A stretch of DNA of 64,000 nucleotides from Betaproteobacteria bacterium (GTDB taxonomy: Bacteria; Pseudomonadota; Gammaproteobacteria; Burkholderiales; SG8-41). The translations under genes and the position numbers were made by a program. Positions 1 to 64,000 of this stretch are shown piece after piece (positions within the stretch are counted from its first letter, which is position 1; every line of letters starts with the position of its first letter). The stretch lies in contig JACPTK010000099.1 of the NCBI GenBank assembly GCA_016192825.1, positions 62,001 to 126,000 of the forward strand, read 5' to 3'. The notes under the pieces were generated by a model. It saw only the letters and a program-made list of their open reading frames with translations, ran no database searches and was not told the origin of the DNA.

Positions 1-553
1 GGTCGGCGTCGATGTTGGTGACCACCGCCAGGGTCGGCTGCAGGTAGAGAAAGGAGGCGTCGGACTCGTCGGCCTCGACGACGATGAACTCGCCCGCGCC
101 GAGCCGGGCGTGGGAGCCCGCGGCCTCGAGCCGCCCGCCGATCACGAAGGTGGGATCGAGGCCGCCTTCCGCCAGCACGCTCGCCACCAGGCTCGTCGTC
201 GTGGTCTTGCCGTGCGTGCCTGCCACCGCGATGCCCTGCTTCAATCGCATCAGCTCGGCGAGCATCAGCGCGCGCGGCACCAGCGGAACCCGGCGCGCGC
301 GCGCGGCCGCCACTTCGGGGTTGTCGTCCTTCACGGCGCTCGAGACCACCACGGCGTCCGCCCCGGCGACGTGCGCCTGATCGTGGCCGATGTGGATCCT
401 GGCGCCGAGCTGCCGCAGCCGCCGCGTCGAGGCGTTCTCGGCGAGATCGGAGCCGCTCACCTTGTAGCGCAGCGTCAACAGCACCTCGGCGATGCCGCTC
501 ATGCCCGACCCGCCGATCCCGATGAAATGGACGTGCTTGACCTTGTGCCTCAT
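1..553 (-). CDS. murC: UDP-N-acetylmuramate--L-alanine ligase MurC (partial, N-terminal part)
   Basis: MurC adds L-alanine to UDP-MurNAc in the cytoplasm, the first step of peptidoglycan stem-peptide assembly. About 184 residues are visible before the window edge. The N-terminus [20 protein letters not shown] holds the Rossmann GIGGSGMSG loop, and the Mur-ligase P-loop [10 protein letters not shown] lies near residue 110, followed by a [11 protein letters not shown] segment. The start is the ATG at 553, 30 bp after the murG stop. The C-terminal catalytic and ligase domains lie outside the window. It is the last visible gene of the dcw operon; ddl and ftsQ would be expected next. Confidence 0.95.
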
Positions 554-561
554 GTTTCGTC

Positions 562-589
562 GTCACTCGTCACTTGTCACTCATCACTG
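562..589. repeat. 7-bp array between murG and murC
   Basis: Units GTCACTC, GTCACTT, GTCACTC, ATCACTG. The murG stop codon lies within it. Confidence 0.75.
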
Positions 590-1645
590 TTGTGCGGCCA
601 GCTCCATGCACACCTGCGCCACCGAACGCGTTGCCTCGGGCTTGCCGGCGGCGCGCGCCGCCTGCGCCATGGCGAGCAGCCGCTCGCGCGTGAACTCAGC
701 GAGCACCTCGGCCAGCCGCTGCGGCGTCAGCTCGCGCTGCGGCAATAGCAGCGCGGCGCCGCGGTCGGCGAGGAAGCGGGCGTTGATCGTCTGGTGGTCG
801 TCCACCGAATGGGGGTACGGCACCAGCACCGAGGCGATGCCGGCGGCGGCGATCTCCGCGACAGTCGTAGCGCCGGCGCGGCAGACGATCACGTCCGTTT
901 CGGCGTAGCGGGCAGCCATGTCGTCGATGAAGGCGACGACCTCGGCTTCGACGCCGCGCGCCTGATAGCGGCCCTGCACCGCGTCCCGGTGCGCCGCCCC
1001 CGCCTGGTGCCTGACGCGCGGGCGCGCCTCCGGGGCCATCAGCGCGAGCGCCTCGGGCACCACGGTGTTGAGTGCCTGCGCTCCCTGGCTGCCGCCCGCC
1101 ACCAGCAGCCGCAGGCGTCCGGCGCGCACCGCATAGCGGTTTTCCGGCGGCGCCATGGCGGCGATTTCCTCGCGCACCGGGTTGCCGGTCCAGATCACGG
1201 CGGTCGCCTCGCCGAAGGCGCCGGGGAAGGTGGTAAGCACCCGGTCGGCGAGCCTCGCCAGCACCCGGTTCGCGAGCCCCGCGACCGAGTTCTGCTCGTG
1301 GATCGCCAGCGGCCGGTTGAAAAAGGAAGCCATCATGCCGCCGGGAAACGAAACGTAGCCGCCCATGCCGAGCACGATGTCGGGGCGGTGCGCAAAGATC
1401 GCCCGCGCGGTCTGCCAGAATGCGATGAGCAGGTTGAGCGGCAACAGCGCCCCGGCGACCAGGCCCCGGCCGCGCACGCCGGAGAAACGGATCCACGCCA
1501 TGGTGTAGCCGCGCGGCGGTATCAGCCGCTCTTCCATGCCGCCCCGCACGCCGACCCATACGATGCTCCACCCCTGCGCGCGCAGATGGTCCGCCACCGC
1601 CAGGGCGGGGAATATGTGACCGCCCGTGCCGCCCGCCATGATCAT
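584..1645 (-). CDS. murG: UDP-GlcNAc:undecaprenyl-PP-MurNAc-pentapeptide GlcNAc transferase MurG
   Basis: MurG is the peripheral inner-membrane glycosyltransferase that converts lipid I to lipid II. The 353-residue product matches the family length. It starts MIMAGGTGGHIFPAL with the glycine-rich GGTGGH loop, has the second glycine loop GGSQGAQALN near residue 190, and the conserved CRAGATTVAEIAAAG segment of the UDP-GlcNAc site. I chose the ATG at 1645; the upstream frame is only 7-bp repeat sequence. The stop codon at 584 lies inside another 7-bp array (GTCACTC-type units). It sits between ftsW and murC in the dcw operon. Confidence 0.95.
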   Translation of the reverse strand: MIMAGGTGGHIFPALAVADHLRAQGWSIVWVGVRGGMEERLIPPRGYTMAWIRFSGVRGRGLVAGALLPLNLLIAFWQTARAIFAHRPDIVLGMGGYVSFPGGMMASFFNRPLAIHEQNSVAGLANRVLARLADRVLTTFPGAFGEATAVIWTGNPVREEIAAMAPPENRYAVRAGRLRLLVAGGSQGAQALNTVVPEALALMAPEARPRVRHQAGAAHRDAVQGRYQARGVEAEVVAFIDDMAARYAETDVIVCRAGATTVAEIAAAGIASVLVPYPHSVDDHQTINARFLADRGAALLLPQRELTPQRLAEVLAEFTRERLLAMAQAARAAGKPEATRSVAQVCMELAAQQ

Positions 1646-1651
1646 GATGGT

Positions 1652-1686
1652 GCGTGACGAGCGACGCGTGACGGGTGACGGGTTGC
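1652..1686. repeat. 7-bp array before murG
   Basis: Units GCGTGAC, GAGCGAC, GCGTGAC, GGGTGAC, GGGTTGC. They end 6 bp upstream of the murG start and occupy the place of its ribosome site. Confidence 0.75.
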
Positions 1687-1734
1687 CCTGAACCCCGTAT
1701 TTCTCCGCGCTCCTCACGCCTCTCTCCTCGCCCG

Positions 1735-2895
1735 TCATACCGAGAAGCCCCGCATCATCTGCCGGTTCTCCCAGTCCACGCGCAGCAGGATCGCGAGCGC
1801 GCAGCAGGCAGTCGCCAGCGCGCTGCCGCCGAAGGAGACGAGCGGCAGCGTGAGTCCCTTGGTGGGCAGCATCCCGGTGTTGACGCCGATGTTGATGATC
1901 GCCTGCACGCCGATCCATAGGCCGATGCCCTGCGCCACCAGGGCGGCGAAGTAGCGCTCGAGCAGCGCCGCGCGGCGGCCGATCATGAACGCCCGCGCCA
2001 CGATCCAGACGAAGGCGAGGAGCACGGCGGCGACGCCGGCAAAGCCGAGCTCCTCGGCGATCACGGCGAGCAGAAAGTCGGTATGCGCCTCCGGCAGATA
2101 GAACAGCTTCTCCACGCTCGCGCCGAGGCCCACACCCAGCCACTCGCCGCGCCCGAAGGCGATCAGCGCGTGCGAGAGTTGATAGCCCCTGCCATACGGG
2201 TCGGCCCACGGGTCCATGAATCCGATCACGCGCTGCAGGCGGTAGGGCGAGGCGAGGATGAGGGCCACGAACCCGACCAGCAGCAGGCCGAACAGCCCCG
2301 CGAACAACTTCCAGTTCATGCCGCCGAGGAAGAGGATGCCCATCGCGATCACGGTGATCACGACGAACGCCCCGAAATCCGGCTCGCGCAACAGCAGCCC
2401 GCCGACGAGCAGCATCACCATGAACATCGGCAGGAACCCCCTGCGGAAGCTGTCCATGTGCGCGGCTTTCCTCGCCGTGTAGTCGGCGGCGTAGAGCACC
2501 GCGAACAGCTTCACGAACTCGGAGGGCTGCACGGTCACGAAGTGCAGCGAGATCCAGCGCTGGCTGCCGTTCACCTCCCGGCCCACGCCCGGGACCAGCA
2601 CCAGGATCAGCAGCCCCGCGCCAAACAGGAACAGGTACGGCGCCGCCTGCTGCCACAGCCGCAGCGGGATCTGGAACGCCACGACCGCCGCCACGAGGCT
2701 TGCCGCCACGAGCAACGCGTGCCGCACCAGGTAGTAGGTCGGCTGATAACCGCTCGCGCGGCTGCCTTCCGCGATCGCGATCGACGCCGAATACACCATC
2801 ACGATCCCGAGCCCGACCAGCAGCACCATGGTCCATAGCAGGCTCTGGTCGTACTCGGCGAGCGGCGCGCGCGGTTTGACGTCGGTGTAGAACAC
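1735..2895 (-). CDS. ftsW: SEDS-family peptidoglycan glycosyltransferase FtsW
   Basis: FtsW is the septal SEDS glycosyltransferase that polymerises lipid II together with FtsI. The 386-residue protein has the multi-span hydrophobic profile of the family, an N-terminal cytoplasmic stretch ending in [16 protein letters not shown], the VMVYSAS motif, the [10 protein letters not shown] segment, the [13 protein letters not shown] motif around the periplasmic catalytic region, and a C-terminal [14 protein letters not shown] motif. The start is the ATG at 2895. A 114-bp gap containing a strong GC-rich hairpin separates it from murD upstream. Confidence 0.95.
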
Positions 2896-2945
2896 GCTAT
2901 TGGTCCTCGCGCCAATGCCTGATAAGGCATTCGCGCCTCGCGTCT

Positions 2946-2968
2946 CCCCTCTCCCCTCGGGAGAGGGG
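2946..2968. repeat. Strong hairpin between murD and ftsW
   Basis: A perfect 10-bp stem CCCCTCTCCC / GGGAGAGGGG with a 3-nt loop lies inside the dcw operon. A smaller ATGCCT-GATA-AGGCAT hairpin lies just before it (near 2915). Confidence 0.6.
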
Positions 2969-3009
2969 CGGGGGTGAGGGACGAGCGGCGTTGAGCATTT
3001 TCACGCTGC

Positions 3010-4416
3010 TCACGAGCTCCCCCGGCTCTCGAGACGCCCCACCGCCGCTGCGAAGGCCTCGGCCCGCTGCACGTAATCGCGAAACATGTCGTAGCTCGCG
3101 CATGCCGGGGACAGCAGCACGGCGTCGCCCGGCCGCGCGACCGCCGCCGCCCGGGCCACCGCCTCGTCCATGTCGGCCGCGCGCGCGACGGGCACGCCGC
3201 TGGCGGCGATCGCGCGCGCGATGAGTCCGGCGTCGCGCCCGATCAGCACCACGGCGCGCGCACGCGCCTTCACCGCGGGCGCGAGCGGCGAGAAATCCTG
3301 CCCCTTGCCCTGGCCGCCGGCGATCAGCACCACCGGTTGCCCGAGGCCCGAAAGCGCCGCCACGGTGGCGCCGACGTTGGTGCCCTTGGAGTCGTCGTAG
3401 AAAGCAACGCCTGCGATGTCGGCCACCTTGCGCATGCGGTGCGGCAGCCCCGGGAAGCGCCGCAGCGCGTCGATGAGCGGGTCGTCGGGCAGGCCGAGCG
3501 CGTGCGCGAGCGCGTGCGCGGCGAGCGCATTGGCGGCGTTGTGCAGGCCGGCGAGCGGGAGTTCTGCCACCGCCATCAGCCGCCGCCCGCCATGCGCCAG
3601 GGCGCGCGGGCGCGCGCCGCCCGTGATGCCCCATTCCGAGTCGCCGCGCGGGGGCGCGAGCCCGACGGTGCACACGGTGCGGCCGGCGCGCGCCATGCTC
3701 AGCGTCAAGCGGTCTTCGCGGTTGAGCACCTGCACGCCGTTGCCCGCGAACACGCGGGCCTTTGCGGCCGCGTAGTCGGTCATGCCGTCATAGCGGTCGA
3801 GATGGTCCTCGGTGACGTTGAGGACGGTCGCCGCGTCGGGCTCGAGGCTCGTCGTGCTCTCGAGCTGGAAGCTGGAGAGTTCCAGCACGAAGACATCGGG
3901 CACGGCGCCGCGCGTCTCGATCGCCGTGAGCGCATCGAGCACCGGCACGCCGATGTTGCCGGCCACCACCGTCTCGCGACCCGCCGCGCGGCACATGTCG
4001 CCCGCCATCGCCGTCACGGTGCTCTTGCCGTTGGAGCCGGTCACTGCCACGATTTTCGGCCCGACGGCTGTCGGCTGGCGGCTGGCCACTTCCTTCAGGG
4101 CTTGCGCGAACAACTCAACGTCACCCACCACTGGAACACCGCGCTTGATCGCGTTCGCGATCGGCGCTTCGCGCCGGTCGATGCCGGGGCTGATCGCGAT
4201 GAGGTCCGCGCCGGCGAGCGTCGCGTCGCTGAACGGACCGGTCGCGAGCGGGACCCGCGGCAGCTCGCGCGCGAGCGATGCGGCGTGCGGGGGCGTGGCG
4301 CGGCTGTCGGCAACGCGCACGCCGGCGCCGCGCCGCGCCAGCCAGCGCGCCATTGAGAGTCCGGTGTCGCCTAGGCCAAGCACCACTACTTTTCTGCCCT
4401 CTAGTTCCAGAGACAT
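3010..4416 (-). CDS. murD: UDP-N-acetylmuramoyl-L-alanine--D-glutamate ligase MurD
   Basis: MurD adds D-glutamate to UDP-MurNAc-L-Ala in the cytoplasm. The 468-residue product begins MSLELEGRKVVVLGLGDTG and contains the ATP loop VTGSNGKSTVT near residue 128, the ELSSFQLE motif, NVTEDHLDRY, and a C-terminal SPACASYDMF motif characteristic of MurD. The frame is open upstream to 4470, but those 18 codons are largely 7-bp repeat (ATTGAGG units), so the ATG at 4416 is preferred. It lies between mraY and ftsW in the dcw operon. Confidence 0.95.
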   Translation of the reverse strand: MSLELEGRKVVVLGLGDTGLSMARWLARRGAGVRVADSRATPPHAASLARELPRVPLATGPFSDATLAGADLIAISPGIDRREAPIANAIKRGVPVVGDVELFAQALKEVASRQPTAVGPKIVAVTGSNGKSTVTAMAGDMCRAAGRETVVAGNIGVPVLDALTAIETRGAVPDVFVLELSSFQLESTTSLEPDAATVLNVTEDHLDRYDGMTDYAAAKARVFAGNGVQVLNREDRLTLSMARAGRTVCTVGLAPPRGDSEWGITGGARPRALAHGGRRLMAVAELPLAGLHNAANALAAHALAHALGLPDDPLIDALRRFPGLPHRMRKVADIAGVAFYDDSKGTNVGATVAALSGLGQPVVLIAGGQGKGQDFSPLAPAVKARARAVVLIGRDAGLIARAIAASGVPVARAADMDEAVARAAAVARPGDAVLLSPACASYDMFRDYVQRAEAFAAAVGRLESRGSS

Positions 4417-4428
4417 CCGCGCAAAAGA

Positions 4429-4510
4429 ATTGAGGATTGAGGACTGAGGATTGAGCGCCTCGATCTCCACCTTGAACTCAATCCTCGATCCTCATGGCTC
4501 GATCCTCACC
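4429..4510. repeat. Inverted pair of 7-bp arrays between mraY and murD
   Basis: ATTGAGG-type units at 4429-4455 face CTCAATC/CTCGATC units at 4477-4510, with a 21-bp core between them. The second array touches the mraY stop. Confidence 0.85.
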
Positions 4511-5596
4511 TCACCGCAGCTTCAGCGTCGATAGCCCGACGAGCACCAGCATCATCGTGATGATCCAGAAGCGAACGACGACCTGGTTTTCCTTCCAGCC
4601 CTTCAATTCGTAGTGGTGATGCAGCGGCGCCATGCGGAAGATGCGCCTGCCGGTGAGCTTGAAGGAGGCGACCTGCAGCATCACCGACAGCGTTTCCACC
4701 ACGAACACCCCGCCCATGATGAAGAGCACGATCTCCTGGCGCACGATGACCGCGATCGTGCCGAGCGCGGCGCCGAGCGCTAGCGCGCCCACGTCGCCCA
4801 TGAACACCTCCGCCGGATAGGCGTTGAACCAGAGGAAGGCAAGGCCCGCGCCGGCGATCGCACCGCAGATCACCGTCAGCTCGCCGGCGCCCGGTATGTA
4901 CGGGAAGCCGAGGTACTTCGCGAACACCGTGTGCCCGGCGACGTAGGCGAAGACGCCGAGCGCGCTGCCGATCATCACCGTGGGCATGATCGCGAGCCCG
5001 TCGAGCCCGTCGGTCAGGTTCACCGCGTTGCTGGTGCCGACGATCACGAAATAGGTCATGACGATGAAGCCCACCGTGCCGAGCGGATAGGCGACCTGCT
5101 TGAAGAAAGGCACGATGAACTCGGTCTGCGCCGGCAGGCTGGTATAGAAGGCCAGATAGCACGCCGCGGCGCCGCCGATCACCGACTGCCAGAAGAACTT
5201 CGCCCGCGCCGACAGCCCCCTGGGATTGCGCGCCACCACCTTGCGGTAGTCGTCCACCCAGCCGATCGCGCCGAAGCCGAGCGTCACCCACAGCACGATC
5301 CAGACCAGGCGGTTCTCCAGGTCGGCCCACAGCAGCGCGCTGATGGCGATCGAGGCGAGGATCAGCGCGCCCCCCATGGTCGGCGTGCCGGCCTTGGCGA
5401 GGTGCGTCTGCGGCCCGTCGTCGCGCACCGCCTGCCCGACCTTGTACGCGGTCAGTTTCCGGATCATCGCCGGCCCGATGATGAAGGACATGACGAGCGC
5501 GGTGAGGCAGGCCAGCACCGCGCGCAGCGTGATGTAGGTGAACACATTGAACGCGCGGATGTCCTTGGCGAGCCATTGGGCGAGCTCTAGCAGCAT
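4511..5596 (-). CDS. mraY: Phospho-N-acetylmuramoyl-pentapeptide transferase MraY
   Basis: MraY transfers phospho-MurNAc-pentapeptide to undecaprenyl phosphate, making lipid I at the inner membrane. The 361-residue polytopic protein shows the family signatures [20 protein letters not shown], the aspartate-rich [47 protein letters not shown] and the terminal [13 protein letters not shown] motif. The ATG at 5596 gives [19 protein letters not shown], which aligns with the E. coli start; a TTG two codons upstream is the alternative. The stop abuts a 7-bp repeat array at 4477-4510. Confidence 0.96.
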
Positions 5597-5657
5597 TCGC
5601 AAACTCCGTTTGCGAATAACGGGTGGTGGCGGGGCGGTAATATGAAATCGCGCATCT

Positions 5658-7079
5658 TCAGCGCCTCGCCGCCGATTCCCCGTCCGTCAATTCCAACGAG
5701 GCCACCACCCGCTCCATCTGCATGAAGCGGGAGCCCTTGACGAGAACGGTGACGCCGGGCGCGAGCGCGTTCTCGGCTTCGGCCAGCAGGTCCTCGATGC
5801 GCGCGAAATGGCGCGCGCCGTCGCCGAAGGCCCGCGTCGCATGGGCCGAGAGCTCGCCGAGCGTCAGCAGCCTCCCGATGCCTTGCTCCCGGGCAAGCCG
5901 CCCGATCTCCGCGTGCAGCCCGGGCGCGTCGCGCCCGAGCTCGCCCATGTCGCCCAGCACCAGCAGCTTCTCGCCCGGCGCCTGCGCCAGCACGCCGATC
6001 GCCGCACGCGCCGATTCGGGATTGGCGTTGTAGGTGTCGTCGATGAGCGTCGCGCCGTTCAACCCCGCCTTCTTCTGCAGCCGTCCCTTGATCCCGGTGA
6101 AGCGCGCCAGCCCCTGCGCGATGGCGGGCGCCGGGACCTGGAGCGCCACCGCCGCGGCGCTCGCGGCGAGCGCGTTGCGCACGTTGTGAAGGCCGGGCGC
6201 TTTCAGCACCGCCTGCGCCTCCCCGATCGGGGTGCGGACCACGATGTCGCTCTCCAGGAAGCGCAGCGCGTAGCGCGCGCTGACCGCCGCCGGGCGGTCG
6301 AGGCCGAATTCCACAACGCGCCGCTCGCCGGCCAGATCGCGCCACAGCCCGGCATGGTGGTCGTCGGCGTTGATGACCGCCGTGCCGCCTGGCTTCAGGC
6401 CCTCGAAGATCTCGCCCTTGGCGCGCGCGACGGCCTCGACCGAGCCGAAGAACTCGATGTGGGCGGGCCCGGCGTTGTTGATGAGCGCCACGTCGGGCGC
6501 CGCCAGCCGCGCGAGGTATCGGATCTCGCCGGCGTGGTTCATTCCCATCTCGACCACGGCGTAGCGGTGGTCCGGGCGCAGCTCGAGCAGCGTGAGGGGC
6601 ACGCCGATGTCGTTGTTGAGGTTGCCGCGGGTGGCGAGAACCGAGGATTGAGGATCGGGGATTGAGGATTGGGCGGAACAGGCTTCGCGCAATATCGAGG
6701 CCAGCATCTCCTTCACCGTCGTCTTGCCATTGCTGCCGGTCAGCGCGACCAGAGGCATGGCAAACTTGCTGCGCCAGTAAGCGGCAAGGCTGCCCAGGGA
6801 CTGCTTCGTATCCTCGACGAGGAGCAGTGGAAGTTGATCACTCAATCCTCGATCCTCAATCCTCAATCCGGATTTCTGGACCAGCGCGCCCGCCGCCCCC
6901 TTCTCCGCGGCCTGGCCGAGGAAGTCGTGCCCGTCGTGGCGCTCGCCCTTGAGCGCGACGAACAGGGCCTGCGGCGAGAGCGCCCGGCTGTCGGTGCTGA
7001 CGTTCTCGAAGAGGCGATCCTCCCCGCGCAATTCGGCCGGGATCGCGCGGGCGGCTTCGGACAGGCGCATCATGCTCAT
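5658..7079 (-). CDS. murF: UDP-MurNAc-tripeptide:D-Ala-D-Ala ligase MurF, with two repeat-encoded insertions
   Basis: MurF adds D-Ala-D-Ala to the UDP-MurNAc-tripeptide. The 473-residue product carries the [16 protein letters not shown]-loop, [31 protein letters not shown] and [11 protein letters not shown] motifs. The ATG at 7079 overlaps the murE stop (ATGA). Compared with the E. coli protein as I remember it, there are two extra short segments, roughly residues 71-80 ([10 protein letters not shown]) and 136-147 ([12 protein letters not shown]). Both are encoded by 7-bp repeat arrays of the kind otherwise found between genes, and both keep the frame. They flank the ATP-binding loop region on its two sides. 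Confidence 0.94.
6641..6674. repeat. 7-bp array inside murF (second insertion)
   Basis: Units ATTGAGG, ATCGGGG, ATTGAGG, ATTGGGC within the coding sequence, encoding the extra segment near residues 136-147. Confidence 0.85.
6841..6868. repeat. 7-bp array inside murF (first insertion)
   Basis: Units CTCAATC, CTCGATC, CTCAATC, CTCAATC, the inverse of the array at 6641-6674, encoding the extra segment near residues 71-80. Confidence 0.85.
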
Positions 7080-8591
7080 TGCTGCGCTAGCGCCTTTCGC
7101 ACCGCCGCGGCGTCCGAGAACGGGTGCCTGACGCCGCGGATTTCCTGGTAATCCTCGTGCCCTTTGCCCGCGAGGAGGACGATGTCGCCGCGGCGGGCTT
7201 CCGACACCGCGCGCAGGATGGCGCGACGCCGGTCGGCTTCGATCACGACGTCGTCCCGGGCGGGCGCGCCCCGGGCGATGTCCGCGATGATCGACCGCGG
7301 GTCCTCGCTGCGCGGATTGTCCGAGGTGAGCACCACCCGGTCGGCCAGACGCGCCGCCACGCGCCCCATCAGCGGGCGTTTCCCCGGATCGCGGTCGCCG
7401 CCGCATCCAAAGACACAAATCAGGCGCGACTCGTGACTGGGCCGTCAGCAGCTCGCGCAACGTGGTGAGGACCTGTTGGAGCGCGTCGGGGGAGTGGGCG
7501 TAATCGACCACGACCAGCGGCTTCGCGCCGCCGCCAAGACGCTGCAGCCGGCCCGGCGCGGGCCTGAGCTCGCCGGCCACGGCAATCGCCTTGCGCAGCG
7601 CGACGCCGCTCGCAAGCAGGACCGACAGGGTGCCGAGCAGGTTGTACGCGTTATAGCGGCCGAGCACCGGGCTCGCGATACGGCCGTTGCCCCACGGCGT
7701 CCTCACGTCGAAAGCGACGCCGCGCGTGCCGGTGACGAGGTTGGCTCCCGCAACGCGCTGCACCCGCGGACCGCGCGCGGGGCCGAACCCGTATCCGATC
7801 ACGCTCAGCCCGGGCCGCCGGATGCGACGCGCGAGCTCGGCGCCGAAATCGTCATCGAGATTCACCGCCGCGTGCCTGAGCGTCTCCCAGGCGAACAGCC
7901 GCGCCTTCGCTTCCCGGTAGCGCCGCAAGGTGCGGTGGTACTCGAGATGGTCGCGCGTAAGGTTGGTGAAGAGCGCGACGTCGAACTCGACGCCCGCTAC
8001 GCGGTCCTGGTCGAGCCCGATCGAGGACACCTCCATCGCCACCGCCTGCGCGCCGCGGCGGGCGAATTCCGCGAGCTGCGCGTGCAGCCACAGCGCGTCC
8101 GGGGTGGTGTTGAGCACCGGCCTCAAAGGCGCGCGCAACCCGTAGCCGAGCGTGCCGATCACCGCGCAACGGCGGCCGGCGCGCGTCAGCGCCTGCGCGA
8201 TCCACTGGCTGCAGGTGGTCTTGCCGTTGGTGCCGGTGACGCCGATCACCGACAGGCGCCGGCTCGGCTGCCCGCAGAAACGGCTTGCGATCTCGCCCGC
8301 GTGGCGGCGCAGGTTCCGCAGCCCGAGGTTGGGCAGCCGCCATTGCGGGTTCCATTCGAAGCCGGCGCGCTCCCACAGGACGCTGGCCGCACCGTTGGCG
8401 ATCGCCTCCGCGATGTAGTCGCGGCCGTCGCGTGCCTGCCCGGGATAGGCGACGAAGGTGTCGCCCGGCCGCACCGCGCGGCTGTCGTTGACGAGCCGCC
8501 TCGTGCCGAGCGTTTCCACCGCTTTCCAATCCAGACCGGTCGCGGACTTGTTCCTCAATCCTCGATCCTCAATGCTCGATCCTGCTTTCAA
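7076..8591 (-). CDS. murE: UDP-MurNAc-tripeptide synthetase MurE (meso-DAP type), apparent frameshift near 7424-7444
   Basis: MurE adds meso-diaminopimelate to UDP-MurNAc-L-Ala-D-Glu. The N-terminal part has VNDSRAVRPGDTFVAYPG, the P-loop GVTGTNGKTTCSQW, MEVSSIGLDQDRV and VVVDYAHSPDAL. The C-terminal part, in another frame, has LICVFGCGGDRDPGKRPLMG, the DAP-specificity motif DNPRSEDP and AGKGHEDYQEIRG. The frame changes within GCGCGACTCGTGACTGGG at about 7424-7444, a 7-bp-phased segment like the intergenic arrays. No ATG precedes the conserved region; a TTG at 8591 overlaps the ftsI stop, and the first codons are repeat-derived. The gene is normally essential, so an assembly error, a recoding event or a true lesion must be separated. 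Confidence 0.85.
7424..7444. repeat. 7-bp-phased segment at the murE frameshift
   Basis: GCGCGAC, TCGTGAC, TGGGCCG. The run GACTCGTGACTGGGCC also occurs in the intergenic array near 36041. Confidence 0.6.
8554..8588. repeat. 7-bp array at the ftsI-murE junction
   Basis: CTCAATC, CTCGATC, CTCAATG, CTCGATC, CTGCTTT. It encodes the unusual N-terminus of MurE (SSIEDRGL) just past the ftsI stop. Confidence 0.8.
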
Positions 8592-10321
8592 ACCTCTTCC
8601 TTGATCTCCGGCGCGCCCGGCGGCGGCAGCACCACGTTGTCCACCGGCGCGTCCGGCGCCACCGCCAGCAGCCGCAGCGCGCCCGCCATGACCTGGCTGA
8701 ACGCCGGCGCGGCGACCGCGCCGCCGTAGTACCGCCCGGCCGAGGGCTCGTCGATCATCACCGCCACGATCAACCGCGGGCTGGATGCCGGGGCGAGACC
8801 GACGAACGAGGACACGTACTTGTCCGTCGCATAGCCCCTGCCCTCGAGCTTGCGGGCGGTGCCAGTCTTGCCGGCGATGCGATAGCCCGCGATCTGCGCG
8901 CGCGGGGCGGTGCCGCCCGGTTGCACCGCCAACTCCAGCATGTGGCGCACCGCCTGCGCGGTTGCCGGCGAGATTACCCGCAGCGCCTCCGCGGGCGCCT
9001 CGCGCCGCACCAGCGTGACCGACCGCAGCTCGCCGTCGCCGGCGAAAATCAGGTATGCGCGGGCGAGCTGCAGCAACGACATCGAGATGCCGTGGCCGTA
9101 GGCCATGGTGGCCTGCTCGATCGGGCGCCAGCTCGCAGCGGTGCGCAGCTTCCCGGATACCTCGCCCGGAAAGCCCGAGCGCGGCGGCACGCCGAAGCCG
9201 ACCTGGTGGAACAACGTCCACAGCGTCTCGGGCTTCAGGCCGAGCGCCATCTTCGCGGCGCCGATGTTGGAGGATTTTTGTATTACCTGCGCCACGGTAA
9301 GCGCGCCCAGCGGGTAAACGTCGTGGATGGTGCGGTCGCCGATGGTGAGTTGTCCCGGAGCGGTCTGGATGACGCTCTCGGGGCTGACCGTGCCGGCCTC
9401 GAGGGCCGCCGCAACGGTGAAGGGCTTCAACGTCGAGCCGGGCTCGAACAGATCGGTCACCGCGCGGTTGCGCGTGCGCCGGGGATCGAGCCTGCCGCGA
9501 TTGTTGGGATTGAACGAGGGCGCGTTCGCCATCGCCAGCACCTCGCCGCTCAGGGCATCGAGCACCACGATGCCGCCCGCCCGCGCCCGGTGCGCGGCCA
9601 CGGCGGCTTTCAGCTCGCGGTAGGCGAGGTACTGGATCTTGGCGTCGATCGAAAGCCGGAGCGTGGCTCCGTCCTGCGGCGTGCGGATGCTTTCCACGTC
9701 CTCCACGATCTGCCCGAGCCGGTCCCTGATCACGCGCCGGCTGCCCGCCGCCCCGGCGAGCTGCCGCTCGAATGCGAGCTCGAGCGCTTCCTGGCCGTGC
9801 CCGTCGACGTCGGTAAAGCCGATGAGGTGCGCCGTCACTTCGCCCGCCGGGTAATAGCGGCGGTACTCGCGCTGCAGGAACACCCCGGGTATCCCCAGCG
9901 CCACCACGCGCGCCGCCTGCTCCGGCGGCAGTTGCCGCTTGAGATAGAGGAATTCGCGCTTCGAGTCCGCGAGTTTCCGGCGCAGCTCGGCCGCGTCCGT
10001 CTCGAGCAGCCGGGCGAGGCGCTTCACCTGCTCGGGCGTGGCGTCGACGTCGGCCGGGCTCGCCGCCACCGATTCCACCGGGGTCGAGATCGCCAGCGGC
10101 TCGTTGTTTCGGTCCACGATCCGGCCGCGCGTGGGATGGAGCTCGATCACCCGCGAGTAACGCGACTCGCCCTTCTGCTGCAGGAAGTCGTTGTGCAGCC
10201 CCTGGAGATAGAGCGCCCGTCCCGCGAGCGCCGCGAACCAGGCGAGCAGCAGCGCGAGCATCACGCGCGAGCGCCACGCCGGGAGCCTCACCACGAGCTG
10301 CGGGTGGACGGCGGCGCTCAC
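8588..10321 (-). CDS. ftsI: Septal peptidoglycan DD-transpeptidase FtsI (PBP3)
   Basis: FtsI is the class B penicillin-binding protein that crosslinks septal peptidoglycan with FtsW. The 577-residue product has one N-terminal membrane anchor (MLALLLAWFAALAGRALYLQ), the dimerisation domain with HPTRGRIVDRNNEPLA, and a transpeptidase domain with the active-site SxxK in FEPGSTLKPF, the SxN motif in QKSSNIGAAK, and KTGT in AGKTGTARK. The GTG at 10321 overlaps the ftsL stop (GTGA) and gives a protein of family length; the frame extends further upstream but only through ftsL shadow sequence. Confidence 0.95.
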   Translation of the reverse strand: MSAAVHPQLVVRLPAWRSRVMLALLLAWFAALAGRALYLQGLHNDFLQQKGESRYSRVIELHPTRGRIVDRNNEPLAISTPVESVAASPADVDATPEQVKRLARLLETDAAELRRKLADSKREFLYLKRQLPPEQAARVVALGIPGVFLQREYRRYYPAGEVTAHLIGFTDVDGHGQEALELAFERQLAGAAGSRRVIRDRLGQIVEDVESIRTPQDGATLRLSIDAKIQYLAYRELKAAVAAHRARAGGIVVLDALSGEVLAMANAPSFNPNNRGRLDPRRTRNRAVTDLFEPGSTLKPFTVAAALEAGTVSPESVIQTAPGQLTIGDRTIHDVYPLGALTVAQVIQKSSNIGAAKMALGLKPETLWTLFHQVGFGVPPRSGFPGEVSGKLRTAASWRPIEQATMAYGHGISMSLLQLARAYLIFAGDGELRSVTLVRREAPAEALRVISPATAQAVRHMLELAVQPGGTAPRAQIAGYRIAGKTGTARKLEGRGYATDKYVSSFVGLAPASSPRLIVAVMIDEPSAGRYYGGAVAAPAFSQVMAGALRLLAVAPDAPVDNVVLPPPGAPEIKEEV

Positions 10322-10599
10322 GGCCTGCCCTGGTCGCCGGCGGGCGGCACCACCTGGGTGCGGGAAGCCGGGGGCACCCGCATGCCAAGCGACTGCGCGG
10401 CGATCTTCTCCACGCGCGCGTGCGTCGCCCACGTGCTCGCCTCGAGCTGCAGCTGGCCCCACTCGACCTCGATCTGCCGGGCGAGATCCTGCTCCTTCTG
10501 CAGCTCGACATAAAGCTTGCGCGCCTGGTGCTGGGAGGTGACGAGCCCGAGCGCGCAGGCAGTCAGCGCGGCGACGAGGAGGAAATTGAGCCGGGCCAT
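10318..10599 (-). CDS. ftsL: Cell division protein FtsL
   Basis: FtsL is a small bitopic divisome protein that forms the FtsQLB complex. The 93-residue product has a short cytoplasmic MARLN head, one transmembrane helix (FLLVAALTACALGLVTSQ) and a periplasmic leucine-zipper-like coiled coil (QARKLYVELQKEQDLARQIE). Primary identity is always weak in this family; size, topology and location between rsmH and ftsI identify it. The start ATG at 10599 directly follows the rsmH stop. Confidence 0.93.
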   Translation of the reverse strand: MARLNFLLVAALTACALGLVTSQHQARKLYVELQKEQDLARQIEVEWGQLQLEASTWATHARVEKIAAQSLGMRVPPASRTQVVPPAGDQGRP

Positions 10600-11529
10600 T
10601 CAGCCACCCAGTCTCTCGGCGACCCGCATCACCGCGCTCCGGGCGCGGGGATTGGCGTCGACCTCGGCGGCCCGCGGCCGCACCGGGCGTCCGATGAGCG
10701 CGAGCCGCGGCCGGGGCAGATCGCGCGCCCGCAGCGGCAGCCGCGGCGGCAGCCGGTCCGGGCGCGCGTTATCGCGCAGGAACCGCTTGACGATGCGGTC
10801 CTCCAGCGAGTGGAAGCTGATCACCACCAGACGCCCCGCGGGTGCGAGCAGTTCCACGCATTGCGGCAGGGCTAGCGACAATTCCTCAAGCTCCTGATTA
10901 ACGTAAATCCGTAGAGCCTGAAACGTGCGCGTCGCCGGATCCTGTTGTGGCTCGCGCGCAGGAACGGCCGCTGCCACGAGCGCGGCAAGTTGTCGTGTGG
11001 TGCCAACAGGTCCCCGCGATCGAGCCGCAACAATCGCTGCTGCAATCTGTTTAGCAAACCGTTCTTCGCCATGGGTTCTTATGACCTCCCGGATTTCGTG
11101 CTCGGCCGCGTGCGCGAGCCAGTCGGCGGCCGTGATGCCGCTGCCCGGATCCATGCGCATGTCGAGCGGCGCGTCGTGACGGAAGCTGAAGCCGCGGGCG
11201 GCTTCGTCGAGTTGCGGCGAGGACACGCCAAGATCGAGCAGAATGCCGTCCGCCCGGCTGACGCCCGCCTCGGCCGCCAGCTCGGCGAGCCGGCTGAACC
11301 GACCGTGCAGGATGTGAAAACGACTGTCATCAATCTCTCCTCCCGCCGCCACCGCCTGCGGATCGCGGTCGAGGGCGATCAGCCGCCCCGCCGCGCCGAG
11401 CCGCGCCAGGATCAGCCGGCTGTGCCCACCGCGACCGAACGTGCAGTCGATGTAGCGGCCGTCACCGCGCACCTTCAAACCGTCAACTGCTTCCTCCAAC
11501 AGGACCGCGGTATGTGAGCCCCCGCTCAC
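10600..11529 (-). CDS. rsmH: 16S rRNA (cytosine(1402)-N(4))-methyltransferase RsmH
   Basis: RsmH (MraW) N4-methylates C1402 of 16S rRNA using SAM. The 309-residue protein shows [14 protein letters not shown], the SAM loop [31 protein letters not shown], the APLDMRMD motif and [15 protein letters not shown]. The start is a GTG at 11529 that overlaps the mraZ stop (GTGA), indicating translational coupling. Its partner methylase for the same nucleotide, rsmI, lies at 15.3 kb. Confidence 0.96.
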
Positions 11530-11972
11530 AAGGAGAAGCCCTCCAGCTCAGGCGGAAGCCCGCCCGGGCCAAAACCGCCGCCCTGCTCCATCCGCTGTTC
11601 CCAGTTGTCCTCGTTCCACAGCTCGAATTTGTTGCCCTGCCCGACCAGCGTCACGGCCTTCTCGAGCTGCGCGTAGCCGCGCAGCGCCGCCGGCACCAGG
11701 ATGCGTCCGGTCGCATCCATCACGGCGTCCTCCGCGTAGCCGACCAGGCGCCGCTGCAATTCGCGTATCTGCGCGTTGAAGCTCGACAGCGCCATCAGCT
11801 TCTGCTCGATCGGCTCCCAGTCGGGAAGCGGGTAGATGAGCAGGCAGCGGTCGGAGTCTGCGGTGATGACGAGATGGCCGCTGCAGCGCGCGGCGAGGGC
11901 GTCGCGAAACCGGGACGGCACCGCAAGCCTCCCCTTGCTGTCGAGATTCAGTTGCGCGATGCCGCGAAACAC
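11526..11972 (-). CDS. mraZ: Transcriptional regulator MraZ
   Basis: MraZ is an AbrB-fold DNA-binding protein that represses its own dcw operon. The 148-residue product contains both SpoVT/AbrB half-repeats: [19 protein letters not shown] near residues 8-26 and [18 protein letters not shown] near residues 84-101. It is the first gene of the operon, and its binding boxes are visible about 60 bp upstream of the ATG at 11972. Confidence 0.95.
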
Positions 11973-12030
11973 GGGTCCCCCTTGAATCGCGGGACAACAC
12001 CACCCTGCTTACTCCATGGCGGCGATTTAT

Positions 12031-12083
12031 CCCACTTTTCTCCACTTCTTCCCACTATATTGGAAAGACGTGGAAGCGGTCAA
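12031..12083 (-). promoter_or_regulatory. dcw operon promoter with three MraZ boxes
   Basis: Read on the minus strand, three direct repeats of the form TGGGA/TGGAG lie exactly 10 bp apart (complements at 12031-12035, 12041-12045 and 12051-12055), which matches the described MraZ box TGGGN-N5. A sigma70-like promoter overlaps them: TTGACC at 12083-12078, an 18-bp spacer, and TATAGT at 12059-12054. MraZ bound here would cover the -10 element, fitting autorepression. Confidence 0.85.
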
Positions 12084-12258
12084 GGGTTCCCCAAGCGTTT
12101 TCTTTTTTCAGGACAATGACTTATGAGGCAAAATTGAGGCTGTTTTTAGCTTGTATTTGCATTGTAATTAACCCTTAAAAACAGGGTACTGAAAATCGAA
12201 GCGAAAGTAATACTTTAACTTTGCCCCAAGTGGGGGCACTGCCGGTAGGGAATTGGAA

Positions 12259-12282
12259 CGGTGTTGCGGCGAGGCAACACCG
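12259..12282 (-). terminator. Possible hairpin terminator downstream of rnpB
   Basis: A perfect 9-bp stem (CGGTGTTGC / GCAACACCG) with a 6-nt loop lies about 20 bp past the 3' end of rnpB. It lacks a clear U run on the minus strand, so its role as a terminator is uncertain. Confidence 0.35.
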
Positions 12283-12300
12283 GGGCTGAATAATAAAGAG

Positions 12301-12818
<518 letters not shown>

Positions 12819-12929
12819 GAAGCGTATTCTACCAGCTGCGCCGGTGAAGTTCGCCGGCGTGAACCGCGCCAAGCGCGTGCCCCTCCAAACCCATGACCGG
12901 GACACCCTTCCCGGCGAGAGGAGGTTGCT

Positions 12930-13448
12930 ATGCTGATGCGACGCAGACTCTACTTCCTGCTCCCCGATGTTGACAGTGCGCGCGGCATGCTCAACGAGAT
13001 GCTGCTCGCCCGGATCGAGGTGAAACACATCCGCTTTCTCGGCAGGCGCGGCCAGCTGCCGGCGGACCTACCCGAGGCCAATTTCCTGCAGAAGACCGAC
13101 ATCGTGCACGGCGCGCAGCTCGGCCTCGGCGTCGGCGGCGTTACCGGCATCCTTTTCGGTGTGCTGCTGGTATGGTTCCCGCCGGAAGGTCTGAAGCTGC
13201 AACTGGTGACCGTGCTCGTGACGACGGTTGTGGGCGCCCTCTTCGGCGTGTGGGTTTCCAGCATGGCCGCGAGCTCGGTCCCGAACTCGAAATTGAAGCG
13301 CTTTCAAGCGGACATCGAGCAGGGCAAGGTACTGATGATGGTGGACGTTCCCATGCTGCAAGCCACGGAGATCTCGGCCCTGGTCATCCAGCGTCATCCG
13401 GAAGTGGTTTCCGGCGGCTTCGAGCCGACGATCCCCGCCTTTCCGTAG
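12930..13448 (+). CDS. DUF1269-like membrane protein
   Basis: Function unknown. The 172-residue product starts MLMRRRLYFLLPDVDSARGM, followed by a soluble segment predicting a short alpha/beta fold. Two hydrophobic spans follow (about residues 65-85, GLGVGGVTGILFGVLLVW, and 92-110), with a C-terminal tail that contains VLMMVDVPM. This resembles DUF1269 proteins, which carry a glycine-rich membrane hairpin. A strong ribosome site, GAGAGGAGG, ends 5 bp before the ATG. It stands alone between rnpB and chaC, each on the opposite strand. Confidence 0.75.
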   Translation: MLMRRRLYFLLPDVDSARGMLNEMLLARIEVKHIRFLGRRGQLPADLPEANFLQKTDIVHGAQLGLGVGGVTGILFGVLLVWFPPEGLKLQLVTVLVTTVVGALFGVWVSSMAASSVPNSKLKRFQADIEQGKVLMMVDVPMLQATEISALVIQRHPEVVSGGFEPTIPAFP

Positions 13449-13525
13449 CCGCCCGCGCATCCGGACGCCGCGGGGGAAAGAGCGTGGGTTGTGGGTGGTG
13501 GATCGAGCCTGACGACCGCGTTCGT

Positions 13526-13555
13526 CGAATCACGACCCACGATTCACGAATCACG
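13526..13555. repeat. 7-bp array downstream of chaC
   Basis: CGAATCA, CGACCCA, CGATTCA, CGAATCA; ends as the chaC stop region begins. Confidence 0.75.
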
Positions 13556-14141
13556 GCTTTTGGAGGGCACGGACCGCCTCCATCACGCGCAACAGATGGT
13601 GGTCGCGCACGCCAAGCTCGGCGAGATGCTTGAGGGTGCGCACGAGATACTCGACGTTCGATCCACGGTCTCCGCAGCAATTGGCGATCAGTTCGGCGGT
13701 GCGCTCGGTCGGAAGCGTCCCCGCGTAGCCGGGATGCAGCGGATTCGCGACGAAGGTGAGGACCCGCGCCGTCCGCCCCGGCAGCCGGGCGCGCAGCAGG
13801 CGCGGATGATAGACGCCGCGTCGCATTTCGCGCTCCCACAAGGCGTCGAGCGAAGCGGCCACGTCGGCCGCGGCGATCCGGAAAGCGATGCCGCGACAGG
13901 CGCCGCCGCGGTCGAGGCCGAGCACCAGACCGGGCCGCTCCGGCGTGCCGCGCCAGCGGCTCGAATAGATGCACAGCTCGCGATGATAGCCGTAGATCAG
14001 CGCCGGCGCCCAGTCCACATAGGGAAAGCCGGGATTCCACATGATCGATCCGTAGCCGAATATCCACTGGTCCCCCCTGGGAAGCTCGAGTTCCGAGGGC
14101 CGCGGAAAGGGGTGAACGCTGTCTGCCGTGGCGACGCTCAT
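13551..14141 (-). CDS. chaC: Glutathione-specific gamma-glutamylcyclotransferase (ChaC family)
   Basis: ChaC enzymes cleave glutathione to 5-oxoproline and Cys-Gly in the cytosol. The 196-residue product carries the substrate-loop signature IFGYGSIMWNPGFPY near residues 24-38, RWRGTPERPGLVLGL, and a WEREMRRGVY segment containing the family catalytic glutamate. The start is the ATG at 14141 (MSVATADSVHPF); the open frame extends further but overlaps pyrC. The stop is preceded downstream by a 7-bp array at 13526-13555. Confidence 0.88.
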   Translation of the reverse strand: MSVATADSVHPFPRPSELELPRGDQWIFGYGSIMWNPGFPYVDWAPALIYGYHRELCIYSSRWRGTPERPGLVLGLDRGGACRGIAFRIAAADVAASLDALWEREMRRGVYHPRLLRARLPGRTARVLTFVANPLHPGYAGTLPTERTAELIANCCGDRGSNVEYLVRTLKHLAELGVRDHHLLRVMEAVRALQKP

Positions 14142-14172
14142 GCCGGATCTAACGCGCGACCAAGGACCGGGA

Positions 14173-15210
14173 TTACGCGAGCTTCCACGCCACCCTCGCG
14201 CCCGCGCGCAAGGGAACCAGCCGCTCGGCGCCGAAGGGAATTTCCTGCGGGACATCCCACGGCGCTTCCACGAGCGTGATGCGCTCGCCGTTTACGGGCA
14301 GGCCGTAGAACTGCGGCCCGTGGCGGCTGGCGAAGCCCTCCAGGCGCCCCAGCGCGCCCGCTGCCGCGAATGCCTCGGCATAGAGCTCGATGGCGGCGTG
14401 TGCGGTATAGATCCCGGCGCAACCGCAATCGGTCTCCTTGGTGTGGCGCGCGTGCGGGGCGCTGTCGGTGCCGAGAAAGAACCGAAGATCGCCGCTGACC
14501 GCGGCGCCGACGAGCGCCCGGCGATGCGCCTCCCGCTTCAGCACCGGCAGGCAGTAATGATGCGGGCGGATGCCGCCGGCGAACATCGCATTGCGGTTGA
14601 GCAGCAGGTGGTGCGCGGTGAGGGTCGCCGCCACGCGCGGGCCCGCCGCCATCACGAAATCCGCCGCTTCTTTCGTGGTGATGTGCTCCAGGACCACCTT
14701 GAGGCCGGCGTAGCGCCGGGTCAGCGGCGCCAGCACGCGATCGATGAACACCTTCTCGCGGTCGAAAACATCCACCTCCGGATCGGTGACCTCGCCGTGC
14801 ACCAGCAGCGGCACGCCGTGCTTTTCCATGGCCTCCAGCGCGGGGTGGCAGCGGGCGATGTCGGTCACGCCGGCGTCCGAGTGCGTCGTGGCCCCGGCCG
14901 GATAATACTTGACCGCGTGGACCGCGCCGCTGGCGCGCGCCTGCTCGATCTCCGCGGGCGGCGTGTTATCGGTCAGGTAAAGCGTCATCAGGGGCTCGAA
15001 GCGGGCGCCCGCGGGCAGCGCGGCGAGGATGCGGCCGCGATATTCGAGCGCCCGCTGCGTGGTCGTGACCGGGGGCTTGAGATTCGGCATCACGATCGCG
15101 CGCGCAAAGCGCCGCGCGGTGTCGGGCAGCACCGAGCGCAGGTGCTCGCCGTCGCGCAGGTGCAGGTGCCAGTCGTCGGGACGCGTGATCGTTATTGTTC
15201 TCATCGGCAT
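14173..15210 (-). CDS. pyrC: Dihydroorotase PyrC
   Basis: PyrC cyclises N-carbamoyl-L-aspartate to dihydroorotate in pyrimidine synthesis. The 345-residue length fits the class II E. coli-type enzyme. Motifs are [12 protein letters not shown] (zinc-binding HxH), [26 protein letters not shown] (the lysine that is carboxylated), [24 protein letters not shown] and [16 protein letters not shown]. The frame is open upstream to 15297, but those codons are repeat-array sequence (15232-15312), so ATG 15210 or 15204 is the likely start. Confidence 0.94.
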
Positions 15211-15231
15211 GGGAATGGTAGCGGGAACGGC

Positions 15232-15312
15232 GTGAATCGTGATTCGTGATTCGTGAATCGGCGCCCGGCCTGGGTTGTGAGTCGAATCACGAATCACCCA
15301 TCACGAATCACG
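15232..15312. repeat. Inverted pair of 7-bp arrays between rsmI and pyrC
   Basis: GTGAATC/GTGATTC units (15232-15259) face CGAATCA units (15283-15310) across a GC-rich core. The rsmI stop lies inside the second array. Confidence 0.85.
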
Positions 15313-16180
15313 GTTTCTTCAGCTCGAGCGCGAGCCTGTAGAGTTCCTTTTTCCCGCCACCGCCGATCCGGGCGGCGAGATCGACCGCCTGCCTGAGCGG
15401 CAATTCCGGCAGCAGCACTTCGAGGGCGCGGCGCCCGGCCTCGTCGCCCGCCGGCGCGCCGACGGCGCCCTCGACGATCAGCACGAATTCCCCCTTGCGC
15501 CGCAGCGCGTTGCCGGCGAGCCATTCCACCGCTTCCGCCAGGGCGCATTCGTGCAGGGTCTCGAACAGCTTGGTGAGCTCGCGCGCGAGCACGATGCGCC
15601 GCTCTCCGCCAAGCCCGTCCCGCAGATCGGCCACGCAGGCCTCGACACGATGCGGCGCCTCGTGGAACACCAGCGTGAACGGCAGCGGCGCCAGCGCCGC
15701 GAGCGCCCGGCGGCGGGCGGCGGATCGCTCGGGCAGAAAGCCGTAGAACAGGAAATGCGGCGAGGCGAATCCCGAAGCCGAGAGGGCGGCGACCGCTGCA
15801 TTGGGACCCGGCACCGGCGTCACCGGGTAGCCGGCGCCGCGCACCGCGGCGACCAGCAGGGCGCCGGGATCGGAGATCGCCGGCGTGCCGGCGTCGCAGG
15901 TGAGCGCCAGCGACTTGCCCGCTGCGAGCAGCGCCAGCACCTGTCCCGCGGCGCGCCGCTCGTTGTGCTCGTGGACCGCGATCAGCCGCGTGGCGATGCC
16001 GTAATGGGCGAGCAGACGCCTCGTAACCCGCGTGTCCTCCGCCGCCACCGCGTCGACGCGCCGCAGGACGTCGAGCGCCCGCTGGCTGATATCGGCGAGA
16101 TTTCCAATGGGGGTGGCCACTACATATAATGTCGCTCTCCGCTCCTCCCCGGCTCCCCCATGCGCTGCGGCGTGCTCCAT
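15308..16180 (-). CDS. rsmI: 16S rRNA (cytidine(1402)-2'-O)-methyltransferase RsmI
   Basis: RsmI 2'-O-methylates C1402 of 16S rRNA. The 290-residue protein has the tetrapyrrole-methylase fold with LYVVATPIGNLADIS, AAEDTRVTRRLLAHYGI, CDAGTPAISDPG, PVPGPNAAVAALSASG and FYGFLPERSAAR. Start at ATG 16180. Its stop codon lies inside a 7-bp array. It is divergent from the lpoA-yraN-diaA-dolP group, the same arrangement as yraL-yraM-yraN-yraO-yraP in E. coli. Confidence 0.95.
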   Translation of the reverse strand: MEHAAAHGGAGEERRATLYVVATPIGNLADISQRALDVLRRVDAVAAEDTRVTRRLLAHYGIATRLIAVHEHNERRAAGQVLALLAAGKSLALTCDAGTPAISDPGALLVAAVRGAGYPVTPVPGPNAAVAALSASGFASPHFLFYGFLPERSAARRRALAALAPLPFTLVFHEAPHRVEACVADLRDGLGGERRIVLARELTKLFETLHECALAEAVEWLAGNALRRKGEFVLIVEGAVGAPAGDEAGRRALEVLLPELPLRQAVDLAARIGGGGKKELYRLALELKKP

Positions 16181-16198
16181 TGCTGGCTCGTAGTGCCC

Positions 16199-16432
16199 CT
16201 AGCAGCTTGTCGGGCGTTCGCCGAGACAAGCTGCTAAATTGAATAAATACCCCATTTCAGCCTGTCGGCTCGACGATAACCAGGAGCGACTACCCATGCA
16301 TTCACACCCATCATTGATGACGCCAAGTCCGACAGGCTCCTAGATTGGTCGCTCTCCAAAACTTCATTCAAGATCCTCGGGCGGTTTTGCTTCTAGCAGC
16401 CCGTCGGATGCTTGGGTCCGTCGGGCTGCTAG
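16199..16432. repeat. Cluster of three REP-like stem-loops upstream of the lpoA-like gene
   Basis: CTAGCAGCTTGTCGG...CGAGACAAGCTGCTA (16199-16236), a wider pair AGCCTGTCGG...TCCGACAGGCT (16259-16338) and CTAGCAGCCCG...CGGGCTGCTAG (16393-16432). The third overlaps the gene start. Confidence 0.75.
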
Positions 16433-17582
16433 TTGCGGCCGTACTATACGGTGGCACTCCTGCGTTGGCCAGCGAACCCGCGGTGAGCTCGCCCGCTTCG
16501 CCGCCGCCCGAGCTGAGCGCGCCCGTACCGCTTCCGCCGGCTCCGGCTGCGCGCCGCGACAAGCCGCGGGCTCCGGCCGCGGGCGACGACAAGCTGTCGC
16601 CTCCCGCGGAAGACAAAGTGCCGCACATCGCGCTGTTGCTGCCGCTCAGCTCCAAGGCGTTCGGGCGGCACGCCGAGGCCGTGAACGACGGCTTTCTCGC
16701 CGCCGCAAAGGTGCACGGCGACGCGGCGCTTCCGGTACGCGCCTACGCCACCGGCGACGACCCGGAGCAGGTCGTGAAGACCTACATCAAGGCCGTGAAC
16801 GCCGGCGCCCGGATCGTGGTCGGGCCGCTGACGCGCGACGGCGTCACTGCGATCGCCGGCAGCGCGGCCGTGCTGGTGCCCACCCTCGCGCTCAACGTGC
16901 CCGAGGGCCGGCTCGACCCGCTGTCCGGGATTTACGTGCTGAGCCTGCAGATCGAGGCCGAGGCGCGGCAGGTGGCGCAGCTCGCTTACCAGGAGGGCTT
17001 CCGCAAGGTCATCACGATCAACGGCGATACCCCGCTCCTCAAGCGCATCCACCAGGCGTTCGTCGAGGAATTCACCCGCCTCGGCGGCGCGCACGTCATC
17101 GCCTACGATTTCACCACCGACCCCGAATACCTTGCCCGCATCAGAACGGTCGCAAGCGGCGGATCCGTCGATACGGCCTTCCTCGCACTTGACTTCACGA
17201 GGGCGCGCCTCGCCCGTCCTTACCTCGGGGCGCTGCCGGTCTACGCCACGTCGCAAGTGCACTCCGGCAACACCGGGCCACTCATCGGCTACGACCTGGC
17301 CGGCGTGCGCTTCCTCGACATGCCCTGGCTGCTGCAGCCCGACCACCCGGCCGTGATGGTCTATCCACGGCCAGGCTTCCGCGGCGACGTCGAGCTCGAC
17401 CGCTTCTACGCGCTCGGCATCGACGCTTTCCGGATCGCGCTGACGCTGCTCTCGGGCAGGGCCGACGCCGCCCTGGACGGCGTGACCGGACGGCTCACGC
17501 TGAGCCGCGACCATCAGTTCGCCCGCGGCCTCACCACCGCGCAGTTCGCCGACGGCAAGCTCACCGTGGTGCGCGAACGCCC

Positions 17583-17586
<4 letters not shown>
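16408..17586 (+). CDS. LpoA-like penicillin-binding protein activator
   Basis: LpoA-type proteins activate PBP1A at the outer membrane. The product has a signal-like hydrophobic stretch (MLGSVGLLVAAVLYGGTPALA), a Pro/Ala-rich linker (about residues 24-65), and a periplasmic-binding type I domain starting HIALLLPLSSKAFGRHAEAV and holding ARIVVGPLTRDGVTAIA. I see no lipobox cysteine, unlike enteric LpoA. The 5' end lies in a stem-loop repeat (16393-16432), which supplies the ATG and part of the signal sequence; upstream TTG codons at 16387 or 16345 would add an arginine-containing n-region. The neighbours yraN, diaA and dolP support the assignment. Confidence 0.82.
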
Positions 17587-18552
<966 letters not shown>

Positions 18553-19122
18553 ATGCGCCAGACCCTTGCGTTGTTGATGCTCGCCGTATTCCCGCTGCTG
18601 CATGGTTGCGCGCCGCTGGTGGTAGGCGGCGCCGCGGCCGGGGGCGCCATGGTCGCCCAGGACCGCCGCACCGTGGGAACCATCACCGAGGACGAAGGCA
18701 TCGAGCTGAAGGCCGCCAGTCGCATCGGCGAGCGCTTCCGGGACGGCATCCACCTCAACGTCACCAGCTACAACCGCATGGTGCTGGTCACCGGCGAAGT
18801 ACCCGACGCCGCGGCCAGGGCCGAAGTCGAGCGCATCGCGCGCGGCGTGGAGAACGTGCGCGGCGTCTATAACGAGACCCTCGTCGCCGGCATCAGCTCG
18901 TACACCGCGCGCAGCAACGACGCCATCATCACCTCCAAGGTCAAAGCGCGCTTCCTCGACGCGGGCAAGTTCAACGCGCTGCACGTGAAGGTGGTGACCG
19001 AGAACAGCATCGTCTATCTGCTGGGCTTGGTCAGCAGGAAGGAAGCCGCCGACGCGACCGAGATCGCCCGCACCACGAGCGGCGTGCAGAAGGTGGTCAG
19101 GGTTTTCGAGTATCTGGACTGA
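18553..19122 (+). CDS. dolP: DolP-like outer-membrane lipoprotein with two BON domains
   Basis: DolP (YraP) is a lipoprotein of the outer membrane that helps maintain envelope integrity. The 189-residue product has a lipoprotein signal ending LLHGC (Cys near residue 19), a glycine-rich linker, and two BON domains at about residues 48-115 and 124-189 (NVTSYNRMVLVTGEVPD; VVTENSIVYLLGLVSRKEA). The ATG follows the diaA stop at once. The stop codon falls within the first unit of a GAGTGCT array. Confidence 0.92.
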   Translation: MRQTLALLMLAVFPLLHGCAPLVVGGAAAGGAMVAQDRRTVGTITEDEGIELKAASRIGERFRDGIHLNVTSYNRMVLVTGEVPDAAARAEVERIARGVENVRGVYNETLVAGISSYTARSNDAIITSKVKARFLDAGKFNALHVKVVTENSIVYLLGLVSRKEAADATEIARTTSGVQKVVRVFEYLD

Positions 19123-19162
19123 GTGCCGAGTGCTGAGTGCTGAGTGCTGAGGACCGAGGAAT
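19121..19162. repeat. 7-bp array after dolP
   Basis: GAGTGCC, three GAGTGCT units, GAGGACC, GAGGAAT. It contains the last two bases of the dolP stop and the possible ATG of rfaE2. Confidence 0.8.
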
Positions 19163-19715
19163 GAGGGAGAAAAACAAAAGTAAGCCCTCTCCATCCACGA
19201 CCCACGATCCACGATCCACGATCCACGCGGTTTCCGGCAACGCGTTCGAGCGCAAGATCTGCAAGCCGGAGGAGCTGGCAGCACGCGTTGCCGGCCTCAA
19301 GCGGCCGCTGGTGTTCACCAACGGCGTGTTCGACATCCTGCACCGCGGGCACGTTACCTATCTTGCGCAGGCGCGTGCGCTCGGCGCGAGCCTGCTGGTC
19401 GCGGTCAACTCCGATGGCTCCGCGAGAAAGCTCGAAAAAGGCGCGGACCGGCCGGTCAACGTGCTGGAGGACCGGCTCGCGCTGGTGGCCGCGCTCGAAG
19501 CGGTCACGCTCGTCACCTGGTTCGACGCCGAAACGCCGCTCGAGCTGATCCGGTCGGTAAAACCGGACGTGCTGGTGAAAGGCGGCGACTGGAAGCCGGA
19601 GGCGATCGTCGGCGCGAAGGAAGTGAAGGGCTGGGGCGGCGCGGTGCACTCGATCCCGTTCGCGCACGAGCGCTCGACCACTGCGCTGATCGAGCGCATC
19701 CGCCGCAGCCGCTAA
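19161..19715 (+). CDS. rfaE2: D-glycero-beta-D-manno-heptose 1-phosphate adenylyltransferase
   Basis: This enzyme makes ADP-heptose for LPS inner core; here it is the stand-alone C-terminal half of HldE. Motifs are LVFTNGVFDILHRGHVTYLA (HxGH nucleotidyltransferase site), AVNSDGSARKL, DRLALVAALEAV, LVKGGDW and IPFAHERSTTALIE. The conserved domain begins only near NAFERKICKPEE. Before it, the frame runs through a CGATCCA array (19191-19225) that encodes STTHDPRSTIH, so the true start is unclear; ATG 19161 and a GTG at 19137 are candidates, both in repeat DNA. Confidence 0.9.
   Translation: MREKNKSKPSPSTTHDPRSTIHAVSGNAFERKICKPEELAARVAGLKRPLVFTNGVFDILHRGHVTYLAQARALGASLLVAVNSDGSARKLEKGADRPVNVLEDRLALVAALEAVTLVTWFDAETPLELIRSVKPDVLVKGGDWKPEAIVGAKEVKGWGGAVHSIPFAHERSTTALIERIRRSR
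19191..19225. repeat. 7-bp array in the 5' part of rfaE2
   Basis: CCATCCA, CGACCCA and three perfect CGATCCA units in the reading frame upstream of the conserved domain. Confidence 0.8.
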
Positions 19716-19717
19716 GT

Positions 19718-19831
19718 GCGTGATTGGTGGTTGGTGTAGACGCTCTCACCCCTCCCTCTCCTTCTGGTGGAGAAAGCGCCAAACCGACAGTCGCTTTAAT
19801 CCATTCACTAATCACCACTCACGACTCACGC
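19718..19831. repeat. Array - core - inverted array between rfaE2 and the SPOR gene
   Basis: TTGGTG-type units at 19718-19738 and TTCACTA, ATCACCA, CTCACGA, CTCACGC at 19804-19831. Confidence 0.65.
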
Positions 19832-19834
19832 CGT

Positions 19835-20530
19835 TCAGCCTTTGTTGGGGCACGGCCCCGCCTTCAGCTCGCTGCCCGGGAATTCCTGCTGGATCATCGT
19901 GAGCCGGGCGACGGTCGCTTCGCCCGGCTCGCGCACGTGGAACACGACCTGCTTGAGGAAATTCTCGCGCCGCGCCATGACCGCCGTGCGCACACCACGC
20001 TCCTTCAGCCTCGCCAGGAAAGCCTGCGCCGCCTCGTCGGTGCGGAAGATGCCGAGCGAGATGGCGTTGCGCCACTTGGCAGGCTCCTGCACCAGGAAGA
20101 ACTCGGTCACGCCAAGCGCCTTCAGCTCGCCGACCTTGCGGTCGGCGTCGGCACGGTTCTTCTGCGGCGGCATGTGAACCCAGTAGCCGCCGGAATCGGT
20201 TACCGTGCGCTCGATCCGCTCCGGCGCCAACTCGAGCCTGGCCAGCGCGGCCTCGGCCCTCGCCACGCCCGGGCCGGCAAAGATGCCCCACTCCATGCAG
20301 GCCGCAGGGGCGGATGAGGCGGCTCTCGGCAACGCCGGCGGGATGCCTTTGCCCGGCGCCCTGGGCCTGTCGGGCGGGGCCTTTGCCGCCGACTTGAGCA
20401 GCTTGATTCGCTCCGGGGCGACCTGCAGCTGCGGCAGGCGGTCTCCCCTGCCCGCGTCCTCGAGCGCCACCTGCGCGTAGGCGAAGAACACCAGGTTGGC
20501 CAGCACCAGCAGGAGGAACAGCGCTCTCAC
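19835..20530 (-). CDS. SPOR domain-containing membrane protein
   Basis: The protein probably binds denuded septal peptidoglycan through its C-terminal SPOR-like domain. Of 231 residues, the first 20 form a membrane anchor (RALFLLLVLANLVFFAYAQV), followed by a Pro/Ala-rich linker and then CMEWGIFAGPGVARAEAALA and GGYWVHMPPQKNRADADRKV, typical of this group. The GTG at 20530 gives the standard N-terminus. A GTGATGG array ends 12 bp upstream where a ribosome site would be, and no Shine-Dalgarno is visible. coaX lies directly upstream on the same strand, as in many betaproteobacteria. Confidence 0.85.
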   Translation of the reverse strand: MRALFLLLVLANLVFFAYAQVALEDAGRGDRLPQLQVAPERIKLLKSAAKAPPDRPRAPGKGIPPALPRAASSAPAACMEWGIFAGPGVARAEAALARLELAPERIERTVTDSGGYWVHMPPQKNRADADRKVGELKALGVTEFFLVQEPAKWRNAISLGIFRTDEAAQAFLARLKERGVRTAVMARRENFLKQVVFHVREPGEATVARLTMIQQEFPGSELKAGPCPNKG

Positions 20531-20541
20531 AAGCAAGACCC

Positions 20542-20569
20542 GTGATGGGTGATGGGTGATGGGTGATGC
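20542..20569. repeat. 7-bp array upstream of the SPOR gene
   Basis: Three perfect GTGATGG units and GTGATGC, immediately before the GTG start. Confidence 0.8.
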
Positions 20570-20588
20570 GTCTTGAAAACCGTGCAAA

Positions 20589-21326
20589 TCATCTTGTGCT
20601 TGTTTCGAGGGCGATTCGAACCAGTCCCTCGAGAACCAAATTATCCACGACCTCGACGGCACCGTTAAGGTGCGGCGCGATGAGCGGCGCCCCGCCGCCC
20701 GAGAGCACCGTCAGCGGCGCCGCCTGGCCCATCCGCTGCATGAAGCTCCGCATGCGCTCGACGGCGCCCGCGAGCGCGTTGACCGCCCCGCTTTCGATCG
20801 CGTCCGCGGTGCGGGCCGGGAAGAACGCGAACTTCCCGCCGCGCGGCCGCAGCCCGGCGGTGCCCTGCGCCAGCGCGGCGCGCATGAGATCCGCGCCCGC
20901 GACGATCATGCCGCCGAGAAACACGCCGTCCGCGGTGAGCGCGTCCACGGTCATCGTCGTTCCCGCGTTGACCACCACACACGGACCGCGGTGGAGGTGC
21001 CGGGCGCCGATCAGCGCCGCCCAGCGGTCGGCACCGAGCCGGGCGGGATGGGCGTAGGCGTTTCTCACGCCGCACTGGCGCGGCGCGCTCTTCACGAAGC
21101 GCGCGCGACGCCCGAAGCGGCGCGCCGCGGCCGCGACCGAGCGCGCGACGCGCGTGCCCGCGACATTGGTGGCGATCACCGCGTCCGCCGGCTCGAGCCC
21201 GGCCCACTCGCCTGCGAGCCGCACCGCCTTCGCGGTGGGCACCCAGCCCTGCACCCGCCACGAGCCGTCCTCGTGCACGCCCCACTTGATGCGGGTGTTG
21301 CCGGCGTCGATCGCTAGTATTCGCAT
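20589..21326 (-). CDS. coaX: Type III pantothenate kinase CoaX
   Basis: CoaX phosphorylates pantothenate, the first step of CoA synthesis. The 245-residue product has the ASKHA-fold signatures LAIDAGNTRIKWGV, ARLGADRWAALIGARHL, VVNAGTTMTVDAL and GGMIVAGADLMRAAL. The start is ATG 21326. A -10-like TACTAT lies only 6 nt upstream on the minus strand, so transcription could begin at the start codon itself. Confidence 0.95.
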   Translation of the reverse strand: MRILAIDAGNTRIKWGVHEDGSWRVQGWVPTAKAVRLAGEWAGLEPADAVIATNVAGTRVARSVAAAARRFGRRARFVKSAPRQCGVRNAYAHPARLGADRWAALIGARHLHRGPCVVVNAGTTMTVDALTADGVFLGGMIVAGADLMRAALAQGTAGLRPRGGKFAFFPARTADAIESGAVNALAGAVERMRSFMQRMGQAAPLTVLSGGGAPLIAPHLNGAVEVVDNLVLEGLVRIALETSTR

Positions 21327-21342
21327 TCGCTCATAGTACTGC

Positions 21343-21447
21343 GTGACAAGGGATAAGGGATAAGGGACAAGGGATAAGACACCCGCGCGACCGCGCGGAG
21401 AACGGCCCCTATCCCTTATCCCCCCTGTCCCCTATCCCCTATCACCC
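21343..21447. repeat. Array - core - inverted array between birA and coaX
   Basis: GTGACAA then GGGATAA/GGGACAA units (21343-21377), a CGCGCGACCGCGCGG-containing core, then CCCTATC/CCTTATC/CCCTGTC units (21407-21443). It contains the birA stop and ends 5 bp from the coaX -10. Confidence 0.85.
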
Positions 21448-22421
21448 GCCGCAGGCCGCAGGCTGATCTCCCCGCTGTGATAGCGTTTCGCCCCCGCGCG
21501 CGTCTCGAGCAGGAACGCCCCGTCCTCCGCCACGCCGCGCGCGAGCCCGCTCTGGCGCGAGCCGTCGGGGAGCAGCAGCGTGACGCGCCGGCCCTGGTGC
21601 GCGTGCAGGCGCTGCCATTCGGCGCGCAGCGGAGCGAAGCCCTCGCGCGCAAACGCCTCCAGCACGCGGTCGAGCTCGAGCAGCACGCGCGCGAGCAGTT
21701 GATTGCGGTCGGGCGCCGCGCCGCACGCCGCTTCCAGGTCGGCCGCGGGCTGCCCGATGCGCGCGCGCGTCGCGGCCGACAGCCGCACGTTGAGCCCGAT
21801 ACCGATGACCGCGGCGGTCGGTCCCAGCGCGTCGCCCGCCAGCTCCGTGAGGATGCCGGAGAGCTTGCGGCCGCGCCACAGCACGTCGTTCGGCCACTTC
21901 AACGCCACGTTCGGCGCGCCGGCCGCGGCCAGCGCGCGGGCGAGCGCGACGCCCACCGCGAGCGAAAGCCCGGAGAACGCGCCGGCGCCGCGCGCGAAGC
22001 GCCACAGCAGCGAAAACGTGAGCGCTTCTCCGAGGCCCGCGTGCCATGGCCGCCCCAGCCGCCCCCGGCCTGCCGGCTGCCACTCGGCGGCGAGCACCGC
22101 GCCGGCCGGCGCGCCGGCCGCCGCGCGTTCCAGCAACGCCGTGTTGGTGGAGTCGACCGCTGAGCGGATGTCGAGCGCAAAGCGCCCGGCATGGGTTCCC
22201 AGATGGCGCTCGATAGCGGCGCGATCGAGCAGCGTGACCGGCTGCGGCAGGCGGTAACCGCGGCCGTGCACCTTGTAGACGTCGAGCCCCAGCGCGTCGA
22301 GCTCGCGGATCGCGTGCCACACACTCGCTCGCGAGACCTCGAACGCGCGCGCGAGCGCCTCCCCGGAATGGAAATCGCCGTCGGCCAGGCGCTTCAACAC
22401 GCTCGCGGTCAGGGGCTTCAT
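21432..22421 (-). CDS. birA: Biotin--[acetyl-CoA-carboxylase] ligase BirA
   Basis: BirA attaches biotin to the AccB carrier and, with its N-terminal winged helix, can repress biotin genes. The 329 residues comprise an HTH domain (about 1-60; LARAFEVSRASVWHAIREL), the catalytic domain with STNTALLERAAAG, the biotin/ATP loop QPAGRGRLGRPW, LKWPNDVLWRGRKLSGIL and IGIGLNV, and a C-terminal SH3-like domain. The final codons and TAG stop are formed by a CCCTATC-type array (21407-21447). It lies upstream of coaX. Confidence 0.95.
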   Translation of the reverse strand: MKPLTASVLKRLADGDFHSGEALARAFEVSRASVWHAIRELDALGLDVYKVHGRGYRLPQPVTLLDRAAIERHLGTHAGRFALDIRSAVDSTNTALLERAAAGAPAGAVLAAEWQPAGRGRLGRPWHAGLGEALTFSLLWRFARGAGAFSGLSLAVGVALARALAAAGAPNVALKWPNDVLWRGRKLSGILTELAGDALGPTAAVIGIGLNVRLSAATRARIGQPAADLEAACGAAPDRNQLLARVLLELDRVLEAFAREGFAPLRAEWQRLHAHQGRRVTLLLPDGSRQSGLARGVAEDGAFLLETRAGAKRYHSGEISLRPAAGDRG

Positions 22422-22558
22422 GCGTCGTCATAGAATAACTGATACCAAGCCGTTCACGCTCGAGCAGCTGCTCGCCGCGATCCGCCGGCGGCTCGCGGGC
22501 TGACAGGCGCGATCGCTTGGCGTAGCCGGCGAAAGAAAACCGGATACAATCCCCGTGC

Positions 22559-22850
22559 ATGATCGTGCCGGTGCCGCCGGGCGGCAGCTCCGACATCCTA
22601 GGAGTTTGTCGGACTTAGCGCCGACAAACTCCTGATGCAAAACCGCCAGCGCAAAAGCGGAAGGAAAAGGCCCTGAAAACCCTGTTTTCAGCCTGCTCGC
22701 GCGCCCGTTGGAGGCCAAGAACGGTCGTCGTCCCGAATTTTAGTCGAAATTCGCAGGCGGTTTTGCTGTCAGCAGCCTGTCGGAATACCAAGTCCGACAG
22801 GCTGCTGGCGCGCAAGATCGGCTCCGGCATCGCCGAAGCGTGGGGCCAGC
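22559..22850 (+). pseudogene. Bug/TctC receptor gene fragment split by a repeat element
   Basis: Two short stretches fit consecutive parts of a Bug-family tricarboxylate receptor: MIVPVPPGGSSDI at 22559-22597 and LARKIGSGIAEAWGQ after 22805. Between them sits a 205-bp palindromic element (22600-22804), and CT is found at both joints. Removing the element and one CT restores GAC ATC CTG GCG CGC AAG, that is D-I-L-A-R-K, as expected for the family. Nothing Bug-like remains outside this stretch of about 28 codons, so it is a remnant. Confidence 0.6.
22600..22804. repeat. Composite palindromic (MITE-like) element, copy 1
   Basis: The element has a stem-loop AGGAGTTTGTCGG...CCGACAAACTCCT at the left, inner inverted arms GCAAAACCGCC / GGCGGTTTTGC, and a stem-loop CAGCCTGTCGG...CCGACAGGCTG at the right. 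A second copy lies at 52564-52770. No transposase is encoded; a minus-strand open frame of 71 codons in it is not convincing as a gene. Confidence 0.85.
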
Positions 22851-22994
22851 TTCACGACCAAGACGTGACGATCAAGGGTGACGAAGTGCTGCAGCGAGCA
22901 AGACCCGTCATTCGCACCTCGTCGCCCGTACCTCGTCACCGGCATTTCGTCACTCCCGCCGCACCGCTCCGCGGCGCTCGGCTAGAATAGCTGC

Positions 22995-24758
22995 ATGTCC
23001 GACGCCGCCTCCGCCACGCCGAAGAAGCACGCCCCGCAGCCGCCTTCCGCCTCGAATTTCATCCGCGCCGCGATCGACGCCGACCTCGCCAGCGGCAAGT
23101 ACGCCTCGCGCACGTGGGGCGGCCAGCCGGGACCGGCGAAGGCGCACGAGGGCGCGGCGACGGACCCGGCGCGGATCCGCACGCGCTTTCCGCCCGAGCC
23201 CAACGGCTACTTGCACATCGGCCACGCGAAATCCATCTGCCTCAACTTCGGGCTCGCGCGCGACTACGGCGGCGCGTGCCACTTGCGCTTCGACGACACC
23301 AACCCGGAGAAGGAGGAGCAGGAGTACGTCGACTCGATCATCGCCGCCGTGAAATGGCTGGGCTACGGCTGGGAGCACGCGGGCAGCTCGCATCTCTATT
23401 ACGCCAGCGACTATTTCGACTTCATGTATCACGCGGCGGAGCACCTGATCGAGACCGGGCACGCCTACGTCGACAGCCTGTCCGCCGAGCAGATGCGCGC
23501 CTTGCGCGGCACGCTGACCGAGGCCGGCAAGGACAGCCCGTACCGCGACCGCAGCGTTGAGGAGAACCTGAAGCTGTTCCGCCAGATGCGCGACGGCAGA
23601 TTCAGGGAGGGCGAGCACGTGCTGCGCGCGAAGATCGACATGGCCTCGCCCAACATCAACCTGCGGGACCCCGCGATCTACCGCATCCGCAAGGTCTCGC
23701 ACCACCGCACCGGCGACAAGTGGTGCGTCTACCCGATGTACACCTACGCGCATCCGATCGAGGACGCGCTGGAGAGAATCACGCACTCGCTGTGCACGCT
23801 CGAATTCGAGGACCAGCGCCCGTGCTACGACTGGCTGCTCGAGCGGCTGGCCGAAGGCGGCCTGCTGGCGAGACCCCTGCCCCAGCAGATCGAGTTCGCG
23901 CGGCTCAATCTCACCTACGTGGTGCTGAGCAAGCGCAAGCTCGTCCAGCTCGTCGCGGAGCGCCACGTGGACGGCTGGGACGATCCGCGCATGCCGACCC
24001 TCGCCGGCGCGCGCCGCCGCGGCTACACGCCGGAGGGCTTCCGGCTCTTCGCCGAGCGCATCGGCGTTTCCAAGGCCGATTCGTGGATCGAGTATTCGGT
24101 GCTCGAGGACTGCATGCGCGAGCACCTCAACGAGGTCGCGCCGCGGCGGATGGCGGTGCTCGACCCGGTGAAGCTCGTGATCGAGAACTATCCGGAAGAC
24201 CGCGAAGAATCTTGCGACGTCCCCAATCACCCCCAGAAGCCCGAGTGGGGCAAGCGCCAGGTGCCGTTCTCGCGCGAGCTGTGGATCGAGCGCGAGGATT
24301 TCACGGAAACGCCGCCCAAGGGCTACTTCCGCCTCTTTCCCGGCAACAAGGTGCGGTTGCGCTACGGCTACATCGTCGAATGCACCGGCTACGACCAGGC
24401 GACCGGCACCGTGCGCTGCCGCTACGACCCCGATACCAGGTCGGGCACGCCCGGCGCGGAAAAGGTCAAGGTGAAGGGCAACATCCACTGGGTGAGCGTG
24501 AAGCACGCCTGCGCCGCCGAGGTGCGGCTCTACGACCGCCTCTTCAAGGTGCCCCATCCCGGCGGCAACGAGGACCTCAACCCGGACTCGAGGAAAATCG
24601 TCACCGCCCGGCTCGAGCCCGCGCTCGGGCAGGCGCGAGCCGAGGAGCGCTTTCAGTTCGAGCGGCATGGCTATTTCGTGGTCGATCCATTAGACTCGAC
24701 GCCGCTGGCTCAGGTGTTCAACCGGGCGGTGACGCTCAGGGATTCATGGAAAACCTGA
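22995..24758 (+). CDS. glnS: Glutaminyl-tRNA synthetase
   Basis: GlnRS charges tRNA-Gln. The 587-residue product has the class I HIGH motif in [34 protein letters not shown], the KMSKS-like [26 protein letters not shown] and the GlnRS C-terminal anticodon-binding barrel with VECTGYD and [12 protein letters not shown] -10-like TAGAAT at 22983-22988 ends 6 nt before the ATG and no ribosome site is visible, so the mRNA may be leaderless. Confidence 0.97.
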
Positions 24759-24847
24759 TGCCCGCGACGCGCTGAAAACCCGCGCAGGCCAGCCGTTCCA
24801 CGGCGCGGCGCGCGTCAACGGTCAGTCATCGAATCCACGGTACGACG

Positions 24848-25528
24848 ATGCTGTTGCGGATGATCAAGGATCTCGTGTCCGCCGCGCCCGGGCGTGAAGC
24901 GGAAGCCCCTGCCCCCGACCAGCGTGCGATCGAAGCCCGGCTGGAAGCCCTCGCCGGCGACATCGAGCCGATCCAGGGCTGGCTGCATCCGGACACCGGG
25001 AAGCTGCTCTACCATCTGGCGCGCGCCGCTCCCACCGCCAGCATCGTCGAGCTGGGGTCGTGGAGGGGGCGCTCGACTGCCTGGCTTGCGAACAGCGTGC
25101 GCGACCGGGGTGAAGGCCGCGTGTACGCGGTCGATACCTGGAAGGGAACCGGGAACGAAGAGGTGCACCGGCAGATGCTTGCCGGTTACGCGGAAGGCCA
25201 GCTCTACCGGGAGTTCATCGAGAACCTCCGGTCGCGGAACCTGCTCGAGCTGGTGGAGCCGATCCGGGCCGACACGGTCACCGCCGCCCACGAGTGGGAC
25301 CCGGCGCGGAAGATCGGGCTGCTCTTCATCGACGCGGACCATGACTATGCGGCCGTGCGCAGGGACTTCGAGTACTGGAGCCCTCACGTGGCGATCGGCG
25401 GCACGATCGTGTTCGACGACGTGACGACCTGGTGGGGCCCCTCCCGGCTGGTGTCCGAACTGCCCAAGTGGTACAACCTGGCGCTCGTGCGCCCGAACAT
25501 CTGGGTCGTCGTCAAGCAGGGCGAGTGA
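24848..25528 (+). CDS. Class I SAM-dependent methyltransferase (Methyltransf_24 type)
   Basis: Substrate unknown. The 226-residue protein has the SAM-binding motif IVELGSWRGRSTAWLAN near residues 63-79, a motif II acidic residue in VYAVDTWKGTG, a GLLFIDADHDYAAVRRDFEYW segment typical of this group, and a GGTIVFDDVTTWWGPS motif. Genes of this type often sit near sugar or surface-polymer loci, but no such context is visible; glnS lies upstream and a racemase-like gene downstream. Confidence 0.75.
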   Translation: MLLRMIKDLVSAAPGREAEAPAPDQRAIEARLEALAGDIEPIQGWLHPDTGKLLYHLARAAPTASIVELGSWRGRSTAWLANSVRDRGEGRVYAVDTWKGTGNEEVHRQMLAGYAEGQLYREFIENLRSRNLLELVEPIRADTVTAAHEWDPARKIGLLFIDADHDYAAVRRDFEYWSPHVAIGGTIVFDDVTTWWGPSRLVSELPKWYNLALVRPNIWVVVKQGE

Positions 25529-25583
25529 CCCGAACGATCGATGCCGTTGCGCGGGGACGGCCCGCTTCCGAACGCGTCTTCTC

Positions 25584-25618
25584 ATCACCGATCACCCCTC
25601 CGCCATTACCCATCACTG
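25584..25618. repeat. 7-bp array before the racemase-like gene
   Basis: ATCACCG, ATCACCC, CTCCGCC, ATTACCC, ATCACTG, ending 5 bp from the ATG. Confidence 0.7.
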
Positions 25619-25623
25619 CGTTC

Positions 25624-26370
25624 ATGAGCCTCCTCAGCCCCTGGTACCAGCTCGGCTACGTCATCCCGCACCTCTATACCGATCTCGACGCCTACCAGTT
25701 CTATCGCGTCGCCCCCGAGGGGATGATGCTGGTGACGACCGGGCTCGATTTGAAGGATTACACGCTGGCGGCGGTCGAGGCCGAATTGCCCGTGCTGTGG
25801 CGGCGCTTCGACCTGCTCGCGAAAAAAAGGGTGGATCGCATCTCGCTCTCCGGGGTGCCGATCGCCGCGGCCCTCGGCCGGCAAAAAATGCAGGAAATCC
25901 TGGCCGAGGGCAGCGCCCGCACCGGCTTGCCGTGCGACACGGATCTCGAAGCGCATATCGCGACGCTGCAGCACCTGGGCGCAAGCCGGATCGCGCTCGC
26001 CACCCGCTGGCCCGCGACCGTGAACGCCGCGCTTACCCGTTATCTCGCCGAAGCGGGCATCGAAGTTCTCGCCTGCCGCTCGCGCGCGCGCACGCTCGAC
26101 CAGAACAAGCATTCCAGCGCGGCCGACGACCATGCGCTTGCGCTCGAGCTGGGCGGCCAGGCGCTGCGCGATGCGCCGGATGCCCAGGCGCTGCTGATGC
26201 CGGGCGGCCTGTGGTTTGCGATCCACGCCGTGCCGCCCCTCGAAGCGGAGCACGGCCGGCCCGTGCTCCTCAACATCCTGTCCACGACCTGGGCGGCGCT
26301 CCATGCGGCGGGCAAGCGCATGCTGCACCGCCCCGATTCGCGCTGGGGCAAAGTGCTCGCCAGCCTCTGA
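25624..26370 (+). CDS. Asp/Glu racemase / maleate isomerase superfamily protein
   Basis: The 248-residue product resembles the maleate isomerase and arylmalonate decarboxylase branch of the Asp/Glu racemase superfamily, with LSPWYQLGYVIPHL at the N-terminus and LLMPGGLWFAIHAVPPLE plus NILSTTWAALHAAG near the C-terminus. Those enzymes use active-site cysteines. Here the first position reads ISLSGVPIAA and the second MPGGLWF, so neither usual cysteine is seen; a different chemistry is possible. The upstream open frame consists of an ATCACCC array, so the ATG at 25624 is preferred. Confidence 0.65.
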   Translation: MSLLSPWYQLGYVIPHLYTDLDAYQFYRVAPEGMMLVTTGLDLKDYTLAAVEAELPVLWRRFDLLAKKRVDRISLSGVPIAAALGRQKMQEILAEGSARTGLPCDTDLEAHIATLQHLGASRIALATRWPATVNAALTRYLAEAGIEVLACRSRARTLDQNKHSSAADDHALALELGGQALRDAPDAQALLMPGGLWFAIHAVPPLEAEHGRPVLLNILSTTWAALHAAGKRMLHRPDSRWGKVLASL

Positions 26371-26377
26371 GAACAGC

Positions 26378-26405
26378 GTGATTCGTGATTGGTGATTCGT
26401 GATTC
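26378..26405. repeat. 7-bp array after the racemase-like gene
   Basis: GTGATTC, GTGATTG, GTGATTC, GTGATTC. Confidence 0.8.
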
Positions 26406-26481
26406 GTAGTCAGGCCCCCTGCTTTCGGCTGGCCCTTTTGCCTTAGAATCCGGCCATCATTCGATCAAATAGGTGACAGCA

Positions 26482-27219
26482 ATGACTGAAGGTACTTCTG
26501 CCGCACGATCCCAGCTCGCGCCGACCGGCACGTTGCGCGTGGGCATCAACATGAGCAACTTCCTGCTGACGAAAAAGGATCCGGCGACCGGCGAGCCCGG
26601 CGGCATCGCGGTGGACCTGGGACGCGAGCTGGGCAGGCGCCTCAACCTGCCCGTCGAGATCCTCCCCTACCCCAACCCCGGGGCGCTGGCCGACGCCGCG
26701 AAGGCGGGCGCGTGGGACGTCGGGTTTCTCGGCGCCGAGCCGCAGCGCGCGAACGAGATCGACTTCACCGCGGCCTACGTGGAGATCGAGGCCACTTACC
26801 TCGTGCCACCCGGCTCGCCGCTCAAGGCCATCGCCGAGGTGGACCGCAAGGGCGTTCGCGTCGCGGTGCCGGAGAAGGCCGCCTACGAGCTGTATCTCAC
26901 CCGCAACCTGAAGCACGCGGCGCTGGTGCGCATCAAGGGCCCCGACAACGCGTTCAAGCAGTTCGTCGCGGACAAGCTGGATGCCCTCGCGGGGCTCCGG
27001 CCGCGGCTCGTGACGGACGCCGAGAACCTTCCCGGGTCGCGCATCCTCGACGGGAATTTCACCGCGGTCCAGCAGGCGGTCGGCACGCCCAAGGGCCGCG
27101 ACGCCGGCGCGAACTACCTCCGCGAGTTCGTCGAAGAGGCCAAGGCCGGCGGCCTCGTGGCGAAACTCATGGAAAAGCACGGCGTCCGCGGCCTCACCGT
27201 CGCCGCGAAAGCGATTTGA
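26482..27219 (+). CDS. Solute-binding protein family 3 protein without signal peptide
   Basis: The 245-residue protein has the family 3 periplasmic amino-acid-binding fold: TLRVGINMSNFLL, GGIAVDLGRELGRRLN, ADAAKAGAWDVGFLGAEPQR, EIDFTAAYVEIEATYLV and YLREFVEEAKAGGLV. The N-terminus (MTEGTSAARSQLAPTG) has no signal peptide or lipobox, so it would be cytoplasmic unless the start is misread. AGGTGA lies 6 bp before the ATG at 26482, and TAGAAT at 26444-26449 could be its -10 element. No permease or ATPase partner is adjacent. Confidence 0.75.
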   Translation: MTEGTSAARSQLAPTGTLRVGINMSNFLLTKKDPATGEPGGIAVDLGRELGRRLNLPVEILPYPNPGALADAAKAGAWDVGFLGAEPQRANEIDFTAAYVEIEATYLVPPGSPLKAIAEVDRKGVRVAVPEKAAYELYLTRNLKHAALVRIKGPDNAFKQFVADKLDALAGLRPRLVTDAENLPGSRILDGNFTAVQQAVGTPKGRDAGANYLREFVEEAKAGGLVAKLMEKHGVRGLTVAAKAI

Positions 27220-27222
27220 GCG

Positions 27223-28101
27223 ATGCGTGACGGGCGTCACTTATCCCTCATCCCTCCGCCCTCATCGCTCGAGGCGCAACCTGCGCCGTACTCCAGCCGT
27301 TTCGTGACGGCCGGCGGCCTGCGCCTGCACCTTCAGGACTACGGCACCGCGGGCAAGCCGGTCATGGTGTGCCTGCATGGCGGCGCGGCGAACGCGCACT
27401 GGTTCGATTTCGTCGCGGGGGCATTCACCGCGGACTACCACGTGCTCGCGCTCGACCAGCGCGGCCACGGCGACAGCGACTGGGCCGATCCCCCGGAATA
27501 CTCCTACGGGCAGTATGCGTCGGACCTTGCGGAGGTCGTCGAAGAACTCGACTTGCGCGACTTCGTCCTGGTCGGCCATTCGATGGGCGGCACGGTCTCC
27601 CTGACCTACGCCGCGACCTATCCCGGGCGGGCGGCGCGGCTCGTCATCGTCGATTCGATCCTCCAGATGACGCAGGATCGGATCGCGACGATGCGCGAAG
27701 TCGGCTCGCGCCAGGGCCGCGCGTACGCCTCGCGCGAGGAATTCGCCGAGCGTTACCGGCTGCGGCCGGAGGGCACACACGCCGCGCCCCCTGTCCTGCG
27801 GCACGTCGCCGCTAACAGCGCGCGCCAGCATGCCGACGGATGGCGCCACAAGTTCGACCGCAATGTCTACGCCCGCCGCGAAACCGTGGACGGACTGCCC
27901 TTCTGGAACAAGGTCGGCATTCCCGCGCTGCTGGTCAAGGCCGAGCACAGCGAGCGCATCAGCCCGCAGGTATTCGCCAAGGTGAAGGCGCGCTGCCCGC
28001 AGGTCGAGCTCGCCGAAGTTCCCCGCAGCGGCCACCACGTCACGCTCGACAACCCCGAGGGCTTCGTCAGAGCGGTCAGGGCCTTCCTGACGAAGCGGTG
28101 A
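27223..28101 (+). CDS. Alpha/beta hydrolase
   Basis: Substrate unknown. The 292-residue protein has the oxyanion region VMVCLHGGAANAHWFDFV, the DQRGHGDSDW motif, the nucleophile elbow LVGHSMGGTVSLTYA (Ser near residue 118), and a catalytic histidine in PRSGHHVTLDNPEGFV. The first 20 residues include SLIPPPSSLEA, encoded by a TCATCCC array (27241-27268); the conserved domain starts only at YSSRFVTAGGLRLHL, so the natural start may be downstream or the array may have extended the gene. Confidence 0.8.
   Translation: MRDGRHLSLIPPPSSLEAQPAPYSSRFVTAGGLRLHLQDYGTAGKPVMVCLHGGAANAHWFDFVAGAFTADYHVLALDQRGHGDSDWADPPEYSYGQYASDLAEVVEELDLRDFVLVGHSMGGTVSLTYAATYPGRAARLVIVDSILQMTQDRIATMREVGSRQGRAYASREEFAERYRLRPEGTHAAPPVLRHVAANSARQHADGWRHKFDRNVYARRETVDGLPFWNKVGIPALLVKAEHSERISPQVFAKVKARCPQVELAEVPRSGHHVTLDNPEGFVRAVRAFLTKR
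27241..27268. repeat. 7-bp array in the 5' part of the hydrolase gene
   Basis: TTATCCC, TCATCCC, TCCGCCC, TCATCGC, read as codons 7-16. Confidence 0.7.
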
Positions 28102-28145
28102 CGAAGTGACGCAGTGACGCGCGGCGGCGGTTTCGACTTCCGCCT

Positions 28146-28643
28146 TCACGCGGCACTTGCAAATTCCTCCAGCACCTTCTTCTCGAAGGCCGTCACCTTC
28201 TGCACGCTCGGGCGCCGCTGCATGCGCTCGAAATGGGCCATGCAGTTCGGGAACGCGGCGAGGTCGAGCTTGAAGGTCAGCGCGCGCCGGAAGCACCAGA
28301 AGAAGTACGCATCCACCGCGGTGAAGTGCGCGAAAAACCACTCGCGGCCGGCGAGCAGGTCGTCGACGATCTTGAGGTCCTCGAACAGCAGCCTGTTCGC
28401 CACGCGCTTCACGCCGTCTTCCGAGCCGGGCAGATCGCAGTAATTCTGGGGCCGGACGTTGGGCGTCAAGTGCGGGTGGATGCCGGATGCGAAGAACGCC
28501 ATCAGCGAGATCGCCCTGACCTCCTGCATCGGATCGGCCGGCAACAGCTTCGCCTTCGGGAACTGGCGGTGGATCCAGATCTGGAGCGCGACGTACGGCA
28601 CCAGCGCGCAGGTCATGGGCGCGTAATAGAGCGTCAGTTTCAT
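28146..28643 (-). CDS. Glutathione S-transferase-like protein with shortened thioredoxin domain
   Basis: The product starts like a GST (MKLTLYYAPMTCALVPYVAL) and has a full helical C-terminal domain (ADPMQEVRAISLMAFFASGI, REWFFAHFTAVDAYFFWCFR, PNCMAHFERMQRRPSV). At 165 residues it is some 40-50 shorter than usual. The gap falls in the N-terminal domain, where PYVAL joins QIWIHRQFPKAKLLP, so most of the glutathione-site beta strands, including the usual cis-Pro, are missing. The frame is intact. It may be a decaying or non-glutathione protein. Confidence 0.7.
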   Translation of the reverse strand: MKLTLYYAPMTCALVPYVALQIWIHRQFPKAKLLPADPMQEVRAISLMAFFASGIHPHLTPNVRPQNYCDLPGSEDGVKRVANRLLFEDLKIVDDLLAGREWFFAHFTAVDAYFFWCFRRALTFKLDLAAFPNCMAHFERMQRRPSVQKVTAFEKKVLEEFASAA

Positions 28644-28718
28644 GGCGGGCCGTCCTCGGGAAATGGCCGGGAGCGGTGCAATTCTAGCAGCAGCCCGCGG
28701 CCGCGCCGCCCGCGCGGG

Positions 28719-30404
28719 CTATTCCGCGCTCTGCACCGGCCGGAACCTCGCGCCGACGAGCGTGGCGATCAGCACGAGGGAAGTCGAGATGCCGATCATG
28801 ATGATGCCCAGGGCCGACAGCTTGCCCCACAGCCCGTCGTCGGCGAAGCGCAGGATCTGGATGGCGAGGACCTCGGTCCCCGGCCGCGACAGCACCACCG
28901 ACAGCGTCAGCTCCCGCACGAACATCGTGGCCATGAGTATCCATGCTGAAACGATGCCCGGGACGAGCAACGGGATGATGATCCGGCGCATCGTCGTCAG
29001 CGCGCCCGCCCCGCAGACGTGCGACGACTCCTCGAGATGCGAGTGGACCTGGACGAAGGCGCTGGCGAGCGGCCGTATGCCGTACGGCAGGTAGGTGGCG
29101 ATGTAGCCGATCAAGAGCGCCCAGAGGGTCGCGTAGAGCGGCGTCTGCACGAAAAACCACATGAATCCCACGCCGATGACGATGCCGGGGAAGGAGAACG
29201 ACAGGAAGCTCAGCGACTCGAGGATCCCCGCGGCGCGGGTCTTCACCTTGACGATGACGTAGGCGACGAAAATGGAGAGCGCGACGCCGAGCGTCGCCCC
29301 GGCGACACCGAGGAACAGGCTGTTCTTGAGCGACAGCAGCGACAGCGGGTCGGTCAGGACGGCGGTCCAGTGCTTCAGTCCCATCATCGAGAAGGCGCGC
29401 GCGCTCGGCACCATCGAGTACGGCACGAGCGACGTGTAGAACAGCACCGCCACCGGCAGCACGGCCATGGCGAACGAGAGAGTCGCCACCACGAGGAACA
29501 GCGGGAGCCGCGCGGCCTTCAACTCGACCACGGTCGGGCGGTAGCCGCGGCTCGAGATGGTCACGTACTTTTCGCTTTCGGCGGTCAGCGCGCGGTAGAC
29601 GAAGATGAGCGTGACGGAGGCCGCGAGAACGCTCATCCCCACCGCCGCGGCCTTGCCGTAATCCGTCGCGAAGCCGGTCGCGATCATCTGGTAGAGGTGC
29701 GTCGCGAGCACGTAGACACGCCCCGGCATGCCGATCACCGACGGTACGGCGAAGGACGCGAGGCTGCGGACGACGCCGAGGATGAAGGCCGCCAGGATGG
29801 CCGGCCGGAGCACCGGCAGGGTCACCCGGACGAGCGTGCGCCAGGTCCCCGCCCCGAACACCCGGGACGACTCCTCCAGCGCGACGTCGAATGAAGCCAT
29901 CGCCGGCGCGATGATGAGATACGCGATCGGCAGGTCGAGCAGGCCCTCCACGAGTATCATGCCCCACAGCGAATAGACGTTGAACGGCGCGCTCTCCAGG
30001 CCGAGGGCGTTCTTGAGCACGAGGTTGATCATGCCGTTCGACGGGTTGAGCAGCAGCGCCCAGCTCACCGAGAACAGCAGGTGCGGGATCATCATCGGGA
30101 CGATCGAGAGGATCCGGAACAGGAACTTGAACGGGATGTCGGTGCGGTTGTTGAGGTAAGCGAGGAACAGGGCGAGGATCGTCGACAGCAGCGACGAGCC
30201 CAGGACGAAAACGGTCGTGTTGACGATGACGTCGAGCAGGGCCGGGTCGGTATAGGCCTCGACGTACTTGTCGAGCGTGAATTGCCCGAACGCGGTCAGC
30301 CCCTCGGAAAAGCTGCCGAGGACGAGCATCACCACGGGGCCCACGGTGAGGACCCCGACGATGAGGATCAGCGAGAAGGTCAGCTTCGATCGCGAGGGGT
30401 CCAC
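28719..30404 (-). CDS. ABC transporter permease, fused two-domain iron(III)-type
   Basis: The 561-residue inner-membrane protein has two copies of the BinPD permease domain, each ending in an EAA loop: EESSRVFGAGTWRTLVRVTL near residues 176-195 and EESSHVCGAGALTTMRRIII near 455-475. About 12 hydrophobic segments are visible. This fused form is typical of FbpB/ThiP-like systems. It follows the ATPase gene by 13 bp in one operon with the binding protein. Confidence 0.88.
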   Translation of the reverse strand: MDPSRSKLTFSLILIVGVLTVGPVVMLVLGSFSEGLTAFGQFTLDKYVEAYTDPALLDVIVNTTVFVLGSSLLSTILALFLAYLNNRTDIPFKFLFRILSIVPMMIPHLLFSVSWALLLNPSNGMINLVLKNALGLESAPFNVYSLWGMILVEGLLDLPIAYLIIAPAMASFDVALEESSRVFGAGTWRTLVRVTLPVLRPAILAAFILGVVRSLASFAVPSVIGMPGRVYVLATHLYQMIATGFATDYGKAAAVGMSVLAASVTLIFVYRALTAESEKYVTISSRGYRPTVVELKAARLPLFLVVATLSFAMAVLPVAVLFYTSLVPYSMVPSARAFSMMGLKHWTAVLTDPLSLLSLKNSLFLGVAGATLGVALSIFVAYVIVKVKTRAAGILESLSFLSFSFPGIVIGVGFMWFFVQTPLYATLWALLIGYIATYLPYGIRPLASAFVQVHSHLEESSHVCGAGALTTMRRIIIPLLVPGIVSAWILMATMFVRELTLSVVLSRPGTEVLAIQILRFADDGLWGKLSALGIIMIGISTSLVLIATLVGARFRPVQSAE

Positions 30405-30417
30405 GGCCGGCCCCGGT

Positions 30418-31503
30418 TCAGATCGCGAGCAGCAGGCAGTGGGCGGGGTCCAGGTTGAAGCGGACCGGGTCGCCCTCCTTGAGATCGACGTCCGGATCGA
30501 TCTTGGCGAGCAGGAGCTCGTTCCCGATCCGGATCTCCCCTTCGTAGTTTTCGCCGACGAAGACGAGCGACTCGACGCGGCCGCTCACCACGTTCCTGCC
30601 GGCGCCGCCCTCGCCCTTCGCGATGCGGATGAACTCCGGCCGGATGCACAGGGTGACTTCGCTCCCCGTGGGGAGGTCGCGGCCGTCGCAGGCAATGGCG
30701 CCCAGGCCGCAATCCACGATGGTGTAGCCGTCTTCGTGGCCCCGCACCTTCGCCTTGACCAGGTTGGCCCGGCCGATGAAATCCGCAACGAAGCGGTGGT
30801 CGGCGTCGAAATAGATCTTCCGGGGCGCGCCCACCTCGATAATGCGGCCCTCGCGCATGACCGCGATGGTGTCGGACAGCGCGAGGGCTTCGACCCGGTC
30901 GTGGGTCACGTAGACCGCGGTGATTTTCAGCTCGCCGAGGAAGGTCCGCAGCTCCTTGCGGGTTTCCTCCCGCAGCTTGGCGTCCAGGTTGCTCAGGGGC
31001 TCGTCGAACAGGATGACCTTGGGCTCGCCCACCAGGGCGCGGGCGAGCGCGACGCGCTGCTGCTGGCCGCCGGAAAGCTTGGTGGCCGGCCGTTTCTCGA
31101 ATCCTTCCAGCCGCACGAAGCGCAGCGTCTTCTCGACCCTCTGGCGGATGACGTCGGCGGGCAGCTTCCGGACCTGCAACGGGTAGGCCACGTTGTCGAA
31201 CACGTTCATGTGCGGCCAGATCGCGTAGGTCTGGAACACCATGCCCAGTCCCCGCTTCTCGGGCGGGACGGCGATGCCCTTCTCCCGCGACCACACCACC
31301 TCGTCGCCGATCCGGATCTCCCCGGAGTCCGGCGTCTCGAGGCCGACGATGCAGCGCAGCAGCGTGGTCTTGCCGCAACCGCTCGGGCCGAGGAGCGTGA
31401 AGATCTGGTTGGCTGGGATGGTCAGATCCACGTCGTCGAGGGCCACGATGGTCTTGCCCTCGGAAAAGTAACGCTTGCTGACGCCCTGGGTCCGAATTTC
31501 CAT
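30418..31503 (-). CDS. ABC transporter ATP-binding protein (FbpC/PotA-like)
   Basis: The 361-residue ATPase has Walker A LLGPSGCGKTTLLR, Q-loop VFQTYAIWPHM, signature KLSGGQQQRVALARAL, Walker B KVILFDEPLSNLDAKLR and the H-loop VTHDRVEAL, followed by a C-terminal TOBE domain. ATG 31503 gives MEIRTQGVSKRYF. It sits between the binding-protein and permease genes, completing an importer of the Fe(III)/thiamine/polyamine class; the substrate cannot be fixed. Confidence 0.92.
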   Translation of the reverse strand: MEIRTQGVSKRYFSEGKTIVALDDVDLTIPANQIFTLLGPSGCGKTTLLRCIVGLETPDSGEIRIGDEVVWSREKGIAVPPEKRGLGMVFQTYAIWPHMNVFDNVAYPLQVRKLPADVIRQRVEKTLRFVRLEGFEKRPATKLSGGQQQRVALARALVGEPKVILFDEPLSNLDAKLREETRKELRTFLGELKITAVYVTHDRVEALALSDTIAVMREGRIIEVGAPRKIYFDADHRFVADFIGRANLVKAKVRGHEDGYTIVDCGLGAIACDGRDLPTGSEVTLCIRPEFIRIAKGEGGAGRNVVSGRVESLVFVGENYEGEIRIGNELLLAKIDPDVDLKEGDPVRFNLDPAHCLLLAI

Positions 31504-31610
31504 TGTGTTTGTCCGGAAACGCCGCCGGGCCGGAAAGAGGGCCGGACCCGGGCGATCCGCGAGATTACCTGAGGAACAGCGCAATGTATCGTTTCCGGCG
31601 CCAGACAGCC

Positions 31611-31642
31611 AACCGCCCGGCCTGCCGGGGCCGGGCGGCGGT
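31611..31642 (-). terminator. GC-rich intercistronic hairpin
   Basis: An AACCGCCCGGCC arm pairs with GGCCGGGCGG(CGG)TT across a short loop, about 20 bp past the binding-protein stop and before the ATPase gene. There is no U run. Such hairpins often lower expression of the transporter genes relative to the binding protein, by partial termination or by protecting the upstream mRNA. Confidence 0.4.
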
Positions 31643-31662
31643 TGCTCGCGTTCGGAACGGCG

Positions 31663-32661
31663 TTACTTGACGGCGAAGATCTTCTTGAACTCGGCGCCCC
31701 ACTTCTGGATTTCCTCGTCGGGCAGCTCGCGGATCGCGATGACCTTGGCCTTGCTGATCCCGTCGATTGGGGGATGGACCCCGGGCGCGAGCACGTACTC
31801 GCCGACGTCCTTGGCGAGCATTTCCATGGATTTCTTCGAGAGCCAGTAGTCCACGAAGAGCCGCGCGGCGTTGGGGTGAGGCGCCTTCGAGGCCACGCCG
31901 ATCGCCCGCGGAGTGCCCAGCATCGGCTGGCTGACCCGCGCCCAGTCGAGCGGGGCCGGGGCCTTGGTGACGATGTACTTGGGCATGGAAATACCGATCG
32001 GTTTCTCGCCGCTCTCGATCGGCGCCGGGGTGGGCCCCAGGGAAGCCACGAACATCGGCCGGTTGGCGGCCAATCCCGCCAGGAACTTCCGCCACGCCGC
32101 CTCGGACTTGAACACGTGCTCTCTCAGCCCGACCAGCCAGCCGATGGTCGTGGCGTGGTTGGTCGGATTCGGCATGACAATCTTGTCGCGCCACTTGGGA
32201 TCGGCCAGGTCCTCGTAGCGCTTCGGCGCATCCGCGCTCTTGACGATTTCCTTGTTGTAGATCACGGCGATGTATTCGATCCCGAACAGCTGGATGCGGT
32301 CGTCCTTCCGCGTCCACGCTGGATAACCCGCGGCCGCCGGCGAGCGGTACGAGGCCAGCATGCCCTTGCCCTTGAGCAGCTCCAGCACCGGCAGCGGGCC
32401 CTGGACCACGTCCGCCATGAACTTGCCGGCCTCGAACTCGGTGATGGCCGTCGCCACGAATTTCGTGGTCGAAATCCGGGTGTATTCGGCCTTCACCCCG
32501 GTGTCAGTGGAGAAAGCCTTGATGATCGGCTCGACCGCGGTGATGTTGGCGTAGAACGACGCCTTGCCTTCGCTCTTGGCCCGCTTGAGCAGGTCCTGGT
32601 CGGCGGCGTGGGCGGCCGCGGACGCGAACAGGACGACGAATGCGACGAGCAGCCTTTTCAT
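31663..32661 (-). CDS. ABC transporter substrate-binding protein (iron(III)-type, SBP_bac family)
   Basis: The 332-residue product has a Sec signal peptide (MKRLLVAFVVLFASAAAHA, cleavage after AHA), then ADQDLLKRAKSEGKASFYAN, a YTRISTTKF segment and WGAEFKKIFAVK at the C-terminus, as in AfuA/FbpA-like proteins. Of two ATGs, 32661 is preferred because AAGGAG lies 6 bp upstream of it; the other is at 32667. It is the first gene of the importer operon. Confidence 0.88.
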   Translation of the reverse strand: MKRLLVAFVVLFASAAAHAADQDLLKRAKSEGKASFYANITAVEPIIKAFSTDTGVKAEYTRISTTKFVATAITEFEAGKFMADVVQGPLPVLELLKGKGMLASYRSPAAAGYPAWTRKDDRIQLFGIEYIAVIYNKEIVKSADAPKRYEDLADPKWRDKIVMPNPTNHATTIGWLVGLREHVFKSEAAWRKFLAGLAANRPMFVASLGPTPAPIESGEKPIGISMPKYIVTKAPAPLDWARVSQPMLGTPRAIGVASKAPHPNAARLFVDYWLSKKSMEMLAKDVGEYVLAPGVHPPIDGISKAKVIAIRELPDEEIQKWGAEFKKIFAVK

Positions 32662-32869
32662 GAGCATCTCCTTTTCTTGTGGCGCCGCGGGTCAGCCCGG
32701 CATGAAAAACGGCCCAACGGCGATGGCGAATCTACGCCGGAAAGCCTACTGCAGCCGACAGCGGGCAGCTTGATTTAGATCAACCCCGCGAGCACCCCGC
32801 GGGTCCGCCATGCGGAATGCGCGCGCGGCGCCCGTCATCAGGAAGAAGGGAATGCAGCCCGCTTGAACA

Positions 32870-32978
32870 GGGATGAGGGATGAGGGATGAGGGATAAGGG
32901 ATGAGGGCTGAAGGCTGAAGTAAAAACTGCTGTGCAGTGTTAGTTCCGCCTTCCGCCTTCCGCCTTCCGCCTTCCCGC
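32870..32978. repeat. Two 7-bp arrays with a short core, downstream of the ApbA-like gene
   Basis: GGGATGA (x3), GGGATAA, GGGATGA, GGGCTGA, AGGCTGA at 32870-32918, a 25-bp core, then four TTCCGCC units at 32944-32971. Confidence 0.85.
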
Positions 32979-32979
32979 T

Positions 32980-34050
32980 TCAGGCGGCCTTCTTGCGATT
33001 GGCCTCCAGCCGCGCGTCGATCAGGGCTACGGTCTCGTCGACCACCTTGGACTGCATGCCCTTCTGCGCGGCGATCAGCTTCACGAGGCGATCCACCCGC
33101 TCGATGTTGGGCGCGCCGCCGAACAGCGCGCGCGCGGCGGACGACGGGCTTTGCAGCGACAGCGCCGCGTTGGCGTACTTGTCGAACGGCACCATGTCCT
33201 TCTCGGACGCGCCCAGCGATACGCACAGCTGGATCACCCAGTTGTAGGCCGTGCGCGAGGCTTCGATGTCGCCGTGCACGGTGTCCTTGATGGAGCGCAT
33301 GCCGTCCCTGGTCACGCAGCGATAGTTGCCCGCGACCAGCATCGGCCACTTCGCCAGCGGCACGAACACGGAGTCGTGCACCTTGAGCTTCACCGGCAGC
33401 TCGATCTTGCCGTCGCCGGCGTCGAACCGCACCGCTTCGATGTCCGCCTCGAGCTGGCGCAGGATGGCGGTGTGGGCGTCCGAATCGAAACGCGCCGCCT
33501 TGAAGTTGGTCGGCAGCCGCACTTGCAGCACGTTGACCTTTTCCTCGGGCGGGCGGAACGCCTGCGGGTCCGGGCTGCACAGCGTCATCAGCCTGGGATC
33601 GAAGCTGTCCCACACCGTGGGATCCGTATAGGCGGGCCGGCAGGCATCCACGTTGAGGCCCGGAACGCGCTTCAGGTAAGTGAGCGGCGGCATGTTCATG
33701 ATCGACATGCACGGCACCTTCGCCTTGGCCACCGCGTCCATCAACTCGCGCACGCCGGGCGAGCGGTACTGGGGCTCCATCATGGCGAGCGCGACGAGAT
33801 CGTAGTCGGCCGGTTTGACGGCCGCCGGACCGTCGGCGGACAGCTTGCCCGGCAGCTTGCGCGAATCGATCTCGACCAGTCCCTCGCGGCCCTTGACCGG
33901 CAGGCGCACGCGGATGCCTTCCTTGTTGATCAGCTCCGCCTCGGCAGGCAGGCACACCAGCTTCAGCGTATGGCCTGCGAACAGCAGCTTGGACGCCAGC
34001 AGCGAGCCGTACGAGGCGCCCAGGATCAGAATTTTGCGGGGATTTCCCAT
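32980..34050 (-). CDS. Ketopantoate reductase-like (ApbA/PanE N-terminal) oxidoreductase
   Basis: The 356-residue protein has an N-terminal Rossmann segment (KILILGASYGSLLASKLLFA) and the layout of ketopantoate-reductase-like dehydrogenases, but the first glycine loop is GASYGS rather than the usual GxGxxG. The C-terminal domain with NWVIQLCVSLGASEKDMVPF is not close to true PanE, so the substrate is unknown. Its stop abuts a TTCCGCC array. It lies alone on the minus strand between the importer operon and the transglycosylase. Confidence 0.65.
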   Translation of the reverse strand: MGNPRKILILGASYGSLLASKLLFAGHTLKLVCLPAEAELINKEGIRVRLPVKGREGLVEIDSRKLPGKLSADGPAAVKPADYDLVALAMMEPQYRSPGVRELMDAVAKAKVPCMSIMNMPPLTYLKRVPGLNVDACRPAYTDPTVWDSFDPRLMTLCSPDPQAFRPPEEKVNVLQVRLPTNFKAARFDSDAHTAILRQLEADIEAVRFDAGDGKIELPVKLKVHDSVFVPLAKWPMLVAGNYRCVTRDGMRSIKDTVHGDIEASRTAYNWVIQLCVSLGASEKDMVPFDKYANAALSLQSPSSAARALFGGAPNIERVDRLVKLIAAQKGMQSKVVDETVALIDARLEANRKKAA

Positions 34051-34291
34051 GACGCACCTTCTCCTTTTTTTGCGAATCGAATCGTGACGGAACCGCCATT
34101 CCGCACTGCGGAAACGGTTCCCGCAAACGAGCCAGAGTCCGCGATGCTAGTCCATTAAGCGGTCCCGGCGCAATCCCGCGTGGCAGCGCCCAATACCAGC
34201 CCCGTGAGCGCGGGGCGTGGGCCGGCCCGCCCGGGCAGCGTGAGTCGTGAGTAGGACGCTTCTCAAAAATACTGCAAGCCAAGATCAGACT

Positions 34292-34358
34292 GGACAGGGT
34301 TAACATGATTCACATGATTTTTCAGTTCTTGATTTCGTTAATCCTGTAAATCCTGTCC
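34292..34358. repeat. 9-bp-period inverted array upstream of the mltB-like gene
   Basis: GGACAGGGTTAACATGATT on the left matches the reverse complement of AATCCTGTAAATCCTGTCC on the right. The right arm has a 9-bp period (AATCCTGT-A). The rest of the 323-bp gap before the gene shows nothing else clear. Confidence 0.65.
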
Positions 34359-34373
34359 ATTAGAATGCCCGGG

Positions 34374-35570
34374 ATGAAGCGGAACGCGATCGCCGCGGCC
34401 CTGTTGCCCCTGCTTCTTCCGGGGGCGCCGGGCGTCCTGGCCGCCGATTTCAACGCCTGCGTCAAAGCGCTGCGCGGCGAGGCGGCGGCGCAAGGCATCA
34501 CCCGGCGGACGTTCGACGAGGCCATGGCCGGCGTCGAGCCCGACCGCAGCGTGCTCGACGCCATGGACAACCAGCCCGAGTTCACGGCGCCGGTGTGGGA
34601 CTACCTCGCGGGACTGGTGGACGAGCAGCGCATCGCCGACGGCCGGGCGAGGCTCGCCGAGTGGGCATCGGTGCTGGCGGACGTGGAGCGCAAGTTCGGC
34701 GTCGACGGGCCTACCATCACCGCGGTGTGGGGCGTCGAGACGGATTTCGGCCGCAGCATGGGCGGCCGTCCGCTGGTGCGCTCGCTGGCGACGGTCTCGT
34801 GCTTCGGCGGGCGGCAGCGGTTGTTCCGCGGCGAGCTGATCGCGGCGCTGCGCATCCTGCAGGACGGCGACGTGGCGGCCGGGGACCTCACCGGCTCCTG
34901 GGCCGGGGCGTTCGGCCAGACGCAGTTCATGCCCACCGCGTTCCAGAAATCGGCGGTCGATTTCGACGGCGACGGCCGCCGCGATATCGTCGGCTCGGTC
35001 CCCGACGCGCTCGCGTCCACGGCGAATTTCCTGATGCGCGCCGGCTGGACGGACGGCCAGCCCTGGGGCTACGAGGTGCGCCTGCCGGCGAACTACAGCG
35101 GCCCGTCCGGGCGCCGCGCCCGGCAGGCCCTCGCCGCATGGAGCCGGCTCGGCATCCGCCAGGCGGACGGAACGGCGCTCGCGGGCAGCGGCCTGGCGGC
35201 GCTGCTGCTGCCCGCCGGCGCGGACGGCCCGGCGTTCCTCGTGTTCGGGAATTTCAACGCGCTTATTTCGTACAACGCCTCCGTATCCTACGCGCTCGCG
35301 ATCGCCCACCTCGCCGACCGGCTGCGCGGCGCCGGGCCGTTCCGGACGCCGTGGCCGACGGACGATCCCGGCCTGTCGCGCGCCGAACGCCGCGAAGTCC
35401 AGGAATTGCTGATCGCGCGCGGCTTCGACGTCGGCGAAGCGGATGGGATCATCGGCGCGCGCACGCGCGCCGCCATCAAGGCGTTTCAGGCGTCGGCGGG
35501 GTTGCCGGAGGATGGCCGCGCGGGCGGGAAGGTGTTAGCGGCGCTCAGGGCAAGCGCCAGGAACCGGTGA
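34374..35570 (+). CDS. Lytic murein transglycosylase (MltB family) with peptidoglycan-binding domain
   Basis: The 398-residue product has a signal peptide (MKRNAIAAALLPLLLPGAPGVLAA), an SLT_2 domain with the catalytic Glu in AVWGVETDFGRSMGG, SWAGAFGQTQFMPTAFQK and VDFDGDGRRDIVGSVPDAL, and a C-terminal PG_binding_1 domain (EVQELLIARGFDVGEADGII). It would cleave glycan strands in the periplasm. The sequence TAGAAT ends 7 nt before the ATG, a leaderless arrangement; an ATG at 34365 overlaps it. Confidence 0.9.
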   Translation: MKRNAIAAALLPLLLPGAPGVLAADFNACVKALRGEAAAQGITRRTFDEAMAGVEPDRSVLDAMDNQPEFTAPVWDYLAGLVDEQRIADGRARLAEWASVLADVERKFGVDGPTITAVWGVETDFGRSMGGRPLVRSLATVSCFGGRQRLFRGELIAALRILQDGDVAAGDLTGSWAGAFGQTQFMPTAFQKSAVDFDGDGRRDIVGSVPDALASTANFLMRAGWTDGQPWGYEVRLPANYSGPSGRRARQALAAWSRLGIRQADGTALAGSGLAALLLPAGADGPAFLVFGNFNALISYNASVSYALAIAHLADRLRGAGPFRTPWPTDDPGLSRAERREVQELLIARGFDVGEADGIIGARTRAAIKAFQASAGLPEDGRAGGKVLAALRASARNR

Positions 35571-35688
35571 CTCGTGACCGGTCTCCCGCGCGGCGCACGG
35601 AAGTCCACTCACCACTCACGACTCACGAATCACGCCGTTGCTGACGGCTGACGGCTGACGGCTGGCAGCTGGCAGCTGGCAGCTGAAC
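35567..35688. repeat. Cluster of 7-bp arrays between the mltB-like and hypothetical genes
   Basis: GTGACTC, GTGACCG; then ACTCACC, ACTCACG (x2), AATCACG at 35607-35634; then GCTGACG (x3) and GCTGGCA (x3) at 35640-35681. Confidence 0.85.
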
Positions 35689-35689
35689 T

Positions 35690-35974
35690 TCAGCGCGGCC
35701 CGCGCCTCGGGGGGCGCTGGTGAAACTTCCGCGACTGCCTTTGGCCGCGGTGCTGCCCGCCGCCAAGCCTGGGCTGGCCACCGGGTGCGGGGGCGTTCCC
35801 GCGCGGGCCTTGCCCCGGGGCGCCCTGCCCCGGAGCTCCCTGGCGGTTTCCGGAAGCGAGCATGATCTCGAGCTCGTTGAGCTCGTCCCATTCGGCATCG
35901 GTCCGCTGCCGCTCCGGAATGGCGAGAAGCTCCTGCAGGCGGGCGCGGGGTGAAGGCGGTTGCGATTCGTTCAT
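35690..35974 (-). CDS. Small hypothetical protein, Gly/Gln/Arg-rich tail
   Basis: Function unknown. The 94-residue product has an acidic, helical N-terminal half (PRARLQELLAIPERQRTDAEW, a possible helix pair) and a low-complexity, very basic C-terminal half with GQGAPGQGPRGNAPAPGGQ and RRGPR. No membrane span or known motif is seen. It is flanked by 7-bp arrays on both sides. Confidence 0.5.
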   Translation of the reverse strand: MNESQPPSPRARLQELLAIPERQRTDAEWDELNELEIMLASGNRQGAPGQGAPGQGPRGNAPAPGGQPRLGGGQHRGQRQSRKFHQRPPRRGPR

Positions 35975-36025
35975 GGCGCCATTATCTCACGCCGGGAGAT
36001 CGCGGGTCCGCCTGGCCTGAGAAGC

Positions 36026-36129
36026 GTGACGCGTGACTGGTGACTCGTGACTGGGCCCCGTGCGACGCGCGGGAGTCCCATCACCTATCACCCGTTGTTT
36101 CCTTCCGCCTTCCGTCTTCCGCCTTCGCC
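36026..36129. repeat. Cluster of 7-bp arrays left of the accessory region
   Basis: GTGACGC, GTGACTG, GTGACTC, GTGACTG (36026-36053), CCATCACCTATCACC (36078-36092) and CTTCCGC, CTTCCGT, CTTCCGC (36102-36122). It ends 28 bp before the left direct repeat. Confidence 0.8.
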
Positions 36130-36156
36130 CTGCCCCGCTTCCCCTCCGTAACGCGC

Positions 36157-36389
36157 TATCATTCGCGGGTAAGCCTCAGGCACCGACTCCAACCCACGAT
36201 CTGGCCCGCGGCGCGAAGCCGCACCGGCCGCCCCGCTACACTAAGGAGAGCCACATGGATACCCCTGAGCGCAAGTCCGTCAAGACCATCACCGGCGCAC
36301 GCGCGCTGGTCGACGGCTTGCTGCGCGAAGGCGCCGATCACGTCTTCGGCATCCCCGGCACGTAGAACCTGGCGTTCCTCGACGCGTTG
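36157..36389. repeat. Left copy of 233-bp direct repeat bracketing the accessory region
   Basis: From TATCATTCGCGGGTAAGCC to GACGCGTTG this matches 55383-55615 in the same orientation with no gap; I count about 17 mismatches by eye. The repeat is the promoter-proximal region and first 45 codons of the ThDP-enzyme gene that is intact at 55.5 kb. Confidence 0.9.
36255..36389 (+). pseudogene. Truncated 5' copy of ThDP-dependent enzyme gene
   Basis: The reading frame MDTPERKSVKTITGARALVD...HVFGIPGT matches the start of the intact gene at 55481. Here CAG is replaced by TAG after GIPGT, and homology stops at 36389, after which the sequence continues GGGGCCCCTGAAATCC with no relation to the gene. 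The upstream ribosome site is retained. It is clearly a remnant. Confidence 0.85.
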
Positions 36390-36444
36390 GGGGCCCCTGA
36401 AATCCGCAGGACGTAAGTGTGATTAGCCGGGAGGCGTATTCCGC

Positions 36445-37851
36445 TTAAGGATTGGCTGGAGGTCCAGACATCGCCCGGGACAGGGCGCTTACGTCCTCCA
36501 GTGCCTCCAGGTGGCGCACCATGGCCACGATAGCGTCGAGTTGTGCGCTGGCCGGCTGCGGGGCCGCGAACCGCGCGCAGCGGCGAAACTTGTCTTCGAC
36601 CCACGCGAAGTCGAGCGGTCGGTCGGGGTTGCCTTTGATTACATCGGTGCGCCCAGTGAGCGTGCGACCGTCGCGGGTGCGGATCTCGACCACTACGGGC
36701 GTCAATCCGGGGCCGACCGGAGTTTGATCCTGCACGACCCGCACGCGTTGCGCGAGCGCCAGCACGCGCGCGTCCGAGCGGATATTCGCTTCCACGAAGT
36801 CATCCAGAAACAATCCGCGCCGCGCGATGGCCACGGCAATCGTATATGGGGTGCTGAACTGCGCTTCGACCTGCGAAATTCGATTCCCGTCGAAGGGAGC
36901 GCCGCACGTGCGCATGACCAGGAAAGTCACGTGCACCGTTACCTGGTCGATGTCATCAGGTCCCAGGTCGTGGGCATTCACGATAGCGAGCGCCGCGTCG
37001 ATGCAGCCGTGCGTTGGACGCGCGCTCGGATACGGCTTGATGCTGAGCTCGGCGCCCAGCCAGCGCTCACCGAGCGCCTCCAGCACGCGGTCACGGTCGA
37101 ACTTGCCGCCAAAATACAAGTTCGCCATGCCGACCGTGCCCTCGAAGATATTGCGCGCGCCCGTGATCCCGATGTCAACGAAATCACACGATTGCACCCC
37201 CGCGCGGGCGGCAAATCCAAGCTGCATGCGTTTGACCATCGCGCGATCGATATTGCATTGGCGGTTACCCGCGGCCTGGCTGTAACAGATTCCAAGCGCA
37301 TCGTGTGTTTGGCGGGCGTCGAACTGCCGTATTTTGGCACTCGCCGCCGCAGCGCCGAAATAGCCGAAAACAGCAGCCGGTGTCCAAGGCGTCGACTCCG
37401 CCAGCCCGAGACCAAGACGGCACATGAGGTCAACCCCGACCGCGACCGCTTCGATAACGCGCTGGCCGCTGACCGGGCCACAACGCTCTGCCGTCGCGAA
37501 CGCGGCAGGCACCACCGATGCATTGGCATGGACAGTCGTCGCATCATGCGTGTCATCGAACTCGATGGCGTGGGCGAACATGCTGTTGACGAGCGCCGCA
37601 TTGGCAGCCGGCAAACGGTTTCCACGCACCCACAGGGTGCTCTGCGGCCTGCCGCCTTCTTCGGAAATCAGGCGTGCGACGACCTCGCATCCAGGGGCGG
37701 ACGATCCGGCCAGGCTTGTGCCGAGAGTGTCCAGGATGAATTTCTTGGTGATTTCAACGACGTTCTCGGGCAAGTCGGCATAGCGCGTGTGCGCGACATG
37801 GTGCGCAAGTTCGCCTGCAAGATCGCCACGACGCGGATCGATATCAGTCAT
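36445..37851 (-). CDS. MmgE/PrpD family protein (1)
   Basis: The family includes 2-methylcitrate dehydratase, cis-aconitate decarboxylase and related enzymes on polycarboxylates. The 468 residues show KFILDTLGTSLAGS, NSMFAHAIEFDDTHDATTVH, GVDLMCRLGLGL, YSQAAGNRQ and SIKPYPSARPTHGCIDAALA. It is divergent from the Bug gene at 38.1 kb; the 278-bp spacer is AT-richer than the surroundings. It shares only family-level similarity with the other two paralogues here. Confidence 0.88.
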   Translation of the reverse strand: MTDIDPRRGDLAGELAHHVAHTRYADLPENVVEITKKFILDTLGTSLAGSSAPGCEVVARLISEEGGRPQSTLWVRGNRLPAANAALVNSMFAHAIEFDDTHDATTVHANASVVPAAFATAERCGPVSGQRVIEAVAVGVDLMCRLGLGLAESTPWTPAAVFGYFGAAAASAKIRQFDARQTHDALGICYSQAAGNRQCNIDRAMVKRMQLGFAARAGVQSCDFVDIGITGARNIFEGTVGMANLYFGGKFDRDRVLEALGERWLGAELSIKPYPSARPTHGCIDAALAIVNAHDLGPDDIDQVTVHVTFLVMRTCGAPFDGNRISQVEAQFSTPYTIAVAIARRGLFLDDFVEANIRSDARVLALAQRVRVVQDQTPVGPGLTPVVVEIRTRDGRTLTGRTDVIKGNPDRPLDFAWVEDKFRRCARFAAPQPASAQLDAIVAMVRHLEALEDVSALSRAMSGPPANP

Positions 37852-38129
37852 AAACGATTGCTGGATTCAGTGGCCACAACTTCTTGTCGCGCTGTCAGGT
37901 CAGCATTGATCGGAACAGCAGCAATCCGCCGCCGTTCGTAAGGCATGAAGTGACATTTTGAACTCGAATTGGGTTAAAGAAATTTACCATACCGAGCAGG
38001 CGACGCCACGAGTATTTTCCCGACATGGTTAGCTGTCGTCCATTAAGCGAACCTTCCGCTCATCGTCTCTTCCGCGTTAATATCATGCGTCAAGAGATGA
38101 ACGCTTCACGACGAGGAGGCTTGGAACCA

Positions 38130-39146
38130 ATGGTTTCGAAACTCACGCGCACAGATGTTTTCTCTGGCGAAAGCAGTCGCCTGGTCGCACGCATCATGGT
38201 CACGGTGGGATTCTCGCTGCTGGTTGCCGCGCAGGCAGTGCAGGCACAGGATTATCCGACCCGACCTGTCAGGTTGATCGCGCCGTTCTCGGCGGGCGGC
38301 GGTGCGGACTCCGTAGCGCGACTTATTGCCGAGAGGCTTTCCGAATCGTTGGGCAAGCAGGTCATCGTGGACAATCGGCCCGGTGCTTCCAACATCATCG
38401 GTACGGACATCGCCGCGAAAGCGCAGCCCGACGGCTACACAATACTCCTGGTGATAAACAACCACGTCACCAATGCCAGCCTTTTCCCGAAGCTGCCTTA
38501 CGATACCGAAAGGGATTTCACCCCGATAACACTCATAGGATTAAATCCCTTCATCCTGGTCGTTCACCCGTCGCTGCCGGCCCGATCCGTGCAGGACCTG
38601 ATCACGCTGGCGCGGGCGAAACCCGGCGCGCTCAACTTCGCATCCGCCGGAAACGGCACCGCGGCGCACCTCGCGGCGGAGCTATTCAACGTGAAGGCGA
38701 AGGTAAAGATGACCCACATTCCCTACAAAGGGATCTCGCAAGCGGTCATCGACGTTGTGTCGGGCGTCGTCCAGGTCATTTTCCCGAGCCCGGCCTCGGC
38801 AATCTCCCAGGTGAAGGCGGGCCGCCTGAGGCTGCTAGCGGTGACGACCCGCGAGCGACTGCGGTCGATGCCCGACGTTCCGACGATCGGGGAGAGTGGC
38901 GTTCCGGGCTACGAGTTCAGCAATTGGTGGGGACTGCTGGCGCCCCGCGGGACGCCGAGGAGCGTCGTGCTACGCCTGAACCGAGAGGTCAAACACGCGC
39001 TGCAGCAGCAGGGCGTCCAGGCGCGGCTGAGCGCCCTGAGTGGCGAGCCAGTCGGCAGCAGCCCTGAGTACTTCCGCGATTACCTAAAGGCGGAGACCGC
39101 GAAGTACGCCCAACTGATCAAGGACATCGGCCTTAAGCCCCACTAA
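38130..39146 (+). CDS. Bug/TctC-family tricarboxylate-type receptor (1)
   Basis: This is an extracytoplasmic solute receptor for small carboxylates. Beyond a signal sequence ending VAAQAVQAQ it has YPTRPVRLIAPFSAGGGADS, VIVDNRPGASNIIG, HIPYKGISQAVIDVVSG and PDVPTIGESGVPGYE. AGGAGG lies 11 bp before the ATG at 38130; earlier in-frame ATGs exist but lack a ribosome site. The MmgE/PrpD gene starts 27 bp after its stop, so the two probably form an operon. Confidence 0.9.
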   Translation: MVSKLTRTDVFSGESSRLVARIMVTVGFSLLVAAQAVQAQDYPTRPVRLIAPFSAGGGADSVARLIAERLSESLGKQVIVDNRPGASNIIGTDIAAKAQPDGYTILLVINNHVTNASLFPKLPYDTERDFTPITLIGLNPFILVVHPSLPARSVQDLITLARAKPGALNFASAGNGTAAHLAAELFNVKAKVKMTHIPYKGISQAVIDVVSGVVQVIFPSPASAISQVKAGRLRLLAVTTRERLRSMPDVPTIGESGVPGYEFSNWWGLLAPRGTPRSVVLRLNREVKHALQQQGVQARLSALSGEPVGSSPEYFRDYLKAETAKYAQLIKDIGLKPH

Positions 39147-39173
39147 GCCCGGCTGGGAACCTGAAGCTCCAGC

Positions 39174-40547
39174 GTGGATACGACAACAGAGCGCCTGGTC
39201 GGCTACACGACCAGTTTTTGCGAATCCCACCTGACGGAATCGGCCAGGGCCAAGACCACCGATCTGCTGGTGGACAGCATGGCCTGCGCCGTCGTGGGTG
39301 CTGGCTCGGAACCGGCAGCCATAGTCGCCAGGATCGCGAAAAGCGTGCAAGCCTCGCCGAGCGCCACCGTGTTCGGCTTCGGTATCCGGACCTCCCCCGA
39401 CCTCGCCGCGCTGGCAAATTCCATGATGGTCCGGACGTATGACTACAACGATGCGTACTTCGGCCACCCGAGCGACATGATCCCGGGCGTGCTCGCTGCG
39501 GGCGAAATCGCCCACGCATCCGGCCTGCAGGTGATGACCGCCGTCGCCCTGGCGTACGAGATCTACGGCGCGTTCGAGCGCAGCTGCCAGCGCGTCAAGG
39601 CCGGCTTCGATCAGGGGACGTTCATGAACATCGGCGTCGCCCTGGCCGCGGGTAAGCTGTGGAAGCTGACGCCAGCGCAGCTCTCCGACGCGGCCTCGCT
39701 CGCGCTGGTGCCAAACCTGCCTCTCGGTGTCAGCCGCTGGGGTGAACTATCGATGATGAAGGGCTGCGCGACTGCCTTCTCGGTCCGAAACGGCCTGTTC
39801 GCGGCGATGCTGGCGAAGGAAGGTTTTACCTCGGCTCCCGAGCCTTTCGAAGGTATCTACGGCCTGCACCACGTCACCGGGGCATTCGACCTGCGCCTGC
39901 CGCTCGAGAAAGACTGGCGCGTAGTCGAGATGGCGTACATAAAACCGATACCGGCGGAGAACAACACGATAGGACTCACCGAGCTGGCGCCCAGGATCCG
40001 GGAATGGTCGCCGATCGAGGAGATCGCGTCCATCGACATTGAAATGGCCGGGGGCTACGAGGTCCACCTCGGGGACGAGCCCAAGTACGATCCCAGAACG
40101 CGCGAGACCGCCGATCACAGCTTTCCCTATATCCTGGCGCGCGCGCTCGTCGACGGCGGCATTACACTCGACTCCTACACGCCGGAGCGCATCGCAGACC
40201 CGTCAATACGTCCCCTCATGCGCAAGATCCGCGTTCATGGCAGCGACGAGCTGCGGCGGATCATGAGCGCGTCAAGGGGGCCGGAAGCCAAGCCGGCGAA
40301 AATCCGCGTGCGGACCACCACCGGCCGCGAGTTCGCCGAAGAGATCATGGGACACAGCGGCCATCCGGACCGGCCGCAGAGCATGCGCCGCGATGCCATC
40401 AACGCCAAGCTCGATCTTTGCGCGCAGGCGGTGCGGATGCATCCCGAGCGGCGGGAGAAGATTCGCGAAGCCTGGTGGAACATCGTGAAAGCAGCCGACA
40501 TCGGTGCGCCCATCGGGACGATGGCCGCCTTCCTTTCACCGGACTGA
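39174..40547 (+). CDS. MmgE/PrpD family protein (2)
   Basis: The 457-residue protein begins at a GTG and shows the family features VDSMACAVVGAGSEPAA, NSMMVRTYDYNDAYFGHPSDM, AYEIYGAFERS, GRWGEL-like SRWGELSMMKGCATAFSVRNG and HSFPYILARALVDGGITL. It follows a Bug receptor gene, suggesting it acts on the imported acid. The start codon is less sure because no ribosome site is seen. Confidence 0.87.
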   Translation: MDTTTERLVGYTTSFCESHLTESARAKTTDLLVDSMACAVVGAGSEPAAIVARIAKSVQASPSATVFGFGIRTSPDLAALANSMMVRTYDYNDAYFGHPSDMIPGVLAAGEIAHASGLQVMTAVALAYEIYGAFERSCQRVKAGFDQGTFMNIGVALAAGKLWKLTPAQLSDAASLALVPNLPLGVSRWGELSMMKGCATAFSVRNGLFAAMLAKEGFTSAPEPFEGIYGLHHVTGAFDLRLPLEKDWRVVEMAYIKPIPAENNTIGLTELAPRIREWSPIEEIASIDIEMAGGYEVHLGDEPKYDPRTRETADHSFPYILARALVDGGITLDSYTPERIADPSIRPLMRKIRVHGSDELRRIMSASRGPEAKPAKIRVRTTTGREFAEEIMGHSGHPDRPQSMRRDAINAKLDLCAQAVRMHPERREKIREAWWNIVKAADIGAPIGTMAAFLSPD

Positions 40548-40598
40548 CGCGGACTGACCGGCCAGCTGAGCCTGGCCCCCGCCCCTTGCCTGGACTTC

Positions 40599-40650
40599 CT
40601 AGGTCGCGGTCTTGGTGAACCGGACCGTCACTGCGCGCGCCGCGAAATTA
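40599..40650 (-). pseudogene. C-terminal remnant of a ThDP-enzyme gene
   Basis: The minus strand reads FAARAVTVRFTKTAT followed by TAG, identical at the protein level to the last 15 residues of the ThDP enzyme encoded at 42777-44426. The DNA differs at many third positions. Nothing homologous lies upstream of it (above 40650), so this is the tail of a lost paralogue. Confidence 0.7.
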
Positions 40651-40703
40651 AACCCGGGACAAACCACTATTTCCCCCGGCCCTAGTACTTTCGATGGGCC
40701 AGG

Positions 40704-41681
40704 TTATTGGAGCTTGACGCCAGCCTCTTGTATCACCTTGCGCCATTTTGGAACCTCACGTGCCAGCTGTTTACGAAGGTCATCTTGCGTCCCAAGCAGC
40801 GGCGTCGCGCCAAATGTCAGCAGGCGCTCCCGGACTTCCGGTTCATTGAGGATTGACACGATCTCCCTATTCAACTTGCCGATGATTCGAGCCGGGGTTT
40901 TTACCGTACCATACATGCTGAACCAGCCGCTCGCGTCAAAGCCCGTCATGCCGGATTCGTCAAAGGACGGAACATCCGGAAGGATTGGCGTGCGCTTCGC
41001 CGTTGTTACAGCGAGCGGGTATAGCGAGCCCTTGCGTATGTAGGGCGCGAGCAGGACCACATTGTCCATTGCTACCTCCAGACGTCCCGCGAGGGCGTCT
41101 ACCAGCATGTCGCTGCTTCCTTTGTACGGAACGTACGTCATGTTGATTCCGGCCATGCGCTTGAAGATTTCACCGCTCAAGTGCTGTACCGTGCCAGCGG
41201 CGCCGGCGCCATGCGAGATCTTCCCGCTGTTCGCCTTGGCGTACTTGATCAGCCCGGCAACTGTCTTTACGCCGATCGAGGGATGGGCCACCATGACATA
41301 TGGCGTCGCTGCCACGAGCGCGACGGGCTCGAGATCCCGCTGTACGTCAAACTTCGCCTGGGTGTAAAGACTGCCGACGATGCTAATTGACGCACCCGCC
41401 AGCATCAGCGTGTAGCCATTCGGTTGCGATTGACCAACCAGCCGGGCGGCAATGATACCGCTGGCGCCTGACCGATTGTCCACCACTACCTGCTGCCCCA
41501 GCCGGGCAGTAAGTCGCCCTGCCACGAGCCGCGCAATCAAATCCGTGCTGCCTCCCGGAGAGACGCCAACTATCAATCTTATGGGCCGGGATGGATAACC
41601 CTGTTCCTGGGCCATTGCTGATACAGCTGTGATCGCCAGCATAGCGGCACCCGCCGCGGTCAACATGCGAAGAGTTGCCAT
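40704..41681 (-). CDS. Bug/TctC-family receptor (2)
   Basis: The 325-residue secreted receptor has a signal peptide ending VSAMAQ, YPSRPIRLIVGVSPGGSTDL, VVVDNRSGASGIIAARLV, MTYVPYKGSSDMLVDALAGR and PDVPSFDESGMTGFD. ATG 41681 is preceded by AGGAGG 7 bp upstream, so the longer open frame to 41750 is rejected. Codon use is visibly less GC-biased than in the dcw genes. It is last in the minus-strand set that starts with the CoA-transferase at 45.8 kb. Confidence 0.9.
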   Translation of the reverse strand: MATLRMLTAAGAAMLAITAVSAMAQEQGYPSRPIRLIVGVSPGGSTDLIARLVAGRLTARLGQQVVVDNRSGASGIIAARLVGQSQPNGYTLMLAGASISIVGSLYTQAKFDVQRDLEPVALVAATPYVMVAHPSIGVKTVAGLIKYAKANSGKISHGAGAAGTVQHLSGEIFKRMAGINMTYVPYKGSSDMLVDALAGRLEVAMDNVVLLAPYIRKGSLYPLAVTTAKRTPILPDVPSFDESGMTGFDASGWFSMYGTVKTPARIIGKLNREIVSILNEPEVRERLLTFGATPLLGTQDDLRKQLAREVPKWRKVIQEAGVKLQ

Positions 41682-41752
41682 CTCTTTCCTCCTTGTTCGT
41701 CCAGCAATGACAAAGATACTATTGGGGTCAATGACGCACGGCATCTGCAAAG

Positions 41753-42676
41753 CTAACCGTCCCTTTTGAGCAGGGCGGCAATCGCATCACCGGGGACCTT
41801 GATTTCTACGCCCGCACGCTCGTTTTGAAGCAACATCGCGGAGCGCGAATCGCGCTTAGCCCACCCGCGATTGACAGCCTCTGTCATTTCCGCATGCGCG
41901 AGGTTCGCTACTCGCATTGGGACGCCCAATTCACGCCCAAGCTCCGTTGCGAGCGCGATATCCTTTTGCGCCAGGTCCAGCGCAAAGTCAGCCGGTTCAA
42001 AAACGCCCTGAAGATACTGCTTGCCCAGCCGGTCGAATGTACGCAGCCTTCCAGTTGAACTTTGACGAACCGCACCCCATAAGGCCAACGGGTCAACGCC
42101 GGCTTTCACGCCAAGTGAGAAAACTTCCGCAAGCGCGGTTTGAATGGCATAGCCTGCGCAGTTATTGACGAGCTTCGCGATGGAACCCGCGCCGATCGGG
42201 CCGATATACAGGACTTCGCTGCTGATACCGTCAAGCAATGGGCGGTAACGGTTGAATGCCGTCTCGTCGCCGCCAACCCATACTGCAAGCAGCTTCCGCG
42301 GCGTTGGCGAAGGCGCGCCACCGCTTATCGGCGCGTCAAATACCTGAATGCCTTTCGAGCCGAAACGCGTGTGCAGCTTGCGTATCAAAGTGGGTGAGTT
42401 GGTGGAAAGATCGAACCATGCTGTGCCCGGTCGCATGCCTTCGATGAGCTGATCTGCAACCGACTCGACCTCGCGCGGCCCTGGCAATGACGTAAACACC
42501 ACCTCGGAATTTTCGGCTGCTTCGCGTGGACTGTCTGCCCATGTGGCGCCTGCCTGCAAATGTCGCGATGCCGCGTCCCGCCGCAGATCGTTTACTACCA
42601 GTTCGTGTCCCGCGGCACGCACGACAAGCGCTACTCGTCCCCCCATCGTGCCCAAGCCTATGAAACCTACGCGCAT
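41753..42676 (-). CDS. NAD(P)-dependent beta-hydroxyacid dehydrogenase (3-hydroxyisobutyrate dehydrogenase family)
   Basis: The 307-residue enzyme has the Rossmann start MRVGFIGLGTMGGRVAL, the substrate loop DAPISGGAPSPTPRKLLAVW (family DAPVSGG), and the catalytic lysine in GSIAKLVNNCAGYAIQ. Relatives reduce tartronate semialdehyde or oxidise 3-hydroxy acids. Next to a ThDP enzyme and a CoA-transferase, a role with a C2-C3 oxo acid or semialdehyde is likely. It is AT-richer than housekeeping genes here. Confidence 0.88.
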   Translation of the reverse strand: MRVGFIGLGTMGGRVALVVRAAGHELVVNDLRRDAASRHLQAGATWADSPREAAENSEVVFTSLPGPREVESVADQLIEGMRPGTAWFDLSTNSPTLIRKLHTRFGSKGIQVFDAPISGGAPSPTPRKLLAVWVGGDETAFNRYRPLLDGISSEVLYIGPIGAGSIAKLVNNCAGYAIQTALAEVFSLGVKAGVDPLALWGAVRQSSTGRLRTFDRLGKQYLQGVFEPADFALDLAQKDIALATELGRELGVPMRVANLAHAEMTEAVNRGWAKRDSRSAMLLQNERAGVEIKVPGDAIAALLKRDG

Positions 42677-42776
42677 ATGCAGTTGCCTCCATAATCAGAC
42701 TAGTCATTCGGTGGACTGACGGACGACAGACAGGTGATATCCGGTCGCCGATTGTCAGCCCTCACGCCCGACGGCG

Positions 42777-44426
42777 CTAAGTCGCCGTTTTGGTAAATCG
42801 CACGGTAACCGCCCGCGCGGCAAAATCGGTCACGACGTTGACCAGCGCCGGCTTGCCGTTCTTGATCGCGTTCTTCGCCCGCTCCAGCGCCGGGCGGATG
42901 TCTTCCGGCTTCTCGACCTGCTCGCCGTGGCAGCCCAGGCTCTGTGCGAACAGGTCGAAGCGCGTGTAGCCGAGGTCGCGCCCCGGCTTCTCGCGCCTGG
43001 GATCGGCGGTCCAGCCGCCGTTCAGGCTGATGACGACGATCACCGGGATGTTGTGGCGCGCGGCCGTGTCGAACTCCATCGCGTTCAGGCCGAACGAGCC
43101 GTCGCCGTGCAGCACGACGACCTGCTTGTCGGGCCGAGCCACCTTGGCCCCGACCCCCATCGGCATGCCGACGCCCATGGTGCCGAACGTGCCGGAATTG
43201 ATACGGTGCCGGGGAAAGTACGTCGGGATGGACTGGCGCCCGTAGTTGAGGATCTCCTGCCCGTCCACCACCAGGATCGCGTCGCGGTCCAGAAAATCAC
43301 GCACTTCCTTGCACAGCCGCAGCGGGTGGATCGGCGTCTTGTCCGTGGACATGGCCTTTTCCTGCTCGAAGCGCTTCGACTCCTCGATCGCAGCGAGATG
43401 GCCGCGCCAGTCCGCGAACCGGCCGGCATCGACCCGCTTCCCGCCCGTCGCGAGCATCTGGCGCATCACGGTCCCGGCGTCGCCGACGATGCCGACGTCC
43501 AGGCGCGGGCTCGCGCCGACCTCGGCCGGGTCGATGTCGATGCGCACGACTTTCGCCGTGCCCGACATGCGGGGCGGCTTCAACTGGCCGAACACGTAGT
43601 TCAGCCGGGTGCCGACGACGAGAAACAGGTCCGCTTCCTTCATCGCCGTCGAGCGCGCGTTGAGGAACGCATGCGGGTGGTCTTCCGGCAGCACCCCGCG
43701 GCCCTGCGGGGTGGTATAGATCGGCATGCCGGTGGCTTCCACCCACTTCCGCAGCGCATCGGCGCCGTCGGACCACAGCACGCCGCTGCCCGACAGCACG
43801 ACCGGCCGGCTGGACTTCTCGATCAGCTTCAGCGCTTCCTCGATGAGCGCAGGGTCACCCTGCGGCTTGCTCCGCGCGAGCGTCCGAGAAAGGTCCGGCC
43901 ACGTCACCGAGGATTCCTCGACCTCGCCGTAGAGCACGTCGGACGGCAGGTCGAGGTACACCGGCCCCGGCTTGCCGGCGATCGAGCGCCGGAAAGCCGT
44001 GTCGATCATCTCCGGTATGCGGTGGGTTTCGTAAACGCGCTCCGCCCACTTGGTGACGGGCTTCATGATCGCAACCTGGTCGATTTCCTGGAACGTGCCG
44101 GTGCCGAATTCCTTGATCGGGCTCGCGCCGCCGAATGCGACGACCGGGCTGCAGTCGATCAGCGCGTGCGCAATCCCGGTGGTCAGGTTGATGGTGCCGG
44201 GACCGGAGGTCCCCAGGCACAGCCCGGGCTTGTTGGTCACCCGCGCGTAGGCGTGCGCCGACATGGCCGCCGCCTGCTCGTGGCGCACGTCGATGCCGCG
44301 CACGCCCTTCTTCATGGCGCTGGTCAGCGCGTCGTTGATAGGCCCGCCCATGATGAAGAACATCGTGTCCACGCCGATGCGCTTCAAAGTTTCGCCGACG
44401 AGCGCGTTGCCGCTGATGGTTGCCAT
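42777..44426 (-). CDS. ThDP-dependent enzyme, oxalyl-CoA decarboxylase / 2-hydroxyacyl-CoA lyase-like
   Basis: The 549-residue enzyme has the catalytic Glu in IDVRHEQAAAMSAHAYAR, GLCLGTSGPGTINLTTGIAH, GGPVYLDLPSD-like KPGPVYLDLPSDVLYG, and the ThDP/Mg loop LHGDGSFGLNAMEFDTAARH ending in SLNGGW. The INSGTFGTMGVGMPMGVGA motif resembles oxalyl-CoA decarboxylases more than acetolactate synthases. GGAGG lies 8 bp before ATG 44426. The CoA-transferase upstream could supply an acyl-CoA substrate. Confidence 0.8.
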   Translation of the reverse strand: MATISGNALVGETLKRIGVDTMFFIMGGPINDALTSAMKKGVRGIDVRHEQAAAMSAHAYARVTNKPGLCLGTSGPGTINLTTGIAHALIDCSPVVAFGGASPIKEFGTGTFQEIDQVAIMKPVTKWAERVYETHRIPEMIDTAFRRSIAGKPGPVYLDLPSDVLYGEVEESSVTWPDLSRTLARSKPQGDPALIEEALKLIEKSSRPVVLSGSGVLWSDGADALRKWVEATGMPIYTTPQGRGVLPEDHPHAFLNARSTAMKEADLFLVVGTRLNYVFGQLKPPRMSGTAKVVRIDIDPAEVGASPRLDVGIVGDAGTVMRQMLATGGKRVDAGRFADWRGHLAAIEESKRFEQEKAMSTDKTPIHPLRLCKEVRDFLDRDAILVVDGQEILNYGRQSIPTYFPRHRINSGTFGTMGVGMPMGVGAKVARPDKQVVVLHGDGSFGLNAMEFDTAARHNIPVIVVISLNGGWTADPRREKPGRDLGYTRFDLFAQSLGCHGEQVEKPEDIRPALERAKNAIKNGKPALVNVVTDFAARAVTVRFTKTAT

Positions 44427-44529
44427 ATCGAATCCTCCTGGTTGCCGGCCTGGTGAGCGGCCGTTGCAGTTGGGCTGAAACGGCTCCTGGCGCAGGGGTG
44501 CGTGAGGGGAATATCCCCTCATTCATTTC

Positions 44530-45780
44530 TCAGTCGCGGGTGCCTTTCTTCAGCGGGGTTTCCTTGATGTACTCCTGGATCTCCGCCTCGCTCATGCCCA
44601 GCCACTCGGACAGCAGCTCCGCGGTGTGCTGGCCCAGCAGCGGCGCGGTCTTCACCGGCACGTGCGAGTCGGACATCTTCACCGGCCACCCCGGGATGTG
44701 GAACTTGCCGCGTGTCGGATGCTCGATCTCCTCGAACATGCCGCGCTTGCGGAGGTGCGGGTCGTTCATCAACTCCTGCGTGTCGAACACCGCCCCCGCC
44801 GGCACCCCCGCATTCTGCATCTTTTCCATGGCCTCCTGCTTGGTGAACTGGGCGCACCAGTCGCCGACCAGCTTGTCGACGACCACGGCGTTCCGGACGC
44901 GCAGCTTGGGCGTCGCGAATCGCGGGTCGTCCTTGAGATCCTCGCGCCCCATGAGAGTGAGCAGGCGCTGCCAGTGCCAGTTGCCGGCGCGCGTGGAATA
45001 GACCATGAGCCAGTCATTGGGGCCGCCCGGCTTGCACTTGTACAGCTCGCTGGGCGCGGCCGCGCCCAGCGAGCTCTGGTTGCCGGTGCGCTCGACCGGC
45101 TTGCCATTCATCAGTTGCCCGGCGAAGCAGATGCGGTTGAAGTTGATCACCGAGTCCTGCATCGTCACCTCGACGCGCTGGCCGCGGCCGGTGCGGTGGC
45201 GCTGGTTGAGCGCGGCGAGGATGCCGATCAGGCAGTGCAGCCCCGCGCCGGTGTCGCCGACGTGCGGCCCCGGCCGCAGCGGCGGGCCGCCCGCCTCACC
45301 GGTGATGGCATAAGCGCCGCCCACCGCCTGCGCGATCATGTCGAAGCTGAGGTACTTGCCGTAGGGGCCGTCGGGCGCGAAGCCCTTTATCTGGGCGTAG
45401 ACGAGGCGCGGGTTGATCTTCTTCACATCCTCGTAGCCGAGCCCCAACCTCTCGATGCCGCCGGGCGACATGTTCTCGATCATGACGTCGGCCTTCTCGA
45501 GCAGCTTCGTCAGCACCGCCTTGCCGCGCGGCGACTTGAGGTCGCACACCATGCTGCGCTTGTTGGCGTTCATGATGACGAAGTAGTAGGAATCGAGATC
45601 GCCGCGCTCGGTGGAGGCGAAGCGCCCGTTCTCCCCGCCTTGCGGCTCGACCTTGCAGATTTCGGCGCCGAGCCACGCCAGCGACTCGGTGCAGGACGTG
45701 CCGGCCTCATACTGGGTCAGGTCGACGACCTTCACCCCGGCCAGCGCGGTATTTGTGTTCGTGTTGCTCGACTGATTCAT
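44530..45780 (-). CDS. Family III CoA-transferase (CaiB/BaiF, formyl-CoA transferase-like)
   Basis: The 416-residue enzyme transfers CoA between carboxylic acids through an aspartyl-anhydride. It shows VVDLTQYEAGTSCTESLAWLGAE, NANKRSMVCDLKSPRGK, MIENMSPGGIERLGL, KGFAPDGPYGKY and the catalytic-Asp segment GPHVGDTGAGLHCLIG. The gene lies 103 bp upstream of the ThDP enzyme on the same strand, an frc-oxc-like pair. Substrate not determined. Confidence 0.88.
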   Translation of the reverse strand: MNQSSNTNTNTALAGVKVVDLTQYEAGTSCTESLAWLGAEICKVEPQGGENGRFASTERGDLDSYYFVIMNANKRSMVCDLKSPRGKAVLTKLLEKADVMIENMSPGGIERLGLGYEDVKKINPRLVYAQIKGFAPDGPYGKYLSFDMIAQAVGGAYAITGEAGGPPLRPGPHVGDTGAGLHCLIGILAALNQRHRTGRGQRVEVTMQDSVINFNRICFAGQLMNGKPVERTGNQSSLGAAAPSELYKCKPGGPNDWLMVYSTRAGNWHWQRLLTLMGREDLKDDPRFATPKLRVRNAVVVDKLVGDWCAQFTKQEAMEKMQNAGVPAGAVFDTQELMNDPHLRKRGMFEEIEHPTRGKFHIPGWPVKMSDSHVPVKTAPLLGQHTAELLSEWLGMSEAEIQEYIKETPLKKGTRD

Positions 45781-46049
45781 CCCTCTTTTCCTTTAATGAA
45801 GTGCTTCCGTTTGTGCGCCGGGCGGGATGAGCACGTTCCGCCCGCGAGACGCATCGATTCGGTCCGGGCGCGAATCGTGCCAGTGCCGGATCCCCCAACA
45901 CCGACACCATGGCATCGCGTCAGCGTCGCCGATTCGACATCGCGTTGCCCGGCGCGGCGCCTTGTCCCGACCGAATGGCGCGGGGATCCGGTTCGCCCCT
46001 TTCAACGACCGTGCCCGCGGCCCCGGCTGCAGGGTCCGCTCCGATACCG
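45781..46049. other. Intergenic region, no feature recognised
   Basis: This GC-rich stretch upstream of the CoA-transferase start must contain its promoter, but I see no convincing -10/-35 pair, hairpin, array or gene. It ends at a palindromic repeat. Confidence 0.5.
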
Positions 46050-46087
46050 TAGCAGCCTGTCGGAATTCCAAGTCCGACAGGCTGCTA
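46050..46087. repeat. Solo REP-like palindrome
   Basis: TAGCAGCCTGTCGGA and TCCGACAGGCTGCTA form a 15-bp perfect stem around ATTCCAAG. It is the same stem-loop as the right end of the composite elements at 22.6 and 52.6 kb. It contains the TAG stop of the gene at 46085-46942 and could act as its terminator. Confidence 0.85.
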
Positions 46088-46942
46088 GTGCAGGTAATTG
46101 GCCCGCCACTTTCTGTAATTATCCTCGCCCAGCAGGCGGCTCATCTCTTCCGGGGTAGCGATTTTGGACTTGAGATCCTCCGGCGCGCCGCCGGCGTAGA
46201 GATGGGCGTAGGTATCGCGCAACGCCTTGACCGACGCGGCAACGGCCGGATGACCCTGCAGGCAGAACCGCACGCCGCGCGCAGAAAGCTCTTCGCGCTT
46301 CACGCCCGGCATGGTGCCCATTATGATCGGCAGTCGGACCTCGGCGCGTATCGCGTCCAGGTCCTCCAGTTTTTTCATCCCGACGATGAACAGCGCGTCC
46401 ACCCCGGTCGCGGCGTAGGCCTTGGCGCGCGCGACGGCGCTTGCCGTTTTCTCGGACTTGAGCGAAGCCGAGCGGGCCACGACGAGCAGGGCCGGATCCC
46501 GCCGGGCGGCCACCGCAGCGCGCAGCTTGCCCGCCATCTCGTCCACCGACACGAGTTCGGTCGCGCTCTCGGACCCAAATCGCGCGGGCATGATCACGTC
46601 CTCGATCGCGACGCCGGATACGCCCGCATGTTCGAGCTCCTCGACCGTGCGCATTACGTTGAGCGCGTTGCCGTACCCGTTGTCCGCATCCACGAAGACG
46701 CTAAGGTTGCTCGCGCGCGTGATGCGGCGAAGCTGATCCGAGAACTCGGTGAGCGAGTGCAGCGCGAGGTCGGGCGCCGCCAGCATCGTCGCCGCGCACA
46801 CTGACCCGGAAAGTATTCCCACTTCGTAGCCCACGGATTCCGCGACGCGGGCCGACAGCGCGTCGAATACCGTGGCTGGGGAAACGCATCGGGGTCCGTT
46901 GAGGATTGCGCGAAAGCGCTGTCGCTTCTCGGTCGGCGTCAT
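46085..46942 (-). CDS. Isocitrate lyase / PEP mutase superfamily enzyme
   Basis: Members cleave or form C-C or C-P bonds next to a carboxylate (oxaloacetate decarboxylase, methylisocitrate lyase, PEP mutase). The 285 residues have VSPATVFDALSARVAESVGY, the metal-binding FVDADNGYGNALNVMRTVEEL, VAIEDVIMPARFG and ATGVDALFIVGMKK. The KKCGH active-site loop of true isocitrate and methylisocitrate lyases is replaced by MPARFGSES. It lies at the end of the comA-tcuA-bug-bug-capA operon. Confidence 0.85.
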   Translation of the reverse strand: MTPTEKRQRFRAILNGPRCVSPATVFDALSARVAESVGYEVGILSGSVCAATMLAAPDLALHSLTEFSDQLRRITRASNLSVFVDADNGYGNALNVMRTVEELEHAGVSGVAIEDVIMPARFGSESATELVSVDEMAGKLRAAVAARRDPALLVVARSASLKSEKTASAVARAKAYAATGVDALFIVGMKKLEDLDAIRAEVRLPIIMGTMPGVKREELSARGVRFCLQGHPAVAASVKALRDTYAHLYAGGAPEDLKSKIATPEEMSRLLGEDNYRKWRANYLH

Positions 46943-46987
46943 CGGCAGTGTCCTCCGTAGTCGGCGGATCGCGTCATGCGCGTGCGC

Positions 46988-48118
46988 CTACAACGTCGTT
47001 TCGACGACCACTTCCGCACCGTCGACGCGGAACTTGTGCGGATGCTGATCGGATACCCATTCCGTGAACTTGAGCACCTCCGCGAACTTCGGATCATCCG
47101 GGGAAACCACGTACGGCTGTGCGCGGTGGTTGATGTAAGCCGGCAGAAAGGATACGCGCTCCACCCCCTTCTTTCCGATAACCGCCTTGGGCAGCATTGT
47201 CATCCGGCAGTGGGTCGGGAAGTAATAACGGCCGTTCGGTGGCAGGCATTCCTCGTCTATGGGCAGCCAGATCAGGTTCCAGTCATAGGTCGAGCGCGCG
47301 GTCTTGGGGGCGCCGGTCGTCATCAGGTTGCCTACGCTGTAGAAGCACACCTTGCCCTTGTAGACTTCCACGGCCTTGATGGAGTGCGCGTGGTGCCCGA
47401 TGATCAGGTCGGCTCCGGCGTCGATCGCCACATGCGCGATGGGCGGCTGATAGGTGCAGATGGTCTTGGGGACAAGGCGCAGGCCCCAGTGGATCGACAA
47501 AACCACAACGTCGGCATGCTGTTTGGCATTGCGCACGTCCTCCTGCATCGCCTTCACGTCTTCCTCGTACGGCACGGTAACGATGCGTGGCGGCGTGCCC
47601 GGCTGAAACTCCTCCGGCAGATAGTGAGTATGCGCGCGCAGCGGCGCGATGCCAGCCTTGCCCTTTGCCGCGGCCTGGCCGTCGCGCAACACCGAGCAGT
47701 AGGCGAGAAATGCGATCTTGATGCCATTGCGCTCGATGATCGCGGGCTTGCGCGCCTCGTCCGCGTCCTTGCCGCCGCCGATCACAAGCTTGCCCTTGCC
47801 GCGAAACAGGTCGACCGTGTCCAGCATGGCCTCCGGGCCCCAGTCCATCGCGTGATTGCTCGCCACGGAAACGATATCGATACCGGCGGCATCCCAAACG
47901 CCGGCCATCCTCGGATGCAGACGGCTGTGCTGCCCGGTCGGCCCAGTGGAGTACTGGGGCATCCACCCGCGCTCCGAGTAAGTGCGCTCGCACTGCCCAA
48001 GACGGATATCCGCCTGTTTCAGCACCGGGGTGATTAATGCCGCGAACTCTTCCGTCGGCTCGTACACGGGTCCGATGTCCCCGCCGCTCATCAACGTTAC
48101 GGTCTGCTTTTCGGCCAT
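46988..48118 (-). CDS. CapA family protein (metallophosphatase-like, PGA_cap domain)
   Basis: The 376-residue protein has the CapA core: LMSGGDIGP, a QADIRLGQCERTYSERG segment, DIVSVASNHAMDWGPEAMLDT, VVVLSIHWGLRL and LIIGHHAHSIKAVEVYKGKV, with the histidine and aspartate ligands of a calcineurin-like metal site. CapA was named for poly-gamma-glutamate synthesis, but this copy has no membrane segment and lies between Bug receptor and PEP-mutase-family genes, so a hydrolytic catabolic role is as likely. ATG 48118 is preferred over 48313. Confidence 0.82.
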   Translation of the reverse strand: MAEKQTVTLMSGGDIGPVYEPTEEFAALITPVLKQADIRLGQCERTYSERGWMPQYSTGPTGQHSRLHPRMAGVWDAAGIDIVSVASNHAMDWGPEAMLDTVDLFRGKGKLVIGGGKDADEARKPAIIERNGIKIAFLAYCSVLRDGQAAAKGKAGIAPLRAHTHYLPEEFQPGTPPRIVTVPYEEDVKAMQEDVRNAKQHADVVVLSIHWGLRLVPKTICTYQPPIAHVAIDAGADLIIGHHAHSIKAVEVYKGKVCFYSVGNLMTTGAPKTARSTYDWNLIWLPIDEECLPPNGRYYFPTHCRMTMLPKAVIGKKGVERVSFLPAYINHRAQPYVVSPDDPKFAEVLKFTEWVSDQHPHKFRVDGAEVVVETTL

Positions 48119-48149
48119 ATCCTTACCTTTTAACTTTGGTCCGCGCGCT

Positions 48150-49148
48150 TCACTTGACCTGCAATTTAATCTGCCGGACCAGATCCGAGAACCGCTTGAT
48201 CTCCTGGCGCAGCCTTTCGCCAAACTGCGCGGGTGTGCTCGCGGCCGGCTCCGCGGCCTGAGCTGCGAGTTGGTCGCGCAGGTCTTTTTGCTGAAGGGAT
48301 GTAAGCACGGCACCGTTTAGTCGAGCGATGATCGTTCCCGGTACCGCCCGCGGCGCCAGCAGCCCGTACCAGGAGCTGAATTCATAGCCGGCGACCCCGC
48401 TCTCGCGCAGAGTAGGAATGTCCGGGAGGGCGTTCGAACGTTGAGCTGTCGTGACCGCCATCGCCCGCACTCTGCCTGCCTTCACCTGTGGCAGCGCGGT
48501 TATCGGGCTGAGAATCATGGCCTGGGTCGTCCCGGCAACCGTATCGATGAGCGCCTGTGAAATTCCCTTGTACGGTATGTGCACAATATCGATGCCCGTG
48601 CCCACCCGGAACATTTCCATGGCGAGATGCGCCGCGGTGCCGGTACCGGCCGAAGCGTAGTTGATCTGTCCCGGCTTGGCCTTCGCAACAGCGACCAGCT
48701 CTCGCACGGATTTGACGGGAAGCGACGGGTGCACGATCAACATGAATGGCGTCGTTGCGATCATCGAAATCGGCGCGAAATCCTTGATCGGGTCGTACGG
48801 CAGCTTGCGGAACAACCCGGCGTTGATCGCGTGGACGGTGTTCGCGATCATGAACGTGTAGCCATCCGGCGCGGCGCGAGCCGTTAGTTCCGTGCCAATG
48901 ATGTTGCTCGCTCCCGGCCGATTGTCCACGATCACCTGCCGCGACAGCGTGTCCGACATCTTCTGTGCGACCATGCGCGCGACCGTGTCGGCGCCGCCGC
49001 CCGCGGAGAACGGGGCGATCATCCGCAGCGGCCTGACGGGAAATGTCTCGGCAGCGTGGCCGGCGACCGGGCTGAGCAGGTGGACCGCTAGGAACAGGGC
49101 ACCTGCCGCGTGCCGCGCAGTCCCCTTCATTGCGGTCGCGCGGCTCAT
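48150..49148 (-). CDS. Bug/TctC-family receptor (3)
   Basis: The 332-residue secreted receptor has a signal sequence ending SPVAGHAAE, FPVRPLRMIAPFSAGGGADT, VIVDNRPGASNIIGTEL, VHIPYKGISQALIDTVAG and PDIPTLRESGVAGYEFSSWY. It is closer to receptor 1 (38.1 kb) than to its operon neighbour receptor 4. Its ATG overlaps the receptor 4 stop (ATGA). Confidence 0.9.
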   Translation of the reverse strand: MSRATAMKGTARHAAGALFLAVHLLSPVAGHAAETFPVRPLRMIAPFSAGGGADTVARMVAQKMSDTLSRQVIVDNRPGASNIIGTELTARAAPDGYTFMIANTVHAINAGLFRKLPYDPIKDFAPISMIATTPFMLIVHPSLPVKSVRELVAVAKAKPGQINYASAGTGTAAHLAMEMFRVGTGIDIVHIPYKGISQALIDTVAGTTQAMILSPITALPQVKAGRVRAMAVTTAQRSNALPDIPTLRESGVAGYEFSSWYGLLAPRAVPGTIIARLNGAVLTSLQQKDLRDQLAAQAAEPAASTPAQFGERLRQEIKRFSDLVRQIKLQVK

Positions 49149-50146
49149 TTCGCCAACCCGAGGCCGGTCAGCACGACCTTTAGCTCGTCGTACTGACGCT
49201 TGTATTCATCCGCGCTGGGCCCGGAACGCATGAAATTTTCGACCCACAGGTTCTTCTCGATCTCACGCTTCCATTCCTCGGTTGCCACCAGCTTCTCGAG
49301 CGCCGCCTCCCAGAAACGCACCTGGTCGGCGGGCGTGCCGCGCGGCGCGGCGACGCCACGCCAGTTATTCCCGATGGCGTCCGCACCCAATTCGCGCCAG
49401 GTCGGCACGCCGGCTAGAGGGCCCGCCAGCCGGGCCGGTGCGGCCACCGCGACGACGCGCATCTTCCCGCCCTTGGCGAGCCGGACGAGGTTGGACGCCG
49501 TGGTGGCGATGAAATCGACGTGCCCGCCCAGCGTCGCGGTCACGGCCTCGCCTGATGCTTTGAACACCACCACCTTTAGGCGCTTCAGGTCGATGCCGGC
49601 GGCCTTCATCAGCATGCCGATCGCGATGTGATTGTGATTGCCCGCGCTGGTCGCGATGGCGGCGCTGTGCGCCGCCGGATCCTGCTTCAGGCGCTCGAGC
49701 AGTTCGCGGGCGTCCTTAACCGGCGAATCCGACCTGATGGCGAAACCGACAAACTCGGAAAAGAGTTGTGCAACCGGCACTACGTCGGTATGGGTCGGCT
49801 TGTTTACGCCGACGATGTGGTTGGTGAGCAACGTCGGCGACGTCGTGAGCATATAGTGGCTATTGCCGGCATGCTGGTTCAGATACGCGAGTCCGATGCC
49901 GCCTCCGCCGCCGGGCTTGTTGATGACGGTCGTCGGCACCGACAGGAGCTGCCGGTTCTGAATGATGGTTTGCATGACGCGTGCCGTGCGGTCCTGCGCG
50001 CCCCCGGGGCCGGTGGTGACGATGATCTCGACGTTGCGTTCTGGAGACCAGTCGGCCGCTTGCGTTCCTGGCTGAAATACTGCCAGCGAGAGCAGAACCG
50101 CCACGCCTGCCGCGAAGTTGCTTGTCTTGCGTGATTGCGATTTCAT
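49145..50146 (-). CDS. Bug/TctC-family receptor (4), divergent
   Basis: The 333-residue receptor has a signal peptide ending PGTQAA, then VEIIVTTGPGGAQDRTARV in place of the usual PFxxGG loop, VINKPGGGGGIGLAYLNQHA, and GVPTWRELGADAIGNNWRGV. The altered first loop suggests another ligand than receptor 3. AGGAGG lies 8 bp before ATG 50146. Two receptor genes in tandem in one operon is unusual. Confidence 0.88.
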   Translation of the reverse strand: MKSQSRKTSNFAAGVAVLLSLAVFQPGTQAADWSPERNVEIIVTTGPGGAQDRTARVMQTIIQNRQLLSVPTTVINKPGGGGGIGLAYLNQHAGNSHYMLTTSPTLLTNHIVGVNKPTHTDVVPVAQLFSEFVGFAIRSDSPVKDARELLERLKQDPAAHSAAIATSAGNHNHIAIGMLMKAAGIDLKRLKVVVFKASGEAVTATLGGHVDFIATTASNLVRLAKGGKMRVVAVAAPARLAGPLAGVPTWRELGADAIGNNWRGVAAPRGTPADQVRFWEAALEKLVATEEWKREIEKNLWVENFMRSGPSADEYKRQYDELKVVLTGLGLAK

Positions 50147-50208
50147 GGTTGGACCCTCCTCGGTCAATTGGATTTAAATGACACGAATCGTTTCTGCGTC
50201 GCTCCCGG

Positions 50209-51732
50209 TCAGGAGGCGGCCGGCCGGACCTTCGCGTGCTTCGCCGCGTTCGTTCCGGCCACCTTGCCGAAGACGGCCCCGCTGGTTAGCCCGGAGCCGC
50301 CCGGATAGTTGAAGTAGAAGATCCCGCCAACGATCTCTCCCGCCGCGAACAGCCCCGGAATCGCCGCGTTCATCTGGTCAAGCACTTCGGCCTCAGGATT
50401 GATTTTGATGCCCCCGAAGGTGAAGGTCACGCCGCAGGTGATGGCGAAGGCCTGGAACGGCGGCGTGTCGAGCTTCCGGGCCCAGTTCGACTTGGGGATC
50501 GCAAGGCCGGTGGTGCCGAGCCCGTCCTTGATCGTGGGGTTGAACGGCACGGTGCCGCTCGCGGCGGCGTTGTATTCATTGAGCGTCTTCAGGAGCTGGG
50601 CCTGGTCGACGCCTTCCATTTTCGCGACCAGCCCTTCGAGCGTGTCGGCCGTCACCTTGGTGCAATTGCGCCCGCGGTATTCCTCCCGCAGCAGCATCTC
50701 GACCTTTGCGTCGTAGATCTGCCAGGCGAACTGTCCTGGCTGCTCGAGCACCACATGGCCGTACTTGGCATAGGTGTAGGGCCGCAGGTCGGCCCCCTCG
50801 TCGACGAAGCGCTTGCCCTCCGCGTTGATCATCAGGCCGTACGGGTAGGAATGCCGCTGGAAACTGGTTCTCAGCGCGACTTCCCCGTAATCGGTCGCGT
50901 AGCGCTCCCAGCCGACCGCGTGACATCCGGACCAATGCCCGTAGGGCTGCGCGCCCACCTCGATCGCCATCTGGATGCCATCGCCGGTATTGAAGCGGGT
51001 GCCGCGCACTTTTGCGAGATCCCAGCCCTTGCCGAGGTAGCGCGTGCGCCATTCGGCATTGGCCTCGAAGCCGCCGCAAGCCAGCACGACTGCGCGCGCA
51101 TGGTGCGTCTCCGTTTTCCGGCCGCGGATCACTTCGACGCCGTGTATCCCCTCTTCGTCGTGGAGCAGCCGCGTGACGCGGCTGCCGTACGCCACCTGGA
51201 CGCCTTCGCGCACCGCCGTCGCAAAGAGCGCGTCCACGACGCCGATTCCGCCGCCCGACACCGTGATCGTGAGGCCGCCCCAGAACTTGACACGGCCGTC
51301 CAACTTGAACGACTGGCGGCCGTAATAGGGCAGGAAACGCACGCCCTTGCCCCGCATCCAGACCAGCGTATCCAGGCTGTGCCTGACGATGACTTCGCAC
51401 AGGTCCGGATTCGTCCGGTATTGCGTCACCCGCGCCATGTCATCGAAAAATTGCTCCTCCGAGTAGCTGCCGAAGTCGGTATTGGCGATCTCTTCCGGGG
51501 TCAGGTCCGGGACCAGCTTCCGGATATCCTCGACGCCTTGGTACACGGTGCGCCAGTTGCCGCCGGCAAATCCCGAATTGCCGCCGCGCTGGTCTTCGGG
51601 GGCCCGCTCGAACAGCTTGACGCTGGCCCCCGTTTCGCGCGCCGCCAGCGCGGCGCACAGCGCCGCGTTGCCGCCGCCCACGACGATCACGTCGACCGCT
51701 GATTTCCCGTCCATGCTCTTGCCGTCCGCCAC
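50209..51732 (-). CDS. FAD-dependent oxidoreductase, tricarballylate dehydrogenase (TcuA)-like
   Basis: The 507-residue flavoprotein has the FAD loop VIVVGGGNAALCAALAARE, RGGNSGFAGGNWRTVY, the ACGGFEANAEWR motif of the fumarate-reductase/TcuA group, and FTFGGIKINPEAEVLDQM with LFAAGEIVGGIFYFNYPGGS. TcuA oxidises tricarballylate to cis-aconitate in Salmonella. No TcuB or TcuC partner is seen. It is 9 bp downstream of the comA-like gene. Confidence 0.85.
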   Translation of the reverse strand: MADGKSMDGKSAVDVIVVGGGNAALCAALAARETGASVKLFERAPEDQRGGNSGFAGGNWRTVYQGVEDIRKLVPDLTPEEIANTDFGSYSEEQFFDDMARVTQYRTNPDLCEVIVRHSLDTLVWMRGKGVRFLPYYGRQSFKLDGRVKFWGGLTITVSGGGIGVVDALFATAVREGVQVAYGSRVTRLLHDEEGIHGVEVIRGRKTETHHARAVVLACGGFEANAEWRTRYLGKGWDLAKVRGTRFNTGDGIQMAIEVGAQPYGHWSGCHAVGWERYATDYGEVALRTSFQRHSYPYGLMINAEGKRFVDEGADLRPYTYAKYGHVVLEQPGQFAWQIYDAKVEMLLREEYRGRNCTKVTADTLEGLVAKMEGVDQAQLLKTLNEYNAAASGTVPFNPTIKDGLGTTGLAIPKSNWARKLDTPPFQAFAITCGVTFTFGGIKINPEAEVLDQMNAAIPGLFAAGEIVGGIFYFNYPGGSGLTSGAVFGKVAGTNAAKHAKVRPAAS

Positions 51733-51741
51733 GGCGTGCGC

Positions 51742-52548
51742 CTATTTCCCGCGCGAGTACGTCGCCGTCCGGTTGAAAGTCGGGTGCTTCCCCCATGCCC
51801 CGATGCGCGAGGCCTCCAGCGGCAGGGCCCGCGCGATATCGACGAACAAGTTCAGGTGCGGGCCGTGGTCGCAGATGTAGCGCGTATAGACGTGAGGGTC
51901 GTCCGCCTCCAGCATGACCGCGTTGATGTCGATCGCCGCGGCGATCTTCGACGCAACGTCGAAACGATATTCATTGGGATGGCGGCTCTCGGTGATGCCC
52001 TCGGATTCGAGCAGGACTTTCCATGCGCCGGCCTCGAGGCAGGCCTTCATGGTCGTCAGGAGCCGGTCCAAGTCCAGGTTAACCTTCTCCTCCGCCGTGA
52101 TCCCGTAAGCCACGCCGGCCTCGGCGATCGGGTGGATGCCGCGCGCCTTGACCTCCCGCACGAGCTCGCACAGGTCGGACAGGGAAAGGATGACGACCGA
52201 GCGGCAGACCTCGAGATACTGGATGCCCATGCCCTGCACCTGGTCGAGAAACCGCTTGACGGTTTCCCGGCCCTGCAGCAATGCATTCTCGAGCAGGGGC
52301 CCGCCCAACCCGATCCCCACGTTGAAATCCTTGCAAACCGCGACTTTCTCCGCGATCAGCTTGCGCGTCTGCAGGCGTGGCGCGAAAGCCGCCAGCTTCA
52401 AAATGTCGATGTAGTCGGCGCTCGCCTCGAATGCGTCCACGATGGACTTGATGCCGAGCCCCCTGTCGCGGGCGTAGGTGATGCCGCGGTCGCGCGGCTT
52501 GCGCGGACGCTCTGTCAACTCGATGGAATCGAACGCCAATTCGTCCAT
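51742..52548 (-). CDS. Phosphosulfolactate synthase (ComA) family protein
   Basis: ComA joins sulfite to phosphoenolpyruvate, giving (R)-phospho-3-sulfolactate. The 268-residue TIM-barrel product has RPRKPRDRGITYARDRGLGI, SADYIDILKLAAFAPRL, VGIGLGGPLLENAL, VLLESEGITES and LEADDPHVYTRYI, which fit the family. No ComB or ComC homologue is visible, so the bacterial reaction may differ. It is the first gene of a minus-strand operon and faces a CysB-like regulator. Confidence 0.82.
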   Translation of the reverse strand: MDELAFDSIELTERPRKPRDRGITYARDRGLGIKSIVDAFEASADYIDILKLAAFAPRLQTRKLIAEKVAVCKDFNVGIGLGGPLLENALLQGRETVKRFLDQVQGMGIQYLEVCRSVVILSLSDLCELVREVKARGIHPIAEAGVAYGITAEEKVNLDLDRLLTTMKACLEAGAWKVLLESEGITESRHPNEYRFDVASKIAAAIDINAVMLEADDPHVYTRYICDHGPHLNLFVDIARALPLEASRIGAWGKHPTFNRTATYSRGK

Positions 52549-52563
52549 TGCATCCTCCGCCCT

Positions 52564-52770
52564 AGGAGTTTGTCGGACTTAGGGCCGACAAACTCCTAAA
52601 TGCAAAACCGCCTGCGCGAAAACGAAAGAAAAAGGCAGTGAAAACCTTTATGTTCAGCCTGCTCGCGTGCCCGTTCGAGGCTAATAAGGGTCGTCATCCC
52701 GTATTTCATTCGAAATTCGCAGGCGGTTTTGCTGTGAGCAGCCTGTCGGAATGCCAAGTCCGACAGGCTG
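52564..52770. repeat. Composite palindromic (MITE-like) element, copy 2
   Basis: This has the same architecture as the copy at 22600-22804: AGGAGTTTGTCGG stem-loop, GCAAAACCGCC / GGCGGTTTTGC inner arms, CAGCCTGTCGG stem-loop at the right, flanked by CT on both sides. The two copies are readily alignable but clearly diverged in the middle. It lies in the regulatory gap between the comA-like operon and the divergent LysR gene. Confidence 0.85.
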
Positions 52771-52902
52771 CTAGGCGGCACGGTGACCGTTGCCGGAAGC
52801 GCCCGCGCCTTCCGGGCGTCCCGCCGGGCGCCGCATCGGCTTATTTGAGCCGAAACGTTAGCGATTCGGGGCCGGCAAATAAAAGAACTATTTATTCTCG
52901 GG

Positions 52903-52908
52903 TATAAT
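52903..52908 (+). promoter_or_regulatory. -10 element of the CysB-like regulator gene
   Basis: TATAAT stands in a locally AT-rich stretch 26 bp before the ATG at 52935. No good -35 hexamer is found 16-18 bp upstream, so the promoter may be weak or activator-dependent. Confidence 0.5.
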
Positions 52909-52934
52909 TTCTAGTTATCCTGGAACGTAAAATC

Positions 52935-53852
52935 ATGACCCTGCAACAGCTCCGCTACCTGTGCGAGATTGTGCGCCGGGGGCTGCACCTTTCCCAGGCC
53001 GCCGATGCGCTCCATACCTCGCAGCCGGGCGTCAGCAAGCAGGTGCAGCTTCTCGAACGCGAGCTCGGTGTGGTGATATTCAACCGCAAGCGCAACCGGC
53101 TCCTGGGCCTGACGGCCGTCGGCAGGGACATCCATCGCTACGCCGAGAAGACGCTCCAGGAGGCCGAGAACATCCGCAGCGTCAGCCAGGAGTCGAGGAA
53201 CGAGCTGACCGGCAACCTGGTGATCGCGACCACGCACACCCAGGCGCGCTATGCGCTGCCCCAGGTCATACGCACGTTCCGCCTGAAATTTCCGCGCATC
53301 CTGTTCGAGTTCTGGCTCGGCACGCGCGAGGAAGTCTTCCGGCGCGTCGAGGCGGACCAGGCGGACTTGGCCATCGGCACCGATTGCGGCATGGCATTCG
53401 ACGGCGTTTCGCTGCTGCCCTACGGGCGCCTGCAGCACAGCGTTGTGACCTGCCCCGGCCACGAACTGCTGCGGCTGCGCGCCCCCACGCTGGACATCGT
53501 CGCCCGGTATCCGCTGATCACGCACGCTTTCGACGGAGACGGCCAATGGAAGCTGGCCCGGTTCTTCGAATCCCGCGGCCTCAAGCCCAATATCATCTTC
53601 CGCGCCGTGGATGCGGACGTCTGCAAGGCCTACGTGGAGCTCGGTATGGGCATCTCGATCCTGGCGAGCGTCGCCTACGACAAGGCGCGGGACCGGCACT
53701 TGCGCGCGATCGGCGCCGATCACCTGTTCGAGCCCGAGACGCTTTTCGTCGGGCTGAACCGGCGGCGCTTTCATCGCCAGTTCGTTTACGATTTCCTCGA
53801 GAAGCTTTCGCCCGCCCTCACCCGCGAGAAGACCGAGGAGGCGGCCCGGTAG
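52935..53852 (+). CDS. LysR-family transcriptional regulator, CysB/Cbl group
   Basis: The 305-residue protein matches CysB closely in layout: MTLQQLRYLCEIV, ALHTSQPGVSKQVQLLEREL (HTH recognition helix), then VIATTHTQARYALPQVIRTF, DADVCKAYVELGMGISILAS and FLEKLSPALTRE. CysB and Cbl control sulfate and sulfonate assimilation. Transcribed away from a phosphosulfolactate-synthase-like operon, it is its likely regulator. MmgE and ThDP genes follow on the same strand. Confidence 0.92.
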   Translation: MTLQQLRYLCEIVRRGLHLSQAADALHTSQPGVSKQVQLLERELGVVIFNRKRNRLLGLTAVGRDIHRYAEKTLQEAENIRSVSQESRNELTGNLVIATTHTQARYALPQVIRTFRLKFPRILFEFWLGTREEVFRRVEADQADLAIGTDCGMAFDGVSLLPYGRLQHSVVTCPGHELLRLRAPTLDIVARYPLITHAFDGDGQWKLARFFESRGLKPNIIFRAVDADVCKAYVELGMGISILASVAYDKARDRHLRAIGADHLFEPETLFVGLNRRRFHRQFVYDFLEKLSPALTREKTEEAAR

Positions 53853-53946
53853 CCGCGGACACGCGCTGCCCGTCGTGTAACATGCCGGTTTTTGAACGAG
53901 AGGCCCGCGGCGCGACCGCTCCAGGCCGTCCGCCGGGGAAAACCAG

Positions 53947-55299
53947 ATGCCCACTGCTTCGCAGGCTCTTTCGGAGTTCGCGCTCGCGCTGCGCTACGAG
54001 CAGATTCCCGCCAACGTCATCGAGCGCGCCCGCTCCTGCATCATCGACACGATAGGCGCCGCTTTTTACGGCTCGCGCCTTCCCTGGAGCCGGATCGTCC
54101 TGGATTTCGCCCGGATCAACGGCGCCGCAGGAGATGCGGACGTGATCGGCGCCGGTATCAAGCTCCGCCCGCCGTTCGCCGCGATGGTAAACGGTGCCTA
54201 CGCGCACGCCTTCGAGCTGGACAGCATGTGCCAGCCGAGCGTAGGCGCCCATCCAGGCGCGTCCCTCGGCACGCCCGGGCTGGCCGTGGCACAGACCTTC
54301 CGCGCAAGCGGCAAGGACCTTCTCACCGCGTTCGTCGCCGGCTGCGAGGTGATGTATCGAATCGGCGAGGCCGCGCATCACTCGAGCGAGCGCCTGGGGT
54401 TTCACGCGCCGGGGCTCCTGGGCGTCTTCGGCGGCGCCGTGACGGCGGGACGGCTCATGGGCCTGGACGCGGGGCGCATGGCCAACGCGCTCGGTATCAG
54501 CGGCTCACTTTGCTGCGGGCTGCTGGAGTTCTCGAAGTCGGGCGGCGGCATGGTGAAGCGCTTGCACCAGGGCCGGGCCAGCGAGGGCGCGGTGACCGCC
54601 GCAATGCTGGCGCGAGAGGGCTACGCGGGCCCGCCCGCCGTGCTGGAAGGAAAGTTCGGTTTCCTGAACGTGTTCTGCCGCGACGCGGACGTGACGCGCC
54701 TGACCGCCGACCTGGGCAAGGAATGGCGCACGCTGAGGACGACCCTCAAGCGCTACGCCTGCCACAGCACCGCCCATGTCGCCGTGACGGCAGCGCTCGA
54801 GCTGAAATCGCGCGAGGGCATTTCAGGCGGCGATATCGACTCCATACGCATCGCGGGCAGCGAGAAGCTCGTCAGCCACCACCAGATCAGCGAGCCCACG
54901 GACGTGGCCATGGCGCAGTACAGCGCGCCCTTCAGCGTGGCGCTCGCATTTTTCCGCGACCCCCGGGATCCCAGCGTGTTCTCCGACGAGTCCCTGAACG
55001 ATGCCGCGATACGCGCGTTGTGCCGCAAGGTCACCCTGGAGCACTACGCGGACGGGCCCAGGGACAACAAGCTCGCCAGCCGCGTCATCGTCCGGATGAA
55101 GGACGGCCGCGAGCTCAAGCAGGACATGGAGTATTTCCCGGGGATGCCCCAGCGCCCGCTGAATACGGAACAACTCTGGGAAAAATTCAGCCGTTTGACC
55201 CCTGCCTTGCCGGGAGAGCGGGCACGCCGCCTCTTCGATCGGCTGCTCGAGCTGGAAAAGTTCGGCGATCTCGGGGAGCTCGACCTGGGCGCCGCATAG
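53947..55299 (+). CDS. MmgE/PrpD family protein (3)
   Basis: The 450-residue protein has IIDTIGAAFYGSRLPWSRIV, VNGAYAHAFELDSMCQPSVG (family histidine/aspartate region), GCEVMYRIGEAAH, ALGISGSLCCGL and KRYACHSTAHVAVTAALEL. It lies 94 bp after the CysB-like regulator on the same strand and may be under its control. The reaction is unassigned; related enzymes dehydrate or isomerise tri- or dicarboxylates. Confidence 0.88.
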   Translation: MPTASQALSEFALALRYEQIPANVIERARSCIIDTIGAAFYGSRLPWSRIVLDFARINGAAGDADVIGAGIKLRPPFAAMVNGAYAHAFELDSMCQPSVGAHPGASLGTPGLAVAQTFRASGKDLLTAFVAGCEVMYRIGEAAHHSSERLGFHAPGLLGVFGGAVTAGRLMGLDAGRMANALGISGSLCCGLLEFSKSGGGMVKRLHQGRASEGAVTAAMLAREGYAGPPAVLEGKFGFLNVFCRDADVTRLTADLGKEWRTLRTTLKRYACHSTAHVAVTAALELKSREGISGGDIDSIRIAGSEKLVSHHQISEPTDVAMAQYSAPFSVALAFFRDPRDPSVFSDESLNDAAIRALCRKVTLEHYADGPRDNKLASRVIVRMKDGRELKQDMEYFPGMPQRPLNTEQLWEKFSRLTPALPGERARRLFDRLLELEKFGDLGELDLGAA

Positions 55300-55382
55300 C
55301 GCCGTGGACTATCCGCGACCGGATTCCTCTCGCCCTGCGCCTATTGGCCCTGTCCTTAGTGGTCTGTCCCCTAAGAACTCGA

Positions 55383-55615
55383 TATCATTCGCGGGTAAGC
55401 CTCAGGCACCGACCCCATTCCGCGATCTGGCCCGCGGCGCGAAGCCGCACCGGCCGCCCCGCTACACAAAGGAGTCTCACATGGATACCCCCGAGCGCAA
55501 GCCCGTCAAGACTATCACCGGCGCGCGGGCGCTGGTCGACGCCTTGCTGCGCGAAGGCGTCGATCACGTCTTCGGCATCCCCGGCACGCAGAACCTCGCG
55601 TTCCTCGACGCGTTG
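55383..55615. repeat. Right copy of 233-bp direct repeat bracketing the accessory region
   Basis: This is the partner of 36157-36389, offset by 19226 bp, same orientation and same length. In this copy the gene continues intact beyond the repeat. Confidence 0.9.
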
Positions 55616-57160
55616 CGCGACACGCCGCAGGTCCGCTTCATCCTGACGCGCCACGAGCAGGGCGCCGCGTTCATGGCCTATGGCTTCGCGCGCGCGCGCA
55701 ACACGCCCGCGGTGGTCACCGCGACCGAGGGCCCGGGTCTTACGAACATCGTCACCGCGGTCGCCGCCGCGCACAAGGGCAACGTGCCGCTGATCAGCAT
55801 CTGCGGCGTGCAGGAGAGCGTGATGCGCGAGCGCGACGCCACGCAGGACATGGACCAGATCCCGTTCATGCGCCCGATCACCAAGTGGGCCTACAGCATC
55901 CCCCACCCGAACAAGGTGCAGGAGGCCGTGCGCAAGGCCTTCCGCGTGGCGCTCACCGAGCCGCAGGGCCCGACGCACATCGAGGCCTGCAGCGAAGTGC
56001 TGCTGGAGCCGGTCGCGCCGGAGCCGGTCGCGCCCGCCGCCTACCGCAACACGGTGCCGCCGGTGTGCGACCCGGCGCAACTCGACGCGGCCTGGGCGCT
56101 GATCGCCGGCGCCGGGCGCCCGCTGTTCGTGATCGGCCGCGGCGTCATGAAGGAGAACGCCGTCGCCGCGATGCAGCAGCTCGCCGACAGCACCGGCATC
56201 CCGGTCGCCGCGCTCCAGTATTCGCCCGACGCGTTCCCGTCCACGCACCCGCTCGCGCTCGGCCCGCTGGGCCGCAATGCCTTCACCAGCGCCAACCGCG
56301 CCGCGCCGAAGGCGGACGTCATCATCGCCATCGGCGCGCACTTCGATGTGTTCTCGACGATGTACCAGTACGGCGTCTTCAGCGAATCCGCGAAGATCAT
56401 TCACCACACCGCGGCGCCCGGCCGGATCGGCATCGTGTTCCCGGTGGCGCTAGGCGTCACCGGCTCCTCGGCCAGCTTCATCAAGGGCCTCGCCGAGCGC
56501 GCCGGCAAGGGACGCCCGCGCAAGCCGTGGGTGGACGTCGCCAGGGCGCGCGCCGACTTCGACGCCGAGCTCGCGGCCGCGATGAAGCCCGCCGCGTTCC
56601 CCATCCAGTCGCAGTTCGTCGCGCACACCATCCGCAAGGTGCTGCCGAAGAACGGCATCCTCGTCGTGGACGCCGGCAACGGCGGCAAGCACGTGCGCAG
56701 CTACTTCAAGAGCTACGAGCCCGACACGTTCCTCTGCATCGACGACTGGGCGTCCGTCGGCGGCTCGCTGCCGATCGCGATGGGCGTCAAGCTGGCGCGG
56801 CCCGACCGCCCCGTGCTGTGCGCCTCCGGCGACATGGGCGCGATGTGCAACATCGGCGAGCTCGAAACCGCCGTGCGCGAGAACATCGCCGTGGTGTACG
56901 TGGTGTTCAACGACCAGGGCCTCGGCAACGAGCGCGCGTTCCAGAACGAGCACTTCGGCGGGCGCTTCTTCGCCGTCGATTACAAGAACCCGGACTTCGG
57001 CGCTCTCGCGAAAGTGTTCGGCGCGCACGGCGAGCACGTCACACGCCCCGGCGACCTCGAGAGCGCAATCCAGCGCGCGTTCGCAAGCGGCAAGCCCGCG
57101 ATCGTGGACGTGATGATCGACCAGAAGACGCTGGCGCCGGTGGTCTACAAGCCTTCCTGA
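55481..57160 (+). CDS. ThDP-dependent decarboxylase/acetolactate-synthase-like enzyme
   Basis: The 559-residue enzyme has all three ThDP-enzyme domains: FGIPGTQNLAFLDAL and the catalytic Glu in LTRHEQGAAFMAYGFARA, a middle domain with LFVIGRGVMKENA, and a ThDP loop SGDMGAMCNIGELETAVREN followed by FNDQGLGNE. The loop reads GDM...NDQ instead of GDG...NNG, so cofactor contacts may differ. AAGGAG lies 8 bp before ATG 55481. A 5' fragment of the same gene lies at 36.2 kb. The substrate is unknown; sulfopyruvate or another 2-oxo acid is possible from context. Confidence 0.82.
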   Translation: MDTPERKPVKTITGARALVDALLREGVDHVFGIPGTQNLAFLDALRDTPQVRFILTRHEQGAAFMAYGFARARNTPAVVTATEGPGLTNIVTAVAAAHKGNVPLISICGVQESVMRERDATQDMDQIPFMRPITKWAYSIPHPNKVQEAVRKAFRVALTEPQGPTHIEACSEVLLEPVAPEPVAPAAYRNTVPPVCDPAQLDAAWALIAGAGRPLFVIGRGVMKENAVAAMQQLADSTGIPVAALQYSPDAFPSTHPLALGPLGRNAFTSANRAAPKADVIIAIGAHFDVFSTMYQYGVFSESAKIIHHTAAPGRIGIVFPVALGVTGSSASFIKGLAERAGKGRPRKPWVDVARARADFDAELAAAMKPAAFPIQSQFVAHTIRKVLPKNGILVVDAGNGGKHVRSYFKSYEPDTFLCIDDWASVGGSLPIAMGVKLARPDRPVLCASGDMGAMCNIGELETAVRENIAVVYVVFNDQGLGNERAFQNEHFGGRFFAVDYKNPDFGALAKVFGAHGEHVTRPGDLESAIQRAFASGKPAIVDVMIDQKTLAPVVYKPS

Positions 57161-57172
57161 TGCCTGAACGGC

Positions 57173-57193
57173 GTGATTCGTGATTGGTGATTG
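57173..57193. repeat. 7-bp array after the ThDP-enzyme gene
   Basis: GTGATTC, GTGATTG, GTGATTG, the same units as at 26.4 kb; first array seen after the accessory region. Confidence 0.75.
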
Positions 57194-57277
57194 GACTTCC
57201 GCACTGCGGGGGTCATTAACCGTCACCTATCACGGATTCTCAAGCCCCTCATCCCCTGTCACCGGCTTCTTAGAGCC

Positions 57278-57628
57278 ATGCGCGCCGCCAAGAGACGAGC
57301 CAAGCCCGGCTCCGTGGGCAAAGGCCGCTTTTTTCACATCGTCGTGAGGCCAAACGCGCAATTCGTCCGCTTTCGCGTCCAGGATATCGGAACCCGCGGC
57401 GGCGTCGAGCGCGTCGCCGGCCAGCGCAGCAACGGCACCTGGGACACGGTGAAATGGCTGGTCGAGAAAACCCACGCGCACGTCCATGGCAAAAGCCTGG
57501 TCGCCGATAGTGCCGAGGCGCGCAAGCTGCTGCGCAGCCTGGGCTCGGCGCCGGCGCACATCGGCGGCGACCGGTTCCAGGCACGACCGCGCGCCAAGAT
57601 TTCCGAGAGCGAAAAACCCACACCGTGA
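57278..57628 (+). CDS. Small basic hypothetical protein
   Basis: Function unknown. The 116-residue product MRAAKRRAKPGSVGKGRFFH... has regular hydrophobic spacing (IVVRPNAQFVRFRVQDIG; NGTWDTVKWLVEKTHAHV) that looks like a real small alpha/beta fold, with a polar C-terminal tail. ATG 57278 is chosen; upstream in-frame codons belong to repeat-rich DNA. Confidence 0.55.
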   Translation: MRAAKRRAKPGSVGKGRFFHIVVRPNAQFVRFRVQDIGTRGGVERVAGQRSNGTWDTVKWLVEKTHAHVHGKSLVADSAEARKLLRSLGSAPAHIGGDRFQARPRAKISESEKPTP

Positions 57629-57753
57629 CCGCGCCGCGCCTGGAAACGCAACATCCGCAAGGCGCGGCAGGCAAGGCGCAGGAAACGCTGAAGGGCGAGA
57701 ATGAAGGCGGAGGGAGGAAGGAGAAAGGAAAAACCCGTTAGGTAGGCTGCTCC

Positions 57754-57802
57754 CTCTCTCGTTTCTCGTTTCTCGTTTCTCGTTTCTCGTTTCTCGTTTC
57801 TC
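57754..57802. repeat. Perfect GTTTCTC array downstream of tctAB
   Basis: CCCTCTC followed by six identical GTTTCTC units, the most regular array in the window, 3 bp from the tctAB stop. Confidence 0.9.
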
Positions 57803-57805
57803 ACC

Positions 57806-59782
57806 TTAGCCAAGCGGCCAGGGCAGCTCGATGAGCTGCTGCAGCAGCCCGCGCGGGTAATCGAGCACCAACAAATAGGACAGGAAGGCGAGCAGGGCGA
57901 CGATGCCCGAGGCCGCCAGCGCGGCGTTATGCCACGCGACCCGCGCCTTCACCCGCAGGAACACCGTGACGTAGGCGAAGACGCCGAGCACGAAGCCGGC
58001 CAGGCCGACGGCAGCGAGCAGCCCCAGCATCCACGCCTGGTAGTGCAGGTCGCTGTGCACCGGACGCTCCTGGTCGCCCCACTCGCGCTCGCTGTCGTAG
58101 AACAGGTAGGACGGCTTCTTTGCCTTCCGCAGAAACGCGGCGGCCAAGACGCCCATTAGCGCCAGGGAGATCAACGCGACCGACAGCGGAAACACCCGCG
58201 CGAGAAACGTAAGGCGGGACGACTCGTAGATCACGTAGGCGACGAAGGCGGTCAGCACGCCGAGAAAGATCATCTCCGGCGCCGGCTTGACGGGCGCGTA
58301 CGGGCCGTCCGGCGTGAGCGGCGCGCGGTGCGGCTTCATGCGCACCGCGACGACGATCGAGACGGCGATCAGCGCAAGCATGACCAGCACGCCGGTGCGC
58401 TCGAGGAAGCTCATGCCATACACCTGCACCGACTGATAGACCGCGGCATCGAGGCGCATCGAAAGCACGTAACCGATGAGCAGCGCCGGGCGCGACCACC
58501 CGAACCGCTTCATGTACATCCCCAGCGCGCCCAGCACGAACAGCGCCACCAGGTCGTACCAGCTGCGGGTGGCCTGGTACGCCGCGAAGTAGATGATCAC
58601 GATCATGAACGGCGCCAGCATCGCGAACGGCACCAGCGTCAGCCGCGCGATCGGCTTCGCGAGGACCAGGCACGTCGCGGTGCCGAGCACGTTGGCCAGC
58701 GCCAGCGACCAGATGATGCTGTAGGTCAGGTCGAGGTGGCGCTCCATCATGCCGATGCCGGGCTCGACGCCGATCAGGATGAGCCCGCCGAGAAACACCG
58801 CCATGCTCCCCGACCCCGGAATCCCGAACATCAGCGTCGGGATCAGCGCGCCGCCGTTGTCCGCGTTGTTGGCCGATTCCGGGCCGATGACGCCGCGGAT
58901 GTCGCCCTTGCCGAGCATCGAGCGGTCCTTCGCGGTCTGGACCACGTGCCCGTAGGCGACCCAGTTGACGACCGAGCCGCCGAGGCCGGGCAGCGCCCCG
59001 ATCAGCGTGCCGATGGAGGAGCAGCGCACGATCAGCCACTTGTGCCGCAGCGTCTCGGCGAATCCGCGCAGGGTGCCGGACCCGAGCTCCGCCGTCGAGG
59101 AGATCGCCACCCGCCGGCGCAGGATCTCCACCATCTCGGGCACCGCGAACATACCGAGGCCCACGATGACCAGCGGAATGCCGTCGCTCAGGTACACGGT
59201 GTCGAACGCGAGCCGGTACTCGCCGGTGGCGGGCGCCGCGCCGACGGCGCCGAGCAGCAGGCCCACGCCGCAGGTCGCGAGCCCCTTGACCGCGCTGTCC
59301 CCGGTCAGCATGCCGACCATCGTCAACGCGAGGATGATCAGCATCAATTGCTCGCCGAAGCCGACGCCCAGGATGATCGGCCGCGCGACCTGGATCGCGA
59401 GCGTCAGGATCAGCGCGCCGAACAGCCCGCCCAGCATCGAGGCGGAGAACGCGGCGCCAAGCGCGCGGGCGGCCTCGCCGCGCTTCGCAAGCGGAAAGCC
59501 GTCGAGGATGGTGGCCTGCGCGGACGAGGTCCCCGGTATGCCCATGAGTACCGCGGGAAAGGTGTCCGAAGTGTTCGTGACGGCGAGCAAGCCGATCATC
59601 ATCGGCAGCACCAGGGTCGGATCCTTGCCGTAGACGAACGGCAGCAGCAACGACAGCCCGACGATCCCGCCCAGGCCGGGCAGGATGCCGACGATGAGCC
59701 CGAGCAGGGTGCCCAAGCACAGAAACAGGAAGTGCTCGACCGTCAGCAGCGTGGCGAGCGCTTCGAGCATGACAGAAAACAT
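57806..59782 (-). CDS. Fused TctA-TctB tripartite tricarboxylate transporter permease
   Basis: The 658-residue membrane protein starts with a full TctA domain (about 1-490): GILPGLGGIVGLSLLLPFVY, GIPGTSSAQATILDGFPLAK, GALPGLGGSVVNWVAYGHV, GVIGPESANNADNGGALIPT and FGIPGSGSMAVFLGG. It then continues with four more spans after a linker at about 495-520, as in TctB. TctA and TctB are usually separate genes. It lies directly downstream of its receptor gene. The stop is followed by a GTTTCTC array. Confidence 0.9.
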   Translation of the reverse strand: MFSVMLEALATLLTVEHFLFLCLGTLLGLIVGILPGLGGIVGLSLLLPFVYGKDPTLVLPMMIGLLAVTNTSDTFPAVLMGIPGTSSAQATILDGFPLAKRGEAARALGAAFSASMLGGLFGALILTLAIQVARPIILGVGFGEQLMLIILALTMVGMLTGDSAVKGLATCGVGLLLGAVGAAPATGEYRLAFDTVYLSDGIPLVIVGLGMFAVPEMVEILRRRVAISSTAELGSGTLRGFAETLRHKWLIVRCSSIGTLIGALPGLGGSVVNWVAYGHVVQTAKDRSMLGKGDIRGVIGPESANNADNGGALIPTLMFGIPGSGSMAVFLGGLILIGVEPGIGMMERHLDLTYSIIWSLALANVLGTATCLVLAKPIARLTLVPFAMLAPFMIVIIYFAAYQATRSWYDLVALFVLGALGMYMKRFGWSRPALLIGYVLSMRLDAAVYQSVQVYGMSFLERTGVLVMLALIAVSIVVAVRMKPHRAPLTPDGPYAPVKPAPEMIFLGVLTAFVAYVIYESSRLTFLARVFPLSVALISLALMGVLAAAFLRKAKKPSYLFYDSEREWGDQERPVHSDLHYQAWMLGLLAAVGLAGFVLGVFAYVTVFLRVKARVAWHNAALAASGIVALLAFLSYLLVLDYPRGLLQQLIELPWPLG

Positions 59783-59894
59783 GGCGTAACCGGCCCTTGG
59801 GCTTGTTGTTATCGCGATGAGACGCGCGGCCGGGGCGGGCGAAAATCCCGCCCCGGCCGGGTCCTGCCGAAACTGTAGCGGGGCGCGCCCCGGC

Positions 59895-60989
59895 TTACAG
59901 CGTCACGTTATGCTTTTGCTTGAGATAGCCCTTGAGCCAGTTCCACGTCTCGGGCGACAGATCAGTCGCTTCCTTGATGACCGGTCGGGCCGCTTCGCCA
60001 ACGAATTGCGGATAGCCCTCCACGACCGCCGCGGCGTACTTTTGAAAGTCGGGATCGGCCAGGACCTTGCGGATGGCCGTCCGCCACGCCTCGACGATGT
60101 GCTTGGGTGTATCCGCCGGCAGGAACAGCGCCTTGTTGGCCATGATGCCCATCTGCATGAGCGCCTTCCACGCCCCGTAGGCCGTCCCCGAGGGCTTCTT
60201 GCCGTGCACCTGCTCGTAGGCTTCCGGGAAGCTCGGCAGGTCCTTGAAGTTCGGGTCGCGCACGATGTTGCCCTTCTCGTCCAGGATGCCGAAGCTGTAG
60301 AGCGGCACCGCCTTGCCCGCCTTGACCAGCTTGGTGGCGTTCTTCAGGTATCCCGGCGCCGAATCGTAGTTGATGCTCATCTCGCCGCGCTCGAATGCGA
60401 GGCGCACCGGGCCGCGGCGCAGCCCCCAGACGTGCTTGACGTCGAGACCGAGCAGCTCCATCGACACGATGATGCGCAGCTCGCCCGACGTCGCGCTTTC
60501 GCCGCCGAACACGAGCGGCTTGCCCTTGAGCATAGGCAGGTCCCTGGGGCCCTTGATACCGAGCGACGGCGCGGCGTAGACCACGGCGCCCTGCGGCGAG
60601 AGCAGGACCGGCTGCCATTTGTCGAGCTGGTAATTCACCTTGGACTTCCGGAACACGAAATTCGCCACGGTCGAGGCCGAAACGACGATCGCGTGCAGCC
60701 CGTCCGGCTTGGCGCGGTCCTGGAACTGGTTCGCCCCCGGGATCGAGCCGCCGCCGGGCACGTTGCGCACGAGGATGGTGGGGTTGCCGGGCAGGTAGAT
60801 CTCGAGATACGGCTGGAGCGCGCGGATGTAGACGTCGCTGCCGCCGCCAGGAGCGAATGGAACGATGACCTCGATGCGCTTGCCGGTGAAATCGGCGGTC
60901 TGCGCTGCTGCCTGCAGGGCGGGCAGCCCGGCGAGGCCGGCGACGATGCCGATGCGCGCGGCACGCCCCAACAATGACTTGCTGTCCAT
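59895..60989 (-). CDS. Bug/TctC-family receptor of the tripartite transporter (5)
   Basis: The 364-residue secreted receptor has a signal peptide ending PALQAAAQ, IEVIVPFAPGGGSDVYIRAL, RNVPGGGSIPGANQFQ and FGGESATSGELRIIVSMELL. It is longer than and dissimilar from the 36-50 kb receptors. It precedes the TctA-TctB gene, the only Bug gene in the window with an adjacent permease. Confidence 0.9.
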   Translation of the reverse strand: MDSKSLLGRAARIGIVAGLAGLPALQAAAQTADFTGKRIEVIVPFAPGGGSDVYIRALQPYLEIYLPGNPTILVRNVPGGGSIPGANQFQDRAKPDGLHAIVVSASTVANFVFRKSKVNYQLDKWQPVLLSPQGAVVYAAPSLGIKGPRDLPMLKGKPLVFGGESATSGELRIIVSMELLGLDVKHVWGLRRGPVRLAFERGEMSINYDSAPGYLKNATKLVKAGKAVPLYSFGILDEKGNIVRDPNFKDLPSFPEAYEQVHGKKPSGTAYGAWKALMQMGIMANKALFLPADTPKHIVEAWRTAIRKVLADPDFQKYAAAVVEGYPQFVGEAARPVIKEATDLSPETWNWLKGYLKQKHNVTL

Positions 60990-61160
60990 TTCTTCCTCCT
61001 CGGTAGTAATTGTTATGTCGGTCGCGGATCGCGTCCCCCGCGCCTGAATCCACTATAGCCCTGTTTTGCGGTTTGCTCAATGCAACACATAGGTGTCAGC
61101 TGCCCGTCGCCAGTCATCGCGGACTGTTTCGGCCTACCAACGGCTGACAACGGAGATTGC

Positions 61161-61258
61161 TCCTTACGCCTGAGGCAAGCCCCTGCTCTCCACCCGCCTC
61201 TCCGACAAATGGGCGTACGCGCATTTATTTGTCTGTGGCCGGGCTTTGGGGCGATACT
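61161..61258. repeat. Dispersed repeat, copy A
   Basis: The segment from CCTTACGCCTGAGGC to GGGCGATACT shares its ends and middle with 63822-63917. The core holds inverted arms GACAAATG / CATTT(AT)TTGTC around GGGCGTACGCG. Confidence 0.65.
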
Positions 61259-61290
61259 GATATGACAATTCCGTAGGGGAGGGGGCCGGC

Positions 61291-61821
61291 ATGGGACAAG
61301 CCAACACGCCCGCAACGCGGGACCAGGTGATCCTGCTCGCGGGCCGCGTCGCGCTCGGCGCGATCTTCGTGAAGAGCGGGCTGCAGAAGTTGCTGGCGCT
61401 GAGCGCCTTCGCGGCGAGCCTCGCCCAGCGTGGGGTACCGCAGTCCTCGACATGGGCGGTCATCGGCGCCACCGTCGAGCTTGTCGGCGGGATACTGATC
61501 GTCACGGGGCTGCGGACGCGCGAAGCCTCGCTGCTGATGATTCTCTTCGTGATCGTCGCCACCGGCATCTCGCACCGCTTCTGGGAGTTCGCGGAGGCCG
61601 CGCGCCGCGCGCAGGAGAGCCAGTTCTTCAAGAACCTCTCGATCATCGGCGGCTTCCTGCTGCTGTTCGTGACCGGCGGCGGCCGCTTCAGTGTCGACGC
61701 CCTCCTCGCCTCGAAAAGCCGCGCGAACAAGATGGCCCCGGAACAGAAGCAGGACTCGGAGGACATCCGGCGGGCGGTTGACGACGGGATGCAGGACTTG
61801 AGGATGAAGGAGCGGCGGTAG
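61291..61821 (+). CDS. DoxX family membrane protein
   Basis: The 176-residue protein has four hydrophobic spans typical of DoxX (LLAGRVALGAIFVKSGLQKL; WAVIGATVELVGGILIVTGL; ASLLMILFVIVATGISHRFW; LSIIGGFLLLFVTGGG) and a charged C-terminal tail (MAPEQKQDSEDIRRAVDDGM). DoxX proteins are often quinone-linked redox membrane proteins, but the role here is unknown. The upstream DNA carries a dispersed repeat. Confidence 0.88.
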   Translation: MGQANTPATRDQVILLAGRVALGAIFVKSGLQKLLALSAFAASLAQRGVPQSSTWAVIGATVELVGGILIVTGLRTREASLLMILFVIVATGISHRFWEFAEAARRAQESQFFKNLSIIGGFLLLFVTGGGRFSVDALLASKSRANKMAPEQKQDSEDIRRAVDDGMQDLRMKERR

Positions 61822-61831
61822 CGCGCGCTTC

Positions 61832-61917
61832 ATCACTCGTGATTCGTGACCGGGCCGGCTCCGCCTGAAGGATGAAGGCGGAGCGAGAAAATTTCCACTC
61901 ACTACTCACGCTACTCG
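61832..61917. repeat. Array - core - array between doxX and the rhomboid gene
   Basis: ATCACTC, GTGATTC, GTGACCG at 61832-61852 and ACTCACT, ACTCACG, CTACTCG at 61897-61917. Confidence 0.7.
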
Positions 61918-61942
61918 ATCCGGCCGAGCCGCGAGCCGCGTG

Positions 61943-62614
61943 TCACGGGCTGGTGCCGTCGCCCGTCCCGCCCGTTTCCTCCGTCTCGTCCTCCCAGGAG
62001 TAGCGCTTGCGCGGCGGGACGTCGAGGTGCCGCAGCGCGATCGCGAGCGTGAGTCCGATCAGCGCGGCCGCGAGATGCGTTTCCCACGACACGCCGGGCC
62101 TGATCGGCAGCACCCCCCACACCAGTGTGCCGTAGAGAAAGCACACCAGCAGCGACGCGGCGATCGCGCGCCGGTCGCGCCGGATGACGCCGGCGACGAG
62201 AATGTAGCTGAACAGGCCGTAGACCAGCCCGCTCGCGCCGACGTGGACGGACGAGGCCCTGGCGAACAACCACACAGCAATGCCGGGCCCCAGGTACACC
62301 GCAGGAAGCACCTTGAGCGCCGAGCTCGGATAGAGGTAGAGGAGCCCCGTGCCCAGCACCAGCAGCGGCGCCGAGTTGGCGACGAGGTGGGCGAAGCCGC
62401 CGTGCAGGAGCGGCGCGAGCAGGATGCCGGGCAGCCCGGCGAGTTCGCGCGGCCGCACGCCGAAGCGCGCCAGCTCCAGGTCCAGCCCGGCGTTCAGCAA
62501 GTGGATCGCCCAGATCATGGCGACCCCGCCCAGCGCGATCCGGCCCGCCAGCCGGAAATTGGCGCGGGCCCGCTCCGAGGCGGTGTACGCCGGGTCGGGA
62601 ATATCGACCTGCAT
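61943..62614 (-). CDS. Rhomboid family intramembrane serine protease
   Basis: The 223-residue protein has six hydrophobic segments with LLHGGFAHLVANSAPLLVLG (HxxxN oxyanion side), the nucleophile GASGLVYGLFSYILVAG, and the catalytic histidine in SWETHLAAALIGL. These form the Ser-His dyad of rhomboids. The C-terminus is acidic (DETEETGGTGDG). ATG 62614 is chosen; a GTG at 62650 would add 12 residues. No obvious substrate lies nearby. Confidence 0.88.
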   Translation of the reverse strand: MQVDIPDPAYTASERARANFRLAGRIALGGVAMIWAIHLLNAGLDLELARFGVRPRELAGLPGILLAPLLHGGFAHLVANSAPLLVLGTGLLYLYPSSALKVLPAVYLGPGIAVWLFARASSVHVGASGLVYGLFSYILVAGVIRRDRRAIAASLLVCFLYGTLVWGVLPIRPGVSWETHLAAALIGLTLAIALRHLDVPPRKRYSWEDETEETGGTGDGTSP

Positions 62615-62658
62615 CGGGAGGAAGATACTCCGTCGCCGGCCGTTCTTCACGCCTTGGC

Positions 62659-62679
62659 GTGATAAGTGACGAGTGATAA
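62659..62679. repeat. 7-bp array before the beta-propeller pseudogene
   Basis: GTGATAA, GTGACGA, GTGATAA. Confidence 0.65.
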
Positions 62680-63744
62680 GCGCTAACGCTCCCGCGGAGC
62701 GGATGTATCTAAGCTCCTATCACCTGTCGCCGGGGCTTAACCCCGTCCGCCCGCCTCCGCCGTTAACAGCCATCGTTCTCGTCACCGTCAGCGCCGCGCA
62801 CGCCGCGCCAAAGAAGACGCTGCAGGCCTTCGCCAGCAACCAGGAAATCTCGGACCTCTTCAAGCGCTGGGCGGAGGAGCACCGGCTCAAGCGCGACGCG
62901 CAGGCCCGCTCGATCCACGCCCCGCAGGAGTCGGCGCCATCGGCCGGCATGGGCGCAATGATGTCCGCCGCGCCGGCCGCCAAGGCCGCCGCCGAGGACT
63001 CCATCACCAACGTGCAGCACGCCGGCGTGGACGAAGGCGGCATCGTCAAGCGCCACGGCGACTACCTCGTCATCCTGCGGCGCGGGCGGCTCTTCACCGT
63101 GAAGGTCGGCGGCGACGAGTTCAAGCCGATCGCGCCGGCGACACGCATCTACCGCACCGACGAGCCGCTCGACCCCTGGCAGGGCGTGGCGCTGCACACG
63201 GTCACGGTGTGCGACCTCGCGCGGGCCGAGCTCGACTGCGAGAGCACCGCGGTGCTCGCCGCGCCGGGGCGCGTGTTCTACGTCTCGGGCGGCTCGGTGT
63301 ACGTGTGGACCACGCAGTGGCGCCGCAACCGCCCGGCCGCCGCGCCCGGCTCGGCCGTGTTCCGCATCCCGCTCGACGGCGCCGCGCCGACCGCGCTCAA
63401 GACCGCGGGCAGCCCGATCGACCCGTTCTCGTTCCTCGAGAGCAGCGACCACCATCTCAACGCGCCAGCTGCGGCACGAATCCGCGGCGGTGCTGTTCCT
63501 GCGCAACCAGGCGCTGCGGCTAACCGAGCTCGGCGCGCTCGACTCGCAGGGCGCGGGCAACGCGAACGACGGCTGCCGCGCCTCCTGCGTGGACTGGTAC
63601 GGCAACTCGCGGCCGATCTTCCTCGACGACCGCGTGTTCGCGCTGATGGGCTACGAGATCGTCGAGGGCCGGATTGCCGGCGGGCAGATCGCGGAGGTGC
63701 AGCGGGTCAGCTTCTCGCCGGTGACGGTGTCGCTGGCCCACTGA
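62673..63744 (+). pseudogene. Beta-propeller domain protein, frameshifted and shortened
   Basis: The first part encodes a signal-like TAIVLVTVSAAHAA, then the signature of the secreted beta-propeller family: SITNVQHAGVDEGGIVKRHG and FTVKVGGDE. Near 63460-63470 the frame changes: HHLNAP is followed in another frame by QLRHESAAVLFLRNQALRL and CVDWYGNSRPIFLDDRVFAL up to a stop at 63742. About 350 codons remain, far below the usual length, so a segment of the propeller is probably missing as well. The 5' end starts in a GTGATAA array, leaving the true start unclear. Confidence 0.7.
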
Positions 63745-63749
63745 TCATC

Positions 63750-63800
63750 GTGACTCGTGACCGGATCGGATCGAGGGGCGTGAGTGGTGAGTAGTGAGTG
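63750..63800. repeat. 7-bp arrays after the beta-propeller pseudogene
   Basis: GTGACTC, GTGACCG, then GTGAGTG, GTGAGTA, GTGAGTG. CTTCCGC-like units follow near 63811. Confidence 0.7.
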
Positions 63801-63821
63801 GAAGTTTTTTCTTCCGCCTTC

Positions 63822-63917
63822 CGCCTGAGGCGGCCACCGTCCCTCGTCGCTCGTCTCTCCGGCCCCGACAAATGGGCGCACGCACATTTGTCGGGGCCGG
63901 GCTTTAGGGCGATACTC
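63822..63917. repeat. Dispersed repeat, copy B
   Basis: This is the partner of 61161-61258. It contains the inverted arms GGCCCCGACAAATG / CATTTGTCGGGGCC around GGCGCACGCA, then GGGCTTTAGGGCGATACT. It lies just upstream of the gene starting at 63949, as copy A lies upstream of doxX. Confidence 0.65.
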
Positions 63918-63948
63918 CCGCCAACTCCCGCTCAGCCCCCGTTTCGGC

Positions 63949-64000
63949 ATGCCCCTCAAATATCCGCTGGTGCACGTTGACGACGTCCGCCCCGAGAGCA
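63949..64000 (+). CDS. Unidentified gene, first codons only
   Basis: An ATG at 63949 opens a frame MPLKYPLVHVDDVRPES that runs to the window edge. Too little is present for assignment. Confidence 0.35.
   Translation, partial: MPLKYPLVHVDDVRPES

Follow-up and report, generated by a model that had tools for sequence, protein, structure and literature searches.

Gene content of the locus

The window, by which we mean the whole stretch of 64,000 nucleotides analysed here, carries six tightly spaced genes on the minus strand and, divergent from them, a set on the plus strand that begins with a LysR-type regulator. Profile matches bore out the gene content originally predicted for 46085-53852, including the MmgE/PrpD and ThDP genes after the regulator, and all named genes lie at about their predicted positions. 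The gene set is larger than predicted, with CaiB, ThDP, HIBADH-like and Bug genes at 45780-40704 and TctA and a divergent receptor at 57806-60989. The features are as follows.

40704..41750, minus strand: Bug/TctC-type receptor (profile scan)
41753..42676, minus strand: 3-hydroxyisobutyrate/tartronate-semialdehyde-reductase-like dehydrogenase (profile scan)
42777..44522, minus strand: ThDP enzyme, acetolactate-synthase/oxalyl-CoA-decarboxylase-like (below the cut-offs listed)
44530..45780, minus strand: class III CoA-transferase, formyl-CoA-transferase-like (below cut-offs)
46051..46086, no strand: single hairpin of the REPIN-like repeat family of 52561..52775; it overlaps the sixth gene's stop codon (edges by eye)
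46085..46942, minus strand: PEP-mutase/ICL-superfamily protein, PEPM (PEP_mutase 132.5 bits), closest solved relative PA4872 oxaloacetate decarboxylase
46988..48118, minus strand: CapA/PGA_cap-family protein (PF09587 187.5 bits); the start is the gene caller's choice, and the open frame extends to 48313
48150..49148, minus strand: Bug/TctC-type receptor (245.9 bits)
49145..50167, minus strand: Bug/TctC-type receptor (73.8 bits, cut-off 27), with a 72% ortholog in relative G004
50209..51732, minus strand: TcuA-like FAD-dependent protein of the tricarballylate-dehydrogenase family (NF006130 579.5 bits, cut-off 369)
51742..52548, minus strand: the operon's first gene, encoding a ComA-family protein (PF02679, 176 bits) from a non-canonical subfamily with the motif ESEG[IL]TE ... 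NLFVD
52561..52775, no strand: REPIN-like element that occupies the ComA side of the divergent intergenic region; its two hairpins have perfect 14-bp arms and are inverted relative to each other
52935..53852, plus strand: CysB-family LysR-type regulator (below CysB cut-offs)
53947..55299, plus strand: MmgE/PrpD-family protein (PF03972 213 bits, PF19305 92.9 bits)
55304 or 55481 to 57160, plus strand: ThDP enzyme, acetolactate-synthase-like (Xsc model 289 bits, cut-off 676)
57334..57813, minus strand: small ORF where TctB usually sits (no family match; assigned by position only)
57806..59782, minus strand: TctA (PF01970 389 bits)
59895..60989, minus strand: divergent receptor (TctC 22.3 bits, cut-off 27)

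Read from ComA, the operon runs through TcuA, the two Bug/TctC receptors, CapA/PGA_cap and PEPM with gaps of 9, 41, -4, 31 and 45 bp. The TcuA-like protein fell below the cut-off of a second model, TIGR02485 (292.2 against 372.55 bits), and no TcuB was found among the window genes scanned. The MmgE/PrpD-family protein exceeded the cut-offs of both its Pfam models and fell below that of the PrpD equivalog (32.8 against 950 bits); it is nearest to IDS epimerase and cis-aconitate decarboxylase. PEPM scored below the equivalogs TIGR02320 (105.5 against 319.55 bits) and TIGR02317 (184.9 against 354.4 bits), and its match to PA4872 (3b8i; E 2.4e-60, 207 bits) was followed by a next best of 5.4e-33 (118 bits). 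Assignment of this enzyme as a PrpB-like C-C lyase was rejected because the Cys loop is missing and PA4872 is nearest. The CapA-family protein exceeded the PF09587 cut-off and scored 101.5 bits against 700 for the MslH equivalog; a role as a capsule gene was rejected, as no other capsule family occurs among the scanned neighbours. Downstream of the plus-strand genes, the strong TctA match, the weakly matching receptor beside it and the TctB placed by position make up a candidate tripartite tricarboxylate transporter.

The regulator had been described as a close CysB relative, which proved too strong: it missed the cut-offs of both the CysB model PRK12681 (302.7 against 436 bits) and the CysB-subfamily model PRK12684 (342.1 against 402 bits), and a 483-bit CysB copy is found on another contig (C81) of the same genome. 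A 215-bp repeat lies in front of ComA, and control of the ComA operon by this CysB-like protein is a candidate only, and unproven.

The ComA-family protein and its canonical relatives

Canonical ComA carries out a conjugate addition to PEP. We compared the window ComA with the enzymes of M. jannaschii (ComA, 1qwg) and B. subtilis (YitD, 1u83), with which it shares the Pfam family, the barrel (Foldseek TM 0.78 and 0.75, by query; 23-25% identity) and the residues K43, E103, E133, E168, E205 and N224 (M. jannaschii numbering). It differs from them in lacking Lys137, Arg170, Trp46, Thr48 and the RESG loop. The shared residues are retained in all 87 rows of an alignment of the window type, which comprised the window ComA, a paralog from contig C53 and 85 further rows of the clade, and Lys137 and Arg170 occur in none of them. 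The RESG loop of five canonical-type rows is likewise absent from 87 of 87 rows, window included, and by eye from all 11 ComA copies of the genome. In a tree reduced from 176 to 59 rows by thinning out those more than 75% identical to a kept row, the M. jannaschii and B. subtilis enzymes belonged to a canonical clade (99/96) and the window ComA to a separate one (98/97). Its score with the phosphosulfolactate synthase equivalog TIGR03849 was 95.7 bits against a cut-off of 280, and its neighbours, in contrast to those of the canonical enzyme, are polycarboxylate genes. Phosphosulfolactate synthesis was rejected on the profile score, the clade and the missing loop and residues; judged from its sequence, the window ComA is very probably not a phosphosulfolactate synthase.

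This bears directly on a C3-sulfonate pathway, in which ComA would make phosphosulfolactate and the CysB-like regulator would sense sulfur status. Membership of PF02679, CysB-family regulators lying no more than 5 kb from ComA in two other loci (L047 and L055) and a genuine Xsc on a different contig of the genome speak for such a pathway. Besides the departures of ComA from the canonical type, it is opposed by the absence of any sulfonate-family match above cut-off among the scanned cluster genes (beyond the cluster, the search covered Xsc); the window's ThDP enzymes were themselves rejected as Xsc, their scores being under the cut-off. We consider the sulfonate pathway highly improbable. The original prediction had allowed for a sulfonated or a polycarboxylic acid, and only the second half, which agrees with TcuA, the receptors, TctA and MmgE, survives.

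ComA partnerships within the family and beyond

The genome (5.1 Mb) is rich in paralogs of the cluster genes, with 11 ComA, 87 MmgE/PrpD above the cut-off, at least 150 Bug (among 303 candidates), 15 CapA and at least 17 TcuA genes (18 of 75 candidates scored). With Bug and MmgE genes this numerous, some of their neighbours should have arisen by chance, and a chance neighbourhood is a real rival. According to this rival the locus would be a mosaic of paralogs shuffled in islands, with ComA a chance neighbour of TcuA serving another substrate, perhaps the one imported by the receptor and TctA encoded 5 kb away. Of the 11 ComA genes, 6 have an MmgE gene within 3 kb, compared with 35 of the 150 Bug genes listed, a difference that reaches only p = 0.03 (Fisher). 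Gene orders in other loci are shuffled. Orthologs of the window TcuA recur with subsets of Bug, CapA, MmgE or PEPM in four relatives (G004, G048, G060 and G050), the MmgE relatives near TcuA in G004 and G050 being 71% and 68% identical; none of these sets has ComA beside it, and ComA is missing altogether from G048 and G060. ComA is thus not essential to that set.

Against a mosaic stand the 9-bp spacing from ComA to TcuA and the frequency of this pair. ComA lies directly upstream of TcuA for at least 21 of 92 ComA genes and in at least 21 of 46 ComA-bearing genomes of the family, window included and three fragmentary ComA rows omitted (two on G050 C67, one on G012 C14). The expected number of such ordered pairs within 300 bp is 0.011, assuming 4-Mb genomes and the listed TcuA genes, so the pairing exceeds chance, and it involves two ComA subfamilies. 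In the 20 loci outside the window the ComA belongs to a different subfamily from the window ComA, one that retains Lys137 in 5 of 5 rows. All seven of these loci that we opened have the order SnoaL-like protein, ComA, TcuA, class II aldolase, one with TcuB in between, and ComA, TcuA and TcuB occur together in G002. A further point against a mosaic is contig C53, where PEPM, ComA and MmgE again stand in a row with a ComA paralog 58% identical to that of the window.

Six sister loci have the order LeuC-LeuD-TcuA-PEPM, placing an aconitase-family hydratase beside TcuA, with ComA absent from the stretch; CapA comes next in all six (four on locus maps, the other two by separate inspection). The conserved ComA-TcuA-CapA linkage that the original prediction put up for testing is found in pieces, as ComA-TcuA pairs, as TcuA-PEPM-CapA sister loci and as the partial sets around orthologs of the window TcuA in the four relatives, and the exact trio in the window only. 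Scanning named genomes with a single protein turned up no relative.

The window ComA subfamily has at least 528 relatives, from SAR11 and SAR116 to haloarchaea and many other lineages. Among the best 80 named matches, 74 ComA genes lie either by MmgE/PrpD (33, on the same strand in every case) or directly behind a receptor-TctA pair (41). TcuA was not matched in any of the 80 loci, nor MmgE in the 41 linked to TctA, so ComA functions there with neither, at least not next door; the 41 loci are also consistent with a mosaic. In a tree of MmgE proteins the cross-phylum ComA partners form a clade of 32 rows that holds 28 of 31 partner loci and 4 of 4 added plasmid loci, with the partners from L109, L111 and L173 outside it (rows of up to 350 aa, from L154 and L184, and the L060 partner were left out). 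The window MmgE was rejected as an ortholog of these partners, since the tree places it outside the clade, and among the cross-phylum MmgE-ComA loci a PEPM match was found only in L173.

In type, the receptor and TctA of the window correspond to the pair found immediately before ComA in the SAR11/SAR116-type loci. The window TctA is 46-59% identical to TctA in 41 of 41 such loci and the divergent receptor 34-39% identical to theirs, compared with 29-37% and 22-27%, respectively, for a control pair from the same genome (C49); the operon's two Bug receptors had no match to those receptors at E 1e-3. The SAR11-type protein itself has no Pfam match, or one of 11.8 bits, and we call it a receptor because of its identity to the weakly TctC-like window protein and its position before TctA. 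The two arrangements thus share the ComA clade and the transporter type. In the window, however, 5 kb separate ComA from the transporter, which is on the other side of the regulator; TcuA, CapA, PEPM and MmgE are added; and the second type of ComA, which lies on the opposite strand in 39 of the 41 SAR11/SAR116-type loci, is absent from the cluster. No published description of the receptor-TctA-ComA block was found in the open-licence PMC literature. The transporter type common to both points to related substrates in the window and in SAR11. This match makes a mosaic slightly less likely, and on balance we regard a mosaic as unlikely.

A predicted route for polycarboxylate catabolism

The TcuA and MmgE/PrpD families include makers of alpha,beta-unsaturated polycarboxylates, and TcuA, the receptors, TctA and MmgE are all compatible with a polycarboxylate substrate. 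Polycarboxylate uptake and catabolism is a likely function of the locus, and the substrate is probably a branched acid resembling tricarballylate or methylsuccinate. We infer the following route. The acid would be imported by the receptors and TctA, and the TcuA-like flavoprotein would desaturate it, introducing an alpha,beta double bond. With the barrel and acid/base residues of its relatives conserved and residues specific to canonical phosphosulfolactate synthases lost, the ComA-family enzyme would act as a Michael-type hydratase or dehydratase and add water across that double bond, in the place held by the aconitase-family hydratase beside TcuA in the sister operons. Setting stereochemistry or moving the double bond may fall to the MmgE/PrpD and CapA-family proteins. 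The PA4872-like enzyme would decarboxylate a predicted 2-oxo acid, whose product would enter central metabolism. For this catabolic gene set as a whole, with desaturation by TcuA and ComA-like hydration, we estimate a probability of roughly 0.45. To our knowledge no PF02679 protein has hydratase activity, and hydratase function for the window ComA is a tentative proposal. Counting against the route are also the orthologous TcuA sets that have no ComA beside them, the different ComA subfamily beside TcuA elsewhere, the absence of TcuA matches from the 80 named loci, the place of the window MmgE outside the partner clade, the low TIGR02485 score and the lack of TcuB in the cluster.

Alternatively, the ComA-like protein could be a C-C or C-heteroatom lyase or an aldolase acting on a polycarboxylate, in the reverse of the canonical addition. 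The TIM-barrel fold and retained acid/base residues are compatible with this, and in the SAR11-type loci ComA follows receptor and TctA with a second ComA on the other strand, as if ComA proteins alone did the breakdown; the transporter match makes such a lyase slightly more likely. Yet the window, C53, L109 and those TcuA-linked ComA loci that were inspected also encode a C-C enzyme of another family (a class II aldolase, a PEPM-superfamily member or an isopropylmalate-synthase-like protein), and we find a lyase or aldolase rather improbable.

The hydration route resembles several known systems in part. The tricarballylate utilization system includes TcuC; the window TcuA exceeds the NF006130 cut-off, but the cluster has Bug receptors and TctA in TcuC's stead. 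The methylcitrate cycle and the 2,3-dimethylmalate route employ PrpD, aconitase or DmdAB, and PrpB or DML. Like the window they combine dehydratase-family and PEPM-superfamily genes, and the sister loci carry a LeuD/DmdB-type small subunit. Unlike them, the window PEPM lacks the Cys loop seen in 3eoo, ComA stands where the aconitase of the methylcitrate cycle would be, and PrpC is not among the scanned genes. For beta-proteobacterial organic-acid catabolism, an itaconate/methylsuccinate cluster that includes an MmgE/PrpD isomerase has been reported (PMC12290011). The window shares MmgE/PrpD and a class III CoA-transferase with it and differs in containing TcuA, CapA and ComA; acyl-CoA dehydrogenase, itaconyl-CoA hydratase and citramalyl-CoA lyase are all missing from the window genes scanned. 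Titles and abstract openings in the open-licence PMC literature yielded no treatment of a phosphosulfolactate synthase-MmgE/PrpD linkage, and its best listed matches nothing on a ComA-TcuA-CapA-PEPM gene set.

A family named for one sulfonate reaction thus seems to contain other activities of organic-acid catabolism. More speculatively, most proteins annotated 'phosphosulfolactate synthase' outside the canonical clade could belong to a new enzyme class, that of Michael-type hydratases or lyases acting on unsaturated or hydroxylated polycarboxylates, and have been recruited to the neighbourhood of TcuA, MmgE/PrpD and tripartite tricarboxylate transporters. The match between the window and SAR11 transporters makes this idea slightly more likely. 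The SAR11 receptor-TctA-ComA block would then look like the smallest unit able to import and break down a single acid, and the window would be a second route with the same transporter type and ComA clade in which ComA replaces aconitase. If members of the window's ComA subfamily hydrate or cleave polycarboxylates, annotations would be misleading in hundreds of cases. In the sea SAR11 and SAR116 are highly abundant, and it would become possible to test a route for carboxyl-rich organic matter, with the recurring pairs ComA-TcuA, ComA-MmgE/PrpD and TctA-ComA as a basis for assay designs.

Gene set and regulatory region

Scans with Pfam and NCBIfam models bore out all the gene families named in the original prediction. 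The six genes of the putative operon run along the minus strand, with successive spacings from ComA onwards of 9, 41, -4, 31 and 45 bp:

51742-52548, minus strand, ComA-family gene (PF02679)
50209-51732, minus strand, TcuA (tricarballylate-dehydrogenase-family flavoprotein)
49145-50167, minus strand, Bug receptor (TctC-type)
48150-49148, minus strand, second Bug receptor
46988-48118, minus strand, CapA
46085-46942, minus strand, PEP-mutase-family enzyme (PEPM)

Genes for CaiB, ThDP, HIBADH-like and Bug proteins follow ~300 bp past this run. The plus strand carries a CysB-family regulator, an MmgE/PrpD gene and a ThDP enzyme, and past these the minus strand again carries a divergent receptor, TctA and, at the position of TctB, a small ORF.

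The regulator, which had been described as a close CysB-family member, scored under the CysB cut-offs. Six CysB-family proteins were found in this genome at E 1e-40, and two of them adjoin MmgE, at 113 bp in the window and at 200 bp on contig C33 (distances between HMM matches). CysB-family regulators also lie within 5 kb of ComA in two other loci (L047, L055). As 215 bp of the 386-bp gap between the regulator and ComA is a repeat element with two hairpins, a promoter common to both is not evident. The repeat consists of paired hairpins with the core TGTCGGACTTRG, ~181 bp apart in inverted orientation, and the core motif has 197 matches in the genome (104 + 93), against 0 for the reversed control. 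The family, which we take to be REPIN-like, occurs in the window at:

52561-52775, repeat element
22590-22815, repeat element
46051-46086, repeat element
16322, repeat element

One of these hairpins extends over the stop codon of the PEPM gene, the last of the six.

A non-canonical ComA subfamily

The gene set had been proposed to handle a sulfonated or polycarboxylic acid. Analysis of the ComA-family protein did not bear out the sulfonate alternative, while a polycarboxylate is probably the substrate. The protein scored 95.7 bits with the phosphosulfolactate synthase model, for which the cut-off is 280. A 59-row tree placed the two solved enzymes (Methanocaldococcus jannaschii 1qwg and Bacillus subtilis YitD, 1u83) in one clade (99/96) with an L009-type sequence. 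The window protein fell in a separate clade (98/97) with a paralog from contig C53 of the same genome, a Rhodospirillales MAG protein and SAR11/SAR116-type proteins, neighboring a cross-phylum group.

We aligned the window and C53 proteins and 85 further clade members (87 rows) against five canonical-type rows. K43, E103, E133, E168, E205 and N224 (M. jannaschii numbering) were conserved in all 87. However, the position of Lys137, which has been considered catalytic in the canonical enzyme, was occupied by Ala (45), Gln (40), Val (1) or Thr (1), Arg170 was replaced by Glu throughout, and the RESG loop was missing not only from the 87 rows but also from the 29 included to represent other subfamilies. 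An AlphaFold2 model of the window protein (mean pLDDT 88.3) matched a designed particle on this fold first, followed by 1qwg (TM 0.78) and 1u83 (TM 0.75; both by query). The barrel and the probable acid/base residues are thus retained, while residues specific to the canonical enzymes are lost.

A ComA-family gene is present in 46 of 74 genomes of the family, this one included, at 0 to 11 copies per genome; of the 14 genomes used as controls, B. subtilis and M. jannaschii were the sole carriers. The present assembly (5.1 Mb in 123 contigs, 96% complete, 5% contamination) has 11 PF02679 genes above cut-off. Paralog expansion is very large overall: 87 MmgE/PrpD genes pass the cut-off, and TctC receptors number at least 150 (scoring covered 150 of 303 candidates). 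Another ComA, of a different subfamily, adjoins a receptor-TctA pair on contig C49 (L043) that is likewise of another type. Contig C1 encodes a genuine Xsc (59746-61428; 864 bits, cut-off 676), which suggests sulfonate handling elsewhere in the organism.

Partners of TcuA and a possible hydratase role

A search for conserved linkage of ComA, TcuA and CapA had been suggested, and the linkage was recovered in separate pieces. In the family search, at least 21 of 92 ComA genes, in at least 21 of 46 ComA-bearing genomes, lay directly upstream of a co-oriented TcuA (HMM matches 85-154 bp apart), compared to 0.011 such pairs expected with random placement in 4-Mb genomes. These genomes belong mostly to one genus, so the 20 loci outside the window do not represent 20 origins. 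All seven of the 20 that were inspected ran in the order SnoaL-like gene, ComA, TcuA, class II aldolase, with TcuB also in one. Their ComA proteins all carried IDYAKI and EFGRKN, motifs that mark another subfamily, in which Lys137 is retained. TcuA was also found in the order LeuC, LeuD, TcuA, PEPM in six loci (L108, L194, L195, L197, L198, L199), with CapA next in each (by separate evidence for L108 and L194, according to the maps for the other four), but ComA was absent from all six stretches. Bug and MmgE genes lie behind several of these runs (e.g., L198:3976-11806). To our knowledge, no pathway is known for this run with CapA.

The two kinds of loci indicate that TcuA is coupled to either an aconitase-family hydratase or a ComA-family protein. 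It is mainly because of this swap that we propose hydration by ComA: the ComA-like protein would act as a hydratase beside TcuA, in place of the aconitase-family enzyme. This mechanism is inferred from partnerships and residues. The closest relatives of the window TcuA are in four genomes of the family, namely G060 (83%), G004 (83%), G048 (79%) and G050 (70%). Beside them lie Bug (55%) and CapA (78%) in G060; Bug (72%), CapA (79%) and MmgE (71%) in G004; Bug (55%), CapA (75%) and PEPM (66%) in G048; and MmgE (68%) in G050. The MmgE behind the regulator therefore probably goes with the operon, and ComA appears to be an addition special to the present genome, which counts against its being indispensable. 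The C53 paralog (58% identical) has a PEPM gene on one side and MmgE on the other.

The best solved match of the window PEPM is the oxaloacetate decarboxylase PA4872 (2.4e-60; runner-up 5.4e-33), and in the printed alignment the window protein is missing the Cys loop that characterizes methylisocitrate lyase. CapA is closest to 8gqb and 8gq9; their depositions name them as capsule proteins, and we take them to be the epimerase MslH. MmgE is closest to IDS epimerase and cis-aconitate decarboxylase. In Cupriavidus necator and Pseudomonas aeruginosa, MmgE/PrpD proteins have been described as methylsuccinate isomerases (PMC12290011).

ComA partners across named genomes and a shared transporter

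A subfamily-alignment scan of named genomes returned at least 528 relatives, and the best 80 were taken. MmgE/PrpD was present in 33 stretches, always on the same strand as ComA and mostly adjacent; it lay downstream of ComA in three loci (L149, L151, L173) and upstream elsewhere. TctA lay directly upstream of ComA in 41 loci from SAR11, SAR116 and other proteobacteria. The two sets were disjoint, six loci had neither partner, and no TcuA match was found across the 80. A second ComA-family gene on the opposite strand accompanied 39 of the 41 TctA-linked loci; Pfam verified TctA and the two ComA genes of L114, as well as the opposite-strand ComA of L115 and L112. The SAR11/SAR116-type block in these loci (among L112-L182) consists of receptor, TctA and ComA, with a LacI-type regulator in L112.

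Plasmid annotations place MmgE/PrpD upstream of ComA, within 60 bp in Methylosinus trichosporium OB3b and Salinibacter ruber, at 1.7 kb in Haladaptatus and at 3.5 kb in Halorussus; none was near ComA among the genes listed for Natrinema halophilum, whose gene table is incomplete. Most MmgE partners of ComA formed a single clade (32 rows, 100/100), and the window MmgE fell outside it, among Bug-type island relatives. The closest ComA to that of the window among the best named-genome matches (53%) is from the Rhodospirillales MAG locus L109, where an isopropylmalate-synthase-like gene (3173-3799) lies directly upstream of ComA and downstream of MmgE/PrpD.

Compared to all 41 TctA-linked loci, the window TctA showed 46-59% identity and its receptor 34-39%, whereas the control C49 pair showed 29-37% and 22-27%, respectively. 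Neither Bug receptor of the operon matched these loci at E 1e-3. SAR11-type matches to the window receptor scored 191-220 bits, and the next relative among the island proteins compared scored 74. These identities, along with the ComA clade, indicate that both halves of the SAR11-type unit are present in the window, 5 kb apart. The window set probably acts on a polycarboxylate. The wider result is the more valuable one: a widespread ComA subfamily is tied to polycarboxylate genes and, in SAR11, is accompanied by a transporter of the type found in the window.
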